Source of the DNA: Leisingera caerulea DSM 24564
GTDB lineage: Bacteria > Pseudomonadota > Alphaproteobacteria > Rhodobacterales > Rhodobacteraceae
Reading direction: 5' to 3'
Assembly: GCF_000473325.1 (NCBI RefSeq)
Contig: NZ_AXBI01000020.1
Span: forward strand, 62,001-126,000
DNA length: 64,000 nt
Position numbers and translations under genes: made by a program. Positions 1 through 64,000 of the stretch are shown one piece after another (position 1 is the stretch's first letter; every line of letters begins with the position of its first letter). Under the pieces are notes generated by a model. It worked only from the letters and a program-made list of their open reading frames with translations, ran no database searches and was not told where the DNA came from.

Positions 1-82
1 CCAGCTCGCAATGGAGGGCAATTGCCATCGCGTAGCACTGGCCATAGCAGTAGATCTTTTCAATTTTCTCATCACGCTCCAT
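1..82 (-). CDS. Partial protein, possible papain-like fold family
   Basis: This is the N-terminal part of a gene that runs off the left edge of the window. It starts at ATG 82 behind a GAGGGG ribosome site, 12 nt after the stop of the upstream gene, so the two are probably co-transcribed. Only about 27 residues are visible, including YGQCYAMAIALH. The spacing and character of that segment resemble DGYCDAFAAALL in the complete protein at 24255-24800, where a Cys-His-Asp arrangement can be seen. I infer the same family, but the histidine and aspartate would lie outside the window. Confidence 0.5.
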   Translation of the reverse strand, partial: MERDEKIEKIYCYGQCYAMAIALHCEL

Positions 83-94
83 TTGCTCGGCCCC

Positions 95-757
95 TCACAT
101 TGCCGGCTCCGGATCTGAAGACAGATCCCGCATCTCGAGCGCATGCCAGGTCATCACGTTCCGGATGTTGCGGGCCCGCTCCAAGACGGGCTTGAAACCT
201 TCCAGCTTCACCTGGATCAGCCCATTGCCGTCATGCGCGGTCCGATAGCCTGTGAATGCGGCCCCCGATGTACCTGTCATCAGGCGTTCAGCCAGGCTCC
301 GCTCCACCCCATTCAGACGCCTGACGGCGGTCTCAAGACTGATCGCATGGTCCAGATGGCGAGGGCGGATCGGTCCGCGGCGGGTTTTGTTGGGGGCAAA
401 GAGCCGGACGGCCTCATTTTCGATCAGCGCCTGAATGGGCCCGGTAATCCGGGCATGGATCTCCGGGCTGTCTTCCCCGCTGAGGAAAGCATTCCAGCTG
501 TCCAGGAAATCAATCTGGCGGCCTTCGACCTCTACGGGTCCGCCCAAATGATCCGCATCGCGCAATTCCTGCATATCCAAAACCATGGCGGCCCGGATGC
601 CCTTCATGCCTGGGTGGCGCTCCATCACGGAAAGGTATTCAGCAATGGCCGAAGCCGGGCTCGCGCCATGCTCTCGCACAAAAATGTCGAATTCATCTGC
701 GGGCACATAGCTCGTGTAGAGCCGCAGGGGGTGTGTTTCGACTGTTCTGTGCAGCAT
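95..757 (-). CDS. Hypothetical protein with DSWN-type segment
   Basis: A 220-residue protein with no recognised domain. It starts at ATG 757 with GGAG about 10 nt upstream. Its middle contains FLDSWNAFLSG followed by a helical stretch (PIQALIENEA). A similar segment (FADSWNRFVETG then HIEAEMQ) is in the 500-residue protein at 27324-28826, so the two may share a domain. It probably forms an operon with the partial gene to its left. Upstream, at 823-830, is one copy of the octamer shared by many promoters in this window. No signal peptide or membrane segment is seen, so a cytoplasmic location is likely. Confidence 0.7.
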   Translation of the reverse strand: MLHRTVETHPLRLYTSYVPADEFDIFVREHGASPASAIAEYLSVMERHPGMKGIRAAMVLDMQELRDADHLGGPVEVEGRQIDFLDSWNAFLSGEDSPEIHARITGPIQALIENEAVRLFAPNKTRRGPIRPRHLDHAISLETAVRRLNGVERSLAERLMTGTSGAAFTGYRTAHDGNGLIQVKLEGFKPVLERARNIRNVMTWHALEMRDLSSDPEPAM

Positions 758-1059
758 GATCTTTCTCCAGGCAGCTTTCTGAAATTCTGCTAGGGCTCAG
801 GGAAAACGCCAAGTAATTATGTTTTTCGCATTTTGCTGAACGGTTTTTATCCCTCCACAGCTTTTCAATGCGGTGCAGCATCGCCTGGCGGTCTTCATCA
901 TCCCCGCCCTGCACCAGGATCGGGAGCATGCGGAAGCGGCGCTTGCGATCATATCCCGCAGCAATCACAACTGCCCCTCCCTGCTCCGGAGCAAATGCAA
1001 AGACTTCGAATTCGCCGGCGCCGTCGGGCAGGACAATGGTCTTGCCATTGTTCGGGAAA
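693..1059 (-). pseudogene. 3' part of a gene split by the IS200/IS605 element
   Basis: An open frame on the minus strand continues from the left IS end through NGKTIVLPDGAGEFEVFAF and GYDRKRRFRMLPILVQGGDD to a stop at 693. It has no start codon of its own with a convincing ribosome site until inside the frame. The 5' part, with start codon and ribosome site, lies on the far side of the IS at 2864-2967. Joining the frames across the inferred ends (...ITKR + FPNNGKT...) restores one reading frame. The tail after about 820 overlaps the operator and start of the next gene and may not be authentic. Function unknown. Confidence 0.6.
823..830 (-). promoter_or_regulatory. TGCGAAAA octamer upstream of the 95-757 gene
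   Basis: On the minus strand TGCGAAAA precedes CATAATTACTT, 66 nt before the start codon. A possible -10 box TAATTA lies just downstream, with CGTTCA as a weak -35, so the octamer would sit inside the promoter. It is one member of a family of octamers found at many promoters in the first 34 kb. Confidence 0.45.
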
Positions 1060-1230
1060 TTAACATCTTCCCCGCCCTGAAGGACGGGGATTTCCCATCA
1101 AACGGCAGCGGCATCGAGCTGCTGCCGTTTGAGTCGAGTTGACGCTTCGCAGGCGGCCAGTGCCGAAGCCTCCACGTCCAGCAACGGGGTGCTCCCCCGC
1201 CGGTAACTTTCCGGGTTCAGAGCCCGGTCC
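1060..1230 (-). ncRNA. Predicted TnpB guide RNA (omega/reRNA) region
   Basis: In characterised IS200/IS605 elements a non-coding RNA spans the 3' end of tnpB and the right element end, and its guide is copied from the flanking DNA. Here the corresponding stretch is the last part of tnpB plus the terminal hairpin. By analogy the guide would come from the interrupted gene, beginning TTTCCCGAAC on the minus strand. The RNA itself is inferred from family knowledge; its 5' end cannot be set from sequence. Confidence 0.35.
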
Positions 1231-2381
1231 AGGATATTGCGTGCCGCATTCGTGTCGGCATTGGTTTCGGAACCGCAGGCGGTGCAGGCGAAGAGGGCTT
1301 GGCTTTCGCGGCTCCTCGCATCCACATGGCCGCAGGCGGCGCAGGTCTGACTGGTGTATGCGGCCGGGACCTTGATCAGGACCCCGCCCGTCTCCTCGAG
1401 CTTGTATCCGAGCATGCGCTCCAGCGCATGCCAGCCGATGCCCAGGATGGACCGGTTCAGGCCGGACTTTTGGGAGACATTGCGCCCCGGGGCCTCACGG
1501 GTCCCGCGCGCAGAGCGCGTCATGGACCGGATATTGAGGTCCTCGATGGCCACGAGGCCAAACCGGCCCGCCAGGTCGCGGCTGAGAACATGCGCCGCAT
1601 GGGCCCGGATCCGCGCCAGTTTACCCTTCAGCTTTGCCAACCGGGCGCGAGAGGCCGCGTAGCGGCGCGATCCGCGCTTGCCGCGCGAGAGCTTCTTCTG
1701 GGCGCGGCGCAGGGCGCGCTCCAGACCCGGGACGGTGCCGGGCAGGCGGATCATCTCGCCGGTCGAAAGCGCATAAGGCACGGCAACGCCGCGATCAACG
1801 CCTACGGCCTCGGACGGCACCGGCCGCTCCGCGATCTCACAGCGCACCGCGATCGAGATCTGCCAGCCCCCGCCGGGGCGGCGGCTGATCGTGGCGTTGC
1901 GGATATCAATCGATCCATCCTTTTTCGCACGCAGCTTGCGCGTGTCGCGGTACCGCACCCATCCTATCTTGGGAATGCGGACCTCGGACCATCTCCGGTT
2001 CAGGCGCCGGACCGCGATTTCGCGCCCGGCCTGCCGGAAGTTGTCGTCCTGCCCCTTCTTGCGCTTGCGCGGATATCCTGCGCGGCCCTCGAAGAAGTTG
2101 GCATAGGCCCGGTCCAGATCGATCAGGGCCTGATTTTGCGCGGTCTGGCTGACCGCGGTGATCCATGGTTCCAATGCGCGAAGCTCGGCGAGCTCACGCG
2201 ACAGCCGCTTGGCGCCGAAGACGCGCGGTGCGCCGCCTGCATAGGGCTTGCCGCCCCAGGTGCGGCGCTGCTCCAGGGCCAGGTTGTAGACGAGGCGCAC
2301 AACACCAGCCGTCTGCGAGAGCAGATGATCCTGCTCCTGCGACGGGCAAAGGGTGTAGACATGGCCTCTGATAACTTCCAT
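1098..2381 (-). CDS. tnpB: TnpB, RNA-guided endonuclease of IS605 family
   Basis: A 427-residue TnpB of normal length. The N-terminal region (SQEQDHLLSQTAGVVRLVYNLAL) is the usual helix-turn-helix-like start. The split RuvC site is intact: Asp in GVDRGVAVP, Glu in AIEDLNIRSM and Asp in TNADTNAARNIL. A zinc finger with CAACGH and CTACGS sits between the last two. All catalytic acids are present, so the protein looks active. In this family TnpB cleaves DNA at sites matching its guide, favouring retention of the element. It is transcribed away from tnpA. Confidence 0.95.
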   Translation of the reverse strand: MEVIRGHVYTLCPSQEQDHLLSQTAGVVRLVYNLALEQRRTWGGKPYAGGAPRVFGAKRLSRELAELRALEPWITAVSQTAQNQALIDLDRAYANFFEGRAGYPRKRKKGQDDNFRQAGREIAVRRLNRRWSEVRIPKIGWVRYRDTRKLRAKKDGSIDIRNATISRRPGGGWQISIAVRCEIAERPVPSEAVGVDRGVAVPYALSTGEMIRLPGTVPGLERALRRAQKKLSRGKRGSRRYAASRARLAKLKGKLARIRAHAAHVLSRDLAGRFGLVAIEDLNIRSMTRSARGTREAPGRNVSQKSGLNRSILGIGWHALERMLGYKLEETGGVLIKVPAAYTSQTCAACGHVDARSRESQALFACTACGSETNADTNAARNILDRALNPESYRRGSTPLLDVEASALAACEASTRLKRQQLDAAAV

Positions 2382-2417
2382 ATTCGCAAACTAGAACTTG
2401 GCCTGAGGCACGTCAAT

Positions 2418-2819
2418 ATGGAATACCGAACCGGCAGACATGTCGTCTGCAGTCTGAACCTGCACTTGGTCTTTGTGACCAAATACCGCCGCGGCGTCCT
2501 GGACAAGGATGCGCATGAGCGCCTGCGCACCGCCTTCAGCAAGGTTGCGGCCGATTTCGGGGCGAAGCTCGTGGAATGCGACGGCGAAGACGATCACGTC
2601 CACCTGCTGGTGGAGTACCCGGCCACGGTCCAGATCTCGAAGCTGGTCAACTCGTTGAAGGGGGTTGGGTCGCGGCTGCTGCTCCGCGACCGGGAAGATC
2701 TACGGCGCCTGAGCCGGAAGGGGCTCTGGTCGCCGAGCTATTTTGCCGCCAGCTGCGGAGGCGCACCCATCGAGACTATTCGATCCTATGTGCGCAATCA
2801 GCGCACGCCGGCGGCATAA
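2418..2819 (+). CDS. tnpA: TnpA, Y1 HUH transposase
   Basis: A 133-residue IS200-type transposase. The HUH motif is HVHLLV after GEDD, and the nucleophile is the tyrosine in IRSYVRNQ near the C-terminus. The start ATG 2418 was chosen because MEYRTGRHVVCSLNLHLVF matches the family N-terminus; the open frame runs much further upstream but that part is the antisense of tnpB. These enzymes move single-stranded DNA by cut-and-paste during replication. With both catalytic motifs present the element appears capable of transposition. Confidence 0.95.
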   Translation: MEYRTGRHVVCSLNLHLVFVTKYRRGVLDKDAHERLRTAFSKVAADFGAKLVECDGEDDHVHLLVEYPATVQISKLVNSLKGVGSRLLLRDREDLRRLSRKGLWSPSYFAASCGGAPIETIRSYVRNQRTPAA

Positions 2820-2863
2820 AGCGGCCCTATCCCTCCCCCACCTGAAGGAAGGGGCTTCCCGGG

Positions 2864-2967
2864 CGTTTGGTGATTTTCGGGCCGAGCGTATCTGGAAGTG
2901 ATCTGTACAGTGCGGCGCCGATTACTGCTTTTCCAGCCAGGAGCCCGGCAATTATGAGCGGGTTCAT
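2864..2967 (-). pseudogene. 5' part of the gene split by the IS element
   Basis: ATG 2967 follows AAGGGG with 6-7 nt spacing, and the frame reads MNPLIIAGLLAGKAVIGAAL then YRSLPDTLGPKITKR before entering the IS. The first 20 residues form a short hydrophobic segment, a possible membrane anchor. A promoter-type octamer lies 27 nt upstream, so the gene still has its promoter but is cut after about 34 codons. The rest of the gene continues at 1059-693. Confidence 0.6.
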
Positions 2968-2993
2968 ATTTTCCCCTTGTCATTCACGATGAT

Positions 2994-3009
2994 TTTTCGC
3001 ATAACAATA
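2994..3009 (-). promoter_or_regulatory. Promoter with -10 box next to TGCGAAAA
   Basis: On the minus strand the sequence reads TATTGT, two bases, then TGCGAAAA, 27 nt before ATG 2967 of the interrupted gene. It repeats the arrangement of several other promoters here, in which the octamer sits directly against the predicted -10 hexamer. Confidence 0.5.
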
Positions 3010-3172
3010 TCAGAATTTTTTTCCGGATTGGCAATGACTTTAGTATCGATTATTGCCGCTGCGTCGCTTTCAAATTTTGCGATCCGGACTTGATTGAACA
3101 TGGTTCAGCCCCGGGATAACAATCCTGCGCGACAAGGCGGCCATGCCGGGACAAGGCAGTAGGTGAAAAAAA

Positions 3173-3895
3173 ATGAAAAGACTGGCAAAATTTTCTGAAG
3201 ACCTCCAGCAGTGCAAGCAGGCCGAGGATGTCTTTCAGCTCATGCAGAATTATGCAAAATCGATTGGCTTTGAATACTCCGCTTTCGGGCAGGTTGCCAA
3301 CAACCCTGCAAGTGACGCAACTACCGTCAAGCACTATGGCATGGTGAATTACCCGGCAGCATGGGTTGAGCAGTACGAGTCTCAGGGCCTGTATCGCGTG
3401 GACCCCATTGTTCAGCGCGGCCATGAGATCGACGAGCTTTTCATCTGGTCCAAGATGAAGGATAGCATCCAGCTGACCCGGGAGGAGGCTGGCGTCCTCT
3501 CCGCGGCTGTCGAGCATGGTCTCAACGACGGCATCACAATCCCACTGCACGGGCGTTCCGGGAAGCCTGGGCTCATCTGCTTTGCCACCTCCGATGAGCG
3601 GCCTCTCACGCCTGGCACGATCAATGAAGCTCACGCCATGGCGCTGCTGGCCTTTTCAAAGCTCGACAAGATGCTGATGGACGGCACGGCCGTTTCACGG
3701 CTGTCGAAGCGTCAGGTCGAATGCCTGTACTGGACCGCTATGGGCAAGTCGTCCAAGGCCATCGCTGACATCCTGGATCTCAAGGAAAACACTGTCACCT
3801 ATCACATCAAGACCGCAATGAAGCATCTCGGAACCAAGAACCGGACGGTTGCGGTCTTGAAATGCATCACCGCGGGCGCTTTCCACATCGACTGA
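3173..3895 (+). CDS. luxR: LuxR-family autoinducer-binding regulator
   Basis: A 240-residue LuxR-type quorum-sensing regulator of normal length. The N-terminal half is the acyl-homoserine-lactone binding domain, with the typical AWVEQYESQGLYRVDPIV segment holding the conserved Trp, Tyr and Asp. The C-terminal 60 residues are the helix-turn-helix (LSKRQVECLYWTAMGKSSKA, then KENTVTYHIKTAMKHL). It lies 105 nt upstream of luxI on the same strand, so the two form a sensor/synthase pair. Downstream targets cannot be told from sequence. Confidence 0.95.
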   Translation: MKRLAKFSEDLQQCKQAEDVFQLMQNYAKSIGFEYSAFGQVANNPASDATTVKHYGMVNYPAAWVEQYESQGLYRVDPIVQRGHEIDELFIWSKMKDSIQLTREEAGVLSAAVEHGLNDGITIPLHGRSGKPGLICFATSDERPLTPGTINEAHAMALLAFSKLDKMLMDGTAVSRLSKRQVECLYWTAMGKSSKAIADILDLKENTVTYHIKTAMKHLGTKNRTVAVLKCITAGAFHID

Positions 3896-3946
3896 CGGCC
3901 CGTCTGACCTGGAGCGCAGGCCTTTGAAGCTTGCGCTCCTAGCTTC

Positions 3947-3990
3947 TTTTTCGCATAAGCTCAACTCGCTAGATTCGGGTATGCGAAAAG
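3947..3990 (+). promoter_or_regulatory. luxI promoter with perfect inverted repeat
   Basis: TTTTCGCATA at 3948-3957 and TATGCGAAAA at 3980-3989 are exact reverse complements, with 22 nt between them. A -10 box TAGATT (3971-3976) lies inside, with TTTTTC as a weak -35 at 17-bp spacing overlapping the left arm. A repressor bound to both arms would cover the promoter. The arms are two copies of the octamer seen singly at other promoters in the window. Confidence 0.6.
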
Positions 3991-4000
3991 GAATAAGAGA

Positions 4001-4639
4001 TTGGCTATTCTGGAAGTCAGGTGGGCGAACGCTCACCTGTATGGTGATGCTTGGTACCAGCACCACCTGCTGCGCAAGAAGATTTTCGTTGAGCGTATGG
4101 GGTGGGACATACCAAGTGCCGATGGCGCTGAATATGACCAGTATGACACGCCGGCCAGCTGGTACATCCTTTGGAAAAATGACCAGGGCGTCGTGCAGGG
4201 ATCTGTGCGGCTTGTGCCGACAACAATGCCGTATATGGCGCTGGATCTGTGGCCGGAGATGCTCGGCAACCACCGGCCGCGCGATGCTTCCATATGGGAA
4301 GCGACCAGGTTCTGCTGTGACCATGATCTTACAGCGCGGGAGCGGGCACGGGTCGTGTCCGGGCTCATCGAGGGATGCCAGCGGTTTGGCCTCAAGCGCG
4401 GCATAGATCACTTCATTGGTGTTATGCCGCTCATGATTTTCAAGCGGAGCCTGGAGGCTTCCGGTTGCGAGTACCAGCTGCTCGGAGAGGTCAAGAAGAT
4501 TGGCAGATTTGAAACCGGCGCCGCAAAACTCAAGGTAAGTGCGAAAATCCTTAATCGGGTTCGGGTGATCGCCCTGTCGAATGAGATCCGCTACCTTGAG
4601 AAGATGCGCGCTGACGAAAGTGTTGCTGAAATGGCGTAA
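4001..4639 (+). CDS. luxI: LuxI-type acyl-homoserine-lactone synthase
   Basis: A 212-residue autoinducer synthase, normal in length, making an acyl-homoserine lactone from S-adenosylmethionine and an acyl carrier. Family signatures are present: RKKIFVERMGW, DQYDTPASWYILW, GSVRLVPTTMPYM and WEATRFCCD. The start is TTG 4001 with AGGA 7-8 nt upstream; the nearby ATG at 3981 is in another frame. It follows luxR and has its own promoter. The acyl chain made cannot be predicted from sequence. Confidence 0.95.
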   Translation: MAILEVRWANAHLYGDAWYQHHLLRKKIFVERMGWDIPSADGAEYDQYDTPASWYILWKNDQGVVQGSVRLVPTTMPYMALDLWPEMLGNHRPRDASIWEATRFCCDHDLTARERARVVSGLIEGCQRFGLKRGIDHFIGVMPLMIFKRSLEASGCEYQLLGEVKKIGRFETGAAKLKVSAKILNRVRVIALSNEIRYLEKMRADESVAEMA

Positions 4640-4646
4640 AGCCGGG

Positions 4647-5252
4647 CTACAGGATGGGCTGGCCGGGGACGTCATAGGCCGCATCACCCAGAGTGCGGCG
4701 GGGCGCTCTGAGGCGCTCGAAAATCTCCTGCCAGCCCGGAGGATCCCTGAAGGTCTCGCGCGCCTTGTGCGAGACCTCCTCAAAGCCGCGGCCGACGCGC
4801 AAAACGGAGAAGAACGCCGGATCCGGCTTGACGCCGATGCGCCAGAGATTGACCCTGTCCGCATCCCAGCAGGCACCGATGGCCGGATCCTCGCTAACGA
4901 AGCCCTTTTCATGATCCTCGCAAGCCGTTTTCAGTTTGGAAATTTCGGTTCGCGATAGCATGGCGGGCAATGACTTCAGGCGCCCGATGGCATTGGCCGC
5001 CCGGGCGCCATGCTCCTCATCCCAGCCGTCGTCGATGCGCTGGAAGTCGTGGATGAGGCCGAAAGCAACGACCAGGCGGCGGTTCACTCCCGCATCGGCA
5101 TCGGCAATATCGAGTCCCGAGCTGGCCACTGCGCGCCAGTGAGCATCTCCATGCATGGGGCTGTCCGGCATGGTGGACAGGCTTTTGGCTTCGCTTAGCA
5201 AGCCCTCCCATTCTGCCCTGGCGGCTCTTGAGGCCCAGCCGATCTTTAGCAT
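4647..5252 (-). CDS. HD-domain phosphohydrolase-like protein
   Basis: A 201-residue protein with metal-binding histidines and aspartates in HD-family order: HGDAHWRAV, VAFGLIHDFQRIDDG, EEHGARAA, CEDHEKGF and CWDADRVNLWRIG. The family removes phosphate from nucleotides or related compounds; the substrate here is unknown. The start at 5252 was chosen for AGAGGAAG 8 nt upstream; the open frame continues upstream without a ribosome site. It is divergent from nadE and the NAD-type operator lies between them, so it might be co-regulated with nadE. Confidence 0.75.
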   Translation of the reverse strand: MLKIGWASRAARAEWEGLLSEAKSLSTMPDSPMHGDAHWRAVASSGLDIADADAGVNRRLVVAFGLIHDFQRIDDGWDEEHGARAANAIGRLKSLPAMLSRTEISKLKTACEDHEKGFVSEDPAIGACWDADRVNLWRIGVKPDPAFFSVLRVGRGFEEVSHKARETFRDPPGWQEIFERLRAPRRTLGDAAYDVPGQPIL

Positions 5253-5328
5253 TGATGCTCTTCCTCTTTCTGACGGCTTGCGCACAGCTCGCCGGTCATT
5301 GACATCTGTGCGGAGCTTATCAGCACGC

Positions 5329-5383
5329 ATTAAATTGCGCAATGCGATTTAATATTGACCCTGGAAGGCCCGCGCGCTAGCCT
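5329..5383 (+). promoter_or_regulatory. nadE promoter with 25-bp NAD-gene operator (site A)
   Basis: A 25-bp imperfect palindrome at 5329-5353 has outer arms ATTAAAT and ATTTAAT around TGC-N5-GCG. One base later comes TTGACC (5355-5360), then 17 nt, then TAGCCT (5378-5383). The same operator, one-base gap and 17-nt spacer occur before pncB and before the adenylyltransferase/pncA operon. It also lies upstream of the divergent HD-domain gene. Confidence 0.8.
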
Positions 5384-5458
5384 TCGGAGCAAGACGCCGG
5401 TTCAAAAACCGGACTTTCCGAAATATGAGGCTCTGCTCGAAGAGCTCAGGAGAATGAA

Positions 5459-7204
5459 ATGACCCAGGACACGCTCCACATCGCACTCATCCAGGATAAT
5501 CCCATCGTCGGCGATGTCGAAGGGAACGCGCGCCTCGCGCTCAAGCACCTTGAGGAAAATGGCGATGCGGATCTTGTCGTCTTCTCGGAGTGCTTTGTCT
5601 CCGGCTATCCGGTTGGGGACCTGGTGCTGCGGCCCGGCTTTATTGCGTCGGTCGAGGAGCAGATCGGGCGGATCCGGGCGGAAGTAATTGCGAAAAACGG
5701 CCCGTCGGTGCTGATTGGAGCACCTGCCGCGGGAACCGGCCTGCCCTACAATGCAGCATTTCTGATCGAGCCGAGCGGTGCGATGCGCATCGTGCGCAAG
5801 CGGGAGCTGCCCACGAACGACGTTTTCGATGAGCGCCGGACCTTCGCTGGCGCCGAAGGCAACCCCTCCCCTCTCTCATTCCGCGGCTTCAGCCTGGGCG
5901 TGCAGATCTGCGAAGACATGTGGCACGGCCAGGTCTCCCGGGCTCTGGCGGATGAACTCGCGGATGTCCTGCTGGTACTCAATGGCTCGCCGTACCAGCG
6001 CGGCAAGCAAGAGGTCCGCCTGCGCCATGCCGCGGCCCGGGTGCGGGCGACAGGCCTTCCGCTGCTGTATGTCAATCAGGTCAGCGGTCAGGACGAGCTT
6101 GTCTTTGATGGCGGAACATTCTCGATGAACACGGACGGGGCGGTGGCTGGCGGTTGCGCTTTCACTCCGACGGTCATGAAGGTTGTGCTGCGGCGGGAGC
6201 AGGATGGCAGCGTGCGTGTCGGCCTGGATGCTGAGCCGGAAGGGCCCCGCCACCCGGAAGACCCTATTGCGGCCGATTACAATGCCTGCGTGCTGGGCCT
6301 GAGGGATTATGTCGGCAAGACCGGCATGCCGCGCGTCTTCATCGGCGTCTCCGGCGGGCTGGATTCAGCCCTTGTCCTGGCCATGGCCGTTGATGCGATC
6401 GGTGCAGATCGGGTTATTGGCGTGATGATGCCCTCGCGGCACACCAGTCAGGCCAGCCTCGATCTCGCCGACGACCTGATGCGCCGGACCGGCGTTATCC
6501 GGGAGTGCATCAGCATCGATGAAGGGTTCGAAGTTGTCGACGCGGCGATGACGTCGGCTGCTAGCCGCCTTGCCGGCGTGCTCGGCATCGAGCCGGATCA
6601 TGGCATCGGCCGCGAAAACGATCAGTCCCGCTTGCGCGGCCTGAAGCTCATGGACCTCACCAACCGCCTGGGCGGCATCGTGATCTCCACCGGCAACAAG
6701 TCAGAGCTGGCGGTTGGCTATTGCACGCTCTATGGCGATACCAACGGAGGCTTCAATCCGCTCAAGAGCGTCTACAAGAGCGACGCGTTTGCGATGGCGC
6801 GCTGGCGCAACGAGGCCGAAGCGGTTTTGGACGTGGAAAACCCCGTTGCCCACCCGATCCCGGATGAGATCATTGCCCGCCCGCCAAGCGCAGAGCTTGC
6901 AGAGGGCCAGACCGACCAGCAGTCACTGGGCGATTATGACCTGCTCGACTGTGTCCTCAGGCAGCTTGTGGAAGTGCGCGCCGGCGCCGCAGCGGCAGCA
7001 CGGGAGCTTGAGCGCCAGTTCGGTGCAGAAGATGTCTGGAAGCGCAGCGGAGGCTATAGCGCCCTGTCTTACGCTGAGCGCATTGCCGGGCTGTTGCGGC
7101 GGGCGCAGTATAAGCGCGATCAGACCTGCCCGGGCGTGAAGCTGAATGAGGTCGATTTCGGCCTCGGCTTGAGGCTTCCGATCGCTGGCAGCTACAAGCT
7201 GTAG
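5459..7204 (+). CDS. nadE: Glutamine-dependent NAD+ synthetase
   Basis: A 581-residue two-domain NadE that makes NAD+ from nicotinic acid adenine dinucleotide, ATP and glutamine. The N-terminal nitrilase-type glutaminase has its triad: Glu44 (FSECF), Lys114 (RKREL) and Cys151 (QICEDMW). The C-terminal synthetase has the pyrophosphatase loop SGGLDS at 298-303 and ISTGNKSELAVGYCTLYGD. All key residues are present, so it should be active. The start ATG 5459 follows AGGAG. It is transcribed alone from the operator-bearing promoter and is the last step of the salvage route whose other genes are nearby. Confidence 0.97.
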   Translation: MTQDTLHIALIQDNPIVGDVEGNARLALKHLEENGDADLVVFSECFVSGYPVGDLVLRPGFIASVEEQIGRIRAEVIAKNGPSVLIGAPAAGTGLPYNAAFLIEPSGAMRIVRKRELPTNDVFDERRTFAGAEGNPSPLSFRGFSLGVQICEDMWHGQVSRALADELADVLLVLNGSPYQRGKQEVRLRHAAARVRATGLPLLYVNQVSGQDELVFDGGTFSMNTDGAVAGGCAFTPTVMKVVLRREQDGSVRVGLDAEPEGPRHPEDPIAADYNACVLGLRDYVGKTGMPRVFIGVSGGLDSALVLAMAVDAIGADRVIGVMMPSRHTSQASLDLADDLMRRTGVIRECISIDEGFEVVDAAMTSAASRLAGVLGIEPDHGIGRENDQSRLRGLKLMDLTNRLGGIVISTGNKSELAVGYCTLYGDTNGGFNPLKSVYKSDAFAMARWRNEAEAVLDVENPVAHPIPDEIIARPPSAELAEGQTDQQSLGDYDLLDCVLRQLVEVRAGAAAAARELERQFGAEDVWKRSGGYSALSYAERIAGLLRRAQYKRDQTCPGVKLNEVDFGLGLRLPIAGSYKL

Positions 7205-7268
7205 CCATGTTCTGCCTGGCCGCGGAAGCGGCCAGGCGCAAACCTGCAAGAGAGCGGACTCCCGGCGT

Positions 7269-8396
7269 TCAGCCCTCGGCGGGATCTTCGTTGTAAACCT
7301 CTTCAAAGATAAACATGTCCCGGATGATTTGCTTGTCCTTTTCCCGGATGGTCACGTTGTCGTAGTATTGGCGCCCGTTGAACCGGACGACCGTCTTCTT
7401 CGAGCTGGCAATTCTCTCAAGAAGCCGGCGCAGGTCATCATCGACACGCATATCGGCCCATTCCCAGATCTCGCTGTCATTGTCCCGCTTCCAGCTGGCG
7501 CCGCGCAGCGGGACGATCTTTCCGTCGATGTTGAAGCTGGCGCGCTCAACAAACAGCCAGGAGTCCGAGGTGTAGACCAGCCTCATGCGCAGCCAGACTT
7601 CGCCGTTCTTTTCCCCTGCATAGACGGACAGATAGGGGCGGGTGTCCATGTACCTCGGTTCGTTCGGATGCGTCAGCCAGGTTGTGCCGTTGAATTCGTC
7701 CGTTTCCCTTCTGAGCCTCTTGGCGATCGCTGCGCGCTTGCTGCGCACCGCCTGCTCGTACTGATGGGATTTCTGCTGATAAGCGGCATGGTCAGGCCGC
7801 AGCAGGGACAATGCCCGGTATCCATCGAAGTTGGCCTGGGCATTGCTTGCCGGCAGCGGCTTTACATAGGCCAGCACCAGCTCCTCAGCGGCCGCGCGCT
7901 GCTCGGCGGTCAGTTGATCAGCAAAGCTGTCCTTTAAAAGCGCCCGGGTGACTTTTTGCCCGTTCTTGTCCTGAAGCGCCTTCCGGAAGGAGTACGGCAC
8001 CGTGCTCACCGTACCAGGCTGCGCTGCGCTGCTGGCGGCTGCTGCAGGTTCGGATTGAGCGCCGCTGTAAACGTCTATCCCCTCCCCCGCGGCGACGGCC
8101 TTGATGAAGGCATCATCCGGCAGGATGGCGAGCAAGGCGCGGGCAGTTTCCTGGCGCTCTGCGCGGTTTTTGTCGCTGAGAACTACCAGCCGCTCCATCA
8201 GCATGAGGCGGGCTTGAAGTTGCTGTTCCGGCGGGAGGTCGGCAGTCTTGCCGTCAAGAACGTCCGAAAGCTGGTCGCGGCTGCCAGCTTCAAGCGCTCG
8301 GGTGATCGCATTCATATCAGCAGGTTCGGAGGCGGCTGCGGATGCGGATGCGCAAAGTAGAAGCGCCAATGCGGAAAGTTTTGTTGGAGATCTCAT
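7269..8396 (-). CDS. Secreted hypothetical protein with C-terminal beta-rich domain
   Basis: A 375-residue protein starting with a signal peptide (MRSPTKLSALALLLCASASA), so it is probably periplasmic. Residues 20-220 are helical and charged. The C-terminal part (WLRMRLVYTSDSWLFVERAS, VVRFNGRQYYDNVTI, IIRDMFIFEEVY) looks like a small beta domain; I do not recognise the family. The start at 8396 was preferred because it puts the signal peptide at the N-terminus; the frame also has a TTG 30 nt upstream. It converges with nadE. Confidence 0.65.
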   Translation of the reverse strand: MRSPTKLSALALLLCASASAAASEPADMNAITRALEAGSRDQLSDVLDGKTADLPPEQQLQARLMLMERLVVLSDKNRAERQETARALLAILPDDAFIKAVAAGEGIDVYSGAQSEPAAAASSAAQPGTVSTVPYSFRKALQDKNGQKVTRALLKDSFADQLTAEQRAAAEELVLAYVKPLPASNAQANFDGYRALSLLRPDHAAYQQKSHQYEQAVRSKRAAIAKRLRRETDEFNGTTWLTHPNEPRYMDTRPYLSVYAGEKNGEVWLRMRLVYTSDSWLFVERASFNIDGKIVPLRGASWKRDNDSEIWEWADMRVDDDLRRLLERIASSKKTVVRFNGRQYYDNVTIREKDKQIIRDMFIFEEVYNEDPAEG

Positions 8397-8568
8397 CGTT
8401 CGGCCATGCTCGCTATAGAAATACAAGCGGGAATAGAGAGGAACGACGCGTCTTCTTCAAGAACGGAAGCGGATCCCGTTCCCGGGCGTGGCTTTCCAGC
8501 CAGCCCAGCAGCCTTCCTGCCTGGGGCGCGGGCCCGAGGGGCAGGAAGGAGCCATGTATGGCAAAGGC

Positions 8569-8703
8569 TTACTTCGCCGGCCCGGCGGCTTCAGCGTCCT
8601 TCCCGGCAGCTTTCTGTTTTGCCGCTTCGGCCGCCTTGGCTTCCTGCTCCCGGATCCAGCGGTTTTCTTCAGCCTTGGCGCGATCGTTCAAGCTGTTCGA
8701 CAT
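8569..8703 (-). CDS. Small charged protein, 44 residues
   Basis: A short gene starting at ATG 8703 behind GGAGAT. The product (MSNSLNDRAKAEENRWIREQ onward) is helical, rich in Ala, Lys and Glu, and ends GPAK. Its promoter is clear: TTGCCG, 17 nt, TACTCT on the minus strand, with the octamer (as TTTTCGCA) in the leader. It is divergent from pncB. No function can be proposed; the organised promoter and ribosome site argue that it is a real gene. Confidence 0.6.
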   Translation of the reverse strand: MSNSLNDRAKAEENRWIREQEAKAAEAAKQKAAGKDAEAAGPAK

Positions 8704-8718
8704 ATTTGATCTCCAATT

Positions 8719-8726
8719 TGCGAAAA
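8719..8726 (-). promoter_or_regulatory. TTTTCGCA octamer in the leader of the small gene
   Basis: On the minus strand TTTTCGCA lies between the predicted -10 box TACTCT and ATG 8703. It is the shared octamer in the opposite orientation to most copies. Confidence 0.45.
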
Positions 8727-8793
8727 TTCCTGGAGAGAGTAGCATCGGCCATTTTGATCGGCAATGAGAAAACAAATTCGCAGAGTGAAAGGT

Positions 8794-8848
8794 ATTAAAG
8801 TGCAATGTGCAATTTAATCTTGCCTGGCCCGTCATGGCGATGTAGAAA
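8794..8848 (+). promoter_or_regulatory. pncB promoter with NAD-gene operator (site B)
   Basis: The 25-bp operator at 8794-8818 has arms ATTAAAG and ATTTAAT around TGC-N5-GCA. One base later is TTGCCT (8820-8825), then 17 nt, then TAGAAA (8843-8848). The geometry is identical to sites A and C. Confidence 0.8.
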
Positions 8849-8900
8849 GGAGTCAAAGCTGATGTTCCCGGCACGCACCGGGCAAATTGAGGAGAACGAG

Positions 8901-10259
8901 ATGAGCGTCGACATTGCACAACGGGTTCACAACCACAATTTTCGCATCGACCCGGTGGTCCGCTCGCTGCTCGACACCGATTTCTACAAGCTGCTGATGA
9001 CCTATTTCATCTGGTGCAACTACCCGGATGTGTCCGTCACCTTTTCTGTGAAAAATAGAACGAAATCCGTGCGGCTGCCGGAATCCATTTCGGAGAACGA
9101 GCTGCGCGAACAGCTCGATCACGTCAGGAGCCTGCAGTTCACCGAAAGCGAGCTGATCTGGCTGCAAGGCGCCCGCTTCTATGGCCAGCGCAATATTTTC
9201 CCGGGCGAGTTCATTGATGCCCTTCGCACAATGCGGCTGCCCGAATACCAGCTGCGCCAGGAAGGCGGCGAGTTCATTCTCGACTTTACCGGCCCCTGGT
9301 GGATGGTCTCCCATTGGGAGATCCCGGCCCTTTCGATCATCAACGAGCTGCGCGCCCGCTCCGCAATGGCGGACATGAGCGCTTACCAGCTGCGGGTTCT
9401 CTATTCCAACGCGACTTCGAAGCTGGTGCGCAAGCTCAAGGATCTGCGCGGCGCAGGCGTGCCGCGGATCGCCGAGTTCGGAACGCGCCGCCGCCACAGC
9501 TGGCTGTGGCAGGACTTCGTCATCAAGGCGATGCGTGAGGAGCTTGGCGGGAATTTCCTGGGCACCTCGAATGCGCTGCATGCGATGCGCCACGGCATTG
9601 AGGCTATTGGCACCAATGCGCATGAGCTGCCGATGACCATCGCTGCTCTTGCCCGCCTGGAGACCCAGGGCAGTGAGGATGCGAGCGTTGCGCGCGATGC
9701 GCTGTTCGAAAGCCAGTACGAGGTTCTGCGGCAGTGGCAGCAGACCTTCATCGGCAACCTCCTGGTGGCACTGCCCGATACGTTCGGATCGACCCAATTC
9801 CTGAAGAATGCCGGAGAAAATTTCCCGGAGATCGCTGCTTGGAAAGGCTTCCGGGAAGACAGTAAGGATCCCTTCGTCGGCGGTGAGGAGAAAATCGCGT
9901 TCTGGAAGGAGATCGGGCAGGATCCGCGCCAGAAAAGCCAGCTGTTTTCCGATGGCCTGGATGTTGACCAGATGATCGCGCTCCACGAGGCGTTTGGCGG
10001 CCGGATCCTCGACGGTTACGGCTGGGGGACCATGGCGACCAACGATTTCCGCGGCTGCGATCCCCGCGGTCTGGATTTACTGGATCCGATTTCCGTGGTG
10101 TGCAAGGTGAGCTATGTCATGCGCAGCGGGCGCGGCGGCATCTCCGCGGTGAAACTGTCGGACAACTACGAGAAAGCCACCGGCTCGGAGCGTGAAATCG
10201 CCTACTACCGTGAAGTATTCGGGGCTGAGGGCGTCGCAAACGCGCCGGTGATCGTCTGA
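8901..10259 (+). CDS. pncB: Nicotinate phosphoribosyltransferase
   Basis: A 452-residue PncB, which converts nicotinic acid and PRPP to nicotinic acid mononucleotide. Typical segments are DTDFYKLLMTYFIW at the N-terminus, GPWWMVSHWEIPALSIINEL, RIAEFGTRRRHSW (family FGTRR motif) and FLGTSNALHAM. The start ATG 8901 follows GAGGAGAACGAG; the open frame extends to 8805 but that would overlap the promoter. Its stop overlaps the start of the next gene (TGATG), so the two are translationally coupled. It supplies the mononucleotide for the adenylyltransferase-like step. Confidence 0.96.
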   Translation: MSVDIAQRVHNHNFRIDPVVRSLLDTDFYKLLMTYFIWCNYPDVSVTFSVKNRTKSVRLPESISENELREQLDHVRSLQFTESELIWLQGARFYGQRNIFPGEFIDALRTMRLPEYQLRQEGGEFILDFTGPWWMVSHWEIPALSIINELRARSAMADMSAYQLRVLYSNATSKLVRKLKDLRGAGVPRIAEFGTRRRHSWLWQDFVIKAMREELGGNFLGTSNALHAMRHGIEAIGTNAHELPMTIAALARLETQGSEDASVARDALFESQYEVLRQWQQTFIGNLLVALPDTFGSTQFLKNAGENFPEIAAWKGFREDSKDPFVGGEEKIAFWKEIGQDPRQKSQLFSDGLDVDQMIALHEAFGGRILDGYGWGTMATNDFRGCDPRGLDLLDPISVVCKVSYVMRSGRGGISAVKLSDNYEKATGSEREIAYYREVFGAEGVANAPVIV

Positions 10260-10762
10260 TGGCGGGGCGGAAGAAAGCGCCCGCCAGCACGCCGGTTTCG
10301 CCGGTCTTGCAAGGCTTGGTCGATCAGGTGCCGGTCACGCCGGCGCTGATGGACCGTCTGATCGAGCGGATCAACAATCAGACGGTGATCCGCGCCGCGG
10401 CCCAGTCAGATGTGACGCAGGAAGTGGCTCTGCTTGCGGCGCTGCTCCACCTGCGTGAGCGTGAAAGCCTTCTTACGGCCCTGGTGGAGGATCTGGAACA
10501 GGCTTTGCCCGGCGACAAACGGACCTACAGGGCTCTGAGGCGGCGGGTGGATGAAGCGCTCCCTGACCCTGACCCTGAAACCCAGGCTGACGGCCTGGAG
10601 CCTGACCTGACGAGCGCGGAAGCCGCGGATTTCGAAAGCTGGCTCTTCATGCAGTCGAATGTCATGCATCTGCAGCCGGTGCCTTTAATGCTGCGCTCCT
10701 GGCGCGCGGATGAGGAATGGCGCAATCGAACGCACGAAAAGCCTTACAGGTCAAAAGCCTGA
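10259..10762 (+). CDS. Hypothetical protein coupled to pncB
   Basis: A 167-residue protein whose ATG overlaps the pncB stop (TGATG). It is largely helical and acidic toward the C-terminus (DPDPETQADGLEPDLTSAEA) and has no signal peptide, membrane segment or recognised motif. Tight coupling to pncB suggests matched amounts of the two products, but a role in NAD metabolism is only inferred from position. Confidence 0.7.
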   Translation: MAGRKKAPASTPVSPVLQGLVDQVPVTPALMDRLIERINNQTVIRAAAQSDVTQEVALLAALLHLRERESLLTALVEDLEQALPGDKRTYRALRRRVDEALPDPDPETQADGLEPDLTSAEAADFESWLFMQSNVMHLQPVPLMLRSWRADEEWRNRTHEKPYRSKA

Positions 10763-10782
10763 ATTCTGGATGGAGGTTGAGC

Positions 10783-11016
10783 ATGCCGGACTTTAACCGG
10801 GTCAAATTCTGCAGGGATGGCCGAGTTCTGATCACCGGCTCCCCGGCCGTTGCGGTTGCGCGCTGGGAAAAGAATCCGCGCGAGGGCTGGGATATTTCCT
10901 GCGTGCTGCCAGGCATGGAGGACAGGTCCATCAATGCGCTGCCGAGGACCAGTGCAAACAGCACGATCATGGGCTGGTACTCGGCCCATATGGAAACCGC
11001 TGGCGGGAAGAAGTAG
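10783..11016 (+). CDS. Small hypothetical protein, 77 residues
   Basis: Starts at ATG 10783 after TGGAGG, 20 nt beyond the previous stop, so it likely belongs to the pncB operon. The product (MPDFNRVKFCRDGRVLITGS onward) is compact, with several Trp and Arg residues and a Lys-rich end. No family recognised. Confidence 0.6.
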   Translation: MPDFNRVKFCRDGRVLITGSPAVAVARWEKNPREGWDISCVLPGMEDRSINALPRTSANSTIMGWYSAHMETAGGKK

Positions 11017-11086
11017 AGCGTTAACCCTGTAGTGCCTATCTGACCGCAATGTATTTGAGAACCTTTGTCATTTTGGGAGAAGCGTC

Positions 11087-11614
11087 ATGTTTGGACTCGG
11101 CAAAAAGGATGCCCAGGGAAATCAGAAGCGGATCGAGCACCGCGGCAAGCACGTCCGGGTGTCCCGGACCGGCGGCGCGTCGGTGCGCGCGCAAAAGAAG
11201 GTCGGCGGCGTCACCCTGACTGCAAACAGCAAGCATGGCATCCGCGCCTCGAAGAAAATCGCTCCTGGCACCCGGGTCGCCATTCAGCGCGGACGTTTCC
11301 AGCTGCTCGGCCGCTGGTCGAAAGGCCCCTTCAATTTCAACTTGTCAAAGTCGGGCGCATCCGTCTCCGCAAAGAACCGGCGCGGCTCTTTCAATTTCAG
11401 CAATCCGAAGCGCTCTTCCTTCAAGGTGGCCGGCGTGCAATTTCGAGGTCAGAAGGCGGCTCAGTTCCAGCTTTTCTACATGATGTACCGGATCACTGTC
11501 TTTTTTGCGGCCGTGGCCCTTTGGCTGATCGCTTTCCCGTTTGTCCTGCTGTTCGACTTGATGCGCCTGATCTTCCGCCGCCGGCGGCAGGTGCAAGAAG
11601 GGGAAGCTGGCTGA
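11087..11614 (+). CDS. DUF4236-like membrane protein
   Basis: A 175-residue protein starting at ATG 11087 after GGGAGA. The N-terminal 120 residues are basic and glycine/serine-rich, with the repeated pattern FNFNLSKSGASVSAKNRRG resembling DUF4236 proteins (LNLSKSGVSVS). A single hydrophobic segment (ITVFFAAVALWLIAFPFVLL) near residues 135-155 is followed by an Arg-rich tail, suggesting an inner-membrane anchor. Function unknown. Confidence 0.65.
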   Translation: MFGLGKKDAQGNQKRIEHRGKHVRVSRTGGASVRAQKKVGGVTLTANSKHGIRASKKIAPGTRVAIQRGRFQLLGRWSKGPFNFNLSKSGASVSAKNRRGSFNFSNPKRSSFKVAGVQFRGQKAAQFQLFYMMYRITVFFAAVALWLIAFPFVLLFDLMRLIFRRRRQVQEGEAG

Positions 11615-11664
11615 AATTTTCGCCAGGTGATGGCATGGTAGCCTGAAAGTTTCCGGAGGAAAAA

Positions 11665-12294
11665 ATGAGCCGCAAGGTTGAAGTTCTCGGGCGCGAGCGC
11701 GTCTATGACGGCTTTTTCAAGGTCGACGCATGGCGCTTGCGCCAAACGGCGGAAGGCCGTGAATTCGAATTCTCACGGCTCAATTTCGAGCGCGGTCATG
11801 CTGCCGCAGTGCTCCTCTATGACCCAGAGGCCGACAGCGTGATGTGTGTCGAGGAGTTCCGGATCGGCATGCTGGCGGCTGGCTTTGAGGGCGATGCATG
11901 TTTCAGCCTGGGGCCTGTGGCGGGCATGATTGACGCTGGCGAAACCCCACGCGGCGCGGCCATCCGTGAAGCCCACGAGGAGGCCGGTGTCGAGATCGAG
12001 GATCGCGATATCCTGGCGGAGTTCACGACCCTCCCCTCCCCCGGCGGTTCCAGCGAGACGGTGACGATGCTCCTGGCGCGCGCAGATCTGAGCGGGCTCA
12101 AGGATGCCGTCTACGGCGAGGCGGGTGAGGCCGAACAGACCTGGCGCCGGGTGCTGCCGCGGGAAGAGGTGCTTGCGCGCGTCGAGCGCGAGCCATCGGC
12201 CGGTCACCTCAGCGTTCTGATGATGAAGCTGGAACTCTTGCGGCTGCGCGGCGTGCTGTGCGAACCTGCGGCGCAAAACGGCCCGGAAATGTAA
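11665..12294 (+). CDS. NUDIX hydrolase, ADP-ribose pyrophosphatase type
   Basis: A 209-residue protein of NudF/ADP-ribose-pyrophosphatase length. The Nudix box is complete: G-MIDAG-E-TPRGAAI-REAHEEAG. After it, EFTTLPSPGGSSET is the loop typical of ADP-sugar hydrolases. These enzymes split ADP-ribose into AMP and ribose-5-phosphate, so it could recycle ADP-ribose released when NAD is consumed. It has its own promoter (TAGCCT at 11640-11645) with TTTTCGCC, one base off the octamer, in the -35 position. Lacking a winged helix, it is not an NrtR-type regulator. Confidence 0.88.
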   Translation: MSRKVEVLGRERVYDGFFKVDAWRLRQTAEGREFEFSRLNFERGHAAAVLLYDPEADSVMCVEEFRIGMLAAGFEGDACFSLGPVAGMIDAGETPRGAAIREAHEEAGVEIEDRDILAEFTTLPSPGGSSETVTMLLARADLSGLKDAVYGEAGEAEQTWRRVLPREEVLARVEREPSAGHLSVLMMKLELLRLRGVLCEPAAQNGPEM

Positions 12295-12423
12295 GGAGTG
12301 CCGACGGCACGTCAATCAGGATACGGTAGCGCTCCAGCGCCGGATGCAGAACTCTGGATCGAGAGGGACGCGCGGGCACCGGCCGGCGGCAGCCAGCCGG
12401 ATACGGATTCTCCGCAGTCAGGG

Positions 12424-12996
12424 TTATGACCCGATAAAGACGTCCATCGTGTAGCGGCCGTTGTCCAGCCGGTAGATCTCGATCTGCTCAACCGCAAGGT
12501 CTGCGATACCGTGCCCCCAGATCCCGAAGATCCCCTGTGTTTGCGGCCGGTTCAGGATGACGAGCTCCCCGAACTGCTGAGACGCCGGCGCAGGGTCTTC
12601 CCCTTCTTCGGACAAGTAGATCCCCTGATAGGCTTCCCGGATGACCTCCAGGAGCTTTGCTGCAGAGAACCCCTCGTCAGGACCGCCAGAAACATGCACA
12701 AGGGCTGCGTTGTTCATAGGGTAGTCCAGAAGGAAGCTGAACTCTGCCGGCATCACACCGGGTGCAAACATGTCCCGTTCGCCGACGGTGTCCTCGTAGG
12801 CGCCATGTGCGCCAAGACCTTCCTTGGAGAAGGCCAGCATCGGTCTATTGTCATCCTGCGCCTCTTCACCCTCTTCGCCGGGCCGGAAAGCTTCCAAGGG
12901 AGCCAGAAGGTTAATGGTATCGAGTTTAATCGCCCCCTTGCGGTTTGACAGGGCTTGATGCTCTTCGCTCGTTGCGACGGAAAGTTCGATCTTCAT
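12424..12996 (-). CDS. Hypothetical acidic protein
   Basis: A 190-residue protein; ATG 12996 has AAGGAG 7 nt upstream, so the longer open frame to 13311 is not used. It is acidic (GEEGEEAQDDN) and has a repeated theme of hydrophobic strands (FSFLLDYPM, ELVILNRPQ, YTMDVFIGS). No domain recognised. It is divergent from the 13223 gene, with one octamer copy in the shared region. Confidence 0.65.
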   Translation of the reverse strand: MKIELSVATSEEHQALSNRKGAIKLDTINLLAPLEAFRPGEEGEEAQDDNRPMLAFSKEGLGAHGAYEDTVGERDMFAPGVMPAEFSFLLDYPMNNAALVHVSGGPDEGFSAAKLLEVIREAYQGIYLSEEGEDPAPASQQFGELVILNRPQTQGIFGIWGHGIADLAVEQIEIYRLDNGRYTMDVFIGS

Positions 12997-13158
12997 TGGA
13001 CATCTCCTTGTGCCCATTTCGCGCGCTGCGCCTCGGGACCGTGCAGGGCTGAACCGCCCTGGACAGAAGCTTGCAGTACCTTGGAGGTAAGCCTGGTTAC
13101 AACAGGATTTGCAACCCCGTCCGGGTCTGCAGGTATCGCTTCTTTCCCATGAGACTGG

Positions 13159-13171
13159 TATTTTGCGAAAA
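13159..13171 (+). promoter_or_regulatory. Promoter with TATTTT overlapping TGCGAAAA
   Basis: TATTTT (13159-13164) runs straight into GCGAAAA, giving TGCGAAAA at 13164-13171, about 52 nt before ATG 13223. This matches the layout of the capsule promoter at 33495-33507. The -35 is weak. Confidence 0.4.
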
Positions 13172-13222
13172 ACGGATGTCGTGGCGACTGAGCAGCTGGC
13201 CGGTCGAGCTTGGAGAAACGAA

Positions 13223-14656
13223 ATGACAGCAGAACGCCCCACCTGGAAGGTTGAAGACCTGACCCTTACCGGGTCATTCCCGGCGCGGTCGATTGATCCG
13301 GATGCCGCCATGGAGGCGGCTTTGGCCTACAAGATCTCTCATGATCGCCTGAATGACGTGACGGCGCTTGTGAAGGCCGCCATGGGCTATTTCATTGAGG
13401 CCTCGCAGGATGCCCTGGTTGAGCTGGCATGCAAGGCAACGGCTGGCTCCCTGCGCGCGCCGGACGGCTGGGAGCTTGAAGTGCTGCCGCAGCGAAACGG
13501 TCAGAGCGCAGATCTGCTTCTGCGGTCAGCGGTTGCGGGCGGATGGCATATTGGCTTGCGCACGGCAAAGGAGTTTACCGGCGGCGCACATGCGCGCCTT
13601 GAGGAGCTCAACCAGGAGATCGATCGGGATCTGGATGCTCTGGGCCTGACCGGGAAGGAAAAGATCCTTCGGCGCATTTTCCCCAAGGGTGACCTGACGC
13701 CGGCGGAAAAAGCCTATGCAGCGCTCGAAGCCGATCCCGAAAGCTACCGCGGCCTGCAGCCCGGCGATCGTTTTTCCCGTTTGACGATGAATGCCTTCAC
13801 GCTCAAAGGGCCCCCTGCAGGGGTGGAGGATTTCAGCCGTCTTGATGAGATCCTGAAGGCTGATCCGGACAAGGATTACCTGTATGGAAATCATGTCCAA
13901 GCCGTCCCGGAGCTATCATTATCGGACGAAAGACGGGAACTCCTCAGCTCAAATTCCCTGAACATCGTTCATGGATCCGCAGAGGTGGCGTTGTTGGTGT
14001 TGTCCAGGCTGCTGAGCGAAAACGGTCTTGCAGACATCGTCAAAGCGCGGAGCGACGAGCTGAGCCTGAAGGGCTGGCGCTGCTACGACAGCTCCCCCGG
14101 CGGCGCGGAGATCATGGATGCTGCCACGGCCGCGGTCTACCGCTCCGGAGGACTGTTTGACGAGCGCGTTCTGGAGCGGGTCTCCCGCTTTTCCCGGGGC
14201 ATTGCGGCACATGATGTGAACCTTCGCGCGCCGGACTTTATGAGCCTTGCTGCTGGACTGGTGAAGCACGGCTATACCAGCCCCGAAAGGCAGTTTGAGG
14301 CAAATGATGGCAAACACGTTGGCTATGCGCGCGAAGAGGTTTTTGGCTTCTCGGTGGAAGTGAAAACGCAGCGAGGCATGTACCGGGTGGATCTGCATAT
14401 CGAGGATGGTGAGATGATGCGCATCTGCGCCTTCCGGGAGAGTGGCGGCGTTGCCCGCCCGGTTGGCCGGTTCGTGCGGGGTGCGGATGGCTTTGAGGAG
14501 GATTACGCGGGCCGTCGCACCGGCGGGCCCGCAGTAGCCTATCACATCAGTAAGGTGATGGACATGAACGGGATCATCGCCGCGCTTTCGACCCTCAGCT
14601 GTGTCCTGGATATGGAATATCCGGAGGCCGAGGCCGGAGACCTTCCGGCTCCGTGA
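13223..14656 (+). CDS. Large hypothetical protein, 477 residues
   Basis: Starts at ATG 13223 with GGAG 10 nt upstream. The protein is cytoplasmic by composition, with no signal or membrane segment. It alternates helical stretches (DALVELACKATAGSLRAPDG) with strand-like ones (FGFSVEVKTQRGMYRVDLHI near the C-terminus). I recognise no family. A strong hairpin follows its stop, so it is probably a single-gene transcript. Confidence 0.65.
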   Translation: MTAERPTWKVEDLTLTGSFPARSIDPDAAMEAALAYKISHDRLNDVTALVKAAMGYFIEASQDALVELACKATAGSLRAPDGWELEVLPQRNGQSADLLLRSAVAGGWHIGLRTAKEFTGGAHARLEELNQEIDRDLDALGLTGKEKILRRIFPKGDLTPAEKAYAALEADPESYRGLQPGDRFSRLTMNAFTLKGPPAGVEDFSRLDEILKADPDKDYLYGNHVQAVPELSLSDERRELLSSNSLNIVHGSAEVALLVLSRLLSENGLADIVKARSDELSLKGWRCYDSSPGGAEIMDAATAAVYRSGGLFDERVLERVSRFSRGIAAHDVNLRAPDFMSLAAGLVKHGYTSPERQFEANDGKHVGYAREEVFGFSVEVKTQRGMYRVDLHIEDGEMMRICAFRESGGVARPVGRFVRGADGFEEDYAGRRTGGPAVAYHISKVMDMNGIIAALSTLSCVLDMEYPEAEAGDLPAP

Positions 14657-14664
14657 AAGCTGAA

Positions 14665-14692
14665 GAAGCGAGCCGTTTGAGCGGCTCGCTTC
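14665..14692 (+). terminator. Hairpin terminator after the 13223 gene
   Basis: Arms GAAGCGAGCCG and CGGCTCGCTTC are exact complements around a 6-nt loop, 8 nt after the stop. The following sequence is only mildly T-rich, so termination may be partial or bidirectional. Confidence 0.75.
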
Positions 14693-14718
14693 TATCTCCA
14701 CCCTCAGGGCATCCCGGC

Positions 14719-15054
14719 TTACGCCGTGATCCCAGGCCAGCGCCCTGCCCCGTCCTCGAAGGCTTCCTTGATCTGATCGATCGTCAGCTGGGAGACCGGT
14801 GCGGCATTGATGTCTTGGATTTGCCCAATCAGGGTGTCCGCAGTGGCCTGACCAAAGGCTCGGGCCAACTGCTCCCGCAGCATGGAGGGCGCAGCTCCCA
14901 TGAAGACCGGAGCAACCGCATAGTGCTGCAGCAGCGGCAATGCAATTTCGATGTCCCGGCTGGACGCTTGGTTCAGCTGCGCGCGCAAATCTGCAACCTC
15001 GGCTTCGAGGCTGCAGATCTTTTCGGTCAAGATGCGTTCAGTGACCCCGTTCAT
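14719..15054 (-). CDS. Small coiled-coil protein
   Basis: A 111-residue protein starting at ATG 15054, 5 nt after the stop of the upstream outer-membrane-like gene, so it is the last gene of that operon. The N-terminus (ERILTEKICSLEAEVADLRA) is a predicted coiled coil; the rest is helical. No family recognised. Confidence 0.65.
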   Translation of the reverse strand: MNGVTERILTEKICSLEAEVADLRAQLNQASSRDIEIALPLLQHYAVAPVFMGAAPSMLREQLARAFGQATADTLIGQIQDINAAPVSQLTIDQIKEAFEDGAGRWPGITA

Positions 15055-15059
15055 GCTGA

Positions 15060-15743
15060 TCAGAACCGCCAGGACAGGCCGACACGCAGGTAGGGCACGA
15101 CGTCCAGGTCTTCCAGGTCCGACGCCAGATCAGAAATCTCGCTGTCGACCTGCGCCTGCGTGAAGGTGCCGGTCGGGTCGCTGGCCGAGACCTTGAAGCC
15201 ATCACCGAACAGAGCGCCGGCGTCCATCGAGAAGGACAGCCTGCGCGAGACCTGCTTATCGAAGCCGATCGCCACGGCGGGCATGAAATCGGTGCGGGAT
15301 TCAACGCTTGCGTTCAGGCGGGAGGTGATGCCGCCGATCTCAACATCGCTGGAAGAGAGCGTGCCGGAGATATCGGTCATGAAGCCGCCGCCCGAGAGGC
15401 GGAACGCCCCGCCGAAGGGGTGGTAGTCCAGCCAGACACCGGTGCCGCCCATCTCGAAATCACCGCTGTAGGTCTCGCCGCGGCTTTCTTCTTCGTGGTT
15501 CACGCTGAATTCCGCGATGTTGCCGCGCATAGCGAACTTTTCGGTGAATGCATAGCGCGCTTCGAGGCTCGGGCCGAAGACACTGACGCCGAGCCCGATC
15601 GAGAACGGAGACACGTCCCGGCCGGTCTGAGCGGAAATGCTGGCCGCGGCAATGTTGGAGGCGCTCAGCGGCACGAACTCCGCCTCCGCCAGAGCGGGTG
15701 TGGCGAACGCCAATGCGGCAGCAAAGATGATGGAGCGTTTCAT
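15060..15743 (-). CDS. Outer-membrane beta-barrel-like protein
   Basis: A 227-residue protein with a clear signal peptide (MKRSIIFAAALAFATPALA) and alternating strand pattern ending in an aromatic residue (YLRVGLSWRF), the usual signal for outer-membrane insertion. Segments such as GTGVWLDYHPFGGAFRLSGG resemble small OmpA-like/OmpW-like barrels. The start at 15743 puts the signal peptide at the N-terminus. It lies in a minus-strand cluster with the genes on both sides. Function unknown beyond the envelope location. Confidence 0.75.
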   Translation of the reverse strand: MKRSIIFAAALAFATPALAEAEFVPLSASNIAAASISAQTGRDVSPFSIGLGVSVFGPSLEARYAFTEKFAMRGNIAEFSVNHEEESRGETYSGDFEMGGTGVWLDYHPFGGAFRLSGGGFMTDISGTLSSSDVEIGGITSRLNASVESRTDFMPAVAIGFDKQVSRRLSFSMDAGALFGDGFKVSASDPTGTFTQAQVDSEISDLASDLEDLDVVPYLRVGLSWRF

Positions 15744-15784
15744 AAGGGGGTCCTTAGGTAGATGTGGAATTTCGGAACCGGGTG

Positions 15785-16312
15785 TCAGCGCGCGAGCGAG
15801 ACGCGGCCCTCTTCCAGGCGGTCATTGATGTCTGCCAGGGCCTGACGGATCTGTGCTTCCCCTGCCGGGAAATTGACGGTCGAGCGGTTCTCGTTGAACC
15901 AGATGCGGGTCGACACCAGGAACGGGACAGCGCCCGTTTTCACGGCGGGCCGTTCTGCGAATACAACCGCACGGGTTCCGCTGATCCGGATGGGCGCGGT
16001 GTCGCCATTGCCATCGGCTTCGAGGGTCACATTGCTGCGCGCGATGGCCTTGGCCGCACGGGAAATCTCCCCTTTGCCAGCCCGGCCGTTGTCCGACGAG
16101 TAGAAGAGCAGGATGGTATCACCGGCCGGCTCCGCATCCGGATGGCCATAGTCCGCGGTGCGGCCAGTTCCGGCCAGGCCCTGCAGTTCGTTCGCAACCC
16201 GCAGGGCTGCCTCCGCGCGCTCTGCGCTCGCAACCGGGTGGCGGCGGCCGGTGACGTCCTGCAGGGACAGGGCGGGGGCGACTTCCGCGGCAAAATGCTT
16301 TCAGTGTTTCAT
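15785..16312 (-). pseudogene. Hypothetical gene with in-frame TGA at codon 4
   Basis: The frame starting at ATG 16312 reads MKH, then TGA, then continues open for 172 codons (KHFAAEVAPALSLQDVTGRR to EEGRVSLAR). No ATG or GTG lies near the start of the open part; the first internal ATG is at 16030 and would lose more than half. A promoter (TAAGGA, one base, TGCGAAAA on the minus strand) sits right before the ATG. Either a nonsense mutation has inactivated it, or translation starts at a non-standard codon. The product has no recognised domain. Confidence 0.5.
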
Positions 16313-16327
16313 TTTTCGCATTCCTTA
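16313..16327 (-). promoter_or_regulatory. Promoter with TAAGGA next to TGCGAAAA
   Basis: On the minus strand TAAGGA (16327-16322) is followed after one base by TGCGAAAA (16320-16313) and then directly by ATG 16312. Transcripts starting 6-8 nt after the -10 would have almost no leader. The promoter overlaps the last codons of the PARP gene. Confidence 0.5.
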
Positions 16328-17608
16328 TGCTTCGAATTCGACGAGGTATTTCAGTTTGGCCTGAGAGGTCCGGTAGACGATCATTTCATTGTTGCGCACG
16401 ATGTCCTTCCCGCCGCGGGCAAAGACGGAGTCGTAGCCCTTAGGGGGCTTCACACTCGAACCGGTCCGGTCCGGATGCCAGGGCGCCCCCATGGCCACAT
16501 CGGCGAGGAACATGTAGCACCGGCTGTCCCGCGACCCGCCGTCCCAGTAGCCATAGGCGTAGTTCAGCGACTTGGTGGATTGGTCAGAGAAATACAGACC
16601 GTCGCCGAACATGCGGCCGGTGACATGAATCGATCCCCTCGATTTCGGGATGATGAGACCGCTCTTGAGGATCGAGAGAAGGTTGTGAGCCCGGGTGCCA
16701 TGCCAGAGCTCCATCACGCCGCCCAGCTTGGCGCCGTCGGCATCGTAGTCCCGGTCCATGGCCCCAAGAGAGACATCGAAAATACGCGCTGGCTTCAGCC
16801 GGTGCGATGCATGCATCGACTGGCGGCCCTGCTTGTAGAACTCCATGACGCGTTTGCGGACAGCCGGATCGTCATTGATGGACATCGAGACGTCAAAGAT
16901 CTTCTCTGCAGGCTTCTTGCTGCCGCCTTCGGCCTCCCGCATGCGCTGCTGTGCGGTTTCGATAGAAGCTTCCAGCTGATCCAGCAGCGCACCCTGCTGG
17001 GTCAGGCTTTCCAGGCCGGTGATAAAATCACGGTGCCAGCCACGCTTGGATCCAACCTTCTGCGGAACGAGCATCAGGTACTCTTCCAGCGGCTTCATGA
17101 AGTTTGGCGTGTCGAAGTCCTGGCGCTCGACATAGGGCGTGAAGCCCTCAAGGAGCGCGCGCGCCTGAGCGATGTTTTGCGCGGTTACGACGCCGAGCGG
17201 TGTGGTAATCACCCCGGTCGTCAGGTCCACATCCATCTGGCCGCCGGAGGCGGCGATGATCTGGTGGCGATTGATTTTCGCAAGTTCGCGAACAAGTTCG
17301 GCAACAACCGCGTTGCCTTGGCCGATCTGTTCTTCAGCGGCTGACACAAGCTCGGATCCGTTCACCGCATTGCTGGCACTCGGGGCGCCAACGATCTCGA
17401 TCTGCCGGTACCCCTTGCGCTCCTTCTCATTGATCTTGCGCTGAAACAACGCATCACCGCTTCCCAGGCTGCGGGTTTGACCTTTTGACCCGACCCGCCC
17501 ATTGCGGGTGGTGACCATCCCGGACGCATCCTTGGTGATTTCCCAGAATTTGTTGTTGTTCGCACGGGTATCGGTGAGGACGTACATCCTCTTATCAACA
17601 GCGCTCAT
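16325..17608 (-). CDS. WGR-domain poly(ADP-ribose) polymerase
   Basis: A 427-residue bacterial PARP. Residues 8-70 form a WGR domain (KFWEITKDASGMVTTRNGRV), the DNA-break-sensing module of eukaryotic PARPs. A helical regulatory-like domain follows (about 85-215). The catalytic domain has the H-Y-E triad of true polymerases: His303 (LWHGTRA), Tyr339 (GDGLYFSD) and Glu408 (NEMIVY). It should therefore consume NAD+ and attach ADP-ribose to proteins or DNA. The start ATG 17608 was preferred over TTG 17614. Upstream is a divergent region with octamers in inverted orientation. Confidence 0.93.
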   Translation of the reverse strand: MSAVDKRMYVLTDTRANNNKFWEITKDASGMVTTRNGRVGSKGQTRSLGSGDALFQRKINEKERKGYRQIEIVGAPSASNAVNGSELVSAAEEQIGQGNAVVAELVRELAKINRHQIIAASGGQMDVDLTTGVITTPLGVVTAQNIAQARALLEGFTPYVERQDFDTPNFMKPLEEYLMLVPQKVGSKRGWHRDFITGLESLTQQGALLDQLEASIETAQQRMREAEGGSKKPAEKIFDVSMSINDDPAVRKRVMEFYKQGRQSMHASHRLKPARIFDVSLGAMDRDYDADGAKLGGVMELWHGTRAHNLLSILKSGLIIPKSRGSIHVTGRMFGDGLYFSDQSTKSLNYAYGYWDGGSRDSRCYMFLADVAMGAPWHPDRTGSSVKPPKGYDSVFARGGKDIVRNNEMIVYRTSQAKLKYLVEFEA

Positions 17609-17633
17609 CAGCAATCCGTAATCTCAATCTACA

Positions 17634-17688
17634 TTTTTCGCACAAGCTACCACCGAAGCTTGAGCTGCGCAAAAGGAAATGCGAAAAA
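17634..17688. promoter_or_regulatory. Divergent promoter region with inverted octamers
   Basis: TTTTTCGCA at 17634-17642 and TGCGAAAAA at 17680-17688 form a 9-bp inverted repeat between the divergent PARP gene and the 17768 gene. For the PARP gene, TTGCGC (17672-17667), 17 nt, and TAGCTT (17649-17644) form a promoter whose -10 is one base from TGCGAAAA on the minus strand. Confidence 0.6.
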
Positions 17689-17767
17689 ATGAGATGGTAG
17701 GCATCAAATGCTCAATATTTTCCGGCCAGGGGAGCAAACTGCCTGAAGAACATCGTGGAGAGATCAA

Positions 17768-18160
17768 ATGAAGACCAACGGCATCAACATCGTTCTTCTG
17801 GAGCGGTGCTTTCATCCTCTGACCGGCGCTTTCCCGGACAGCCACAAGCTTGATGATCCATTGGATGCGGGGCAGATCCAGATGCTTCGGACCGCTGTCG
17901 ATCGGATGATGGAGCACATTTCTGAGGAGGCGCGAGAGGTCGCCGCGGTGCTTGGCGGAGAAGATCATCCCGTTCCAAGCCAAATCGACACCGGCACCGC
18001 ACGGAGGCTGTCCCGTCTGATTTCATACCTCTGGGAGAAGACGCCGGATGAAGAGCGCAGGCAGCTGTCGGATTGGTTCCGCTGCTTCAACAACAGCCCC
18101 AGCCGCAGGCATCCTGCCCCCGAAAAGCCCGAAAGTGCATGCTGCGGCACATCCTTCTGA
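17768..18160 (+). CDS. Hypothetical protein, 130 residues
   Basis: Starts at ATG 17768 with GGAGAG 8 nt upstream. The product is helical, ends with a Cys-containing tail (SACCGTSF) and has no recognised domain. It is divergent from the PARP gene and shares its operator region, so it may be co-regulated with it. Confidence 0.6.
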   Translation: MKTNGINIVLLERCFHPLTGAFPDSHKLDDPLDAGQIQMLRTAVDRMMEHISEEAREVAAVLGGEDHPVPSQIDTGTARRLSRLISYLWEKTPDEERRQLSDWFRCFNNSPSRRHPAPEKPESACCGTSF

Positions 18161-18172
18161 CCACCCGGCGTT

Positions 18173-18227
18173 ATTAAATTGCATTGCGCAATTTATTATT
18201 GCCTTCCGCTGCTGATGCCAGTAACCT
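18173..18227 (+). promoter_or_regulatory. Promoter of the adenylyltransferase/pncA operon (site C)
   Basis: The 25-bp operator at 18173-18197 has arms ATTAAAT and ATTTATT around TGC-N5-GCA. One base later is TTGCCT (18199-18204), 17 nt, then TAACCT (18222-18227). The arrangement is identical to sites A and B. Confidence 0.8.
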
Positions 18228-18260
18228 GCTCATCAATCAGGCCGGACAAGGAGACCCTGA

Positions 18261-19046
18261 ATGACCGCTGAAATCGATCCACGTATTGGCCAGGACCGGG
18301 TTGGGCTGTTTCTGACGCGCGGTCAGATTGAGCATGCCGGTAAGACCGCAGTCTACGCTCAGATGCTCACCGACAATTCCCGGAACACAATCTGCTACGG
18401 CAGCTCCGAGAAATTCGGAGTCCTCGGCAATCCGCTGAACCCGGACCAGAAGCGGCGGGCGATCCAGGGTCTTTGGGGGGCGGATGCCTTTGAACTCGTT
18501 TTCCTGGAAGACATCGGCGCCACGAACAACCTCACCGACTGGGCGGACTACGTGTTCCAGGCGATTGGAGAGTCCGGGAAGGCCGAGCCGACGGATCTCT
18601 ATGCGGGATCCATCAATGATGCGCGCTGGTATGAGGCGCATTTTGCCTCTCTGAATGGCGCCCCGAGTTATCGCCGAGGCCTGTTCGACGTTTGGGAAAA
18701 TCCGGAATCTGGGAAGCGTATTCACATCCTGGACCGCGAAAAACATATCCGGATTTCGTCTTCGGATGTGCGCAGCATGATCGAGCGCCGAGATCCGGCA
18801 TGGCGGGATCATGTGCCGGCCAAGCTGTGGGCATTCTATGAGTGGGAGTATCCCGGACACCTCCGCACAGCCATCCCGCTCGACGGCGCCCCTGAAGACT
18901 GGCCTGACCTTGATGCCTGCCCGGCAGGAACCAAGGGCATCCGGGTTGCGGATAGGGACGGCACCAAGGAGGTGCTGATCTTGCGCGCTGATGGCAAATG
19001 GCGGCCGCGCACCGCGGCGGAAAGCGGCAAGAGCCTGGGAGACTGA
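18261..19046 (+). CDS. Nicotinamide/nicotinate mononucleotide adenylyltransferase-like
   Basis: A 261-residue protein with nucleotidyltransferase features in order: an N-terminal turn IEHAGKTAVYAQML where the family has H-x-G-H, then YGSSEKFGVLGNPLNPDQKR (compare the G-S..NP..ER motif), and RISSSDVRSMI (Ile165-Arg171), matching ISGTxIR. The second histidine of HxGH is Lys28, which is unusual. Its place between the NAD operator and pncA, and the otherwise missing step between PncB and NadE, support an NMN-type adenylyltransferase. The C-terminal 60 residues are extra. Start ATG 18261 follows AAGGAG. Confidence 0.65.
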   Translation: MTAEIDPRIGQDRVGLFLTRGQIEHAGKTAVYAQMLTDNSRNTICYGSSEKFGVLGNPLNPDQKRRAIQGLWGADAFELVFLEDIGATNNLTDWADYVFQAIGESGKAEPTDLYAGSINDARWYEAHFASLNGAPSYRRGLFDVWENPESGKRIHILDREKHIRISSSDVRSMIERRDPAWRDHVPAKLWAFYEWEYPGHLRTAIPLDGAPEDWPDLDACPAGTKGIRVADRDGTKEVLILRADGKWRPRTAAESGKSLGD

Positions 19047-19047
19047 G

Positions 19048-19554
19048 ATGGCGAAAATGCTGACCGTGAACCAGAAGGCCGTGCTCCAGAAGCTGTCCGG
19101 AGTATCAGAGGGACTGTGCAGCCGGGACTTCGCCGCCATTGCCACCGTCCAGCACGGCCGCTGGGAGTGGGCTCAACCTATCCTGAAGGCGCTCGAGGCG
19201 CGCGGCTTCGTCCAGCGCGTTGGCCGCAAGACCGCCAGGGGGCAGGCCTGGCAGATCACGGCGGCAGGCCGGGCGGCGGCCAGCACCGAGATCCCGGCTC
19301 GTCCGGTTTCCGGGAAGCTGAGCATGACCATGGAGAATGAGATCCTGGCGACCGGCAGGTCGCAAGCGAAGGGTATCCCCTACACGCGCTGCATGCACCG
19401 GTCCACCCATCAGGCGCTCGAAGCGCGCGGCCTGGTGACCATCGTTCAGAGGCCCGATAGCTGGCGCGAAATTCGTCTGACGCAGGCAGGCGTTGAGGCA
19501 TTCCAAACGCTGACCGGCGAGCCGCTCGAGATCCCCGTCGAAATCGATGCCTGA
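19048..19554 (+). CDS. Tandem winged-helix-like protein, candidate regulator
   Basis: A 168-residue protein beginning one base after the previous stop. It has two similar halves, each looking like a winged helix: KAVLQKLSGVSEGL...ILKALEARGFVQRVGRKTAR, and NEILATGRS...HQALEARGLVTIVQRPDSW. The repeated LEARG(F/L)V pattern supports internal duplication. Lying inside the NAD operon, it is a natural candidate to bind the 25-bp palindrome, but that is inference. No ligand domain is visible. Confidence 0.65.
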   Translation: MAKMLTVNQKAVLQKLSGVSEGLCSRDFAAIATVQHGRWEWAQPILKALEARGFVQRVGRKTARGQAWQITAAGRAAASTEIPARPVSGKLSMTMENEILATGRSQAKGIPYTRCMHRSTHQALEARGLVTIVQRPDSWREIRLTQAGVEAFQTLTGEPLEIPVEIDA

Positions 19555-19591
19555 GGCTCCATACCAACCGAAATTCTGAAAGGATATGATG

Positions 19592-20206
19592 ATGCCCATT
19601 ACCCCGAAACCGACCGACCTCCTTTGCTTGATCGACATCCAGAACGACTTCTTGCCAGGCGGAGCTCTCGCTGTGCCGGATGGGGATGAGATCCTCCCGC
19701 AGGCGCATATGCTGGCCATGCAATTCGACAATGTGGTGCTGACCCAGGACTGGCATCCGATCGATCACAAGAGCTTCGCGGCCGAACATGAGGGGTGTGA
19801 ACCCTTCGAGGTGATCGAGGTGGACTATGGCCAGCAGGTTCTCTGGCCGGTGCATTGCGTGCAGGGCACGACGGGGGCGGAGATCGCCCTGGCGCCATCG
19901 GTTCTGGACAAGGCCCAGGCGATCTTCCGCAAGGGCTTTCGTCCGGGCATCGACAGCTACAGCGCATTCCTGGAGAACGACGGCACCACGCCGACCGGCC
20001 TCGCCGGCTTCATGCGGGAGCGCGGCTTGACCCGCGCCGTGTTCGCGGGCCTGGCGCTGGACTATTGCGTAGGCTTCTCTGCCCTTGATGCGCGCAAGCT
20101 TGGCTTTGAGGCAGCCGTGGACCTAGGCTCCTGCCGTGGCATCGCGGATGCATCGATCGCGGAGCGCATGGCCGAAATGAAGGCGGCCGGTGTCGAGCTG
20201 ATCTGA
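19592..20206 (+). CDS. pncA: Nicotinamidase
   Basis: A 204-residue isochorismatase-fold amidase that turns nicotinamide into nicotinic acid, feeding PncB. The catalytic triad is visible: Asp15 (LIDIQNDF), Lys114 (FRKGF) and Cys159 (LALDYCVGFSA); the metal-site region DWHPIDHKSF is also present. Three ATG codons follow each other at 19586, 19589 and 19592; the last gives the best spacing from AGGA. It is the third gene of the operon driven by site C and would recycle nicotinamide released by the ADP-ribosyltransferases in this window. Confidence 0.95.
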   Translation: MPITPKPTDLLCLIDIQNDFLPGGALAVPDGDEILPQAHMLAMQFDNVVLTQDWHPIDHKSFAAEHEGCEPFEVIEVDYGQQVLWPVHCVQGTTGAEIALAPSVLDKAQAIFRKGFRPGIDSYSAFLENDGTTPTGLAGFMRERGLTRAVFAGLALDYCVGFSALDARKLGFEAAVDLGSCRGIADASIAERMAEMKAAGVELI

Positions 20207-20234
20207 AATCGCAGCTGAGCAGCATGCAGTCCGC

Positions 20235-20297
20235 GTTGACCGGATCTGGCCATTTTGGCTAGGCTTGAAGAGCGAGTCCGCCCTGCGGCTCGCTCTT
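20235..20297 (+). promoter_or_regulatory. Promoter followed by leader hairpin
   Basis: TTGACC, 18 nt and TAGGCT form a promoter at about 20236-20265. A 9-bp perfect stem (AAGAGCGAG / CTCGCTCTT, 20268-20297) begins almost at the predicted transcript start and ends 8 nt before AGGAGG of the next gene. It may be the pncA terminator, a 5' stabilising stem, or both. Confidence 0.5.
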
Positions 20298-20313
20298 ACT
20301 GCAGGAGGCTGAA

Positions 20314-20631
20314 ATGCATCCCGATCTTCAGTTGCGCCGCTCCGTTCTTCTAAAGGCAAGCCTGCGCTTCGAGAGAGCAGAAGCGGACTGGCGCGGCGCG
20401 GTCGCAAAGGCATCCGAACTTGTCCCGCAGGCGCATCGCCACAGCTATTGGAGCATCGGCGACCCTGGGTCTCGCGTCCGTGAACTGTACAACCGGCGGG
20501 ACAGAGCCCTGAATATGCTTTCTGTTGCCGTGCTGAAGCTTGAAGCGGCGCGCCGCCGTCTGCGTGAGCGGCAGGCGGATCGAGGGCCGCGCACTGTCCT
20601 GCTGCTGGCGGGACGGCGCGAAAGCTTCTGA
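20314..20631 (+). CDS. Small basic helical protein
   Basis: A 105-residue protein starting at ATG 20314 after AGGAGG. It is Arg- and Ala-rich and mostly helical (AVLKLEAARRRLRERQADRG). No recognised domain. It has its own promoter and leader stem. Confidence 0.6.
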   Translation: MHPDLQLRRSVLLKASLRFERAEADWRGAVAKASELVPQAHRHSYWSIGDPGSRVRELYNRRDRALNMLSVAVLKLEAARRRLRERQADRGPRTVLLLAGRRESF

Positions 20632-20756
20632 GGGTCTTCTTCCGGAGCCAGCTGGTGGCGTTTTATGCTGCCCGCTTGAACGCTGCGCCCCCCACCGCGG
20701 CTAGGTATTTTCAACCGCCAGAAATATTGTCGGCCTGGGCAGCAAGGAGATGCGTC

Positions 20757-21431
20757 ATGTCGACCGGAATGGAATGCGAGATTATCGAGCTGGAAGAGGA
20801 TGGCCGCAGTTTCTATATCCTCGAATCCGGATCCGGGTTCCGCATGTCCGATTGGCTGGACAGCTACCCGCATGTCGGCGGGCCCTTCCCGGATCCGGAT
20901 GCGGCCTGGGCTGCGCTCAGCGAGCGGCACGCCAATCCAGGTGGCTACTCAATTGAGACTATGACCGTGGATGAGCTGCTGACCGACCCGGTGCGCAGCG
21001 CGCTCATTTCCAAGGCGCTGGGACGGCCCCTTGAGCGGTCGGCGCCACCGGAAACTCCGGTGGAGGTTGCTCATATCCTGTTCAGCGGATGGAACCGGCT
21101 GGTTTTCCCAGGCGCATCTATCCAAAGGACATTCCCTGAGAATTCCGAGCGCCACCCGGAGGATCGCGTCCGGGAACCGGCGCAGTTCGATGTGACGCTT
21201 GAAGGCGGCCTGTCCGGTGAAATCCTGATCAGCGCGATGCGCAATGCGACAGGCACAGATTTCCGGATGGATGTTCCGGATGAGAGCTGGAAGCATCACG
21301 AAGGCCTCAGGCCGCTGATCGCCTGGATGATTGAGCGAACCCGGAAGATTTATCCGGAAGATGAAATCAGCATCCGCAAAGAGATCGCCGCCCCCGAAGG
21401 GCCGGCGCATGATCCCGGGTTCGAACCCTGA
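20757..21431 (+). CDS. Hypothetical protein, 224 residues
   Basis: Starts at ATG 20757 behind AAGGAGATGCG; the longer frame to 20655 lacks a ribosome site. The N-terminus (FYILESGSGFRMSDWLDSYP and GGPFPDPDAAWAALSERH) looks like a small alpha-beta domain; the rest is unrecognised. It converges with the 21435 gene with only 3 nt between the stops. Confidence 0.6.
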   Translation: MSTGMECEIIELEEDGRSFYILESGSGFRMSDWLDSYPHVGGPFPDPDAAWAALSERHANPGGYSIETMTVDELLTDPVRSALISKALGRPLERSAPPETPVEVAHILFSGWNRLVFPGASIQRTFPENSERHPEDRVREPAQFDVTLEGGLSGEILISAMRNATGTDFRMDVPDESWKHHEGLRPLIAWMIERTRKIYPEDEISIRKEIAAPEGPAHDPGFEP

Positions 21432-21434
21432 AGT

Positions 21435-22238
21435 TCAGAAGCCAGGAGCCAAGCCCTCAGTTTCGGGGGATGGTTCCGGCGGCGCGGCCCGCCCCATTTC
21501 CTCTTGGAGGGGCAGCATCGTGGAAACCTTCGGTGAGAGGCCCACGGCGGCGATCTTATCAGCCAGATAGGTGCCGCGGATTTCGAGCGGCAGCTGAAAA
21601 GGATCATCTTTGAATGGATTGCTCTCCTGGATGATCTTCATGCGCATCCGGGCGATATATTCCATCTCATCCGAATAGTAGATCCGGCTGCCTTCCCGGA
21701 AGCCTATGGTTTCCGGGCTTGCTTCTCCAGACAATGCCAGATGGCTCTCCGGGTGTATCGTCCGGCCATTCTTGCGATGCCATTCGCTATCCTTGCGGTG
21801 AAACTTTTCGTCGAGATACTTGCTCGCTTCGTAGTGAAGGCTCGACAACGTGGCGCCAACAGCTTGGCCCAGCCTGTCCTTCAACTGTCCAAGCAGAGTA
21901 TCCTTAGCGTCAATACTCATCTTGACCGCCTCGGCTGCTACGTCGCCATAGTTTTCCTTCAGGTAACTCTCATAGGCCTTCTTAAACGCTTCCTGAGGAA
22001 CGCCGTTTGCATGTGCGCTTATGAAGGTGTCAGAGATCTTCACGACCGCTTCCGTACCGCTCATGATGGCGCGCGACATTTCCAAATCCGAGGCGCCTGT
22101 GACGCACTTTGGGAGCGCCTCGTAGAGCGTCTCCAGCGCAGTATAGGTGCCCGGAAAATGTTCCCGCATGCCATAGCCGTCGGACTTGCGGTGCCAAAAG
22201 GTCTCCCATAGTCCGGGCTGCCGTCGCTCTGGTGTCAT
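21435..22238 (-). CDS. Hypothetical helical protein, 267 residues
   Basis: An all-helical-looking protein (DAKDTLLGQLKDRLGQAVGA) without signal peptide or membrane segments. It lies 30 nt after the ADP-ribosyltransferase-like gene on the same strand, so the two may be co-transcribed. No family recognised. Confidence 0.6.
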   Translation of the reverse strand: MTPERRQPGLWETFWHRKSDGYGMREHFPGTYTALETLYEALPKCVTGASDLEMSRAIMSGTEAVVKISDTFISAHANGVPQEAFKKAYESYLKENYGDVAAEAVKMSIDAKDTLLGQLKDRLGQAVGATLSSLHYEASKYLDEKFHRKDSEWHRKNGRTIHPESHLALSGEASPETIGFREGSRIYYSDEMEYIARMRMKIIQESNPFKDDPFQLPLEIRGTYLADKIAAVGLSPKVSTMLPLQEEMGRAAPPEPSPETEGLAPGF

Positions 22239-22268
22239 TATGTCGATCCTTCTTTCAATATAGCCGCT

Positions 22269-23282
22269 TTACGGCATCACGGGCGCCCAGTCGCCCTCCT
22301 TGGCGGACAGGTCCACAGCGGGCACGTAACCCTGATCCCGCGCCCAGTCGCAGATCTTCCGGTGCGCTGACAGGTGCGCGGCATAACCCGCCGGCGAAAA
22401 GCCGTTCCCCAGAAGCGCTTGGGTGGGCGAGCCGCCCAGGAGATCCGCGGCCGCGTTGATCATCAGGGATGAGCGCCCTGCCCCGCGGGCATCCTCGTCC
22501 ATCCAGGACTCGCCGCCGAGATAGAAACCTCGCGCCATCCCGCAATCGTCAAACAGGCCGATATTGGCGGCCAGACCCAAATCATCAATCCAGCGGGCCT
22601 CCCAGCCATCCTGGTCGCGGGCCAGCACCGGCATATCGTCCCCGCGCTCGTCAAGCATGTCCCAGAGGCTGGCGTAGCCTTCCTCCCCTGCATCAATCGC
22701 GAAATGGGGGAGAACGCTGGCCGGACCCACGAATTCCAAGGGATCCATTTCCCAAGGGTCCAGGCTTTGCGAGACCAGGCCTACACTGACCAGCATGACC
22801 TGCGCTGGGTCCAGAATGATCCAGCTCCTCGATCCCGGATCCTCGTGATTGTTGGTGTAGGCGATCCCGTCCCATCCCGCATCCAGCAGCGTTCTGGCAA
22901 GCATCTCCTCTCCTTCCCCCACCGCGTCCGCTGCCAGGATCTCGCCGCGGCGCGCCGCTACTGCGGCATCGGCGCTTGAGAAGGCAATGAGGTTCAGGAG
23001 GGATGGCACATCGTGATTGCCATGCATGTCACTGAGGTGCAGCGGGTTGCGAATATCGAGATGCGCAGAGAACATCCGGGCACCCTCCTGCTCGAAAATT
23101 CGGGCTTTGGCGGCCGTGCGTGTGCCGAAATGGCTGAGGGGCGCAATATCCGCGGCGGCGAAGCCATGTTCACGCGTTGCATGATGAACCAGTTGCAGAG
23201 CATCGTTGAGGCCGCGCACTTCGGTATATGCGAGGCGCTTACGCTTCGGCTGGCGCGTGTTGATTTCCAGATTGACCGGCAC
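22269..23282 (-). CDS. ART-PolyVal-type ADP-ribosyltransferase-like protein
   Basis: A 337-residue protein. The N-terminal ~190 residues carry the pattern of ART-PolyVal domains: LSHFGTRTAAKARIF, HLDIRNPLHLSD, LLDAGWDGIAYTNNHEDPGS and WIILDPAQVML. Such domains occur in polyvalent proteins of phages and conjugative elements and are predicted to transfer ADP-ribose from NAD+. The C-terminal half is unrecognised. The start GTG 23282 was chosen for a perfect AGGAGG 6 nt upstream; the frame opens at GTG 23300 without one. The ART assignment rests on motif reading only. Confidence 0.7.
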   Translation of the reverse strand: MPVNLEINTRQPKRKRLAYTEVRGLNDALQLVHHATREHGFAAADIAPLSHFGTRTAAKARIFEQEGARMFSAHLDIRNPLHLSDMHGNHDVPSLLNLIAFSSADAAVAARRGEILAADAVGEGEEMLARTLLDAGWDGIAYTNNHEDPGSRSWIILDPAQVMLVSVGLVSQSLDPWEMDPLEFVGPASVLPHFAIDAGEEGYASLWDMLDERGDDMPVLARDQDGWEARWIDDLGLAANIGLFDDCGMARGFYLGGESWMDEDARGAGRSSLMINAAADLLGGSPTQALLGNGFSPAGYAAHLSAHRKICDWARDQGYVPAVDLSAKEGDWAPVMP

Positions 23283-23331
23283 TTGGACCTCCTGTGTCAC
23301 TCAAGAACAGGATTTCAGGCCGCGCCGAAAA

Positions 23332-23372
23332 TGCGAAAAACATTTCACAGTTTCCGGCGGAAACTCTACAAT
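23332..23372 (+). promoter_or_regulatory. Promoter of the CobT-like gene with octamer
   Basis: TGCGAAAA (23332-23339) lies 5 nt upstream of TTCACA, which with 17-nt spacing precedes TACAAT. The region is shared with the divergent ADP-ribosyltransferase-like gene. Confidence 0.5.
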
Positions 23373-23400
23373 GAGGGGAAACAGATCGGAGTAGTCCCCC

Positions 23401-24264
23401 ATGACCGAGGCCCCAGCTGAGCAGTACCGCGTTTACACAAAGGCGCACGACCGGGTTGTCCGGGCAACCGACCTGGCTTCAGACCCAGCAGAAGCGGACG
23501 CCGCGGCGGAGTTCTTGCGAAACAGGAAGCCGCTGACCCAGACACACCATGCATCCAAGCATGCGCATCCGGCCCGGATTTTGCTGGATCTCTCCGGCTC
23601 CATGCGCGGGGAGCTCATCCGTTCGACATGCCAGGCCCTGCAGGGGCTGGGAGACCGTCTTCAGGCTTCTGGCGTGCCCTTTGAGGTCCTCGGCTTCACG
23701 ACCTTGGGCTGGAAGGGCGGCCAATCCCGGAAGGACTGGCTCAATGATGGACGGCCGAAAAATCCGGGACGCCTTAGCGACCTTCTCCATGTGATCTTCA
23801 AGACCATGGAGGATGACTGGGGAGACTGCCGCGACAGTATCGCTATCGCCATGAACGCGAAGCTTCTGAAAGAGAACATCGACGGCGAAGCGGTGGAGTG
23901 GGCCATGTCGCGCGCCCAATCCGATCCGGATGAGGCCGTGCTTGTGATGATTTCCGATGGCGTTCCGTGGTGCAATGCCACCTTGGGCTTCAACCCCTCG
24001 GGTATCCTGGCGGACCATATGGCTGCCACGATGCAAGGTCTCCAAGATGACGGGGTTGCATTCCGCCGGGTATGCCTTGATGGCGCGCCGGGCAGGGAGC
24101 ACCTGCGTGGCCCAGCTGGCAGGGATGTGTTTGTCGACCTCCAGGAGGGGTGGAACGGCCAAGCTATTTTTGATGCGTTGACCACCGCAGTTGACGGCGC
24201 TCAGGCTGAACTGCATGAGAAGCAGTCGCCGGATGCCGAGAGCAGTCAGGCCCTATGCCCGTGA
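23401..24264 (+). CDS. Orphan CobT-type VWA-domain protein
   Basis: A 287-residue protein matching the C-terminal von Willebrand A domain of the cobaltochelatase subunit CobT: DLSGSMRGELI (MIDAS metal site), EVLGFTTLGWKGGQSRKDWL, KNPGRLSDLLHVIFK, LLKENIDGEAVEWA and VMISDGVP. The long N-terminal region of true CobT is missing and there is no cobN or cobS nearby. Shortened CobT and CobS homologues are known from phages, with unknown roles. A part in cobalamin synthesis is unlikely here. The stop overlaps the next start by 10 nt. Confidence 0.88.
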   Translation: MTEAPAEQYRVYTKAHDRVVRATDLASDPAEADAAAEFLRNRKPLTQTHHASKHAHPARILLDLSGSMRGELIRSTCQALQGLGDRLQASGVPFEVLGFTTLGWKGGQSRKDWLNDGRPKNPGRLSDLLHVIFKTMEDDWGDCRDSIAIAMNAKLLKENIDGEAVEWAMSRAQSDPDEAVLVMISDGVPWCNATLGFNPSGILADHMAATMQGLQDDGVAFRRVCLDGAPGREHLRGPAGRDVFVDLQEGWNGQAIFDALTTAVDGAQAELHEKQSPDAESSQALCP

Positions 24265-24800
24265 AGGGCATTCGGGCGGCTGCCGCCACGGGCGCGCATT
24301 TGCCGCTCCATGAGCAGCTGGTCTACACCGATGGCTATTGCGATGCTTTTGCCGCAGCGCTCCTGCAGCGTTATCCGGGAAAGCTGACAGCGTGCGAGCT
24401 GGTAGTTTCGGATGCGAGGTATGCGAAAAAGCTGGACTACCCTGCGGATTCCCGCATCCCGGCTCATGTCTTCTGTATGGATGCGGAGGGGTGGGTCATC
24501 GACGGCGAAGGCCGCCGGCCGGTCTTGGAGATGATGCGGAGCTTCGGCGTCCCAAAGGGATACCGGCACGAAATCTTGGCCAAAACGCCCGGCTTAACCC
24601 CGCAGACCGGGCCCTGGGATGCGATCGCTCATGCGCTTGATCTCATGGAAGCACAGGGCTGGCCTGATGATCCCGCCGCCATCCCGCGGGCGGATGCCCG
24701 CCTGGCGCGCAACTTCCGCCAGGCACGAAAGGAACAGCAGGCCGCAATGGCGGAGCGGAATGCACTTCCGGCCGGCGGTGAAGCCGCTTTGGAATTCTGA
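24255..24800 (+). CDS. Putative papain-fold protein with Cys-His-Asp
   Basis: A 181-residue protein overlapping the CobT-like gene by 10 nt and so co-translated. It has Cys29 at a helix start (DGYCDAFAAALL), His71 on a strand (PAHVFC) and Asp83 after the next strand (WVIDGEG), the order and spacing of small papain-like/transglutaminase-like domains. The activity is not known. The fragment at the left window edge has a similar N-terminal motif. The C-terminal 60 residues are helical and basic. Confidence 0.65.
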   Translation: MPVKGIRAAAATGAHLPLHEQLVYTDGYCDAFAAALLQRYPGKLTACELVVSDARYAKKLDYPADSRIPAHVFCMDAEGWVIDGEGRRPVLEMMRSFGVPKGYRHEILAKTPGLTPQTGPWDAIAHALDLMEAQGWPDDPAAIPRADARLARNFRQARKEQQAAMAERNALPAGGEAALEF

Positions 24801-24855
24801 CCATCGCGACTTGCAACAATCCGGAACCCATCTGCGCCCCTGAGCGCCCTTGTGC

Positions 24856-25272
24856 TCAGAGTTCCATTCCCGCGGCCTGGTCGATCTCATCAAAAATGGG
24901 CTTCAGCTTCTCCATCCGCTTTTGCAGCGCGGCCTCATCCGCCAGTTTCACTGCGCGGTCCATTGCGGCGTCGACAATCTGGAGAATTTTCTCCGCCCGG
25001 CTCTCAAAGCCAAGCTCGAACCGGACCTTCTGGGTGGCGGCTTCATGATTGATTTCCAGCGTGACGACCTGTTCCCGACCGACAGAGATCTTCGCCTCGA
25101 TTTTGTCCTCATCCGCCATGAAGCCCATGTCGACCGCGGTGAAATTTTCAGGCAGGGCCTTGGACAGGAAGTGCGCGCTCACGGTCCTGAGCTTTGCCAG
25201 AACCCTTACTTCCAGATTCTTGCGCCTCTGATCATCTAGGCTGTTCAAGGCGGCGTCTCCCGGTTGTTTCAT
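24856..25272 (-). CDS. Hypothetical protein, 138 residues
   Basis: Starts at ATG 25272 with GGAGA upstream. It has strand-like VTLEINHEAATQKVRFELGF in the middle and a charged helical C-terminus (ALQKRMEKLKPIFDEI). No family recognised. It is convergent with the preceding gene. Confidence 0.6.
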   Translation of the reverse strand: MKQPGDAALNSLDDQRRKNLEVRVLAKLRTVSAHFLSKALPENFTAVDMGFMADEDKIEAKISVGREQVVTLEINHEAATQKVRFELGFESRAEKILQIVDAAMDRAVKLADEAALQKRMEKLKPIFDEIDQAAGMEL

Positions 25273-25452
25273 CCCGTCTCTCCATTATGTGGAACGCTGG
25301 AGGAAGCCTACACGGGATGGGCGAAAATCGCTGCCGGGTATCCAGCGGGCCCAGTTTGAAATAATTTCAGCCAGAACTGCACGGATTTTTTATTGAATAC
25401 ACCGCGCGCCGATATCATAGGCTTCCAGGATTCCAACTGAAGGAGACTGCGA

Positions 25453-25737
25453 ATGGTTCGCTCGGACCTGATCGACATCATTGCCGCTGAAAACCCTCAT
25501 TTAACCCTTCAGGAAGCGGAGCGCGCCGTGGTCGCCGTCTTCACCGAGATCACCGCGGCGATGGAGGCCGGCGGACGCGTGGAGCTTCGAGGGTTCGGCA
25601 TCTTCAGTGTCCGTGAACGGGAAGCAAGGGAGGGGCGCAATCCGCGCACCGGAGAACCGGTCGATGTGGAGCGCAAGCACGCCCCCTTCTTCAAGGTCGG
25701 GAAGCAGCTGCACAAGCGCCTTAACGGCGACGCATGA
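25453..25737 (+). CDS. ihfB: Integration host factor beta-like protein
   Basis: A 94-residue HU/IHF-family DNA-bending protein. The C-terminal arm [20 protein letters not shown] with [11 protein letters not shown] is typical of IHF beta (himD), and [11 protein letters not shown] is the family core. Start ATG 25453 follows AAGGAG. A host copy is expected elsewhere, so this may be an accessory paralogue that helps organise the element or its recombination. Its last 17 nt overlap the 3' end of the opposite gene. Confidence 0.9.
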
Positions 25738-26221
25738 CGGGCCGGTACCGCACAATATCTTCCTTGCCCCCTGTATGCGCCCAATCGAGCTGATGAGCTT
25801 CAGCCACCAGCCATTCGACGGCATCCGGTCCGCGGCGGCAGACCTCGACAATCTGCTCCGGATCAAGGTCACCGGGCGGAAAGTTCTCTTCTGACGCGTG
25901 ATGCCGCCACGGCCGCAAGGCGATGAAGGGCAAGTCACCGACAGGTTCCACCCCGCGCATGAAATGAGCCATCTCAAAGGGCAGCCCGGCCAGCCGCGTC
26001 CTGGCCGCCTCGACTGCCTTTGCGATCGCTTCGTCCACAGTGTCGCCAATTGCGGATGCGATACGTTCGATGCCCGCGCGCTCCGGCAGTTCGAACGAAA
26101 TCACTGCGGTCGGACAAACCGGCTCGGTCAGCACATGATCGACACGCAAGACGATGTCGGACCCGTAGAGACCCCAAGGCGCAAGCGACGCCCATTCCTT
26201 GAAAGTGTTTTCGCAGGCCAT
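25721..26221 (-). CDS. Hypothetical protein, 166 residues
   Basis: The start ATG 26221 was chosen because the predicted transcript begins at about 26241, after the upstream frame opening at 26257. The protein has no signal peptide or known motif; segments include [20 protein letters not shown] and [18 protein letters not shown]. It overlaps ihfB at the 3' end. Promoter and octamer are well defined upstream. Confidence 0.6.
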
Positions 26222-26239
26222 TTTGATACCGAATATGAT

Positions 26240-26276
26240 TTTTCGCAAATCTAGCACCGCCCCCTGCGACGTGCAA
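26240..26276 (-). promoter_or_regulatory. Promoter TTGCAC-17-TAGATT abutting TGCGAAAA
   Basis: On the minus strand TTGCAC (26276-26271), 17 nt, and TAGATT (26253-26248) are followed with no gap by TGCGAAAA (26247-26240). This is one of the clearest examples of the octamer against the -10 box. Confidence 0.7.
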
Positions 26277-26371
26277 TCGCAATCGCCAGAGTTGCAACGC
26301 GATACCGATCATGCAAGCTGATTTCATGCCGCCGCATGCGGCACCGACCATTCTCAATTCCGGGTTCCCAA

Positions 26372-26824
26372 ATGGACTTCAACACATACAAAACCGAAAG
26401 TCTGGAGCGCATCCTCGCCGATCAGCGCTACACCGAGTATCACGCCGAAATTGACGAGATCTTGGGGGCGCGGGAAGGCCACCTTCACGTTTCACGTGCG
26501 CTCGAATTGCTGACCGGCGTCGCCAAGTCCGGAGAGACCATCAACTACAAGCCGTTCTTTGAAGACTGCGTGGGCGGAGATGTCCAATGGGATCACACCA
26601 AGATGTCCCAGGTGTCGCAGTTCCTGGGCAGGCTCACGGTCCATTGCAACGAGCATGGCTTGCCGATACTCTCTTCGCTGGTCGTAAATGCGCAGTCCGG
26701 CCAATGCGGCGAGGGGTTCTTCAAGGAACTTCTGAAACTGGAGCTGGCCTCCTCGACAGAAGACCCGGCCGCAGCGGCGCAAAAGCATCGTGAGGCATGC
26801 TGGGCCTGGGCCGCCAAGCTCTAG
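26372..26824 (+). CDS. Hypothetical protein, 150 residues
   Basis: Starts at ATG 26372 (MDFNTYKTESLERILADQRY). The C-terminal part LPILSSLVVNAQSGQCGEGF is a pattern seen in small proteins of unknown function found near defence or phage genes; I cannot name the family with certainty. The ribosome site is weak. No membrane segment. Confidence 0.6.
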   Translation: MDFNTYKTESLERILADQRYTEYHAEIDEILGAREGHLHVSRALELLTGVAKSGETINYKPFFEDCVGGDVQWDHTKMSQVSQFLGRLTVHCNEHGLPILSSLVVNAQSGQCGEGFFKELLKLELASSTEDPAAAAQKHREACWAWAAKL

Positions 26825-26852
26825 GCGCCACCAGCGTTTTGGGCCTGCGCAG

Positions 26853-27257
26853 TCACGGCGCGGGCCACTCCCTGCCCGACCAGAGCACATAGCCGATACG
26901 CTCGACCCGGTAATGGCTGCCCGGCGCGCCCGCCTCCGGCGGTGTTTCAAGCAGCGGCCCCTCCGGCCCCTCGGCCACGACCTTTTCGGGCCAGAATTGA
27001 TCGTCATAGAGCGTGACCAGGATCATGCCGGTCTCCGGCTTTACCTGGGGTGCGTGGCGGACCAGAAGGAGATCATCTTCCCGGAACAGCCCGGTTGCAT
27101 CCTCCTCCATGCGGATCAGCATGTCACCGTCCTGCAGCTGGGGCAGAAGCGGATGCGCAAGCTCCTCAGAGCTGAACCTGCGCTCAGGCCGGCCGCCGGG
27201 CTTGTCATGCGGCAGCAGGGGGACCTGAAAAGATGCGTTTTGCGAATTCTGTGTCAT
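26853..27257 (-). CDS. S24/LexA-like fold protein, catalytic Ser not seen
   Basis: A 134-residue protein whose middle resembles the peptidase S24 domain of LexA and UmuD: a hydrophobic strand (GDMLIRME), FREDDLLLVRHAP and PETGMILVTLYDDQFWPEKV, then a long loop and a final strand (GYVLWSGREW). The Ser-Met pair expected after the first Gly-Asp is absent, so self-cleavage is doubtful. There is no DNA-binding domain. It lies 67 nt downstream of the 27324 gene and close to the Y-family polymerase. Assignment is tentative. Confidence 0.5.
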   Translation of the reverse strand: MTQNSQNASFQVPLLPHDKPGGRPERRFSSEELAHPLLPQLQDGDMLIRMEEDATGLFREDDLLLVRHAPQVKPETGMILVTLYDDQFWPEKVVAEGPEGPLLETPPEAGAPGSHYRVERIGYVLWSGREWPAP

Positions 27258-27323
27258 CGGACGCAGATATTGCTGTGCTAAGCGGGAATGTTCAAGCTGG
27301 TTTTCCGGAGTGCCGAGCCTTCC

Positions 27324-28826
27324 TTAAGGTTCCAGAATATCCGGGTCGTGATCTGGAACCTCCAGCGCAACGGTCTCGACCAGGTACTCCGGGTTAAAGC
27401 AAACCGGATCAGGTGAGAGAAGCAAGCCGGGGTGACCGCCGCGGAGCGCTCCACGAAGGCCGGAATCGTCGAAAGCCTTCGCAAACCGTTCGATGGCCCG
27501 GCCGTGCGGGATGTAGAGATGGAGCGTTTCCGGCACCTCCGCGAAGCGGAAAACATGCCGGAAATCGCCCTCCTCCTCCCTGCTGAGCGCTGCCTCCACC
27601 CCGCTCTCATCGAGGTCGGAGTGTTCGAGAAAGAGCCGTTTGAGCGCGTCCCGCGGCGCAATTATCATATCGTCGATCCCGGAGCCTTCGAGGAATTCCA
27701 GGCTCGGGTCCTCGATGGTGAAATAGCCGGACAGGTAATCCGCGTCCCCCTCCTCTTCCAATTCCCGTGCATCCTCCGGGCTGATCGTATTGCCGTAGTT
27801 GGCCAAGATAATCCGATCAGATTTGCGCTCCCGGATCGGCAAGGGGAAGAAGCCACCTTGATGAATGGCCATGACCCCGGTCTGTGCCTGAGTCTGTCTG
27901 GCAAACTCCAAGGCGCCAGCGTCTGCGTTGAAGTTATCAGGGAGGTTCATGCTGTCGATGTGAGCAGCATTGATCGCCTGAGCCAATGGCTCCCTCAAAT
28001 CACGGGATGAGACAATGCAGAGGTCTCCGCCGGTCGAAATCTCCATGTGGACGACATCCGGCGGGCGGACACTCAGATCAAGCGGCTTTAGATCGTAGTC
28101 ATCCTCTGCGCGCGCCGTATGCAGAACCATTCTCCAGCCGATCAGGCAGGGCGTAAGCTCCTCACCTGTCGAATGGTCGAGTGCCCGCGCCATGGCGCCG
28201 GCGCCGGGGCTGGTCTGCTCCGAGAACCCCTTGGCAATTTCCGCATTCAGATGCTCTGCCAGGATTTCCAGTTCATCGTTCTGGAGCCTTCCGGCCGCTG
28301 CTGATTGCATCTCGGCCTCAATATGTTCACGCAGGATCCACGGGATCTCAGCGGGCAACTCCCCCGTCTCTACAAAGCGGTTCCAGCTGTCCGCAAAACG
28401 CACCCTGCCGGGTTCGATCCCGATCTGTTCCAGCCGCCCCTCTGCCTGGCGGCAAAGCAGTTCACCCAGCGCAGCGCGCATCCAAGGGGACTGGCCGAGC
28501 ATCTCGCGCCGAGGCACACGGACGCCGAACTTCCCGACGCAGGGGGTCAGGTCTGCGGCCGAGATCAGCCCGCGCTCAGGTGCGCATCCGGCCATAGCCG
28601 CATCATATCCGGGCCCTTTCTGAAGGCCCTCGGATCCAATCACCAACGCCCCGGCCGCGACCAGCCGATCAAGCACCGCTTTGCCGGGCTTGCTCGTTTC
28701 ATTGAGACTGCCGCTCAGAAGGGTATCAATCCGGTTCAGGCGCATTTGGATGTCGCGCCGTTTGACGCCGATATTCCTGGCAGCCCAAATCAAGACCTGA
28801 TGATTGGCAATGTCCTTGGCGCGCAC
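27324..28826 (-). CDS. Large hypothetical protein with DSWN-type segment
   Basis: A 500-residue protein. The start GTG 28826 was chosen for CTGGAGG 6 nt upstream and because it lies 18 nt after the promoter octamer; the open frame to 29072 would overlap the polymerase gene. Residues 140-180 contain RFADSWNRFVETGELPAEIP, similar to the 95-757 protein. The rest has strands and acidic helices (FEEVP-like DFRHVFRFAEVPETLHLYIP). No known domain. Confidence 0.6.
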   Translation of the reverse strand: MRAKDIANHQVLIWAARNIGVKRRDIQMRLNRIDTLLSGSLNETSKPGKAVLDRLVAAGALVIGSEGLQKGPGYDAAMAGCAPERGLISAADLTPCVGKFGVRVPRREMLGQSPWMRAALGELLCRQAEGRLEQIGIEPGRVRFADSWNRFVETGELPAEIPWILREHIEAEMQSAAAGRLQNDELEILAEHLNAEIAKGFSEQTSPGAGAMARALDHSTGEELTPCLIGWRMVLHTARAEDDYDLKPLDLSVRPPDVVHMEISTGGDLCIVSSRDLREPLAQAINAAHIDSMNLPDNFNADAGALEFARQTQAQTGVMAIHQGGFFPLPIRERKSDRIILANYGNTISPEDARELEEEGDADYLSGYFTIEDPSLEFLEGSGIDDMIIAPRDALKRLFLEHSDLDESGVEAALSREEEGDFRHVFRFAEVPETLHLYIPHGRAIERFAKAFDDSGLRGALRGGHPGLLLSPDPVCFNPEYLVETVALEVPDHDPDILEP

Positions 28827-28843
28827 GTCAGCCTCCAGTTCTA

Positions 28844-28881
28844 TTTTCGCAAACCTTAGGCATACCTGCCGAAAAGACCAA
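28844..28881 (-). promoter_or_regulatory. Promoter TTGGTC-17-TAAGGT next to TGCGAAAA
   Basis: On the minus strand TTGGTC, 17 nt, TAAGGT (28858-28853), one base, then TGCGAAAA (28851-28844), just ahead of GTG 28826. It fits the recurrent layout. Confidence 0.65.
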
Positions 28882-28896
28882 CCTGCAGGGGCCGTT

Positions 28897-30096
28897 TCAA
28901 CCGCGTTCGAAGAACCCCGGATGCGGCTGATTATCGCCATAGCGGATCGTCCCGGCGCCAAACCGGCGGTTGATGCTGTCGGCCGCGACAGCGGCTTTTT
29001 CCTGCGGGCTGCGTTCTGCGGCCTGGACGCCGCTGAGCAGGTCCCCGCTGCGATCGCAGAGCAGCTGCACATCGCTCAGCTGCACGCCGATGGACAACAG
29101 CGTCTGCCCGCGGATCGCGGGCCAGGCGGAGCGCCAGAGCGTTCGGTTGATCCGCAGGAAGCCCAGCGTATCCTGTGCGGGCGCGCATTTGACCGACCGC
29201 GACCAGCCGGACCGGTCGGCGATCGAAATCTGCAGGGCAAACCGTCCGGCGACCCTGCCCTCTTCGCGCAGCCGTGCCGCCGCCTTCTCGATCAGCCATC
29301 TCGAAACGAGATATGCCTCCTCGGGCGCGCGGAATTCCGGCGCCAGCACCTTGGAGTTCCCAAAGCCGCCGCGGCTTGAGGGCTGGAGCGGAATATCCAT
29401 GCCTTGAAGCATCCGGACGAACCGCTCGCCCTCGACTGAATTCCAGATCCGCCGGGCATGCCGGGGGTCCAGCGCGACGAGATCCGGAATGCTGCGCACG
29501 CCAGCCTTTTCAAGCCGTGCGCCCATCCCCCTGGAAATCCCAGGGAGATCATCCAGGGACAGGTGCGCAAGGGCTTGCGGCATGTTTTCCTGGGATAGCC
29601 AGCGGAAGCCGTCCGGCTTTTCCAGCTTGCCAGCGATCTTGGCCAGCAGGTGATTGGGGCCGATGCCCGCGCTGAAACGCAGGCACTCCCCGACCTCCCC
29701 GGCAACCGCCCGCTTCATGCGCATGACCAGATCGCGCGCGCCCTCCAGTTCCGTGGCCGGACCGGACAGGATCAGCTGAAACTCATCAACGGACCGGATG
29801 CGCTCCAGCTCTGCGAACCGGTCCAGAACCTCGGCCACGGCAAGGTTATAGCGCACATAAAGGCGATGACGGCTCGGGCGGAACTGAATGTCAGGGCAGA
29901 GCTGGCGCGCCTCGGCCACCCGCGTGCCTGTCTTGACGCCGAAGGCCTTGGCTTCATACGACGCGGCAACACAGGAGCCCTTCTCATTTTCCATCGCGGT
30001 TATGGCAACCGGCCGCCCGCGCAGCGCCGGGTCAAGCTGCTGCTCAACGCTCGCGAAGAACGAGTTCATATCGATGTACAGAGTTCTGAAGGTCAC
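28897..30096 (-). CDS. Y-family DNA polymerase (Pol IV/UmuC-like)
   Basis: A 399-residue translesion polymerase. The first catalytic Asp is in LYIDMNSFFASVEQQ, the second acidic pair in RSVDEFQL near residue 104; DDLPGISRGMGARLEKAGV is the helix-hairpin-helix of the thumb. The little-finger region follows, and there is no obvious beta-clamp peptide at the end. Start ATG 30096. A LexA-type box lies 39 nt upstream, so SOS induction is likely, which would fit error-prone repair after DNA damage. Confidence 0.93.
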   Translation of the reverse strand: MTFRTLYIDMNSFFASVEQQLDPALRGRPVAITAMENEKGSCVAASYEAKAFGVKTGTRVAEARQLCPDIQFRPSRHRLYVRYNLAVAEVLDRFAELERIRSVDEFQLILSGPATELEGARDLVMRMKRAVAGEVGECLRFSAGIGPNHLLAKIAGKLEKPDGFRWLSQENMPQALAHLSLDDLPGISRGMGARLEKAGVRSIPDLVALDPRHARRIWNSVEGERFVRMLQGMDIPLQPSSRGGFGNSKVLAPEFRAPEEAYLVSRWLIEKAAARLREEGRVAGRFALQISIADRSGWSRSVKCAPAQDTLGFLRINRTLWRSAWPAIRGQTLLSIGVQLSDVQLLCDRSGDLLSGVQAAERSPQEKAAVAADSINRRFGAGTIRYGDNQPHPGFFERG

Positions 30097-30134
30097 AAGG
30101 CCCCCGAAGAATCATTGCTAGCCGGATCTCACTT

Positions 30135-30149
30135 GTTCTACATCTGTTC
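30135..30149. promoter_or_regulatory. LexA-type SOS box (GTTC-N7-GTTC)
   Basis: GTTC at 30135-30138 and GTTC at 30146-30149 are separated by exactly 7 nt, the direct-repeat LexA box of Alphaproteobacteria. It lies between the divergent polymerase gene (start 30096) and the 30174 gene, so it may control both. Confidence 0.75.
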
Positions 30150-30173
30150 TCCCCAATTCAAGGAGGGAAATCC

Positions 30174-30485
30174 ATGGACAGAAACCGGCAGCTTTCCAAT
30201 GTCGCCTTCGGCGGCGCCTGGTCGGAGGCCATCCCGCGGCGGGAGCGCATGGCACACTCCATCTCCCTGGTGCAGGAGGCAGCACAGCGCACCGTCGAAG
30301 AAGATCTGCGCCTCGACCCGGGCTTGGAGGCAGCGCTTCAGGATCTATGTGCGCTCCACCCGAAAGGGGCACAGCTTGGCGCCTCTTGGGCGCGGGCCCT
30401 GGCACATCCGGAGCCCGCAATACGGCAGCGTGAGCTGACGCGGCTGGCCGCGGCTTTTTCCGCCTGGCTCTCCCCGGAAAAGTGA
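30174..30485 (+). CDS. Hypothetical protein, possible SOS gene
   Basis: A 103-residue helical protein starting at ATG 30174 after AAGGAGGG. No recognised motif (segments GGAWSEAIPRRERMAHSISL and LTRLAAAFSAWLSP). Its start is 24 nt from the LexA-type box shared with the polymerase, so damage-inducible expression is likely. Confidence 0.6.
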   Translation: MDRNRQLSNVAFGGAWSEAIPRRERMAHSISLVQEAAQRTVEEDLRLDPGLEAALQDLCALHPKGAQLGASWARALAHPEPAIRQRELTRLAAAFSAWLSPEK

Positions 30486-30518
30486 CCCCAGCACCGGCCC
30501 GGGCGCCTCGCCTTCTCT

Positions 30519-30541
30519 TTTTCGCATACTCGGATTATCCT
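30519..30541 (+). promoter_or_regulatory. Promoter of the kinase gene with TTTTCGCA
   Basis: TTTTCGCA (30519-30526) lies just upstream of TATCCT (30536-30541), between weak -35 and -10 elements, 45 nt before ATG 30571 of the kinase gene. Confidence 0.45.
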
Positions 30542-30570
30542 GAACGGGAATACCGAATGGGAAAACCGAG

Positions 30571-31089
30571 ATGCATTTCATCATGCTGATTGGCTGCTCC
30601 GGCAGCGGAAAATCCACCATCGCCGAGGACATCCGCGCCAGGAACCCCAGCGCGGTGATCATTTCATCCGACCAGATCATTGAGGACTTCGCTCAGGCGG
30701 AGGGGATCAGTTACCAGGAGGCCTACCCTGCGCAGGCTGACAATGCCCGGGATATCTGCGAGCAAACCGCGGTGCGCGCGTTTGAACGCGGCCTGGATGT
30801 GATCTGGGATCAAACCAACCTCCAGCGGTCGGTCCGGGAGAAGCGTTTGGCCATGGTGCCGGACGGATACACCAAGATCGCGGTCTGCCTTCATGGCGGG
30901 CTGGCTGCGCATCGATCACGGATCCTGGCCCGCGCGTCAGCTGGCGGCCGGGACATCCCGCGCGAGGTGTCCAAAAGGCAGATTTCGGATATGGAAATGC
31001 CCGACTTCGATGAAGGCTTTGATCGCATCATGGCCCAAGAAGTGACGATGCCGGAGCCTGCTGCGGAGTTGTCCTGTGCGGTCGCATGA
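30571..31089 (+). CDS. Polynucleotide-kinase-like P-loop protein
   Basis: A 172-residue AAA_33/zeta-toxin-like kinase resembling the kinase domain of T4 polynucleotide kinase: Walker A GCSGSGKST, SSDQIIEDF, the WDQTNLQ motif and an Arg-rich lid (AHRSRILARA). It probably phosphorylates nucleic-acid ends or a nucleotide-like substrate. The start ATG 30571 is preceded by a weak GAG. Together with the nearby PARP and translesion polymerase it hints at nucleic-acid repair, which is inference. Confidence 0.8.
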   Translation: MHFIMLIGCSGSGKSTIAEDIRARNPSAVIISSDQIIEDFAQAEGISYQEAYPAQADNARDICEQTAVRAFERGLDVIWDQTNLQRSVREKRLAMVPDGYTKIAVCLHGGLAAHRSRILARASAGGRDIPREVSKRQISDMEMPDFDEGFDRIMAQEVTMPEPAAELSCAVA

Positions 31090-31477
31090 CCCGCTGCGGC
31101 GTGCGCAGTCCATCTCGGCAACCATGCGTGATTTGAAGCCCATCCCGACAGCGGTGATCCGGGATGGCGAGCAGGCCGTTCTGGTCATTTTCGGAAAGGA
31201 TAAGCGCCTGCTCGGCGCTGGCCTCCCCGCCACGGGGGTATTGCGCCTCGTTGCCGGGCGCGGCCGGGATGCGATCTTCCTGCAGCCTGCGCAAGGCGGT
31301 CAGTGGCGCCTCAGGATCGATCCGGAAGCGGAGCTGGATCTCAGAACAGCTGCCGCTCTCAGTCTGGCGCATGCATCGACGTCAGGCCTCAGCATGCTTC
31401 TTCAGAACATCTCTATCGCATGGCCGCCAGGTCTCAGGTCGCAGGACCTGCCGGGTCGGCCGCGGCATCGTAGCTGA
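31076..31477 (+). CDS. Hypothetical protein, 133 residues
   Basis: Overlaps the kinase gene by 14 nt if it starts at GTG 31076 (GGAG 9 nt upstream); ATG 31124 is an alternative. The core AVIRDGEQAVLVIFGKDKRL and LRIDPEAELDLRTAAALSLA suggests a small beta domain. Its last 44 nt overlap the protease gene on the other strand. No family recognised. Confidence 0.55.
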   Translation: MRSHDPLRRAQSISATMRDLKPIPTAVIRDGEQAVLVIFGKDKRLLGAGLPATGVLRLVAGRGRDAIFLQPAQGGQWRLRIDPEAELDLRTAAALSLAHASTSGLSMLLQNISIAWPPGLRSQDLPGRPRHRS

Positions 31478-32555
31478 ACATCTGAACGACCTGCGGATCG
31501 AAGCTGGCCGAAACCGGATAGTTCGGCAGCGATGTCACTGTCACGGTCTCAGAGCGCAACTCGCTGTCGGGATAACCCGAGACCGCCCCGTAGAAGGCGT
31601 GGTCCTGCTCCCGGATCGACACATCGCCCGCACCCAGCGCCTGCAGCAGATCCGTTTGCACGATTGGGGTTGCGATCCCGAGCCCGCCCTTCATCCGCGC
31701 AGCGCGATTTTCTTCAGACACAATGGTTTTCGCATCCTCGAAAGATGTGCCCACATCGAAGGGGTCTCCATCCGCATCGGTTCGCGCGGCGGCCCGTTCC
31801 AGGAATTCCGAACCCCCCGGACCGATCTCAGCATCGCTGAGATGGTAGGCTGCATTCAACACGCCCACCACCCGGCCCTCGCCATCAAGGATCGCTGAGC
31901 CGGACGCGCCCTGGTTCAGCAATTGCGTAGCATGCCCGGCCGTCACCATCATCAGCTCTCCGGGCTGCACTGGGGCAATCTCGCGCCCCCAGCTGTTCCA
32001 GCTGGCTTTGACCTCCGGCGTCGCATAATGCACCGGTGTCAGGACCGCCACATCCATGGCAAGAGATTCCACGGTCATGCTGCTGCCATCAATCCCTTCA
32101 TGCCCGATGAGTTCGGGCTGCAGGACCGCAAGAGCCTGGCCGCTGTGGGAATAGGCCAGAATCTCCACCAGCTCTCCGCCTGACGGATCCCAGATCCGCG
32201 TGACATGGCCCGCCGTGAGAACCTTCGCATCCCCATCCTGGTGGCTGATGATGGTTCCTGTCCCGGACCGGACAGTGCCATTGTCATACCAGGCCATCAG
32301 GAAGACGCTTGCGGGATCCGCAGCATGCCCGTCCGCGGCCCGGTCTTCCCCCGCCGGCATGGCCTTATGGGTTGCAACAACCGCATCCTGGATTGTCTGT
32401 GCGATCTCGCCGCTCAGGGCCGCCCTGGCCGCATCCGTCAGCACGGGCACAGCCGCCTCAAAAGGGTCGGCCTGCGCAACCGATGTGGAAATCGCGAGGC
32501 CGAGCAGCGCCATGCGGCCGGCATCGATGGAGCGTGCGTGCAGTTTTACTGGCAA
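31434..32555 (-). CDS. Secreted trypsin-like serine protease
   Basis: A 373-residue protein with an N-terminal signal region (ALLGLAISTSVAQA) and the S1-family triad: His in VLTAGHVTRI, Asp in AMDVAVLTP and Ser in NQGASGSAILDG. The start is TTG 32555 with GAAGGG about 9 nt upstream. It should act in the periplasm or outside. The C-terminal 100 residues are not needed for the fold and may be a recognition region. An octamer-type promoter lies upstream. Confidence 0.85.
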   Translation of the reverse strand: MPVKLHARSIDAGRMALLGLAISTSVAQADPFEAAVPVLTDAARAALSGEIAQTIQDAVVATHKAMPAGEDRAADGHAADPASVFLMAWYDNGTVRSGTGTIISHQDGDAKVLTAGHVTRIWDPSGGELVEILAYSHSGQALAVLQPELIGHEGIDGSSMTVESLAMDVAVLTPVHYATPEVKASWNSWGREIAPVQPGELMMVTAGHATQLLNQGASGSAILDGEGRVVGVLNAAYHLSDAEIGPGGSEFLERAAARTDADGDPFDVGTSFEDAKTIVSEENRAARMKGGLGIATPIVQTDLLQALGAGDVSIREQDHAFYGAVSGYPDSELRSETVTVTSLPNYPVSASFDPQVVQMFSYDAAADPAGPAT

Positions 32556-32599
32556 GGCTTTACCCTTCTTTCAGTGATGCGGTCAGCTGCGGTGAAATA

Positions 32600-32613
32600 T
32601 GCGAAAACAGCTA
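32600..32613 (-). promoter_or_regulatory. Protease promoter with TAGCTG next to TTTTCGCA
   Basis: On the minus strand TAGCTG is followed directly by TTTTCGCA, 44 nt before TTG 32555. Here the octamer is inverted relative to most promoters; the -35 is poor. Confidence 0.4.
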
Positions 32614-32660
32614 CCCATTTACCCAATAGACGGGCCGCGCTGGCGGGCCCGGTTGACGTC

Positions 32661-33302
32661 TCATGCCGGCTCGGGGAGACTCTCTTCTTTCAGGTTTGTC
32701 TGCAGGCTCTCGTACAGCTCCGGCGCCACCGTCACGCCAAAACGCTCCAGAGCCAGGAGCGCGCATTCCAGGACCTCCGGGTTTGTCAGTTTTTCGCAAT
32801 GCGCCGCATCACCCGGCAGACCGAGGATCTCCCGCAGCAGGACGCCCGTTCCCTCGCCATGAAGATCACGCAGCGTATTCGTTTCCCCTGACAATGCCAC
32901 CGCAACGCGATCCGTGATCCTGACGAACTCCGGGCCGGAAGCCTCAGACAGGTTCGTGGCGGAAAGCCTCAGGCCTTCGAGCGCCTGGTCGATTGCCTTT
33001 TCAGTGCGCTTGCCGGCGAGCGCAATGCTGACCTGGTCGCGATCGCGGGACAGGCCGGTGTTCAATACCCAGTTGCGTTCCAGATACCGCCGCGCGCGCT
33101 GCGGATACGTGGCCGCCTTGGTGAGCTTGCGCATCTTCACGGGATCCGCCTCATCGCAGTCAGCGGTCATCGTGATCTGCGCCTGGGAGAGATCGATGAT
33201 CTGATCTGCCGTGAAATGTGCCTTCTCCGCGATGGCGCCGCGCCAGATCTGGCCAAGCCAGATTGCCTGGGTCATGCGCGGGTTCGTGCGTTCGGTGATC
33301 AT
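32661..33302 (-). CDS. Hypothetical protein, 213 residues
   Basis: Starts at ATG 33302 with AGGA 8 nt upstream. Mostly helical with a basic central part (YPQRARRYLERNWVLNTGLS). No recognised domain. The promoter is well defined (see 33329-33342). It lies 105 nt upstream of the protease gene on the same strand, but that gene has its own promoter. Confidence 0.6.
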   Translation of the reverse strand: MITERTNPRMTQAIWLGQIWRGAIAEKAHFTADQIIDLSQAQITMTADCDEADPVKMRKLTKAATYPQRARRYLERNWVLNTGLSRDRDQVSIALAGKRTEKAIDQALEGLRLSATNLSEASGPEFVRITDRVAVALSGETNTLRDLHGEGTGVLLREILGLPGDAAHCEKLTNPEVLECALLALERFGVTVAPELYESLQTNLKEESLPEPA

Positions 33303-33328
33303 GTGTTTGTCCTGACTTCACTGTTCTG

Positions 33329-33342
33329 TTTTCGCAATCCTA
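33329..33342 (-). promoter_or_regulatory. Promoter with TAGGAT abutting TGCGAAAA
   Basis: On the minus strand TAGGAT (33342-33337) is followed with no gap by TGCGAAAA (33336-33329), 26 nt before ATG 33302. Same geometry as at 26240-26253. Confidence 0.6.
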
Positions 33343-33446
33343 TCCAAGCTAAAGGAAAACCGGAAACGCCAATGAGACGGCCCGCGCCGCAGGTCAATTG
33401 ACCGGATGCGAAGCCGGGGCAGCGGCCGGACAGAAAAATGTGGATA

Positions 33447-33507
33447 TGCGAAAAAAATTACGATTCACATGGTGACAGATTTGTGACGCACAGCTAGTAT
33501 GCGAAAA
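33447..33507 (+). promoter_or_regulatory. Capsule operon promoter with two octamers
   Basis: TGCGAAAA occurs at 33447-33454 and 33500-33507, 53 nt apart (about five helical turns). GTGACA, 17 nt and TAGTAT (33495-33500) form the promoter; the last T of TAGTAT is the first base of the second octamer. A looping repressor could use both copies. Confidence 0.65.
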
Positions 33508-33533
33508 ACTCAAATCCCTCGGACTATCGATTG

Positions 33534-34214
33534 ATGCAAAAGCAAGTCTCGTTTCTCCTGCTCTCGGGCGGGATAGGCTCCCGCTCGCGGCACTACGAGC
33601 CCAAACAGTTTTACAAGATCAACGGCCTGGAAATGCTGTGCTATTCGCTCATGCTGGCCAATGCCCATGAGCGCATCACTGAGATCATCACCAACGCGCC
33701 AGCTGGCTTCGAGGAGAGGACACGCGTCCTTTGTGAGAAGTACGCCCCGGCAAAATCTGCGAAAATCCTACAGTGCGGCGACACCCGGCAGGAAAGCGTC
33801 CGGATCCTGGCATCGGCGGCGCAAGGGGATGCGGTAATCCTGCATGAAGCGGCCCGGCCGATGATCAGCAGGGCCATGATCGACGAGCTTCTGGCCTCCA
33901 ACGAGCCGAATGCGGGCCTGTTCTCCGCGGTTCCGTTTTCGATGTGCTCGGTCGATCTGGACACTGGCATGGTTGCAAGGGATGTGCCGCGCAAGGACGT
34001 CTTCAACATCCAGCTGCCGCAGAAATTTGACCGTTCCACGCTGCTGTCGGCCCATCAGGCCGCGGCTGATGCTGGCCGGGAATTCACCGAAGACGCCATC
34101 CTCGTCAAGGAAATGACCGGTGCGAACGTGCGCGCGATTGCCGGGCACGGACAGAATATCAAAGTCACCTCTCCGGAAGACTTTGGCCTCGTTGAAAAGC
34201 TTCTTCAGAACTAA
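33534..34214 (+). CDS. IspD/TarI-like cytidylyltransferase
   Basis: A 226-residue nucleotidyltransferase with the CTP-binding loop LLSGGIGSRSRHYEPKQFYK, QCGDTRQESVRIL and ILHEAARPMIS, characteristic of the IspD/TarI family. Next to an SDR and CDP-alditol phosphotransferases, it most likely activates an alditol phosphate such as ribitol-5-phosphate with CTP rather than acting in isoprenoid synthesis. Start ATG 33534. It is the first gene of the capsule operon. Confidence 0.88.
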   Translation: MQKQVSFLLLSGGIGSRSRHYEPKQFYKINGLEMLCYSLMLANAHERITEIITNAPAGFEERTRVLCEKYAPAKSAKILQCGDTRQESVRILASAAQGDAVILHEAARPMISRAMIDELLASNEPNAGLFSAVPFSMCSVDLDTGMVARDVPRKDVFNIQLPQKFDRSTLLSAHQAAADAGREFTEDAILVKEMTGANVRAIAGHGQNIKVTSPEDFGLVEKLLQN

Positions 34215-34224
34215 GGGAACCCCA

Positions 34225-34923
34225 ATGAAAACCATCATGATCACCGGCGCATCTCGCGGCATCGGCTTTGCAACCGCAAAAGCCTTCGCTGAAATGGATG
34301 CGGATTTTGACAACATCATCCTGGTCGCGCGCGACGCGGACCGCCTGCATTGCGCCGGGGAAGAAGTTTCCCGCATCGCCGGCAACAAGGCCGTCATTCT
34401 GATTGAAGCGGACCTGGGCGTTCCCGGTTTCCAGAAGGAACTGTTCGACCGCATCGAGGCCGAGGGCCTGACCGTCACCACGATCGTGAACAACGCCGGT
34501 TATACCGCGCCCTGCCCGTTCAACGAGATCACCGATGAAGATCTCGACCTGACAATGCAGATCAACGTCAAGGCGCCGATCCTGATCGTGCGCGAGGCGC
34601 GCCGCCGCGGCCATAAGCTGGACTTCATCGTGAACATCGCCTCGACCGCCGGCCTGAACGGGCGTCCGGAATGGGCCGCCTATTCCGCCTCCAAGGCTGC
34701 CATCCTGGCCGCATCGGAATCCATGGGGGAAGAATTCCGCAAGGACGGCACTGAAGTCCTGCGCATTTCGCCCGGCCGCTGTGCAACCGATCTGCGCAAG
34801 ACCCTGGCGCCGGATGAAGATCCGTCGACCATCATGCAGCCGGAAGAGGTTGCGCATGGCCTGCGCTACATGCTGTCCGCACAGGGCAAGATCGTGCGCC
34901 ATCAGAACGTGGTCTTCCGCTAA
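34225..34923 (+). CDS. Short-chain dehydrogenase/reductase
   Basis: A 232-residue SDR with the cofactor loop TGASRGIGFATAKAF, NNAGYT and the catalytic YSASK with upstream Ser (NIASTAG). Start ATG 34225, 10 nt after the previous stop, after AAGGGAACCCC. In Haemophilus and related capsule systems an IspD-like domain and an SDR domain work together (sometimes fused) to make CDP-ribitol from ribulose-5-phosphate. The same pairing here suggests a ribulose- or similar keto-sugar phosphate reductase. Confidence 0.85.
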   Translation: MKTIMITGASRGIGFATAKAFAEMDADFDNIILVARDADRLHCAGEEVSRIAGNKAVILIEADLGVPGFQKELFDRIEAEGLTVTTIVNNAGYTAPCPFNEITDEDLDLTMQINVKAPILIVREARRRGHKLDFIVNIASTAGLNGRPEWAAYSASKAAILAASESMGEEFRKDGTEVLRISPGRCATDLRKTLAPDEDPSTIMQPEEVAHGLRYMLSAQGKIVRHQNVVFR

Positions 34924-34937
34924 GCTGGATTGAGGAC

Positions 34938-36077
34938 ATGACACAGGTTTCTGCGGCTGTTTATATCGACAGCCCGATCCGCGCGGCTGCAAAGCAGATG
35001 GTGCCCTTCTATCATCAGGGGGTCTTCCATTCTGTCCGCACCCCGATGCTCATGCGCAAGCGCATTGGCAACGGTTTCGGCTTCGCTCAGGCCAAGCGGT
35101 TCGCAGGCGTGGACATCCGGATGGTTGACGGCCAAACTGCGAAAAAGCTTCCTGTCAAAAAGGGTGGCGCGGTCTTCTACGGCTTCAACAGCCAGGGAAA
35201 CCTGCACACGGTTGCGAACCGCAGCTATCGTCATGTCCTCGTCCTTCACGGTGAATCCAACAAGCGCGCCTCCGCCCGGCCGGCGGCGCGTCTCTACGAC
35301 CATGTCTGCCTGGCAGGCGGCCTGGCTCTGGACCGCTATTTGCGGGCTGGCATTTTCCGGGAGAGCGACGCGGACACCGACCGGCTGATCCGCGTTGGAG
35401 ATACCTTCGTGCAATCGCTGGACGGCTACCGGGTGGACCCGGAACATGGGGACACGCTCCTCTATGCGCCGACCTGGGAGGGTTATGGCGGCGAGATCAA
35501 CAACTATTGCTCCATCGGCATCGGTGGCCTTGAGCTGGCCCGGCGCGCCGCTTGGCTTCGCGGTTGTGAGCATATCGTCGTTCGCCCGCACCCCTATCTC
35601 GGCCTGCTCAATCCGCGCCTGATCTGCCAGTTCATCGAAGGTCTGCGGACCGTGTCCCTGAAATGGCCGGTCAGCGTCGACCTGCGGGATGCCAATGCTG
35701 CGGTGCGGGCGGCCGTGCAGGCTCTGGCGCTCGTAAATCCCCGGATCGGCGTCTACGCGCAAGACAGCGCGCGTATTGCCCTGTGCGTCAGTGATATTTC
35801 CGCGATCGAAGCAATTTGCCTGAAGGAGCGGCTCCCGAACTTCACGCTTCTGCGGAATTTCAACGTCACTTCCGCGGTCAAGCCCTTCTACGACCGGAAG
35901 TCTGCAGGCTGCATGGGGGAGCTGGACGAGAAACTGCCCGCCTACCTCAGTGATCCTGAGGCCGTCGACGCTGCGCACCGGGAGGCAAGTTTTTCGGTCT
36001 CCCACCCCGACTTCCGGTCTCCCGATGGCGCGACACGTTTCAAGCGCCTGATGAGCATTGTTGCCCCGCTGGTTTGA
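34938..36077 (+). CDS. CDP-glycerol/ribitol phosphotransferase-like protein
   Basis: A 379-residue protein 14 nt downstream of the SDR. Conserved elements of the glycerophosphotransferase fold are visible: VLVLHGESNK, DHVCLAGGLALDRYL, DTLLYAPTWEG, VVRPHPYLG and ALCVSDISAIEAICL. It probably links alditol-phosphate units during polymer synthesis. No membrane segment; likely peripheral at the inner membrane. Confidence 0.78.
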   Translation: MTQVSAAVYIDSPIRAAAKQMVPFYHQGVFHSVRTPMLMRKRIGNGFGFAQAKRFAGVDIRMVDGQTAKKLPVKKGGAVFYGFNSQGNLHTVANRSYRHVLVLHGESNKRASARPAARLYDHVCLAGGLALDRYLRAGIFRESDADTDRLIRVGDTFVQSLDGYRVDPEHGDTLLYAPTWEGYGGEINNYCSIGIGGLELARRAAWLRGCEHIVVRPHPYLGLLNPRLICQFIEGLRTVSLKWPVSVDLRDANAAVRAAVQALALVNPRIGVYAQDSARIALCVSDISAIEAICLKERLPNFTLLRNFNVTSAVKPFYDRKSAGCMGELDEKLPAYLSDPEAVDAAHREASFSVSHPDFRSPDGATRFKRLMSIVAPLV

Positions 36078-36089
36078 GGACGTCAAAGC

Positions 36090-37223
36090 ATGTCTAAATT
36101 GCCCTTCTTCGAAAGGCTTTTCCTTCTGATCCCGGTTATCACATATGTGCCGGCCGTCGTGTACGGGGCCTTCATGACCGCTGCTCTTGCCCCCGTTCCT
36201 GAGAAAGGCGACCTTGTCAGCCTCCTCTTGCCCGGCGCCGGCTGGGCGATCGCAGGGGGTATTGCCCTTTGGGGGATCCTTCCGCGCAAGCTCATCCTTG
36301 GGTCGAAAACCTTGTCCGGCCCGGCCCTCCTGCTGTTTGAAACGCTGCGCGCACTGGCGGTGGCCGCGCCCCTGTTCCCCTTCGCATTCGCGCGCCCGGC
36401 AGCCGCGCTGGCCGCCATTGCCGCCACCGCATCGCTTACCTGGGGTCTGCGGGCCGCCGCCCAAAGCATGTTCACCCTCCGCGGCCGGATGCGGAAGCAG
36501 CCCTACGCGCGCCGCGATGACGAAAAGCCGCTCAACACGCTGCGCAAGCTGAATTCGCTGCTCATCGTGGCCAATGCAGCGATCGTGGCTGTCAGCCCGG
36601 CGTGGCTGGCGTCCGGCGGGCCCTCCCCGCTTTGGCTCTTGCCTTCGGCGGGCGTGTTTGCGGCCATCAGCCTTATGCTCCTGCTGCTGTCGCATCATGC
36701 CCTGCGAAGCGGTTTGGAGGCGGCTTTCAGCCGCCATATGGATGATTTCCTGAGGCACTGCACCACCGCGCGCATCAAGGATGCCATTCACTACGCTGGC
36801 GGCTCCATCAAGGACGTCCAATCCACCGCGGCAAAGCTTAAAACGCTGGGGCGCCCCGTTGTGGTCCTGGCGAGGGACATCTCTTCGTACAAGCGTGCAA
36901 ATGATGCCGGGCTGAAGACCTACCTGGTGCGTGCGCTTGCGGATCTGGATGCCTTCGTGCTGCCTTCACTGGAACGGATGCATTACACCGCAAACACCCA
37001 GCGTGCGGGCCATGTGGTTCGCTTCGGATGGGTCAGCCATATTCTCCACCTGAAGTTCCTGCCCGCCTCCGTTCGCGGCCTGCCCGGCTACCTGGCCATG
37101 TATGATGCCATCGCCTGCACGGCACGGCCAAACCCCCTGCAGCAGATGAAGGCCCGCGAAAGCGGCCTGGATCTGATCGAACCGCACCAAGCCGCCGTCT
37201 ACCGGAAGGTTCAGCCATGCTGA
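36090..37223 (+). CDS. Membrane protein of the capsule operon
   Basis: A 377-residue protein with hydrophobic segments at roughly residues 12-35, 45-65, 85-125, 155-172 and 180-205, then a soluble C-terminal domain (VVVLARDISSYKRANDAGLK and PGYLAMYDAIACTARPNPLQ). The tail resembles part of the phosphotransferase-like neighbours but lacks their HGDS and HPH motifs. It overlaps the next gene by 7 nt. Possibly a membrane partner of the polymerase; not recognised as a named family. Confidence 0.65.
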   Translation: MSKLPFFERLFLLIPVITYVPAVVYGAFMTAALAPVPEKGDLVSLLLPGAGWAIAGGIALWGILPRKLILGSKTLSGPALLLFETLRALAVAAPLFPFAFARPAAALAAIAATASLTWGLRAAAQSMFTLRGRMRKQPYARRDDEKPLNTLRKLNSLLIVANAAIVAVSPAWLASGGPSPLWLLPSAGVFAAISLMLLLLSHHALRSGLEAAFSRHMDDFLRHCTTARIKDAIHYAGGSIKDVQSTAAKLKTLGRPVVVLARDISSYKRANDAGLKTYLVRALADLDAFVLPSLERMHYTANTQRAGHVVRFGWVSHILHLKFLPASVRGLPGYLAMYDAIACTARPNPLQQMKARESGLDLIEPHQAAVYRKVQPC

Positions 37224-38752
37224 TCATTATTCTTGCCGCCGTTACCCTCGTTTCGAGTGTCGTGAGTCCTCTTCTCTTTCAGCGCCGGATCCCGGTCTCA
37301 ACGCTGTGCATCCCCGACCGGCGGGCGCGGTGCATCGCAGCCGCTTTGCCCTGGGCTCTTGCCGTGGTGTGCGCCTCAGCGGCCGGTGCGGCTTGGTTCG
37401 TTCAATCCGTTCCTCTGGCCGCGATGGCGGCCCTCTGCGCAACGGTGCCTGCGATCATTGCGCTGACCGTGGCATCCGGACCGCCCCGGATCCCGGCCTC
37501 GGTTCAGGATCTTCAGGATGCGGTTGCCGGGCTGGACGCGCCCTCGATTGCCTTCCATTTCTCGGATGCGGGGCTGGAAACGCCGACCCACGTCGATATG
37601 TGGATTGATGCCCTCGATGCATCCGGCGTCTCCTGGTACGTCATTTGCCGGGAGAAGCGGCATCATGACTGGTTCCGCAAAACCGGCCGCGCCAAATCGG
37701 TACATGCCGCGGACCGCTCCGCGCTCCGCTGGGCGGTTGCGCCCGGCGTAAGGGCCATCCTCTATGCCAACAATGCGCAGAAGAACCGGGAAATGCTCGA
37801 GGAGCGCGAGGATCTGGTTCATGTTCAGATGCTGCATGGCGACTCCGACAAGCCGCCCTCCTATTCGCCGCTGACCCGCAACTTCGACCAGGTGTTCGTC
37901 TCCGGTCAGATGGGCGAGGACCGCTATGCGAGGAACGGCGTGTTCATCCCGCCGTCGAAATTCGTCCATGTCGGCCGCCCCCAATCCGCGCTGATGCAGA
38001 GGGGCAAGCGCGGCCCGGTGAAGACCGCGGTCTATATGCCCACCTGGCTCGGCCAATATGAGGATACGAAATTCTCCTCGCTGGAACGGGCAGCAGAGAT
38101 CATTGAGCGTTTCGGCGAATGCGCCCCGGGGGTCACCCTCATTTTCAAACCGCACCCGCTCAGCTTCAAGCACCCAAGCTGGCCGCGCATCGAAAAGGAT
38201 GTCCGTGCAGCGTTGCGCAAATTCGGCGGTGAGTTTGCGGCCCCGGATCTCACAGCTTTCGAGGCCTATGAGATGGCGGATGTCCTGCTCACTGACATCT
38301 CCTCGACCGTTATCGACTTCCTTTTTACGGACCGGCCACAGATCCTGTTCCTGCCCGAGGGCTTTGAGTTGGACGAGCTGCGCTATCCTTCCCTGGCGGC
38401 AGCCGGGCAGGTTGATCCGGACCTCTCAAATCTGGATGCGAAAATTTTTGACGCAATCGGTCCGGACCGCCTTGCGAAAGCGAGAAAAGAAATGCGAGAA
38501 TATGCATTCGGGGCAGACGCCGGCAGTGAGGACAGCCGATTTTCTGAAGCTATCCGCGCATTGGCCTGCGCGCCATCCATGGCGATCCTGTCCGAAAGTG
38601 ACTTAGACCAAGAGACATTGAAGGAGGCGCACCGGTGCTCGACGCCCAAAAGGAAAGCGGCCTCGCGCTGGCAGAAAGCGAAAAATCAATCCCCGGCGGC
38701 AAAGTCCGCGCGGCTGATCCGGTTGCGCGCAAAAAGGCGCGGCGCCGTCTGA
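37217..38752 (+). CDS. Membrane-anchored CDP-glycerol/ribitol phosphotransferase
   Basis: A 511-residue protein with two N-terminal membrane segments and a catalytic domain of the CDP-glycerol glycerophosphotransferase family: QMLHGDSDKPPSYSPLTRNF, YMPTWLGQYED, LIFKPHPLSFKHP and VLLTDISSTVIDFLF. It should polymerise alditol phosphate onto a carrier. Its 3' end overlaps kpsE by 118 nt in another frame; the last 40 residues are basic and low in complexity, so the true end may be earlier or the frame may have been extended by mutation. Confidence 0.85.
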   Translation: MLIIILAAVTLVSSVVSPLLFQRRIPVSTLCIPDRRARCIAAALPWALAVVCASAAGAAWFVQSVPLAAMAALCATVPAIIALTVASGPPRIPASVQDLQDAVAGLDAPSIAFHFSDAGLETPTHVDMWIDALDASGVSWYVICREKRHHDWFRKTGRAKSVHAADRSALRWAVAPGVRAILYANNAQKNREMLEEREDLVHVQMLHGDSDKPPSYSPLTRNFDQVFVSGQMGEDRYARNGVFIPPSKFVHVGRPQSALMQRGKRGPVKTAVYMPTWLGQYEDTKFSSLERAAEIIERFGECAPGVTLIFKPHPLSFKHPSWPRIEKDVRAALRKFGGEFAAPDLTAFEAYEMADVLLTDISSTVIDFLFTDRPQILFLPEGFELDELRYPSLAAAGQVDPDLSNLDAKIFDAIGPDRLAKARKEMREYAFGADAGSEDSRFSEAIRALACAPSMAILSESDLDQETLKEAHRCSTPKRKAASRWQKAKNQSPAAKSARLIRLRAKRRGAV

Positions 38753-39846
38753 GGCCGGGAGCCGCGGCCTGGTCTTTTCTGATTGTGGTCGCGCTGCCGG
38801 TCTTGCTGTCGGCTGTCTACAATGTCCTGGCAACGGAGCGCTTCTCTGCGCATGCGAGCTTCGTCGTGCGTAGCGCCTCCAGCGGCCAGTCTGGCGGAGA
38901 CATGCTGGACACGATCACGGGTTCGGTGTCCTCGGGCTCCACCAAGTCGGATTCCTACATCGTGCGCCGCTTCATTGAATCTGCCGATCTTGTGCGCCTC
39001 GTCGATGAGAGGTTCGGGCTGGAGAAGCTCTTTGGCCCGGATCGCGCAGACCTGGTTCAGCGGTTGCAACCGTGGTCCCTATTCGAGGACAAGATTGACT
39101 ACTGGAACCGGCGCGCTTTCAGCACCTATGACAACACGTCCGGCATCCTGACCCTCGAGGTCCAGGCATACTCGGCCACTGATGCCCGTGATGTGGCGGA
39201 CTTCGTGATGTCTGAGATTTCCAGCCTCGTGAACGGTCTGTCCCATCAGGCCCGGGAAACCTCCTACGCCTATGCGCTTCAGGATCTGCAGGAGGCGGAG
39301 AATGAGCTGCGCAAGGCCCAGCAGCGCCTCAAGCACTTCCGGGTGGCCAACAACATCGCCAACCCCGACAGCAGTGCCGAGCGGGATGATCTTCTGATTT
39401 ACGAGCTCAATAAGGAGATTGCCGAAGAAAAGGTGGCTCTGGACGTGCTGCAGCAGAATGTTGCGAAGCCTGGCCCGAATGCGGAGGTCCTGCGCAAGCG
39501 GATCGATGCGCTCACCCGGCGCCGTGATGCGCTGCGGGAAGAGATCGGCAGCCAGGATGGCGGAACCGCTATCACGGCAGAGGTCATGAGCGACTTCGAC
39601 GAACTGCGGCTGTCGGTGGAGATTGCCAAGACGCGCTATGTGAGCATGCTGGATGCGATGGAAAGCGCCCGGCGGGATGCCGAGCACCAGCAGCGCTATC
39701 TGGCCATCTTCTCGCGCCCCTACGCCGCGGATCAGGCCGAATACCCGCGCCGGATCATCAATGTGGTTCTGACGCTGATTGCATCGATCCTGCTTTGGGC
39801 GATCGGCCGCTTCATCATCCAGATGATCCGGGATCACCGCCAATGA
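38635..39846 (+). CDS. kpsE: Capsule export inner-membrane protein KpsE-like
   Basis: A 403-residue PCP-type protein. One membrane segment near residues 45-65 (SFLIVVALPVLLSAVYNVLA), a long periplasmic coiled coil (about 195-330) and a second segment near the C-terminus (LTLIASILLWAIGRFII). These span the periplasm between the ABC transporter and the outer-membrane channel. Start GTG 38635 is supported by AAGGAGG, although it lies inside the preceding gene. Its stop overlaps kpsM (ATGA). No KpsD-like channel is in the window. Confidence 0.9.
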   Translation: MLDAQKESGLALAESEKSIPGGKVRAADPVARKKARRRLRPGAAAWSFLIVVALPVLLSAVYNVLATERFSAHASFVVRSASSGQSGGDMLDTITGSVSSGSTKSDSYIVRRFIESADLVRLVDERFGLEKLFGPDRADLVQRLQPWSLFEDKIDYWNRRAFSTYDNTSGILTLEVQAYSATDARDVADFVMSEISSLVNGLSHQARETSYAYALQDLQEAENELRKAQQRLKHFRVANNIANPDSSAERDDLLIYELNKEIAEEKVALDVLQQNVAKPGPNAEVLRKRIDALTRRRDALREEIGSQDGGTAITAEVMSDFDELRLSVEIAKTRYVSMLDAMESARRDAEHQQRYLAIFSRPYAADQAEYPRRIINVVLTLIASILLWAIGRFIIQMIRDHRQ

Positions 39847-40616
39847 TCACCCGCCGGGAACTGCGCATCAACCGCCAGGTCATCTGGGCCCTGCTGCTGC
39901 GGGAGTCGCGGATGGCGTTCGGAACCTCCCATTGGGGGTATCTCTGGGCCGCGCTGCAGCCTGCCGTGACGCTGACCTTTCTGATCGTGGTTTTCGTGAT
40001 GATCGGCCGGCATGCCCCCTTCGGAGACTCCCTGGCGCTGTTTTTTGCCACCAGCGTTTTGTGCCTGGAGTATTTCCAGAAGCTGTCCGTCAGCCTCATG
40101 CGGGCGTTCAGCTCGAACGCTTCCCTCTTTGCGTATCCGCCGGTTCAGGCGCTGGATACGGTCTTTGCGCGCTATTTGCTGGTCAGCTCCGTCTATGTCC
40201 TGGTCTGGGCTGGCTTTCACACGGCGCTCATCGCCACCGGCTACGGCGAAGCCCCCCGGCGCCCTGAACTGGTCATCGGCGGCTTCATGATCGTCGGGAT
40301 GATCGGCCTGGCTATCGGCATGATCAATGCGGTTATCTACCGGTTCACGACCTCCTGGCAGCATGTGGAGAAGGTTTGGGGGCGGCCGCTCTTTTTCCTG
40401 TCCGGCACCTTCTATGTCCCCTCTGCCCTCCCGCCTGAGGCCGTCAGAATTCTGGAGTGGAACCCGATCCTGCATGCTGTGGAGCTGGTGCGCATGGGTT
40501 TCTGGCCCCATTACCACAGCGAAATCTTCAGCCCGGCCTACTGCGCGGCGTTCTGCATGACCGCCATTGCGCTGGCCTTTCTGATCGAACGCAGCACAAG
40601 GAAGATCCGCAAATGA
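39843..40616 (+). CDS. kpsM: Capsule ABC transporter permease
   Basis: A 257-residue ABC-2-type permease with six predicted membrane segments, starting at ATG 39843 overlapping the kpsE stop. Features include ALLLRESRMAFGTSHWGYLW near the N-terminus and LFFLSGTFYVPSALPPEAVR before the last segments, both typical of KpsM. With kpsT it exports the polymer across the inner membrane. Confidence 0.93.
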   Translation: MITRRELRINRQVIWALLLRESRMAFGTSHWGYLWAALQPAVTLTFLIVVFVMIGRHAPFGDSLALFFATSVLCLEYFQKLSVSLMRAFSSNASLFAYPPVQALDTVFARYLLVSSVYVLVWAGFHTALIATGYGEAPRRPELVIGGFMIVGMIGLAIGMINAVIYRFTTSWQHVEKVWGRPLFFLSGTFYVPSALPPEAVRILEWNPILHAVELVRMGFWPHYHSEIFSPAYCAAFCMTAIALAFLIERSTRKIRK

Positions 40617-41266
40617 TCCGGTTTTCCAACCTCTCCCGCCATTACGACACCAAGGTCGGCCGCAAGCAGGTGCTGGACCGGGTCAATGCGGTTTTCGAGG
40701 ACGGGCAGAACTATGCGATCATGGGGCCGAACGGCGCTGGCAAGTCGACCCTGATGCGTCTGATTTCAGGGGCTGACATGCCCAGCTCCGGCCGGATCGA
40801 CCGCGATGAGATCGTCTCCTGGCCGCTTGGCTTTTACGGCGGCTTCAACGGGACGATGACGGGCCGGGAAAACGTGGCCTTCGTGGCCCGCATCTACGGC
40901 CAGGATCCGCGGCGCGTGCTGCAGGAGGCAGAGGCTTTTGCCGAGATCGGCAAGAGCATCGCCCTGCCCGTTTCGACGTATTCCACCGGCATGCGCCAGC
41001 GCCTCGCGTTCGGCCTGTCGCTGGCGATCCGCTTTGACACCTATCTCATTGATGAGATCACGGCGGTTGGTGACGCCCGGTTCAAAAAGAAATGCGCCGA
41101 GGCGCTGTCGGCCCGGCTTGAGACCTCGCGGGTGATCATGATCTCCCACACCATTTCCACCATCCAGAAATACTGCCAGCGCGGCATGCTGCTGTGGCAG
41201 GGTTCGCTTTACGAATACGATGACACGGAAGCGCTGATTGCGGATTACAAGAAATTCTGCAGCTGA
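40613..41266 (+). CDS. kpsT: Capsule ABC transporter ATP-binding protein
   Basis: A 217-residue ATPase starting at ATG 40613, overlapping the kpsM stop. Walker A GPNGAGKSTLMRL, signature region YSTGMRQRLAFGLSLAIRFD and Walker B YLIDEITAVGD are intact; it is the short form without a C-terminal carbohydrate-binding domain, normal for KpsT. Last gene of the capsule operon. Confidence 0.95.
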   Translation: MIRFSNLSRHYDTKVGRKQVLDRVNAVFEDGQNYAIMGPNGAGKSTLMRLISGADMPSSGRIDRDEIVSWPLGFYGGFNGTMTGRENVAFVARIYGQDPRRVLQEAEAFAEIGKSIALPVSTYSTGMRQRLAFGLSLAIRFDTYLIDEITAVGDARFKKKCAEALSARLETSRVIMISHTISTIQKYCQRGMLLWQGSLYEYDDTEALIADYKKFCS

Positions 41267-41368
41267 GAATATTTGCGAATAACTATTGCCATTCTTTCGG
41301 GATGCGGTAATCTCTGAGGAGGAGCCAGCGATGCCCTGATGCATTGCGCAGGCCCGGCCGGGATGCCG

Positions 41369-41396
41369 GTTTGATTGTCGAAATCGAAAATCAAAC
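41369..41396. repeat. 8-bp inverted repeat before the HNH gene pair
   Basis: GTTTGATT and AATCAAAC lie 12 nt apart in the 142-nt gap after kpsT, 13 nt before ATG 41409. It may be an operator or leader stem for the next two genes; nothing else is seen in this gap. Confidence 0.4.
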
Positions 41397-41408
41397 GAGG
41401 TTCCCCTC

Positions 41409-41690
41409 ATGAAAAACAAGCTTCAGGATTTGAACGACCACCTGTTCGCGCAGCTCGAGCGGCTTTCCGAAGAGGGGCTGTCAGCGGAGGCCATTGAGGC
41501 TGAGAGCAAGCGCGCCCGCGCCATCGTCGATGTCTCGGACCAGATCGTCAACATCGCGGACATGAAGATCCAGGCCGCGCGGCTCTATGCCAATCATGGG
41601 GACCGCATCCTCCCGCATTTGCCTCAGATCGGCTCCGCCGGACCGAAGCAGCTGAAGAACATCACACCGGATGGGGAGGGCGCGCAATGA
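41409..41690 (+). CDS. Small helical protein paired with HNH endonuclease
   Basis: A 93-residue helical protein (MKNKLQDLNDHLFAQLERLS onward) starting at ATG 41409 after GAGG. Its stop overlaps the ATG of the HNH gene. Such pairs are frequent in prophages and similar elements; the small partner is of unknown role. Confidence 0.7.
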   Translation: MKNKLQDLNDHLFAQLERLSEEGLSAEAIEAESKRARAIVDVSDQIVNIADMKIQAARLYANHGDRILPHLPQIGSAGPKQLKNITPDGEGAQ

Positions 41691-42349
41691 AGGGCACCCC
41701 CTGGAGCTGGTCGGAAGAGGAGCTGGCCTGGATCAAGGCAAATGCGGCCATGCCCCGCCGTGAGCTGCATGCTCAGTTCGTGGAGAAGTTCGACCGGCCG
41801 GAGATCAGCTATGATACGCTGCGGGGTCTGTGCAAGCGCAAGCGGTGGATGACCGGACGCGATGGCCGGTACACCCCCGGCCGGACCCCGGACAACAAAG
41901 GCAAGAAGATGCCGTTCAATCCCAACAGCGCACGGACCCGGTTCAAGAAGGGGCAGACCCCGCACAACAAGGCCAGCATCGGGGATGAGCGGGTGCGCGA
42001 TGATGGCTACATCGAAATCTGCGTTGCCGAAACGAACCCGTACACCGGGTCCGCACAGCGGTTTGTTGCCAAACACCGGGTGAACTGGGAGCGCGAGAAC
42101 GGCCCGGTGCCGGAGGGCTACGTTTTGAAATGCCTGGACGGTGACAAGACCAATACCGATGCCTCGAACTGGGAGGCTATTCCGGCAGGGCTTCTCCCGC
42201 GCCTGTCCGGGCGCTGGACCATGCATTACGACAGCGCGGATCCGGAACTGAAGCCGGTTCTGATGAACACGGCCAAGCTGAAGCACGTCGTGCGGGAGCG
42301 AGAGAAAGGGCGGCCGGTGCCCAAGCTGACACTCAAGCGGGAAAGCTGA
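41687..42349 (+). CDS. HNH endonuclease
   Basis: A 220-residue phage-type HNH endonuclease. The nuclease motif is RFVAKHRVNWERENGPVPEG, VLKCLDGDKTNTDASNWEAI; the N-terminal 60 residues (SWSEEELAWIKANAAMPRRE and YDTLRGLCKRKRWM) form a helix-turn-helix-like DNA-binding part. It starts at ATG 41687, coupled to the preceding gene. Likely to cut DNA; no terminase or portal genes are nearby, so it is not evidence of a complete prophage. Confidence 0.88.
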   Translation: MKGTPWSWSEEELAWIKANAAMPRRELHAQFVEKFDRPEISYDTLRGLCKRKRWMTGRDGRYTPGRTPDNKGKKMPFNPNSARTRFKKGQTPHNKASIGDERVRDDGYIEICVAETNPYTGSAQRFVAKHRVNWERENGPVPEGYVLKCLDGDKTNTDASNWEAIPAGLLPRLSGRWTMHYDSADPELKPVLMNTAKLKHVVREREKGRPVPKLTLKRES

Positions 42350-42418
42350 GGGGTCGCCCTGCCGCTGCGCGCTGGACATAAACGGGTGCTGGCATTCTGG
42401 ACACGCAGCCGGACTCTT

Positions 42419-42459
42419 TTGAACCGGGTTAATTCCGGTTCAAGAGAATTGCGCTAGGC
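42419..42459 (+). promoter_or_regulatory. Promoter with 9-bp inverted repeat, leaderless transcript
   Basis: TTGAACCGG (42419-42427) and CCGGTTCAA (42435-42443) are perfect complements around a 7-nt spacer. TAGGCT (42454-42459) is a likely -10 and TTCCGG at 17-bp spacing the -35, which overlaps the right arm. The ATG at 42467 is 8 nt after the -10, so the mRNA would start at or next to the initiation codon. Confidence 0.55.
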
Positions 42460-42466
42460 TGTTGAC

Positions 42467-42973
42467 ATGAAAAGCCATCTTTTCCTGCTCCTCACCGTAA
42501 CCGCAGCGCTTTCCGCGGCGCCGGCGCTATGCGGTGAAGGCCGCTACCTTGGCGTGATCATCGGTTCTGAGCATTTCGGCAATGACAGTCTCAATGACTT
42601 CAATCCCGGCCTGACGCTTGGCAAGCGGTGGGATGCGCGCTGGGATAGCGGCGAATACCATGTCGAGGGCGGCGTCTTCTACAACAGTTATGAGGAGGCC
42701 TCCCCTCTCCTGCTCGCGGGCGTTTCGACCCGCCTGGTCCGGGCGGGCCGCGGTGAAATCCGCGTCGGAGCGAGCGCCGGCATTGCCTATTACGATGAGC
42801 TGTCCGGCAGCCTGAAGGACCGTTACGGCCTTCCCAGTGTCGGCGGTTTCATCCCGGTGGCTGTGCTGGGCGCGTCCTATCGCATTTCGCCCGTTGAGAT
42901 CCGGCTGACCACCCTGCCGCCGGACACGGATACGGAAGCGGTTTTGAACCTCTCGATCGCGTTTGATTTCTGA
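42467..42973 (+). CDS. Small outer-membrane-like protein
   Basis: A 168-residue protein with a signal peptide (MKSHLFLLLTVTAALSAAPA) and strand-rich mature part ending in NLSIAFDF, the aromatic C-terminus typical of outer-membrane barrels. Segments include GVFYNSYEEASPLLLAGVST and GGFIPVAVLGASYRI. No function known. It has its own promoter. Confidence 0.7.
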   Translation: MKSHLFLLLTVTAALSAAPALCGEGRYLGVIIGSEHFGNDSLNDFNPGLTLGKRWDARWDSGEYHVEGGVFYNSYEEASPLLLAGVSTRLVRAGRGEIRVGASAGIAYYDELSGSLKDRYGLPSVGGFIPVAVLGASYRISPVEIRLTTLPPDTDTEAVLNLSIAFDF

Positions 42974-43082
42974 TTGTGCAGCGCTGATTTTGCGCCGCCC
43001 CGCTGCCGGAGCGCTTCAAATATGAATTGCAATTTGCCTGCAAGGTACTACCAAAAGGGTTTGAGACACCTGGAGGATATTC

Positions 43083-43496
43083 ATGGGCAATGATCTTGAG
43101 AAAAAGGGCGCCAATGACGACCTCATCTCTCTGGATGGATCATCAGGACAGATAGATCTCTCCGGCCTGTCGGCAGAAGCCAAAGAAGAGCTGAAAAAAT
43201 ACGCCCTTCGGAAGAAGATCGATTTGGCCCATTCCGTGAATGAAACACAGCGCGATCTGCAGGCAACATCCGCCGCCGTGGACAACATGGCGGACGCCAC
43301 GCGGAGAATGTCTGAATCCGGCGATGCCGTGACGATCCGGCAGTCGATCGAGAACAGCGTTGGAAAGACCGAGATCCTCATGGGCAATACGGAAGAAGCA
43401 AAGCGGGGCGATGTCGACAAAGACAACAAGACTTGGATGTATGCCGTTGGCGGTGTGGCCATCCTGCTGATTGTCGCGTCCATGCTCGGCAGCTGA
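43083..43496 (+). CDS. Tail-anchored membrane protein
   Basis: A 137-residue protein that is hydrophilic and partly coiled-coil until one C-terminal membrane segment (WMYAVGGVAILLIVASMLGS). This places most of it in the cytoplasm. Start ATG 43083 after GGAGG. Its stop overlaps the next start (TGATG); first gene of a tightly packed four-gene operon. Confidence 0.7.
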   Translation: MGNDLEKKGANDDLISLDGSSGQIDLSGLSAEAKEELKKYALRKKIDLAHSVNETQRDLQATSAAVDNMADATRRMSESGDAVTIRQSIENSVGKTEILMGNTEEAKRGDVDKDNKTWMYAVGGVAILLIVASMLGS

Positions 43497-43759
43497 TGTC
43501 CAAGACCGTGTACTTGAAGGCCGGCGATACGCCGGAAAGCGTGGTGGCCCGCCACTTCTCTGCCTATTCATCCACCGAAAAGAGCCGCCTCCGAAAGGAA
43601 GTGGCCGATTTGCTTCAGCACGGGTCTCTGATCGCCGCCCAGGGCGGGTCCTTCAAGAGCAAACGCACCGTCCAGCTGCCAGAGCGGACCGTCTTCCTGG
43701 ATGCCCGCTTTGGTGCGCTGGGGCTGATGGACCGGCTCACACTGTTTCTGAGAGCTTGA
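43496..43759 (+). CDS. Small hypothetical protein in membrane operon
   Basis: An 87-residue protein whose ATG overlaps the previous stop and whose stop is one base before the next ATG. It may be a LysM-like or small beta domain (KTVYLKAGDTPESVVARHFS); the assignment is weak. No membrane segment. Confidence 0.6.
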   Translation: MSKTVYLKAGDTPESVVARHFSAYSSTEKSRLRKEVADLLQHGSLIAAQGGSFKSKRTVQLPERTVFLDARFGALGLMDRLTLFLRA

Positions 43760-43760
43760 A

Positions 43761-44603
43761 ATGGCAAGGCGTCACTATCGCAGCAGCTACGGCCGCCAGT
43801 ATCCCCGCAGGAGCTACGGGCAAGAGGCCGCGATGCGGCACATCAAAGAGGCGGAAGCTCTATCCAAGCGCCTGGGCGGCATGGACGAAGAGGTGAAATC
43901 CTTCTTCTTCAATCTCGACCCGGCACGCCGATCTGATGTCCTCAGGCGATATGGAAAAAAGTTTGGCCAGGACAAGGAAGATTATGCGCGTGAGGCTTTC
44001 CCGTATTGGAAATCCGGGGAGCGGCGCATGAGTGGCCTGGTCGCCGGGCGCCTTTTCGATTTGCTGCCGCCGATTATGCCGATGGATCTCAAGCTGAATA
44101 TCGTTGAGGGGCTGTTTGAAAGCGCGGGCCGGAAGAGGGAGGACTATGTTCTGGTTCCGATGGAGGCGGAGCCCCACGAGATCGTGGCATTCGTTGACCG
44201 GACCTGTTTTGGCTACCTTGCGGATGTCGGGATCGACGAGACGGTGAAGGAGCAGTTTGACTGGCTGTCAGGTGAAGATGCGGATGTTGCCGAGAAGCTG
44301 TTCAAGCATGCCATGCAGGTAACTTACGATGCAAAGAAGGCCGCATCGGAAGCCATGCTGTCCCAGCTTGATCAGGAGCTGTACGAGCACGGCGACACCA
44401 TTCAGGAAATCACTTCTACGATCCAGCTGCGGCAGCACCAGGTTCATATCAAGCGCACCGAAGCGGTCGAAGAACCTCGCACCGTGGACCGCCTTACGTT
44501 TAACCGCGGCGGGCATGAGCCGGAAAGCGCGTGGGATCGCATTAGCCCCGTGTTCTGGTGGGTTGCCGGCGGGCTGCTGTTTTTGCTGCTGTTATCGCTA
44601 TGA
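43761..44603 (+). CDS. Tail-anchored protein of the membrane operon
   Basis: A 280-residue protein with a basic, Arg/Tyr-rich N-terminus (MARRHYRSSYGRQYPRRSYG), a helical middle and one C-terminal membrane segment (WWVAGGLLFLLLLSL). Its stop overlaps the nuclease gene. Codons 19-28 hold the left copy of a 30-bp direct repeat. Function unknown. Confidence 0.65.
   Translation: MARRHYRSSYGRQYPRRSYGQEAAMRHIKEAEALSKRLGGMDEEVKSFFFNLDPARRSDVLRRYGKKFGQDKEDYAREAFPYWKSGERRMSGLVAGRLFDLLPPIMPMDLKLNIVEGLFESAGRKREDYVLVPMEAEPHEIVAFVDRTCFGYLADVGIDETVKEQFDWLSGEDADVAEKLFKHAMQVTYDAKKAASEAMLSQLDQELYEHGDTIQEITSTIQLRQHQVHIKRTEAVEEPRTVDRLTFNRGGHEPESAWDRISPVFWWVAGGLLFLLLLSL
43816..43845. repeat. 30-bp direct repeat, copy 1
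   Basis: A 30-bp sequence beginning ACGGGCAAGA and ending GGCACATCA inside the gene at 43761, identical to the copy at 46327-46356. The two are 2511 nt apart, start to start, in the same orientation. Confidence 0.85.
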
Positions 44604-45052
44604 GGCGGCGTGAGAAACAGCGCCTCGCCATGCTGCTGGGACCGGGCGCCCTTCTTTTGGCAGGCTGGCTTTTTGCGGGGCAGGCGATCGCGCCCCCGCC
44701 GGAGCGGCCGGACCCGGATCGCATGGTGATGCTCGCCTCTCAGATCCGTGTGGTTGACGGAGACACGATCGAGTACGCCGGCCGCAAGTACAGGCTGACC
44801 GGTTACGACACCCCGGAAACCCATTTCTCAGAATGCAGCTCTGAAAAGGCGCTTGGCGACAGGGCCACGCGCCGCTTGCGTCAGCTGATTGACGAGGCAA
44901 AGTCTGTGAGGCTTGAACCGGAACGGGGCACGGATCGCTACGGCAGAGGGCTGGGAAAGCTTCTGATCGATGGTCGGGATGCCGGTGATCTGCTGATCAA
45001 TGAGGGTTTGGCCAGGCCGTACTGGGGCGGAAAGCGCCAGGGCTGGTGCTGA
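44600..45052 (+). CDS. Membrane-anchored thermonuclease-like protein
   Basis: A 150-residue staphylococcal-nuclease-fold protein. An N-terminal anchor (LLGPGALLLAGWLFAGQAIA) is followed by IRVVDGDTIEYAGRKYRLTG, GYDTPETHF and DLLINEGLARPYWGG. The family cleaves DNA or RNA with calcium; the anchor suggests it faces the periplasm. Start ATG 44600 overlaps the previous stop. Last gene of the operon. Confidence 0.85.
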   Translation: MRRREKQRLAMLLGPGALLLAGWLFAGQAIAPPPERPDPDRMVMLASQIRVVDGDTIEYAGRKYRLTGYDTPETHFSECSSEKALGDRATRRLRQLIDEAKSVRLEPERGTDRYGRGLGKLLIDGRDAGDLLINEGLARPYWGGKRQGWC

Positions 45053-45167
45053 TCCACGGTCGTGCGCTGCAGGCTTCCGGACGCGGATTGAAGAGGGCAC
45101 TTGCGGCCATTAACGTGACCTTGTCTTTCTCCGAGCTACCATTTGCATGCCTCGGCACGTCTGGGGC

Positions 45168-45215
45168 TGCGGTCCGTGTTAACGAGTGCTGATTCAGTTG
45201 GTTATGCGGACCGCA
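45168..45215. repeat. 9-bp inverted repeat in intergenic gap
   Basis: TGCGGTCCG (45168-45176) and CGGACCGCA (45207-45215) are perfect complements 30 nt apart in the 220-nt gap between the nuclease and the convergent protease-like gene. It could be part of a terminator region or a protein site; nothing else is seen in the gap. Confidence 0.4.
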
Positions 45216-45272
45216 TTTCGCTTTGTTAAAGAACTCTCAGGCAATCAGCCCCACAGAAACGGGCGTGAGTGC

Positions 45273-46220
45273 TCAAGATGTCCCCTCCTGAATGAGGGCA
45301 TAAATCCGCTCTTCATTGAAACGGTGGAGACACAATGCGCCAGCCCGTGATGCCCTGTAATCTGCTTGGCTCGGTATCAACCGGCCGCATTGCGCATTGC
45401 GTTCCTCGATCCACAGCCGCTGCTCTGCCCGTATGCGCTGTTTGGAAGCAGGATTCGCCTTTCTGGCAGCGTCATAGACGCGCCCCAGGATGCTGTCGCT
45501 CAACATAAGCTCTTTGTCAGCACACAAGAGTTGTTCGACTGAGGTTGCAGCCTTTGCACAGTCGAAGCTCGGACCAAACGGTCTTGGACGCACATTTGAC
45601 CCCATTGTATAAATCACGCCATCGACGCACGCCTTCTGGCCGAAGATCGGCTTGGGATCCCCAGGTCCGCGATAGAAACCAAAACAGCGCGCACCGATCT
45701 CTCCCATCCACTTCATTTCACTCGGCCCGTAGAGGTCAGAGTACATATCCAGGGTGCCGTATGGAAAGCCTCGCTCGACGGCTATCTGGGCAATTTCCTC
45801 ATTGCAGATTTCATGACGAGCACCAGCCGCAGAACAGGAATGGATCCCCAGAAGTGAGCCAGGCGAGAGTGTAGAATACTCACCAGCAGGAAATAGGATC
45901 TGGGCACATGCAGAAGCGCAATCCCCAATACCCACCACAGAAAAGCCAAACGCGTCAATTTTGTCTGCAAGCTCGAGCGCAGCAATCACCCCTCCGCCCG
46001 GGCTCGTAATACCAAGGACCTTCGATGAAGGGGGCGTGGCTGCTATCGTCGCCACAAACCGATCCGCGTCCCCGGCTTCGACCGGACCGGACGCATAGAT
46101 CATGGTTTTGCCTGGTTCCCCAGGAACGCTGATCCTCTTAAAGGACATAGCCTCCGCAGGCTGAACCCAGACTGCGAAAAATGTGATCAATGAAAAACAA
46201 CGCAAGAATGCAACCGGCAT
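45273..46220 (-). CDS. Periplasmic ClpP-like domain fused to LprI/DUF1311 domain
   Basis: A 315-residue secreted protein. After the signal peptide (MPVAFLRCFSLITFFAVWVQ) comes a ClpP/SppA-like domain with KVLGITSPGGGVIAALELAD and GIGDCASACAQILFPAGEYS, where the Ser is the likely nucleophile. The C-terminal third is an LprI-like (DUF1311) domain: FDCAKAATSVEQLLCADKEL and RLWIEERNAQCGRLI, with paired Cys. LprI-type proteins are known as lysozyme inhibitors in some bacteria. Start ATG 46220 after AGGACA. The combination is unusual. Confidence 0.8.
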   Translation of the reverse strand: MPVAFLRCFSLITFFAVWVQPAEAMSFKRISVPGEPGKTMIYASGPVEAGDADRFVATIAATPPSSKVLGITSPGGGVIAALELADKIDAFGFSVVGIGDCASACAQILFPAGEYSTLSPGSLLGIHSCSAAGARHEICNEEIAQIAVERGFPYGTLDMYSDLYGPSEMKWMGEIGARCFGFYRGPGDPKPIFGQKACVDGVIYTMGSNVRPRPFGPSFDCAKAATSVEQLLCADKELMLSDSILGRVYDAARKANPASKQRIRAEQRLWIEERNAQCGRLIPSQADYRASRAGALCLHRFNEERIYALIQEGTS

Positions 46221-46326
46221 AAGGCGTGTCCTTAACAGGAGCGTATTATTTGCGATCACTCTTCACGAAGACCAAGTAGGGGTCAATTGCAAGCGATGGG
46301 GTGGACGCGCCTCCCGGCGGTGAACC

Positions 46327-46356
46327 ACGGGCAAGAGGCCGCGATGCGGCACATCA
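46327..46356. repeat. 30-bp direct repeat, copy 2
   Basis: Identical to 43816-43845, here in non-coding sequence 381 nt upstream of the first recombinase gene. The region 46221-46647 holds no supported gene. Confidence 0.85.
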
Positions 46357-46647
46357 GCTTCTAACGCATGACACCACGTTGAAAATGCGCCATAATTCTG
46401 TAAACCGACCTGAAATTCGCAGTCACAGATCAATGACTTAGCGGGCGCTCTGTAAACTAGGCAATCGTACCAAGAGAACACTCGGAAAGTACACCCATAT
46501 TTCAATGCCATTTTCACCCCATGCACAGCGCCCGAGTTGCTCGGCAGAATTTTCTCTGTTCGCCGGAAAGAGCCATAATAATAAGTATTCTGCCTGCAGG
46601 TTGCCCAATCGATCGACCTTATTCCGGTCCCATTCTGGCGCCCAGGT

Positions 46648-46692
46648 GTGGGACGGCCGCGTGGGGCATTTTCGTGGGATAAAAATGTGGGG
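46648..46692 (+). repeat. Four GTGGGR repeats at 13-bp spacing
   Basis: GTGGGA 46648, GTGGGG 46661, GTGGGA 46674 and GTGGGG 46687 start exactly 13 bp apart, directly before the recombinase gene. Such evenly spaced direct repeats are typical arm-type sites of DUF4102-containing (P4-like) integrases. Confidence 0.7.
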
Positions 46693-46707
46693 TGCGGAGG
46701 GAGGCGC

Positions 46708-47832
46708 GTGAAATCTCCGGACCGGCCGAAGAAGCTGAGCCTTGCCTTTGTTAGAAACGTCGCCACGCCGGGGAGGTATTACGACAGAGACGGGCTGATT
46801 CTTGTGGTGAGCGCAGGAGGGGCGAAACGCTGGGTCCAGCGTCTCACCATAGGTGGCCGGCGGCGCGATATCGGATTGGGGTCCGCATACCGGATCACCC
46901 CTGCCGCCGCGCGGCGCATTGCTGCGAAAAACCGGCTGCTGGCTCGGGCGGGGGAACACCCTCTCGCGGCGCCTGCCGTATCGAGAGGATCTCAGGAGGC
47001 GAGGCCGCAGACGCTGGCGCGCTTCGTGCTGAACCGCTTCCGCCGGCGGAAGGCGGAAGAAAAAGGGGCGAAGGCAGCGCGAGAGGAGTACGGCTTGATG
47101 CGCAACCATATCCATCCGATTATCGGACGGCGGCCTGTTGCGGACCTAACCTCCGCCGAAATCCGGGATGCGCTTGAGAAAGTGCGGAAGGTAAATCCGA
47201 ACGTGGCAAAGGCTGCCCGGACCCGTCTGATCGAAATCCTGGACGAAGCGGTCCGGGACGGCTTTAGAAAGGACAACCCGGCCGATCACCCGGAAACCCG
47301 TGTTCTGCCAGCACCGAAACGCACAACCGCGGAGGGCGACAAGAGGAAGGCACGAGTTCTGGCGGAACTGCCATCCCTTCTTCAGGTGCTCGAAGCCAGT
47401 CCGCGGCGGCCAAGTTTGCTGCGGCTGATCCGGTTCAACCTCCTGACGCTGCGGGCGCCGCAGGAATGCCGCCTGGCACGGTGGGAACAGATCGATTTGC
47501 AGGCCAGGCTGTGGCGTTTCCCGAAGATGCAGGCCGAGGGCGGGGCGGTCGTCGAATTCGGCCTATTGGACGCTCACATCGCTATTCTGGAGGAGGCACG
47601 GCAGATTGCTAAGGGCGGCGGAACCGGTTGGGTGTTCTACAACCCTCAGAACATCGGCGCGCCCTACAAGGCCAATGCCTCATACAAGGCGATGCGCGAC
47701 CTGGAGTTTGACATTCAAGTCCTGGACTTCAGGCGCGCCCACGAGTACCTCAATCGCACAGCCTCACACGAGCAATCCGATTTAGAGGCATGGTTGGCTT
47801 ACCTGCAGTCTGCGCCGACCATTTCCAGCTGA
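46708..47832 (+). CDS. P4-type tyrosine recombinase, degenerate C-terminus
   Basis: A 374-residue integrase. The N-terminal arm-binding DUF4102 domain is clear (ATPGRYYDRDGLILVVSAGG, QRLTIGGRRRDIGLGSA), followed by the core-binding domain and the first catalytic Arg (LTLRAPQECRLARW). The later motifs (H-x-x-R and the final Tyr) are not recognisable in VLDFRRAHEYLNRTASHEQS to the end. It is therefore likely inactive or very divergent. GTG 46708 has GGAGGGAGG upstream. Confidence 0.75.
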   Translation: MKSPDRPKKLSLAFVRNVATPGRYYDRDGLILVVSAGGAKRWVQRLTIGGRRRDIGLGSAYRITPAAARRIAAKNRLLARAGEHPLAAPAVSRGSQEARPQTLARFVLNRFRRRKAEEKGAKAAREEYGLMRNHIHPIIGRRPVADLTSAEIRDALEKVRKVNPNVAKAARTRLIEILDEAVRDGFRKDNPADHPETRVLPAPKRTTAEGDKRKARVLAELPSLLQVLEASPRRPSLLRLIRFNLLTLRAPQECRLARWEQIDLQARLWRFPKMQAEGGAVVEFGLLDAHIAILEEARQIAKGGGTGWVFYNPQNIGAPYKANASYKAMRDLEFDIQVLDFRRAHEYLNRTASHEQSDLEAWLAYLQSAPTISS

Positions 47833-48235
47833 GTCAGGTGAGCATTTTCTTCCCCCGCGGCCGGTCCTGGCCGGAAACGGTGACGGGGTATTCATAGCAG
47901 ATTTGCGGAACTTTTTTGCTGCGGAGCTTGAATGCGCGTCGAGCCCCCCTTATTTTCACTTCTGCCCTTACGGCATTTGATTTGCACATCCGTCGCAAGA
48001 CGGCCAATCAAACCGCCATCGCGCGATTCTCCCGCGATGCAACAAGGGCGATATCATGAACCGCTATTTCCGTGCATGCTGTGAAGAGCCCTGTTCCGGT
48101 GCCCTGATACGTGTGGCTGCTGTCCGCCGTCCTGGCGGGGCGCGGCCGAGCTGATCAGCCCGTAGAGCTTCCCTGCTCCCTGATAGCTCGCATTGCGACC
48201 CGCCAGGTTTTCGTCAAGAAAATCAGGAGTTGCCA
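47833..48235. other. Intergenic gap between the two recombinases
   Basis: About 400 nt without a supported gene. It is moderately AT-rich around 47930-48000. An 8-bp stem-like GCGATTCTCCCGCGATG stretch occurs near 48020, and CAGGAG precedes the next start. No att core could be identified. Confidence 0.4.
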
Positions 48236-48487
48236 ATGAGCACCATCCATGAACTCAAGTCCGTTTCGCGGGCCCAGCAATCCGCTGCCAAATCGGCCGC
48301 GCCCCGTGCGGCCAGGGTGACCGATGCACAGCTGAAGCAGGCTTTGCGCAATGCGCACGCCGCCGGCTTGACTATTTACGCTTTCACCATCGAGGGTGGC
48401 ACCATCCGTGTGCAGACCCGTCCGGAAGCGTCCGCCGACGCCATTCACCAAACTGACGCGGAGGCTTGGTTCGATGCCCGCACCTAA
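48236..48487 (+). CDS. Small protein ahead of integrase, possible excisionase
   Basis: An 83-residue protein starting at ATG 48236 after AGGAGT; its stop overlaps the next recombinase by 14 nt. It has no clear helix-turn-helix but its position and size fit an accessory recombination factor. The segment GLTIYAFTIEGGTIRVQTRP is strand-like. Function is inferred from position only. Confidence 0.6.
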   Translation: MSTIHELKSVSRAQQSAAKSAAPRAARVTDAQLKQALRNAHAAGLTIYAFTIEGGTIRVQTRPEASADAIHQTDAEAWFDART

Positions 48488-49592
48488 GCGTAAACCTCAG
48501 TTCCGCATGAGCCCCTGCAAAGGTGTCCACCGCGTACGAAAGACGCTGGCAGATGGCTCCTACGCAGAATACCACTATGCTTGGCGTGGTGGTCCGTTGT
48601 TCTGGAGTCATGAAAGTACCTGCCGGCGCGATGGAATCGAATACATCGAAGCCTGGCAAAGGGCCTGCCAGGCCAAGCGCGATGTCCGGGGGCGTTTTCA
48701 GGAAATCATCAACGAGTTCACCGGCTCCTCCGAATTCACCCGCCTTGCGCCGCGGACCCGCCGAGATCACTTGCACAACATTTCCCGCAGTGGCGGGATC
48801 GAGGCCGAATTCGGCGCTGCGCCAATCATGGCGTTCGAAAGCGCCCGGATCCGGCGGGAGGTCATGCGCTGGCGCGATAAGAACTCGGACGGGGTGGGCA
48901 ACAACATGATGGCGACGATCCAGCGGATCGTTTCCTTTGCCTATGACCGCGGGCTCTTGCAGAACCATCACCTCTTGAAGGTGAAAAAGCGAAAGCGGCG
49001 CAGCCACGCGCACATCATCTGGACACAGGAGGAAATCGATTATTTCGTCGAGAAAGCTCCCGCCTATGTCGGCCGGATCCTGATCGCGGCGGTGGAGACT
49101 GGCTTCCGGCCCGGAGACCTTCAGGCGTTTAAAAAATCGGATATCGAGCACCAGAGAAACGGCAACGCCCGTGCGATGATCCTCACCAGAAAAAGCGGCA
49201 GGACCAGCTACGCTACCGTTCCGGTAACCCCTAGGCTGCAAGCGCTGATCGACGAACTCCCAACCGATCAGGAGCACATCATCGTGGGCGCACGCGGAGA
49301 GCCAATTCAGGCAACGAACGTCATGGGGCGGAATATCTCTCAGTGGCGTGACAAACTGGGGATCCGTAGGGAACTGAGGCTATATGATGCCCGGGGCACT
49401 GCGGTGACTAGGCTCGTCCGGGCCGGTTGCAGTATCGGGGAACTGGCCGCGCATATGGGATGGAAAATTCAGCACGCAGCAAACATGCTGGACATCTATG
49501 CGGCCTTGGATCCCGATATGACGGACGGCATCCTCGACAAAGTGAAAAGGCAGCAGCGCTTGACCCATGACGAGGAGGGCGGCGAAAGTTGA
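48474..49592 (+). CDS. Tyrosine recombinase (integrase)
   Basis: A 372-residue phage-type integrase with the catalytic set: Arg in ETGFRPGDLQAF, a YDARGTAVTRLVRAG segment in place of H-x-x-R, the His/Trp of LAAHMGWKIQHA, and the final Tyr in NMLDIYAALDP. The motif LRLYDARG lacks the usual His, a known variation. It likely recombined an element into or out of this locus. Start ATG 48474 overlaps the preceding gene. Confidence 0.9.
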   Translation: MPAPKRKPQFRMSPCKGVHRVRKTLADGSYAEYHYAWRGGPLFWSHESTCRRDGIEYIEAWQRACQAKRDVRGRFQEIINEFTGSSEFTRLAPRTRRDHLHNISRSGGIEAEFGAAPIMAFESARIRREVMRWRDKNSDGVGNNMMATIQRIVSFAYDRGLLQNHHLLKVKKRKRRSHAHIIWTQEEIDYFVEKAPAYVGRILIAAVETGFRPGDLQAFKKSDIEHQRNGNARAMILTRKSGRTSYATVPVTPRLQALIDELPTDQEHIIVGARGEPIQATNVMGRNISQWRDKLGIRRELRLYDARGTAVTRLVRAGCSIGELAAHMGWKIQHAANMLDIYAALDPDMTDGILDKVKRQQRLTHDEEGGES

Positions 49593-50153
49593 ACATGCGG
49601 CCGCGGCGCTGCGTTTGCGAGGGGGCCATTCACTGAAAAAACTTTGCGCACTGCCAGGGCAGCAGAACAACTCTTCTTCACTAAGGTCAAGCGCAGTCAT
49701 GAAACCAGCCCGGGAAACAAGGCGACTTGCCTCTGAGGATCAGCGCAAACTCTCGCTTCCTCCTTCAAGCGTGAAACTCTCGCAAGAACGGCCGGACCTC
49801 GGACCGGCCGTTCTTGCGGATTGCGGCGAATGCCCCGACAGAGCCCATTGCGGAAGCGCCAAGTTTGTTCTGCGCGCGCAGGCAGCACGCAAACCTGCTG
49901 CGTCGCTGCGAAACCATTGCTGCATTGCAGAGGGGAATGCAGTCACTCAGGCAGCTTGCAGCAAGTCTGAAGCGCCACCATATGGATTGAGCTGTTTATT
50001 GAACTTCTGATAGCCATTCGCCACCTTGGTCACGGCCAACCGCGATGCAGGTGCGGTTGGCTTCGTGTCACAAGGCTATCGACGATCGTGTGGTCCACCC
50101 GATACGGTTTTCCCGGCCGGGAAGACCGTTCTTCTTGTGCTGGTCTATTGCTG
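49593..50153. other. Gap after integrase with strong hairpin
   Basis: About 560 nt with no supported gene. It holds a 15-bp perfect inverted repeat at 49781-49818 (listed separately) and otherwise no recognisable tRNA or promoter. An open frame at 49567-50010 has composition unlike neighbouring proteins and is not called. Confidence 0.4.
49781..49818. repeat. 15-bp perfect inverted repeat
   Basis: CGCAAGAACGGCCGG (49781-49795) and CCGGCCGTTCTTGCG (49804-49818) enclose 8 nt. No T-run follows, so an intrinsic terminator is only one possibility; an attachment-region structure or element end is another. Confidence 0.6.
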
Positions 50154-51344
50154 CTACGCGGCGTCCAGTTCCTGCGCTGGCCCGAAAAACTCGTAGAAGA
50201 TACGGTTCTCGTCGACGCCGGCCGCCCTTAAGCCGTTCACAGCCATCACCATGAATCCCTTTGGACCGCATATGTAGTAATCAGCCTGATCTGTATTGGT
50301 GTTTCGGGCCAGCCACTCCGGAGTGATGCGGCCTTCCACATCGAAGTTCGCTTCTACCCGGTCTTCGGAACTGGGATCCTCAAAAAATGTGACACACCGG
50401 CGGGACAGGGATTGTGCGATATCAGGCAGGACGTGATGCCTGCTGTTTTGCGTGGCATGCAGGTAGGTCGCAGATCGATTGTTTGCGGCCAGAACCTCAA
50501 GCATTGAAATCATCGGCGTCAGCCCGACACCGGCCGACAACAGGACAACCTCAGCCTCCTGGCCGCTTTTCAGGAAAAACTCTCCAGCCGGTGCAGCAAC
50601 ATTGACCATAGTGCCTTCGACTGCCTGCTCATGCAGCCAGGTGCTGGCCAGGCCGCCTTTCTGATGCTTGACCGTGATCCGGTAGAACTCGTTCGATGGC
50701 CCCGAGGAAATCGAATAATTGCGGCGCAGCTTGCCTGCTCCGGGCACCTCAAAATCGAAAGACAGATATTGCCCCGGCTTGTGCTTCAGCACGGGCTTAC
50801 CGTCGACGGGTTTCAGGATGAATGACATCACGTCAGCACTCTCCTGGGTCCGCCTGTCGATCCGGAATTCCCGCCAGCCGCGCCAACCGCCCTCGGCCGC
50901 GGCGGTGTCCTGGTAAAGCTGTTCTTCTCGGCCAATCAGGATATTGGCCAGGAACCAATAGGCTTCGCCCCAGGCGCGGATCACCTCTTCGGTCGCCGCA
51001 TCTTTAAGAACTGCCTTGATCGCGCCCAACAGGGCGCTGGCGACATGATCATAATGGCGGGGTTCGATTTGCAGGCTCACATGCTTGTTTGCAATACGCT
51101 CCACCGCTGCGGCCATCGCCTGGAGGTTTTCGATGTTCTGGGCATAGGCCAGAATCGCGTTGGTCAATGCTGCGTGCTGCGGGGAGTCGCCGTTCTGGTG
51201 CGACTGGTTGAACAGTGTGCGGATTTCCGGATCGGCCAGCAGCCTGTCGTACATTTCTGCTACGATCTCGCGCCCATGCTGCGACAGAGCCGGAACAGTC
51301 GCCTTTACGGTGTCGATAGTGGTTTGGCTGAGTGGCTGTGTCAT
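50154..51344 (-). CDS. hmp: Flavohaemoglobin (nitric oxide dioxygenase)
   Basis: A 396-residue Hmp of standard length that oxidises nitric oxide to nitrate. The globin domain has the proximal His in IANKHVSLQI. The FAD domain has RRNYSISSG, and the NAD(P)H domain LLSAGVGLTPMISML and DYYICGPKGFM. Divergent from nsrR with a shared 140-nt region, the usual NO-response arrangement. Confidence 0.97.
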   Translation of the reverse strand: MTQPLSQTTIDTVKATVPALSQHGREIVAEMYDRLLADPEIRTLFNQSHQNGDSPQHAALTNAILAYAQNIENLQAMAAAVERIANKHVSLQIEPRHYDHVASALLGAIKAVLKDAATEEVIRAWGEAYWFLANILIGREEQLYQDTAAAEGGWRGWREFRIDRRTQESADVMSFILKPVDGKPVLKHKPGQYLSFDFEVPGAGKLRRNYSISSGPSNEFYRITVKHQKGGLASTWLHEQAVEGTMVNVAAPAGEFFLKSGQEAEVVLLSAGVGLTPMISMLEVLAANNRSATYLHATQNSRHHVLPDIAQSLSRRCVTFFEDPSSEDRVEANFDVEGRITPEWLARNTNTDQADYYICGPKGFMVMAVNGLRAAGVDENRIFYEFFGPAQELDAA

Positions 51345-51444
51345 TGCACGCTCCTGATTTGTCGTACGGCAGACCTGCGGCCTGCATCGCGAGTTTCACC
51401 GCCTGAAACATTCAGGCTGGATGCATGTATGACTGCAGGATTGA

Positions 51445-51467
51445 AAGATGCAACCCAAATGAATATT
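51445..51467. promoter_or_regulatory. NsrR-type operator
   Basis: AAGATGCA, 7 nt, then TGAATATT fits the NsrR 11-1-11 palindrome (the second half matches TGCATCTT at 6 of 8 positions). It lies between hmp and nsrR, so autoregulation and control of hmp are expected. Confidence 0.6.
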
Positions 51468-51488
51468 AAAAGCGTGATCGGAGCCCGC

Positions 51489-51926
51489 ATGAAGCTGAAC
51501 CTGACAACAGATTACGCGTTGAGAATTCTTATTTTTCTGGCGTCCAAACCCGAAGAGCTGCACTCGATTGAGACATTGAGCCGCATCTACCGTCTGCCGC
51601 ACAGCTCTTTGATGAAGATCGTCAGCGAATTGGCCCGGCAAGGCTACGTCACGAGCGTTCGCGGCCGCTACGGCGGCATCAAGCTCGGACAGGCGGCCAG
51701 CGAAATCAATGTGGGGCAAGTCGTCCGGATCATGGAAGAAAGCTTCGAAGTTGCCAATTGCGCAGAATGCCTGATACAGCCCCAATGCGGGCTCCGAGGG
51801 GTCTTTGCCGAAGCGGTCAATGCGTTTCTAAGCGTCCTCGACCGCAGCACTGTCGCCGACCTGATCAGAAACAAAGCGGATCTGGTTCCATTGCTGACTT
51901 TGTCAAAGGCGGCGGATAATCCGTAA
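51489..51926 (+). CDS. nsrR: NsrR, Rrf2-family NO-sensing repressor
   Basis: A 145-residue Rrf2-type regulator: winged helix with LNLTTDYALRILIFLASKPE and SELARQGYVTSVRGRYGGI, and the cluster ligands Cys-x2-Cys-x5-Cys in NCAECLIQPQCGL. Iron-sulphur damage by NO releases it from DNA. Start ATG 51489 was chosen because the protein matches NsrR from its first residue; upstream frame is non-coding. Confidence 0.92.
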   Translation: MKLNLTTDYALRILIFLASKPEELHSIETLSRIYRLPHSSLMKIVSELARQGYVTSVRGRYGGIKLGQAASEINVGQVVRIMEESFEVANCAECLIQPQCGLRGVFAEAVNAFLSVLDRSTVADLIRNKADLVPLLTLSKAADNP

Positions 51927-52089
51927 CAGGCCCTTTGAATTGTGAAGAGAACTCGACTTGTGCAAGGACCGATGCAAGGGAGTGAACAGGCTGGATGTTT
52001 TCAGCGCCCTTAGACAATAGGTTTATTGATTTTCTGAGCAATACTAGCCGCAACCCCCTTCGTTTAGGGAGGGGGCAAGGCCCTTTCTT

Positions 52090-52256
52090 ATCCCTTCGTT
52101 TTCTCTTTTCCCTGCGCCTCGCGCGCTTGGCGGCGCCGTGGAAGTCGCGATCGGGCATGTTCTGGTTCTCGACATACTCTTTGATGACATCGAGCGGCGC
52201 ATCGCCGCAGGAAACGACACAGTAGGACGGCGACTAGAAGGCCCCGCGCCAAAGAA
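52090..52256 (-). pseudogene. tnpA: tnpA remnant
   Basis: On the minus strand LWRGAF-stop-SPSYCVVSC then GDAPLDVIKEYVENQ reproduces the C-terminal part of IS200 TnpA, including the tyrosine region, with an in-frame stop. The N-terminal half with the HUH motif is gone. Confidence 0.7.
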
Positions 52257-52310
52257 CGCGCGTAAAGGCCATGACGGCCTAAGCTCGCGGAACCGTCGAG
52301 GACCCTGAGC

Positions 52311-52480
52311 GCAATGTTGCAGCCAAGTCCGGTTCAATCCGATCGATCCTCGACAAAGGCTGGGGCGAGAGGCGCCACTAGGTTTCCTACAAACTGTCCT
52401 GGGCCGGGGGCCGCCTCGTCGAGGTGGATCTGCGGAACACATCGCGCACTTGCGGGTACTGCAGTCACGTCGATACGGGA
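52311..52480 (+). pseudogene. tnpB: tnpB remnant
   Basis: NVAAKSGSIRSILDKGWGER, a stop, then YKLSWAGGRLVEVDLRNTSR and TCGYCSHVD is the part of TnpB between the second RuvC acid and the zinc finger. It ends at the right hairpin. The RuvC acids are absent. Confidence 0.75.
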
Positions 52481-52755
52481 AGCCCCCTCCTTCAAGTGGG
52501 GGGACTTCACGACCTGAGTACACAGCGGTCATTCCCAGACTTGCCGACTTTTGCTCCGCTCCGTGGCCGGATTTTATGCCGCCTTTGACACGCTCCCGGG
52601 GCTGACTAGGGCAAATTGCCGATCGAAGTCCAAACCGCCCGCCCAAGAGAGTCCAAAATCAAAAAGTAAAAACCGTGGGAACCTTTTGGGCTGACCGGCA
52701 TCTAACAGGCAGGTGACCAAGAAGGCGCCTCTCATTACTAAGAAAAGGACTACCC

Positions 52756-53175
52756 ATGTTTAGGAACACGCTGACAATCTCAAGTCTGATGGTTGCCTTG
52801 GGCACTGCTTCGTATGCCGAAGACGCAACGACGCTGCACCAATCCCCTCCTGGAGATCCTTATGTGCAAGTGAGCGACGTTCTGCCCTTGCCTGAGTTTC
52901 TGCCAGGAATGGGAACATTGTTCGTGAACCCTCAAACGCTGCCCGCGGGTCCATTCCTAGCTTATGACCATGATGGAAAGTTGTCCGCAACTATTTACAT
53001 GACCCCGTTGGAGGATCTCCAAAACGGCACCTCTTTCGACAATCTTGGCCTAGGTTCCGAAGCGGTGAAATCAGTCGACATCTACTACAACGCCGGCCAT
53101 CCCGGTGTCGAAAAGCCGCACGCGCATATTGCTCTCTTTCATGATGACGGAGCCAAGGAGCGGCTGGCAGAATGA
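52756..53175 (+). CDS. Secreted TTHB210-like protein
   Basis: A 139-residue protein with a signal peptide (MFRNTLTISSLMVALGTASY) and a domain resembling the Thermus TTHB210 family: FLAYDHDGKLSATIYMTPLE, KSVDIYYNAGHPGVEKPHAH. The family is associated with ECF sigma regulation in Thermus. Its stop overlaps the cupredoxin start. First gene of the operon with the sigma factor. Confidence 0.6.
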   Translation: MFRNTLTISSLMVALGTASYAEDATTLHQSPPGDPYVQVSDVLPLPEFLPGMGTLFVNPQTLPAGPFLAYDHDGKLSATIYMTPLEDLQNGTSFDNLGLGSEAVKSVDIYYNAGHPGVEKPHAHIALFHDDGAKERLAE

Positions 53176-53702
53176 CTTTCAAAAGACGCAATGTCATTTG
53201 GCTCGGAGGCGGCATAGTTGCCGCCCTCGGGTCACCCGGCCTTTTGCTGGCCAAGCAAGTCGTAACGGTAGAGATGCGTGGAACGGCACGCGGTGAGAAA
53301 ATATGGTTCGATCCAATCGGATTGTCAGTTTCCCCGGGCACAACGGTTCGCTTTATCAACAAGGACCCCGGAAACAGCCATACCGCCACGGCGTATCATC
53401 CGGACCTGTTCGGGAGGGAGAGGCGTATTCCGGCATTAGCTCAACCTTGGGACAGCGATTTCTTGCTTCCAGGGGATAGTTTCGATGTAACTCTCGATGT
53501 GCCAGGCGTCTATGACTACTACTGTATCCCGCATGAAATGGCGGCTATGGTGGGGCGTATTGTCGTAGGTTCACCGAATGACGCTAAGTGGTCTGGAGTA
53601 GCAGACGAAGCAAGTGACATTTCGGCAGAGGTGCTAGCCGCCTTTCCAAAAGTAGAGACCATCCTCAATCTGGGGAACGTACGCGTGGAGGGAACACAAT
53701 GA
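53172..53702 (+). CDS. Cupredoxin (plastocyanin/azurin-like)
   Basis: A 176-residue exported blue-copper protein. A basic N-terminus and hydrophobic stretch (FKRRNVIWLGGGIVAALGSP) act as export signal. Copper ligands: His in NSHTATAYH, Cys in YYCIPHEMAAMVG, His two and Met later in the same motif. It overlaps both neighbours by 4 nt. Probably an electron carrier or copper-handling protein of the periplasm. Confidence 0.85.
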   Translation: MTFKRRNVIWLGGGIVAALGSPGLLLAKQVVTVEMRGTARGEKIWFDPIGLSVSPGTTVRFINKDPGNSHTATAYHPDLFGRERRIPALAQPWDSDFLLPGDSFDVTLDVPGVYDYYCIPHEMAAMVGRIVVGSPNDAKWSGVADEASDISAEVLAAFPKVETILNLGNVRVEGTQ

Positions 53703-54400
53703 CGCTCCGACACCACCGCTATACAAAAGAAGCCATAGGTTCTGTCACTCCAGAAGCCGAACTTGTTCTGGCTGCACGTCACGGTAGTGAACATGCTATA
53801 AGAGAGCTTATTCGGCGGCTGAACCCAAGGCTGTTCCGGGTTGCCCGGGGGATTGTTTCTTCAGATGCTGAAGCTGAAGAAATTGTGCAGGAAACCTACC
53901 TCGCTGCATTTTCAAAGATTGAAAGTTTTCGCGGTCAGTCTCGGTTTTCCACTTGGGTTACCCGCATCGCATTAAACGCTGCGCGAACGCATTGCCGTCG
54001 TGACCGATCTGCTGAGGAGTATGATACCGTGAGCGAAACCAATACCCCCCAAGTATTGGAGCTGTTTCCGAACCAGTCTGAACTGCCGGAAGCAGCTCTC
54101 GGTAGGGCGCAGCTCCGTGGACTTCTGGAGAACTCCGTAGCCTGCCTGCCATCGGAGTTGCGCCTACCATTCCTCCTGCGAGAAGTGGAGGGCATGACTA
54201 TATCTGAAATATCAGATGAGCTTGAGCTCAATAAAGTAACCGTCAAGACGAGGTTGTTTAGAGCGCGACGCCGTCTGCGCTCAGCCTTGGAAAACAGCGT
54301 CTCGGGCGGATTTGACGCAATCTTTCCGTTCGACGGGCAGAGATGCGCGAGAATGGCCGACAGGGTCATTCTTAGTCTGCGGGAAAATAAATTCATATAG
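53699..54400 (+). CDS. ECF sigma factor (RpoE-like)
   Basis: A 233-residue ECF sigma factor: region 2 with AEEIVQETYLAAFSKIESFR and GQSRFSTWVTRIALN, region 4 with LPSELRLPFLLREVEGMTIS and NKVTVKTRLFRARRRLR. It starts at ATG 53699, overlapping the cupredoxin stop. No anti-sigma gene follows, so its control is unclear. It likely regulates its own operon. Confidence 0.92.
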   Translation: MTLRHHRYTKEAIGSVTPEAELVLAARHGSEHAIRELIRRLNPRLFRVARGIVSSDAEAEEIVQETYLAAFSKIESFRGQSRFSTWVTRIALNAARTHCRRDRSAEEYDTVSETNTPQVLELFPNQSELPEAALGRAQLRGLLENSVACLPSELRLPFLLREVEGMTISEISDELELNKVTVKTRLFRARRRLRSALENSVSGGFDAIFPFDGQRCARMADRVILSLRENKFI

Positions 54401-54638
54401 GGGCCTGTCGAAGAAACTGTTCATGAATTACAGATATCAGCTGGCTTCTCAAAGTGAACCCACAACAAGCTGCACACCCTGAAGCTTGTATTTGAATAGG
54501 AAGCATTAGCGGATAATATCAGCAATGAATAGCTCAGCCTTTAATATTGAAGGCTACTTTCAGAGTCTTCCTCAAGATTTCTTTCTTTAATTATTCATCT
54601 GCGGCGGTAGTCTTGGGTAGCAATAGAAGGGCTGGAAA

Positions 54639-55151
54639 ATGCACGAAAGTGACTTCAACAATAACACGATCATTCAAATGCCGCTTTGCGATCAGAAGAA
54701 GGCGTCTGGCATTGTGCGTGCATTTTATAGAGATGTGTTCGAAAATAACAATAGAAAAGCTTTGCGTAGGTACTTTTCTCCAGACGCAGTATTCGGGGGA
54801 GCTATTGGTGACTTGGTTAATTCAAGAAGTGAGCTTCTTGAAGCTGCGGATGTCCTCATGTCACTGTTCGAAGTGAAACCAAAAGTATCAATAAATATCA
54901 AAATAGATATCGAGGAATGGGTTGCTGCGACAACCATTATTGAGGCTACTTCTAAAGGATCAGAACTCCCCTTGCTTATCCGGGGGCAACTAATCGCGAG
55001 AGTGAAAAACCAGCAAATTGTAGAATGGCACTCTAGCACAGATTATCTGTCACTTTTTGAGCAGTTGGGTCAAATCCCGAGAGACTGCCTGCCAATATTG
55101 ACGACCGGTGCAAATCTTATGTGGAAAGGCTGGGCAGGAGGGCGCACCTGA
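54639..55151 (+). CDS. NTF2/SnoaL-like protein
   Basis: A 170-residue protein with the NTF2-like fold pattern: helical start (VRAFYRDVFENNNRKALRRY, FSPDAVFGG), then strands IKIDIEEWVAATTIIEATSK and LPLLIRGQLIARVKNQQIVE. Typically a small-molecule enzyme or binding protein. AT-rich, unlike neighbours, suggesting transfer. The 240 nt before it hold no gene. Confidence 0.65.
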   Translation: MHESDFNNNTIIQMPLCDQKKASGIVRAFYRDVFENNNRKALRRYFSPDAVFGGAIGDLVNSRSELLEAADVLMSLFEVKPKVSINIKIDIEEWVAATTIIEATSKGSELPLLIRGQLIARVKNQQIVEWHSSTDYLSLFEQLGQIPRDCLPILTTGANLMWKGWAGGRT

Positions 55152-55164
55152 AAACTAGGTCAAA

Positions 55165-55700
55165 TTGCGGCCAGGCGGATTGGACAAGCATCGCGTCGAT
55201 GACCGACGCGTCTTGAACGGGATTACTTTTGCCGGTCAAAATGGCTTGGACAGTCCGGGACCGCATGCTGCATACTGGCCGCGGAGCTGTCTTCTTTTAC
55301 TGTGGAAGCACTGGCGAAAAGACTTCATTCGCCCAAATGACGGTTGGGTTGGCCTTCTGTCACAGTCCAGAAACACCCCAACGATCGACGCCAATTACCT
55401 GAAGGCCCATCGAGAATAAGGGCGTGGGCGACAGATCGGTCGGCCAACGGCGGAATGAACAGAAATTTTACGCGATTTGCGGAAACCCAGTCCGCCCGCA
55501 CAGCCTGTTTAGCACCGCCGGGCGGGTCAGCAAATACGCATTCCACGGCCGGTGCCAAGAGTCTTCCTGTCAGCCATTACCCCTTCAGCTTTACTCATTC
55601 ACTGGCTATGAATTCAGATCCTGGGAGACGCCATGGCTCTCCAGAATGACTGCAAAGACACTTCAAATCAGACACAGGGGCGATTTTTGGGAACCTTTTG
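55165..55700 (+). pseudogene. IS5-family transposase remnant
   Basis: PGGLDKHRVDDRRVLNGITF and ANYLKAHRE resemble the start and middle of IS5/IS427-group transposases. Further down, GRGRQIGRP follows a stop. Frameshifts and stops interrupt it throughout; no complete DDE domain remains. Confidence 0.55.
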
Positions 55701-56065
55701 CCCATTTTTGCACCTAATGGCTAGGTGTCAACGAAGCTCACCTGATGAAGCAGCAAGAAGGAATTTGGAATTGACCGTGCGACAAGTGCGTATGTCGGCC
55801 GCTCGCAATAACCGATGCAAACTGGCTATCACGAACCCAGAAGGTGACAGAAAAACTGAAATCCGCGATGGCCGGAACGAGGGGCTGCAAGAAGTGCTTC
55901 ATCGTATGAAACCCCAGCACTCTTGCGGACAGACCCCGTTGAGGGGCGAGTTAGAAAAGAAGCACTGGGACAGACCCGAGGTTATATCCAATTTTGGTGG
56001 AACAAGTTGCGGCCCAATGATCGGAAGCGTCATTGACGCATCAAAGGCTTGCGAGGTGCTTTGAA
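55701..56065. other. Gap before folE2
   Basis: About 365 nt with only an open frame of doubtful coding quality (55633-56064). No promoter or repeat stands out. GAGGTG precedes the folE2 start. Confidence 0.4.
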
Positions 56066-57085
56066 ATGGTAGCACTTCATTGTTTTTCGCCTGTGCTCTA
56101 TGAGGACTCAAGCGAAGTGGTCGACATCAAAGCCGAAGGACAGGAATATCCTTTGCTCAATCGAGATTACCCAAAGAAATTTCGCCCGGATGCGACCTAT
56201 CTAGCTTCAATGCCTGATCTACAGAACGGCCCAGCCGCCTTAATCAGTGGTGCGCGCCGCAAGCTGCAGCATGTGGGCATTTCCAATTTTCGCCTGCCGC
56301 TGCGTTTCAAGTGCCGAGACAAGTCCGAGGTGACCTTGCCGGTCTCGGTAAGCGGAACCGTAAGTCTGGAGGCCTGCAAAAAGGGCATCAATATGTCCCG
56401 CATCATGCGCAGTTTCTACCAACATGCAGATAGGCTCTTCGACTTTGACACAATGGGTGCGGTGCTGGACGACTATCTATTCGACCTGGAGACCGGGGAC
56501 GCGAGGCTGCAGCTTCGGTTCTCCTATCCGCTCAGGATGCCGTCTTTAAGATCCGGGCTGGAAGGTTACCAATATTATGAGATCGCTATGGAATTGGCAG
56601 AATTGCAAACAAGGCGTCAAAGATTTGTGCATCTCGACTATGTCTATTCCTCGACGTGTCCATGTTCATTGGAACTGAGTGAGCATGCGCGGCGGGTGCG
56701 CGGACAATTGGCGACACCGCATTCGCAACGCTCAGTTGCCAGGCTATCTGTCGAAGTGGTCGGCAGCGAGCGCTTGTGGATTGAGGATCTAATCGACATG
56801 GCCCGCATTGCCGTGCCGACTGAAACTCAGGCCATGGTTAAGCGTGAAGACGAACAAGCTTTTGCCGAGCTCAACGCCGCTAATCCGATTTTCGTTGAGG
56901 ATGCGGCGCGGCTCTTCTGCGAACAGTTTCAAAATGATTCAAGGATTGGAGATTTTCGTATCATTGCAAGCCACCAGGAAAGCCTGCACAGCCATGATGC
57001 GGTAAGCGTTCTTACTGCAGGAGAGAGCTTTGTCTCGGCAAGCCTTGATCCTCAGTTGTTCGGAACGTTGTCACACCCTTCTTAG
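56066..57085 (+). CDS. folE2: GTP cyclohydrolase I type IB
   Basis: A 339-residue FolE2 that opens GTP to make dihydroneopterin triphosphate for folate. Family features: KKGINMSRIMRSFYQHAD, the active-site Cys in YSSTCPCSLELSE and YEIAMELAELQTRRQRFVHL. Start ATG 56066 was preferred over the frame opening at 56033. FolE2 is a zinc-flexible alternative to FolE. It stands alone here. Confidence 0.92.
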   Translation: MVALHCFSPVLYEDSSEVVDIKAEGQEYPLLNRDYPKKFRPDATYLASMPDLQNGPAALISGARRKLQHVGISNFRLPLRFKCRDKSEVTLPVSVSGTVSLEACKKGINMSRIMRSFYQHADRLFDFDTMGAVLDDYLFDLETGDARLQLRFSYPLRMPSLRSGLEGYQYYEIAMELAELQTRRQRFVHLDYVYSSTCPCSLELSEHARRVRGQLATPHSQRSVARLSVEVVGSERLWIEDLIDMARIAVPTETQAMVKREDEQAFAELNAANPIFVEDAARLFCEQFQNDSRIGDFRIIASHQESLHSHDAVSVLTAGESFVSASLDPQLFGTLSHPS

Positions 57086-57190
57086 ATGGCATCGAACACT
57101 TAGCGATGTGTCCAAGAGAGAATTTAAGCTCAGAGCTGTTCCGGAATGCTCTGAGTATCCCCCTTCCGAGACTATAAATGGAAACGGAAT

Positions 57191-58546
57191 ATGTTAAATG
57201 ACATCCAAGGCAGGAGCAACTCTGCGCTCTACCGCGCAATCTGGCGCTGGCATTTCATTGCCGGCCTTGTGGTTCTTCCCTTCATCCTACTTTTGGCCGT
57301 AACTGGCGCCATTTACCTATTCAAGGATGAAATTAACGACACCGCCCATAGGAATCTACGGTTTGTCGAGCCGGCCGAGTCTATCACACTGACGCCCTCG
57401 CAGATCACCAAGGCTGCGATCGCCTCCCACCCTGGCGAGTTGAAGGCCTACACCGCACCCTCAGCCAAGGACCGCAGCGCCGAGGTAGATATACTTGGTG
57501 TAGATGGGTTGAAAGATACGGTGTACGTCGACCCCTACAGCGGCACCGTGCTGGGAAGCCTTTGGGATGGAGGACCCGCAGGCAGCCCCGCAATGTATGT
57601 GGTGCGCAAGCTTCATTCATTGGAATATGTTGGCTGGTTTGGCAACCGGGTAATCGAGGCCGCGGCGGGCTGGATGGTGGTACTGGTGATTACGGGAATT
57701 TACCTGTGGTGGCCGCGCGGCCGAAAGGTCGGCACCTTCTCGATAAAGGCAAAGCAGGGCCGACCATGGTGGCGCGACATGCACGCGGTGACCGGACTCT
57801 ATGCCGGCGCCGTTATTGTTTTCATGGCCATGACCGGGTTGCCCTGGTCTTCGGTTTGGGGCGGAAAGTTTTACGACTATGCTTATTCCTTCGGGCTTGG
57901 CATACCTGATGGCTACTGGTCGGATTTACCTGTCTCATCACAGCCTATGTCGGATGCTGTCGATCACGCACCCTGGATTATGCAAAATCAACCGCTCCCG
58001 CTATCGGGCGCCGAGACGGGCTTACCCAGGACACTTGATGCCGTGGCGACCACGGTGGAGGCAATGGGCATCGCCCCAGGCTATACCGTAAGCCTACCCG
58101 CCGGGCGGACTGGAGTATTCACCGCGTCCGTCTACCCCGACGACATCGACTTCGAACGGGTAATCCATCTGGATCAGTACTCAGGCGAGGTTCTATATGA
58201 CGCTGGTCTGGCGGATCTCGGGACGCTGGGGCGCTGGTCGGAATGGGGGATAAGTGTTCACATGGGGCAGGAATTTGGTCTGGTTAACCAGATAGTTCTG
58301 CTGTCGGCCTGCGTGGCGATGGTCATGCTATGCATCTCAGGTGCGGCAATGTGGTGGAAACGTCGTCCTGCCGGCACACTTGGCCTGCCTCAGGTGCCAG
58401 CTGATTGGAGCATTCCGCGCAATCTGCTACTAGTCGCCATTGCCCTAGGAATCTTCTTTCCGCTCGTGGGGCTGTCTATGCTGGCGATGGCAGGCGTTGA
58501 ATGGGCGATTTACCTGTCGAGCCGCCGCCCGCAAAGGGCACGCTGA
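57191..58546 (+). CDS. PepSY-associated membrane protein (PiuB-like)
   Basis: A 451-residue inner-membrane protein with four to five membrane segments and the PepSY_TM pattern: YRAIWRWHFIAGLVVLPFIL, VRKLHSLEYVGWFGNRVIE, WWRDMHAVTGLYAGAVIVF and WGISVHMGQEFGLVNQIVLL. Conserved His residues could bind haem. The family is often tied to siderophore or iron reduction; no receptor is adjacent, so the role is open. Confidence 0.88.
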   Translation: MLNDIQGRSNSALYRAIWRWHFIAGLVVLPFILLLAVTGAIYLFKDEINDTAHRNLRFVEPAESITLTPSQITKAAIASHPGELKAYTAPSAKDRSAEVDILGVDGLKDTVYVDPYSGTVLGSLWDGGPAGSPAMYVVRKLHSLEYVGWFGNRVIEAAAGWMVVLVITGIYLWWPRGRKVGTFSIKAKQGRPWWRDMHAVTGLYAGAVIVFMAMTGLPWSSVWGGKFYDYAYSFGLGIPDGYWSDLPVSSQPMSDAVDHAPWIMQNQPLPLSGAETGLPRTLDAVATTVEAMGIAPGYTVSLPAGRTGVFTASVYPDDIDFERVIHLDQYSGEVLYDAGLADLGTLGRWSEWGISVHMGQEFGLVNQIVLLSACVAMVMLCISGAAMWWKRRPAGTLGLPQVPADWSIPRNLLLVAIALGIFFPLVGLSMLAMAGVEWAIYLSSRRPQRAR

Positions 58547-58897
58547 ACAAAGCGCACGTTGGGTCAACTCTTCTCAGGCATGGAGATTCCCAATCCAGGT
58601 TTTGGAGACGCTCCTTTGGAATTCATGGTAGCACGCATCGGCCAGAAGAAGTGCCACTAAGCTCATTGGGACTATTCAAGCAGTATGGTCGACGGAAGGT
58701 TTTCACAAAGACCTTTCGGGAAAGGGCTGTAATAACACGCCACTGGCAACAGCATGGCCGTGTCTCGTGTGGTGACCATCGGGAGACAGGAAATCGACGA
58801 GCTGCACAGCATCCTCATGGAATCATTCAACGCGTAAAGACCTGCCCCTGCGTTGCGATCTTGGGCGCGCGGGGCAAGGCCAAACAGGTAGAAAGAC
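58547..58897. other. Gap before the amidohydrolase
   Basis: About 350 nt without a supported gene; composition changes sharply at about 58900 to very GC-rich sequence. It may be a junction of two segments. No promoter could be assigned with confidence. Confidence 0.35.
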
Positions 58898-60148
58898 ATG
58901 AAAGACGTGCAAAGCAATGCCCGCATCAACGGCAGCCGCCTGTGGGGTACGCTGATGGAGATGGCGTTGAAGGGCCCCGGTCTGCGCGGCGGCTGCAACC
59001 GCCAGACGCTGACCGACGCCGACAAGGAAGGCCGCGACCTGTTCAAGCGCTGGTGCGAAGAGGCCGGGATGACGGTGGGCGTCGACAGCATGGGCAACAT
59101 GTTTGCCCGCCTGGAAGGCGCCGAGCCGGATCTGGATCCGGTGATGATGGGCAGCCATCTGGATACCCAGCCCACAGGCGGAAAGTACGACGGGGTGCTG
59201 GGCGTGCTGGCGGGCCTCGAGGTCGTGCGCTCGATCCGCGATCAGGGGATCACCCCGCGCCGCCCCATCGTGGTGGTGAACTGGACCAACGAGGAAGGCA
59301 CGCGGTTTGCGCCCGCAATGCTGTCCTCCGGCGTCTTTGCCGGTGTGCATACCCAAGAGTGGGCCTACGCCCGCGAAGATGCAGAGGGCAAGACATTCGG
59401 CGCGGAACTGGCGCGCATCGGCTATGTCGGCGACGAACCCGTAGGCAACCGCAAGATGCACGCGATGTTCGAGCTGCATATCGAGCAGGGTCCGATCCTG
59501 GAGGCCGAGGGCAAGGACATCGGCGTGGTCACCCACGGCCAGGGCCTGAACTGGCTTCAGGTGACGCTGACAGGGCAGGATGCCCACACCGGCTCCACCC
59601 CGATGCCGATGCGCCGCAACGCAGGCCTGGGGGCTGCGCGGATCACCGATCTGGTGCATGAGATCGCCATGAGCCACCTGCCTGACGCCGTCGGTGCCGT
59701 GGGCCACTGCGATTACTACCCCAACAGCCGCAACATCGTGCCGGGCAAGGTGGTCTTCACCATCGACTTCCGCTCCCCCAGCTTTGACACCCAAACCGAT
59801 ATGGAACGGCGCCTGCGCGAAGGCGCCGCCAAGATCGCCGAAGAACTGGAGCTGGCTCTCGAGATCGAACAGGTCGGCCATTTCGACCCCGTCACCTTTG
59901 ATGAGGGCTGCGTCGCTGCCGTGCGCCGCGCGGCAGAGAAGCTCGGCTATTCGCACCGTAACATCATCTCCGGCGCGGGCCACGATGCCTGCTGGATCAA
60001 CAAGGTAACCCCGACCGCCATGGTGATGTGCCCCTGCGTCGACGGTCTCAGCCACAATGAAGACGAGGAAATCACCCTTAGGTGGGCTATGGCGGGAACC
60101 GATGTACTGCTGCATGCCGTTCTGGAAACGGCAGAAATCGTGGAGTGA
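58898..60148 (+). CDS. Zn-dependent N-carbamoyl-amino-acid/ureidopropionate hydrolase
   Basis: A 416-residue M20-family amidohydrolase. Metal ligands are in order: GSHLDTQPTGGKYDGVLGV, NWTNEEGTRFAPAML, and HIEQGPILE; the C-terminal His lies in CVDGLSHNEDEE. It hydrolyses carbamoyl groups from amino acids or beta-ureidopropionate, as in pyrimidine or hydantoin use. The NCS1 permease downstream supports nucleobase or hydantoin uptake. Confidence 0.9.
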   Translation: MKDVQSNARINGSRLWGTLMEMALKGPGLRGGCNRQTLTDADKEGRDLFKRWCEEAGMTVGVDSMGNMFARLEGAEPDLDPVMMGSHLDTQPTGGKYDGVLGVLAGLEVVRSIRDQGITPRRPIVVVNWTNEEGTRFAPAMLSSGVFAGVHTQEWAYAREDAEGKTFGAELARIGYVGDEPVGNRKMHAMFELHIEQGPILEAEGKDIGVVTHGQGLNWLQVTLTGQDAHTGSTPMPMRRNAGLGAARITDLVHEIAMSHLPDAVGAVGHCDYYPNSRNIVPGKVVFTIDFRSPSFDTQTDMERRLREGAAKIAEELELALEIEQVGHFDPVTFDEGCVAAVRRAAEKLGYSHRNIISGAGHDACWINKVTPTAMVMCPCVDGLSHNEDEEITLRWAMAGTDVLLHAVLETAEIVE

Positions 60149-60363
60149 AAACAATAACGACCAGAACCGAGATCGAGGGCGAAACCGACGCCGCTGCTAA
60201 CCGCAGCTCCGCCTCCGCCGTCGCCATCGATGACAGCAAGATCGTGCAGATGGATATCAATTTGAACGGCGCCAAGGCGCTGTCCAAGTCAAAAAAGACC
60301 ACCGCGCCGCGGCAGGTCGTGCGCTCGGCTAAAAAAACTGCCGGCCTACGTCTGAACAAACCC

Positions 60364-60377
60364 CCGGCAAAAGCCGG
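60364..60377. terminator. Small GC hairpin between hydrolase and permease
   Basis: CCGGC, AAAA, GCCGG forms a short stem. Without a T-run it is a weak terminator candidate. A small open frame at 60082-60402 overlapping it is not supported. Confidence 0.35.
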
Positions 60378-60446
60378 AGGCTTTCACATCCGCTGCCCTT
60401 AGGAGGATGGGGCGGCAGCAAGTCAAAGACAGGGAGGAAACTGGAA

Positions 60447-61937
60447 ATGGCTTATATAATCACCGGATATACCGGGCCCGGCGCCCAGTCGGCGCAGCAG
60501 ATTGATCTGACCGGGATCGACCCGGAGCTGTACAACGAGGACCAGCTGCCCACCACCGCAGAACAGCGGACCTGGGACTGGCTGGCGATTGCCGCGCTTT
60601 GGGTCGGCATGGTGGTCTGCATTCCGACCTACCTATTGGCATCCTATCTGATCGGCTCTGGCATGAGCTGGGATCAGGCGGTGCTGACCATCCTGGCCGC
60701 CAACGCCATCGTGCTGATCCCGATGGTGCTGGTCGGCCACGCGGGCACCAAATACGGCATCCCCTTCCCGGTGCTCTTGCGCTCCTCCTTCGGCCCCACC
60801 GGCGCCAAGATCCCCGCCGTCGCGCGCGGCATCGTCGCCTGCGGCTGGTTCGGCATCCAGACCTGGGTCGGCGGCTCGGCGATCTTCGTGATCCTCAATA
60901 CACTCACCGGCGGCGCGCTGGCGGGTGAGCCGCTAGCTGTCCTCGGCATCAACGCGGGTGAGTTCATTTGTTTCCTCGCCTTCTGGGGGCTGCATCTCTA
61001 CTTCATCGCCAACGGCACCGAGTCGATCCGCTGGCTGGAAACCTATGCGGCCCCGTTCCTGCTGGCGATGGGTCTGGCGCTCTTGGGTTGGGCCTATGTC
61101 AACGCCGGCGGCTTCGGCGAGATGCTGTCTACCCCCAGCGCCTTTGACCCCGGCCAGCCCAAGGAAGGCCAGTTCTGGGTGGTGTTCTGGCCCAGCCTGA
61201 CCGGCATGATTGGCTATTGGGCGACGCTGGCGCTGAACATCCCCGACTTCACCCGCCACGCCAAAAGCCAGAAGGATCAGCTGCTCGGCCAGATGGTCGG
61301 CCTGCCGATCCCGATGGCGCTGTTTGCCTTCATCGCTTCCGCCGTGACCTCGGCCACCGTGGTGATTTTCGGCGAAGCGATCTGGGATCCGATCCAGCTC
61401 TCCGAGAAGATGGGTGGCCTGTCGGTGATCATCGCGCTGTTCGCGCTGATCGTGGCAACGCTGACCACCAACCTCGCCGCCAATGTGGTGGCGCCTGCGC
61501 ACGGCTTTGCCAATCTCGCGCCCAGCAAGATCAACCTCAAGCGCGGCGGTTACATCACCGCGGGCATCGGCATCGCCATGTTCCCCTGGGTGCTGGTCAA
61601 CCACATCGTCGGCTGGCTGATCGCCTATTCGGCGCTCCTGGGCCCGATCGCGGGCGTGATGCTGGCGGACTACTACCTGCTGCGCAAGACTAAGCTGGAA
61701 GTCGCTGACCTGTTCAAGCTGCACGGCATCTATTCCGGCAGGAACGGCACCAACTGGGCCGGTGTCTGGGCGCTGGTGATCGGCATCCTGCCGAACCTGC
61801 CGGGCTTCCTTGCCGGTGTCGGCCTTTCCGCGGGCACCTCGGACTTCTTTGCCACGATCTACACATATGCCTGGTTCGTGGGCCTCTTCGTGGCCGGCGC
61901 CGCCTATCTGGTGCTGTCGAAGATCCTCAACAAGTAG
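60447..61937 (+). CDS. NCS1-family nucleobase/hydantoin permease
   Basis: A 496-residue transporter with twelve predicted membrane segments. Family features: TTAEQRTWDWLAIAALWVGM near the N-terminus, GIPFPVLLRSSFGPTGAKIP, and WATLALNIPDFTRHAKSQKD. It likely imports a substrate that the hydrolase upstream helps degrade. Start ATG 60447 after GGAGG. Confidence 0.93.
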   Translation: MAYIITGYTGPGAQSAQQIDLTGIDPELYNEDQLPTTAEQRTWDWLAIAALWVGMVVCIPTYLLASYLIGSGMSWDQAVLTILAANAIVLIPMVLVGHAGTKYGIPFPVLLRSSFGPTGAKIPAVARGIVACGWFGIQTWVGGSAIFVILNTLTGGALAGEPLAVLGINAGEFICFLAFWGLHLYFIANGTESIRWLETYAAPFLLAMGLALLGWAYVNAGGFGEMLSTPSAFDPGQPKEGQFWVVFWPSLTGMIGYWATLALNIPDFTRHAKSQKDQLLGQMVGLPIPMALFAFIASAVTSATVVIFGEAIWDPIQLSEKMGGLSVIIALFALIVATLTTNLAANVVAPAHGFANLAPSKINLKRGGYITAGIGIAMFPWVLVNHIVGWLIAYSALLGPIAGVMLADYYLLRKTKLEVADLFKLHGIYSGRNGTNWAGVWALVIGILPNLPGFLAGVGLSAGTSDFFATIYTYAWFVGLFVAGAAYLVLSKILNK

Positions 61938-61995
61938 CTGTCGGCCGGGGCGGCACTGGCCGCCCCGGTCTCCCTTTCAGACCAGCGGAGCACAC

Positions 61996-62103
61996 ATGCC
62001 CAAAGCCTATTGGATTGCCCACTTCGCCAAGACAAACCTTGGCTCATGCAAGCTCCTTGATGAAGGAGTTGTTCAAGAGACTCGACGACCGCATGCCGGC
62101 TAG
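61996..62103 (+). pseudogene. Truncated DUF1330 gene
   Basis: The first ten residues (MPKAYWIAHF) match DUF1330 proteins, which normally continue for about 95 residues. After about 62026 the sequence no longer fits and a stop follows. The break marks a junction with different DNA. Confidence 0.65.
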
Positions 62104-62555
62104 CTAACCCGCATTTACTGGAGTTGTGCTCCAAGTCTCAAAAATTGTTTCATCGCCAAAATCGGTAGAGGTGGTAGGGCTCGATTTCATACAATTCTTA
62201 AATTGGCAATTGAAATACCTATTTATGAAGTGTAGCATGATTCCGGAGTGCAAATCCTTGTGGCTGCCATGACAGCCGCTTCGAATGTTAACGATGTTCC
62301 TCGGTACGAACTTGACCGCAGAAGTCGCGACCCAAGCGAAAGTGACCGTGGAATTGCTTAACAGGCTGGTGCAAAGCTTGTTCGAAAATGTTCGCGCGGT
62401 TGCAGTGTTTGCTCCAAATTTGTCCCCTCGGATCTCGGACTGAAATCCGCATTGGACGGTGAACTCCTGCTGGTCCTCAGTCGTCCTGATTATCGACCGC
62501 AACCACGTGAGCCGAAACACTCTGTCCGACCGTGCTCTGCTCAAAGGACAATGAC
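62104..62555. other. AT-rich gap at segment junction
   Basis: About 450 nt, less GC-rich than both flanks, without a supported gene. A minus-strand open frame covers it but looks spurious. No repeats or tRNA seen. Confidence 0.4.
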
Positions 62556-62771
62556 ATGACGAAACCGAATTCCCCCGCAAGATCTCCCCGATCTCAATGG
62601 CTACTTCGAAGCTGGTTGACCTGTGAGCCACTGCCCCCAATGACCCGAACGGCAGGACTGTCAAAAAAGGTGGAGACCATCCATGTCAGGCAGGCGTCAT
62701 GGCGCCAGGACACCTCAGTTGAAAAGGTAATAGAGGCGGTATTGGCCGCTGCTGAAATGAGGAGCAACTGA
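62556..62771 (+). CDS. Small hypothetical protein
   Basis: A 71-residue protein starting at ATG 62556 with AGGA 8 nt upstream; its stop overlaps the next start (TGATG). The C-terminal half (VETIHVRQASWRQDTSVEKV) is helical. Coupling to the DUF488 gene is the main support. Confidence 0.5.
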   Translation: MTKPNSPARSPRSQWLLRSWLTCEPLPPMTRTAGLSKKVETIHVRQASWRQDTSVEKVIEAVLAAAEMRSN

Positions 62772-63178
62772 TGCAGCCGGCAAGACAGACAGTTCCCGAA
62801 GACCTCGCCGCGCGGATCCGAATCAAACGGGTCTATCGCGCGGCACGTGTGTCGGACGGCAAGCGGATACTGGTTGACCGGGTCTGGCCCCGCGGTGTGG
62901 CGAAGGACCGTGCCCGGCTGTCACTCTGGTGCAAAGAGATCGCACCAAGCAATGAGTTGCGTCTCTGGTTCCACGACCACCCCGAACAGTGGCAGACGTT
63001 CTGCACGCGGTATCAGGTGGAACTGGGTGTTCATGAAAATCTGGTCCGTAACCTTGCCAGATATGCATGCGATGGCGTTGTTACGCTGCTTTATGCTTCG
63101 AAGAACGAGGCGGAAAACAACGCCATCGTTTTGCGCGATTACCTGCGCCGATGGCTGCGACGGGAGGACCAGAGATGA
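62771..63178 (+). CDS. DUF488 family protein
   Basis: A 135-residue protein of the YeaO/DUF488 group with the signature RILVDRVWPRGVAKDRARLS and LYASKNEAENNAIVLRDYL. Function unknown. Its stop overlaps the next start by 4 nt. Confidence 0.85.
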   Translation: MQPARQTVPEDLAARIRIKRVYRAARVSDGKRILVDRVWPRGVAKDRARLSLWCKEIAPSNELRLWFHDHPEQWQTFCTRYQVELGVHENLVRNLARYACDGVVTLLYASKNEAENNAIVLRDYLRRWLRREDQR

Positions 63179-64000
63179 CGGAACAGCGAGGAGACCCGCT
63201 ACACACACCACTTTGTGACCTGCTGGGATGCGACAAACCCGTGCTGCTGGCCGGTATGGGGGGCGTTTCCCGTTGGGAACTGGCCGCCACAGTGGCCAAC
63301 GCGGGCGGATACGGGATTCTGGGCATGGTGCGCGAAGACCCTGCCCTGATTGCCGCTGAGGTTACCGCGCTGAGGGCAGCCACCGATCGGCCCTTTGCTG
63401 TTAATTTGATCCCGGCGGCGACGACCCCGGCGCTGCTCGACGCCCAGATCGCCTGCTGCCTCAATCTTGGCGTTTCGGCTTTCAGCTTCTTTTGGGACGT
63501 GATGCCGGACGTGGTGAGCCGCGTCAAACGTGCGGGTTGCCTTGTCCTGCACCAGGTCGGCACGGTCAAGGCAGCGCGGAACGCTGAAGATGCCGGGGCG
63601 GATGTCATCATCGCGCAGGGCGTCGAGGCGGGCGGCCATGTCCACGGGCGGCACTCGGCCTTCGGATTGGCCCAGCAGATCCTTGCACAGACCGAACTGC
63701 CAGTCGTCGTCTCGGGTGGGATCACTACGGGCCAGGGGCTCGCTGCCGCACTGGCAATCGGAGCCGATGGCGTTCAATGCGGAACGGCCTTTCTGTCGAC
63801 CGAAGAATCCTTCGCCCACCCGTATCACAAGACCCGCATATTGGAGGCCACGGGCGATGACACTGTGTTGACAGATGTCTTCGTTCTGAATTGGCCGAAA
63901 GGCGCGGCGGTGCGGGTGATCGCCAACAGCGTAACCGACGGGTTGGACGGTCATTACCTGGGCCACGATCCTGACAATTTGCCGCGAACGCCCATTGCCT
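63175..64000 (+). CDS. Nitronate monooxygenase-like protein (partial)
   Basis: The first 275 residues of a TIM-barrel flavoprotein. Features: PVLLAGMGGVSRWELAATVA, AQGVEAGGHVHGR with the catalytic His, and VVSGGITTGQGLAAALAIGA for FMN phosphate binding. It oxidises nitroalkanes or related compounds. It is cut by the window edge; start ATG 63175 overlaps the DUF488 stop. Confidence 0.9.
   Translation, partial: MTEQRGDPLHTPLCDLLGCDKPVLLAGMGGVSRWELAATVANAGGYGILGMVREDPALIAAEVTALRAATDRPFAVNLIPAATTPALLDAQIACCLNLGVSAFSFFWDVMPDVVSRVKRAGCLVLHQVGTVKAARNAEDAGADVIIAQGVEAGGHVHGRHSAFGLAQQILAQTELPVVVSGGITTGQGLAAALAIGADGVQCGTAFLSTEESFAHPYHKTRILEATGDDTVLTDVFVLNWPKGAAVRVIANSVTDGLDGHYLGHDPDNLPRTPIA

Follow-up and report, generated by a model that had tools for sequence, protein, structure and literature searches.

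A predicted NrtR regulon for nicotinamide-to-NAD salvage on a contig read as a megaplasmid in Leisingera caerulea

We found that three NAD-salvage transcripts of Leisingera caerulea DSM 24564 each stand behind a copy of one 25-bp palindrome, and that a weaker copy precedes the gene for an NrtR-type regulator outside the window (the whole 64,000-nt stretch that was analysed, part of the 564-kb contig C5). From the sequence, we interpret this arrangement as an NrtR regulon that is carried on a plasmid and serves the salvage of nicotinamide to NAD, in which NrtR would act at the predicted operators (probability roughly 0.84); it is probably ADP-ribose-responsive. The features are collected in Table 1.

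Table 1. Features of the predicted regulon (window positions unless prefixed by the contig).
Feature	Position	Strand	Evidence
Operator 1	5329..5353	+	pattern search; 41.0 bits on the matrix from the three window sites
Putative nadE promoter, TTGACC - 17 nt - TAGCCT	5355..5383	+	read from sequence; absent from promoter scan
nadE, glutamine-dependent NAD+ synthase, 581 aa	5459..7204	+	PF02540 1e-52, PF00795 3e-21; NF010588 above cut-off
Operator 2	8794..8818	+	pattern search; 41.6 bits on the three-site matrix
Putative pncB-unit promoter, TTGCCT - 17 nt - TAGAAA	8820..8848	+	read from sequence; absent from promoter scan
pncB, nicotinate phosphoribosyltransferase	8901..10259	+	PF04095, PF17767; NF003704 above cut-off
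ORF, 167 aa, overlaps the pncB stop; no family found	10259..10762	+	family searches
NUDIX protein, ADP-ribose pyrophosphatase-like (YffH/AdpP family), intact Nudix box	11665..12294	+	PF00293; TIGR00052 82.7 bits, cut-off 79.55
Operator 3	18173..18197	+	pattern search; 41.5 bits on the three-site matrix
Putative third-unit promoter, TTGCCT - 17 nt - TAACCT	18199..18227	+	read from sequence; absent from promoter scan
Predicted nicotinate/nicotinamide mononucleotide adenylyltransferase, 261 aa, HxGH altered to HAGK	18261..19046	+	fold match, operon context
Candidate regulator of the sequence-only reading, two weak winged-helix-like matches	19048..19554	+	sub-threshold PadR/HTH_34/DUF6293_C
pncA, nicotinamidase	19586..20206	+	PF00857; NF008623 174.6 bits, cut-off 174
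nrtR, Nudix plus winged helix	C5:51156-51839	-	PF00293 48.2 bits, PF21906 NrtR_WHD 61.0 bits (cut-off 27)

The sequence-only reading had described the same imperfect palindrome at three places with identical promoter geometry, and both statements held exactly. Searching both strands of the window for the IUPAC pattern ATTAAAK-TGC-N5-GCR-ATTTAWT with at most three mismatches returned these three places as six rows, whereas 100 dinucleotide shuffles gave 0.01 matches on average. Each operator is followed by one base, a TTGMC-type -35, exactly 17 nt and a -10 hexamer starting with TA; the bare arrangement TTG[AC]C-N18-TA occurs 32 times on the 564-kb contig (18 and 14 on the two strands), three of these being the operator promoters. 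None of the three promoters was listed by the promoter scan, which found fewer sites than in its own shuffles, and their -10 hexamers are poor. Within 100 bp, the flanks of the three operators are 20-32% identical upstream and 30-37% downstream, compared with 72-84% in the operators themselves, and promoter duplication was ruled out as the cause of the common geometry because these flanks are unrelated.

Across the 5.34-Mb genome the pattern occurs, at up to three mismatches, in four places, all on C5, and the reversed control pattern occurs in one; given that control, the single place with three mismatches is not remarkable by count alone. The nrtR gene starts 34 bp beyond this fourth operator, which is about 10 kb left of the window, reads TGC-N5-GCG, differs from the other three in promoter geometry and has a possible -35 inside it, as read from the sequence. 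Scanned over the 564-kb contig, a matrix derived from the three sites in the window, as had been suggested earlier, picks out the same additional site at 27.6 bits; the next best place scores 11.4 and the best score in three mononucleotide shuffles is 16.6. The small NAD-salvage regulon proposed from the window alone is supported by this distribution, the four places being those of the three NAD transcripts and nrtR.

The nrtR gene is not adjacent to its putative targets, lying 10.2 kb left of the window and 15.6 kb from nadE, and a regulator can be missed if the window boundary excludes its gene. Its product, the sole NrtR_WHD match in the genome at a threshold of E 0.001, combines an N-terminal NUDIX domain with a C-terminal NrtR_WHD, both above cut-off, and its best solved relative is 3gz5/3gz6 (E 7e-35), which we take to be Shewanella oneidensis NrtR. 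The Nudix box of the C5 protein is degenerate, leaving the signature GX5EX7REUXEEXGU unmatched, and NrtR regulators are said to have such a degenerate box in the part of PMC4666351 that was available. The NUDIX protein inside the window does match the signature, family models found no DNA-binding domain in it, and it has the look of an ADP-ribose pyrophosphatase, which supports the earlier opinion that it is not the regulator; it is encoded on the same strand as pncB and perhaps belongs to the pncB transcript.

Family models confirm NAD+ synthase, nicotinate phosphoribosyltransferase and nicotinamidase behind the operators, the nicotinamidase model being passed by only 0.6 bit. The pncB start was set at 8901 because AGGAG precedes it, and the searches used 8904-10256. 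Of the third unit, previously read as an adenylyltransferase-like/winged-helix/pncA operon, the adenylyltransferase stands on operon context and fold: the best PDB folds for a moderate-confidence model (pLDDT 70) are archaeal NMNAT (E 2e-5, TM 0.43/0.62, 15% identity), pointing to a nucleotidyltransferase fold, and homologues occur in nadE-pncB-x-pncA operons and in phage contigs. We predict that this protein is an NMN/NaMN adenylyltransferase, with HAGK in place of the HxGH active-site motif. The winged-helix part fared less well, its matches falling below every curated cut-off. Additionally, another contig (C7) carries a second pncB, 52% identical, and also nadE.

In the proposed mechanism, the NrtR protein, a Nudix-fold sensor joined to a winged helix, would bind the palindrome before the three transcripts, as a dimer if it resembles the rest of its family, and would also bind the weaker copy before its own gene. 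The encoded route would lead from nicotinamide to nicotinate (PncA), NaMN (PncB), NaAD (adenylyltransferase) and NAD (NadE). We infer that NAD breakdown would place ADP-ribose, or a related ligand, on the Nudix domain and lift repression, and that the intact Nudix hydrolase encoded after pncB might then clear the ADP-ribose, closing the loop through possible feedback by this ADP-ribose pyrophosphatase-like gene. Since the operators hold a fixed position at weak promoters, the same NrtR could instead activate the three NAD promoters from a centre near -49 and repress only nrtR, which we regard as unlikely. The spacing from operator edge to -35 and -10 is constant in promoters of otherwise unrelated sequence (20-37% identity), poor hexamers such as TAGCCT, TAGAAA and TAACCT, missed by the promoter scan, would suit an activator, and the possible -35 within the nrtR site is as expected for autorepression. 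However, a repressor has to sit on or directly beside the -35, which can produce the same constant spacing, and the NrtR proteins that have been characterised repress NAD genes according to the available parts of PMC4666351 and PMC6800001.

Next, we examined related nrtR genes for the operator core. TGC-N5-GCA lies upstream of 11 of the 19 alphaproteobacterial nrtR genes with at least 40% identity, compared with 0.76 in shuffles, so that near relatives share the operator type; the remaining eight lack the core within the 160-190 bases examined. Below 40% identity the core is present in 1 of 8 alphaproteobacterial genes (0.31 in shuffles), and among other nrtR genes in 3 of 67 (2.2 in shuffles). 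On a 94-row tree, with the C5 row labelled by hand, the core label changes 8 times against a shuffled mean of 15.1 (none of 500 shuffles as low), and the core-bearing genes do not form one clade; the C5 protein pairs on long branches, with modest support (81/82), with that of Denitromonas (L068), which lacks the core. At three loci nrtR is divergent from genes for NadM-Nudix and nicotinate phosphoribosyltransferase (L055 and L058 with the core, L038 without it), and at 16 of the 19 alphaproteobacterial loci the compared locus DNA has no match to PncB, NadE, adenylyltransferase, NadM or NAPRT, with one of them carrying a 26%-identical PncA-like match and six spanning only 2.5-7.3 kb. Among the relatives the core is thus linked to nrtR, and the link to NAD genes looked for in the scan proposed earlier was not confirmed in most of them. 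In genomes G230 and G190 the sole exact operator match stands before nrtR; places with a single mismatch look like chance, because they are likewise present in G054, G036 and G238. In Rhodovulum a second exact site precedes a TonB-receptor-like gene. Ten genes near related nrtR were also scanned, yielding radical SAM twice, Band_7, adenylosuccinate synthetase and TsaD once each, and no family in five.

The same four NAD gene families (nadE-pncB-adenylyltransferase-pncA) were found on Salipiger plasmid NZ_CP014597 and Bosea megaplasmids NZ_AP022849 and NZ_CP016463 (adenylyltransferase identity 56%, 40% and 36%, respectively), where they form a single run, in contrast to the three separate transcripts of C5. 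Relatives keeping the genes and lacking the operator had been named as evidence against the regulon, and all three plasmids, each searched whole, are of this kind; none of the three gives an NrtR_WHD match either, as would be expected if NrtR is the binder. NAD-salvage cassettes are also carried by jumbo phages Atu_ph07 and Phosso and by six IMG/VR contigs (the longest 465 kb), with PncB 51-56% identical to that of C5 in both phages and three contigs, and 39% in one contig. An adenylyltransferase homologue and NadE lie near the phage pncB, as does PncA in three contigs. HxGH is kept in the Phosso and six IMG/VR adenylyltransferases and in both Bosea plasmids, unlike the C5 protein, and is altered otherwise in Salipiger. 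The 41-kb phage stretches hold no convincing operator, the best scores being 18.9 in Atu_ph07 (inside a gene) and 14.7 in Phosso on a matrix that gives the Rhodovulum nrtR site only 19.3.

The sequence-only reading had favoured the 19048-19554 protein as the operator-binding regulator, a proposal which found no support and which we judge very improbable. Its gene belongs to the third operon, its product shows two weak matches of winged-helix type, and the three operator-less plasmids lack the protein too; however, tblastn against plasmids, phages and IMG/VR gave no match to it, it is unmatched in all nine searched relatives that have nrtR and the core (G230, G190, W04 as a plasmid record only, and those of L057, L058, L059, L061, L085 and L123) by a search that finds the own-genome copy, and no operator precedes its gene alone, whereas nrtR has one. 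The protein has a weak match to phrog_38848 (function unknown, E 1e-4), and its AlphaFold model alone is too poor for use (pLDDT 42.6). A weak partial match to it, 35% identical, lies elsewhere on C5. Control by a chromosomal regulator such as NadQ, which governs NAD genes in Rhodobacterales according to the available part of PMC5343134, is least likely of all, since its motif published there (ttATRCTCannntGAGYATaa) differs from the 25-bp operator, a genome scan found it nowhere below three mismatches and at two places with three, neither of them in the window, and the operator itself is not on contigs other than C5 at up to three mismatches.

We read C5 as a megaplasmid. A jumbo phage was first suspected because its PncB matches Atu_ph07 and Phosso; compared with one 41-kb stretch per phage, strong similarity is confined to PncB, other matches being weak or partial. 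No capsid, terminase, portal or tail genes are among the families listed for 62 large C5 proteins (25 of 62 Pfam and 25 of 83 PHROG families, on a contig with 625 chosen ORFs), which include FlhA, FliF, DotM, glutamate synthase and transposases. In a search for related plasmid backbones, one 20-kb C5 stretch had no near DNA match, and the primase has distant relatives only, a single record among 188 reaching 80% coverage of it.

A complete regulated salvage route beside other pncB and nadE copies suggests that a large plasmid gains from controlling NAD supply. By having this cassette in common with jumbo phages, the plasmid is tied to the arms race over NAD depletion; in the available part of PMC9503650, NAD synthesis by phages is put forward as a way to counteract NADases. 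A speculative and rather improbable extension is an inducible NAD-restoration circuit, in which NrtR would sense ADP-ribose from NAD-destroying defence or toxin enzymes and induce the jumbo-phage-like cassette, perhaps by activating the three promoters, and the co-induced ADP-ribose pyrophosphatase would reset the sensor. If true, the plasmid would bring its own means of countering immunity by NAD depletion, and the operator offers a direct reporter for testing this link.

No plasmid-borne NrtR NAD regulon was found in the literature searched, and the alphaproteobacterial operator may already be published. The NadQ regulon of Alphaproteobacteria likewise has a winged-helix regulator of NAD genes in the available part of PMC5343134; its sensor domain, its motif and its set of targets are different, the targets being nadABC and, in Rhodobacterales, also nadE and nadD. 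With the NrtR family of Shewanella, Synechocystis and Mycobacterium, the C5 system shares the Nudix plus NrtR_WHD architecture, the degenerate Nudix box, a palindromic operator, NAD-gene targets and a site, here the weaker one, before the regulator's own gene. Its operator core TTGC-N5-GCAA is unlike the Mycobacterium operator GTTTTCGA-N7-TCGAAAAC and the Streptococcus operator ATA-N-TTTA-N3-TAAAA-N2-ATA, as given in the available part of PMC6800001. It further differs from the family in its location on C5, the 564-kb contig that we interpret as a megaplasmid, in a regulator unlinked by 15.6 kb, and in targets that comprise the whole deamidating salvage route, with pncB and nadE also on C7. 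Overall, NrtR is a known kind of regulator, and what is unusual is the plasmid setting and the cassette in common with jumbo phages.

Three putative operators lie in the window, each a 25-bp imperfect palindrome followed by a predicted promoter of identical geometry, with the positions and spacing that had been described in the sequence-only reading. A search with the operator pattern, allowing up to three mismatches, hits the window at these three places only; the average over 100 shuffles is 0.01. Identity between the three regions is 72–84% in the operator versus 20–32% over the 100 bp upstream and 30–37% downstream, and because the regions outside the operator and the -35 element are unrelated, their common geometry does not reflect recent copying. 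The putative hexamers are weak, and none of these three promoters was listed by a promoter scan.

Putative operators and the predicted promoter elements that follow them (C5 is the 564,457-bp contig carrying the window)
Putative operator	Mismatches to pattern	Gene or unit that follows	Gap to -35	-35	Spacer	-10
5329-5353	0	nadE	1 base	TTGACC	17 nt	TAGCCT
8794-8818	0	pncB	1 base	TTGCCT	17 nt	TAGAAA
18173-18197	0	adenylyltransferase/winged-helix/pncA	1 base	TTGCCT	17 nt	TAACCT
C5:51874-51898 (minus strand)	3	nrtR				

The window spans C5:62001-126000. Across the whole genome (5.34 Mb, nine contigs), the pattern at the same tolerance occurs at four places, all on C5, compared with one for the pattern reversed as a control. 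Scored on a matrix built from the three window sites only, the check suggested earlier, the fourth place reaches 27.6 bits; the runner-up on C5 has 11.4, and three mononucleotide shuffles gave at most 16.6. This putative operator, with the core TGC-N5-GCG, has its edge 34 bp from the start of nrtR (C5:51156-51839, minus strand; 227 aa), approximately 10.2 kb left of the window. The encoded protein combines a NUDIX domain (48 bits) with an NrtR-type DNA-binding winged helix (61 bits; the cut-off is 27), the genome's only match to that domain. Among solved structures the protein is closest to 3gz5/3gz6 (E 7e-35), the Shewanella oneidensis NrtR. Its Nudix box is broken, while that of the window NUDIX (11665-12294), assigned just over the cut-off to the ADP-ribose pyrophosphatase subfamily YffH/AdpP, is intact.

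The sequence-only reading had favoured the 19048-19554 protein as regulator. The same search that finds it in its own genome found no match in any of nine genomes or records that carry both nrtR and the operator core, so that relatives of nrtR separate the two candidates. Searching plasmids, phages and IMG/VR by tblastn likewise brought up no match to it, and its winged-helix character comes from sub-threshold matches and one weak PHROG match. Since a weak partial relative lies outside the window at C5:26080-26301 (35% over residues 8–78, E 7e-4), it may be one of a small family specific to the plasmid.

Genes kept without the operator, named earlier as the counter-case, do occur in the letter: in Salipiger sp. 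CCB-MM3 and in two Bosea strains, plasmid nadE-pncB-adenylyltransferase-pncA forms a single run, and the operator, with up to three mismatches allowed, was found in 0/3 of the whole plasmid records. But an NrtR winged-helix match is absent along with it (0/3), and as the 19048-19554 protein has no match there either, these plasmids cannot separate the two candidates. Upstream of position 16803 of the Salipiger plasmid locus (L033), a different inverted repeat, TATCC-N9-GGATA, precedes the nadE operon and is perhaps the site of another regulator.

NrtR was found at E 1e-20 or better in 12 of 394 same-family genomes, the window's own included; from named genomes, the 80 best among at least 567 confirmed loci were also used. 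Over 160–190 bases per locus, with C5 left out and expectations from mononucleotide shuffles, TGC-N5-GCA lies upstream of nrtR in 11/19 alphaproteobacterial loci with identity of at least 40% (0.76 expected), in 1/8 below 40% (0.31 expected) and in 3/67 others (2.2 expected), class being assigned from record titles and same-family genomes counted as alphaproteobacterial. Examples are ACTAAATTGCAATTTGCAAGTTGCA (L042, a same-family genome), TTAAAATTGCAATATGCAAGTTGCA (Rhodovulum plasmid) and ATTTTCTTGCACCTTGCAAGGAAAT (Paracoccus homiensis). On a 94-row tree, with C5 labelled by hand because its own site reads TGC-N5-GCG and L063 left out as a presumed near-copy of L037, the core label needs 8 changes versus 15.1 when shuffled (0/500 shuffles as low). 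Core-bearing nrtR genes fall in more than one clade; C5 nrtR pairs with the core-less Denitromonas gene on long branches (support 81/82), and we are unsure of its placement.

In three of the 19 loci, L055 and L058 with the core and L038 without it, nrtR is divergent from NadM-Nudix and nicotinate phosphoribosyltransferase genes. As evidence to the contrary, no such gene was found at the other 16 in the DNA examined, save for L057, where a PncA-like match is 26% identical, and two relatives' genomes (G230, G190) have an exact operator before nrtR only. It is therefore C5 itself that best shows NAD genes to be targets. The Rhodovulum plasmid (NZ_CP020385) has another exact operator of the NrtR type (8823-8847 of locus L036), which precedes a gene annotated as a TonB-dependent receptor, whose Pfam match is just under the cut-off; this gene is a possible uptake target. 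Radical SAM genes are divergent from nrtR in L042 (438-1412) and in Bradyrhizobium (L086, 6861-7862).

Family models make the PncA, PncB and NadE identities firm. The 18261-19046 product matched no Pfam family at E 0.001; its structure model (pLDDT 70) most resembles archaeal NMNAT, and in phages and phage contigs its homologues neighbour pncB, nadE and, in some cases, pncA. Its activity is in doubt because the active-site motif HxGH, retained in phage and Bosea relatives and altered differently in Salipiger, reads HAGK; it may be a changed or inactive adenylyltransferase-like enzyme. Another contig, C7, has a further pncB (52% identical) and nadE, which means that these steps, at least, are present in extra copies. 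A cytosine/purine permease family protein at 60447-61937 (PF02133, E 6e-109) is a possible nucleobase importer.

According to PMC4666351, NrtR proteins are repressors whose Nudix signature is impaired and whose motifs differ strongly from group to group; ADP-ribose releases those of Shewanella and Synechocystis, and in Corynebacterium the response is to NAD. The likeliest reading is that NrtR represses here: NAD breakdown would raise ADP-ribose, lifting repression and turning on nicotinamide-to-NAD salvage. Several orfs and then an ADP-ribose pyrophosphatase-like gene follow pncB on the same strand, and if they are co-transcribed, the enzyme would clear what is presumed to be the inducer. Activation by NrtR at the three promoters is unlikely though far from negligible: if the hexamers have been read correctly, the operator centre falls near -49, and identical spacing at three weak promoters would also suit it.

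We take C5 to be a megaplasmid, and its relatives suggest a host in the Rhodobacterales. Among the first 25 families of each list for 62 of its large proteins, out of 625 chosen ORFs, are FlhA, FliF, DotM, primase, topoisomerase, glutamate synthase and transposases, with no phage structural family; the flagellar FlhA and FliF, the DotM-like protein and glutamate synthase lie outside the window. The alphaproteobacterial operator may already be described in the literature. Overall, the C5 system is a further NrtR system, unusual for its setting.
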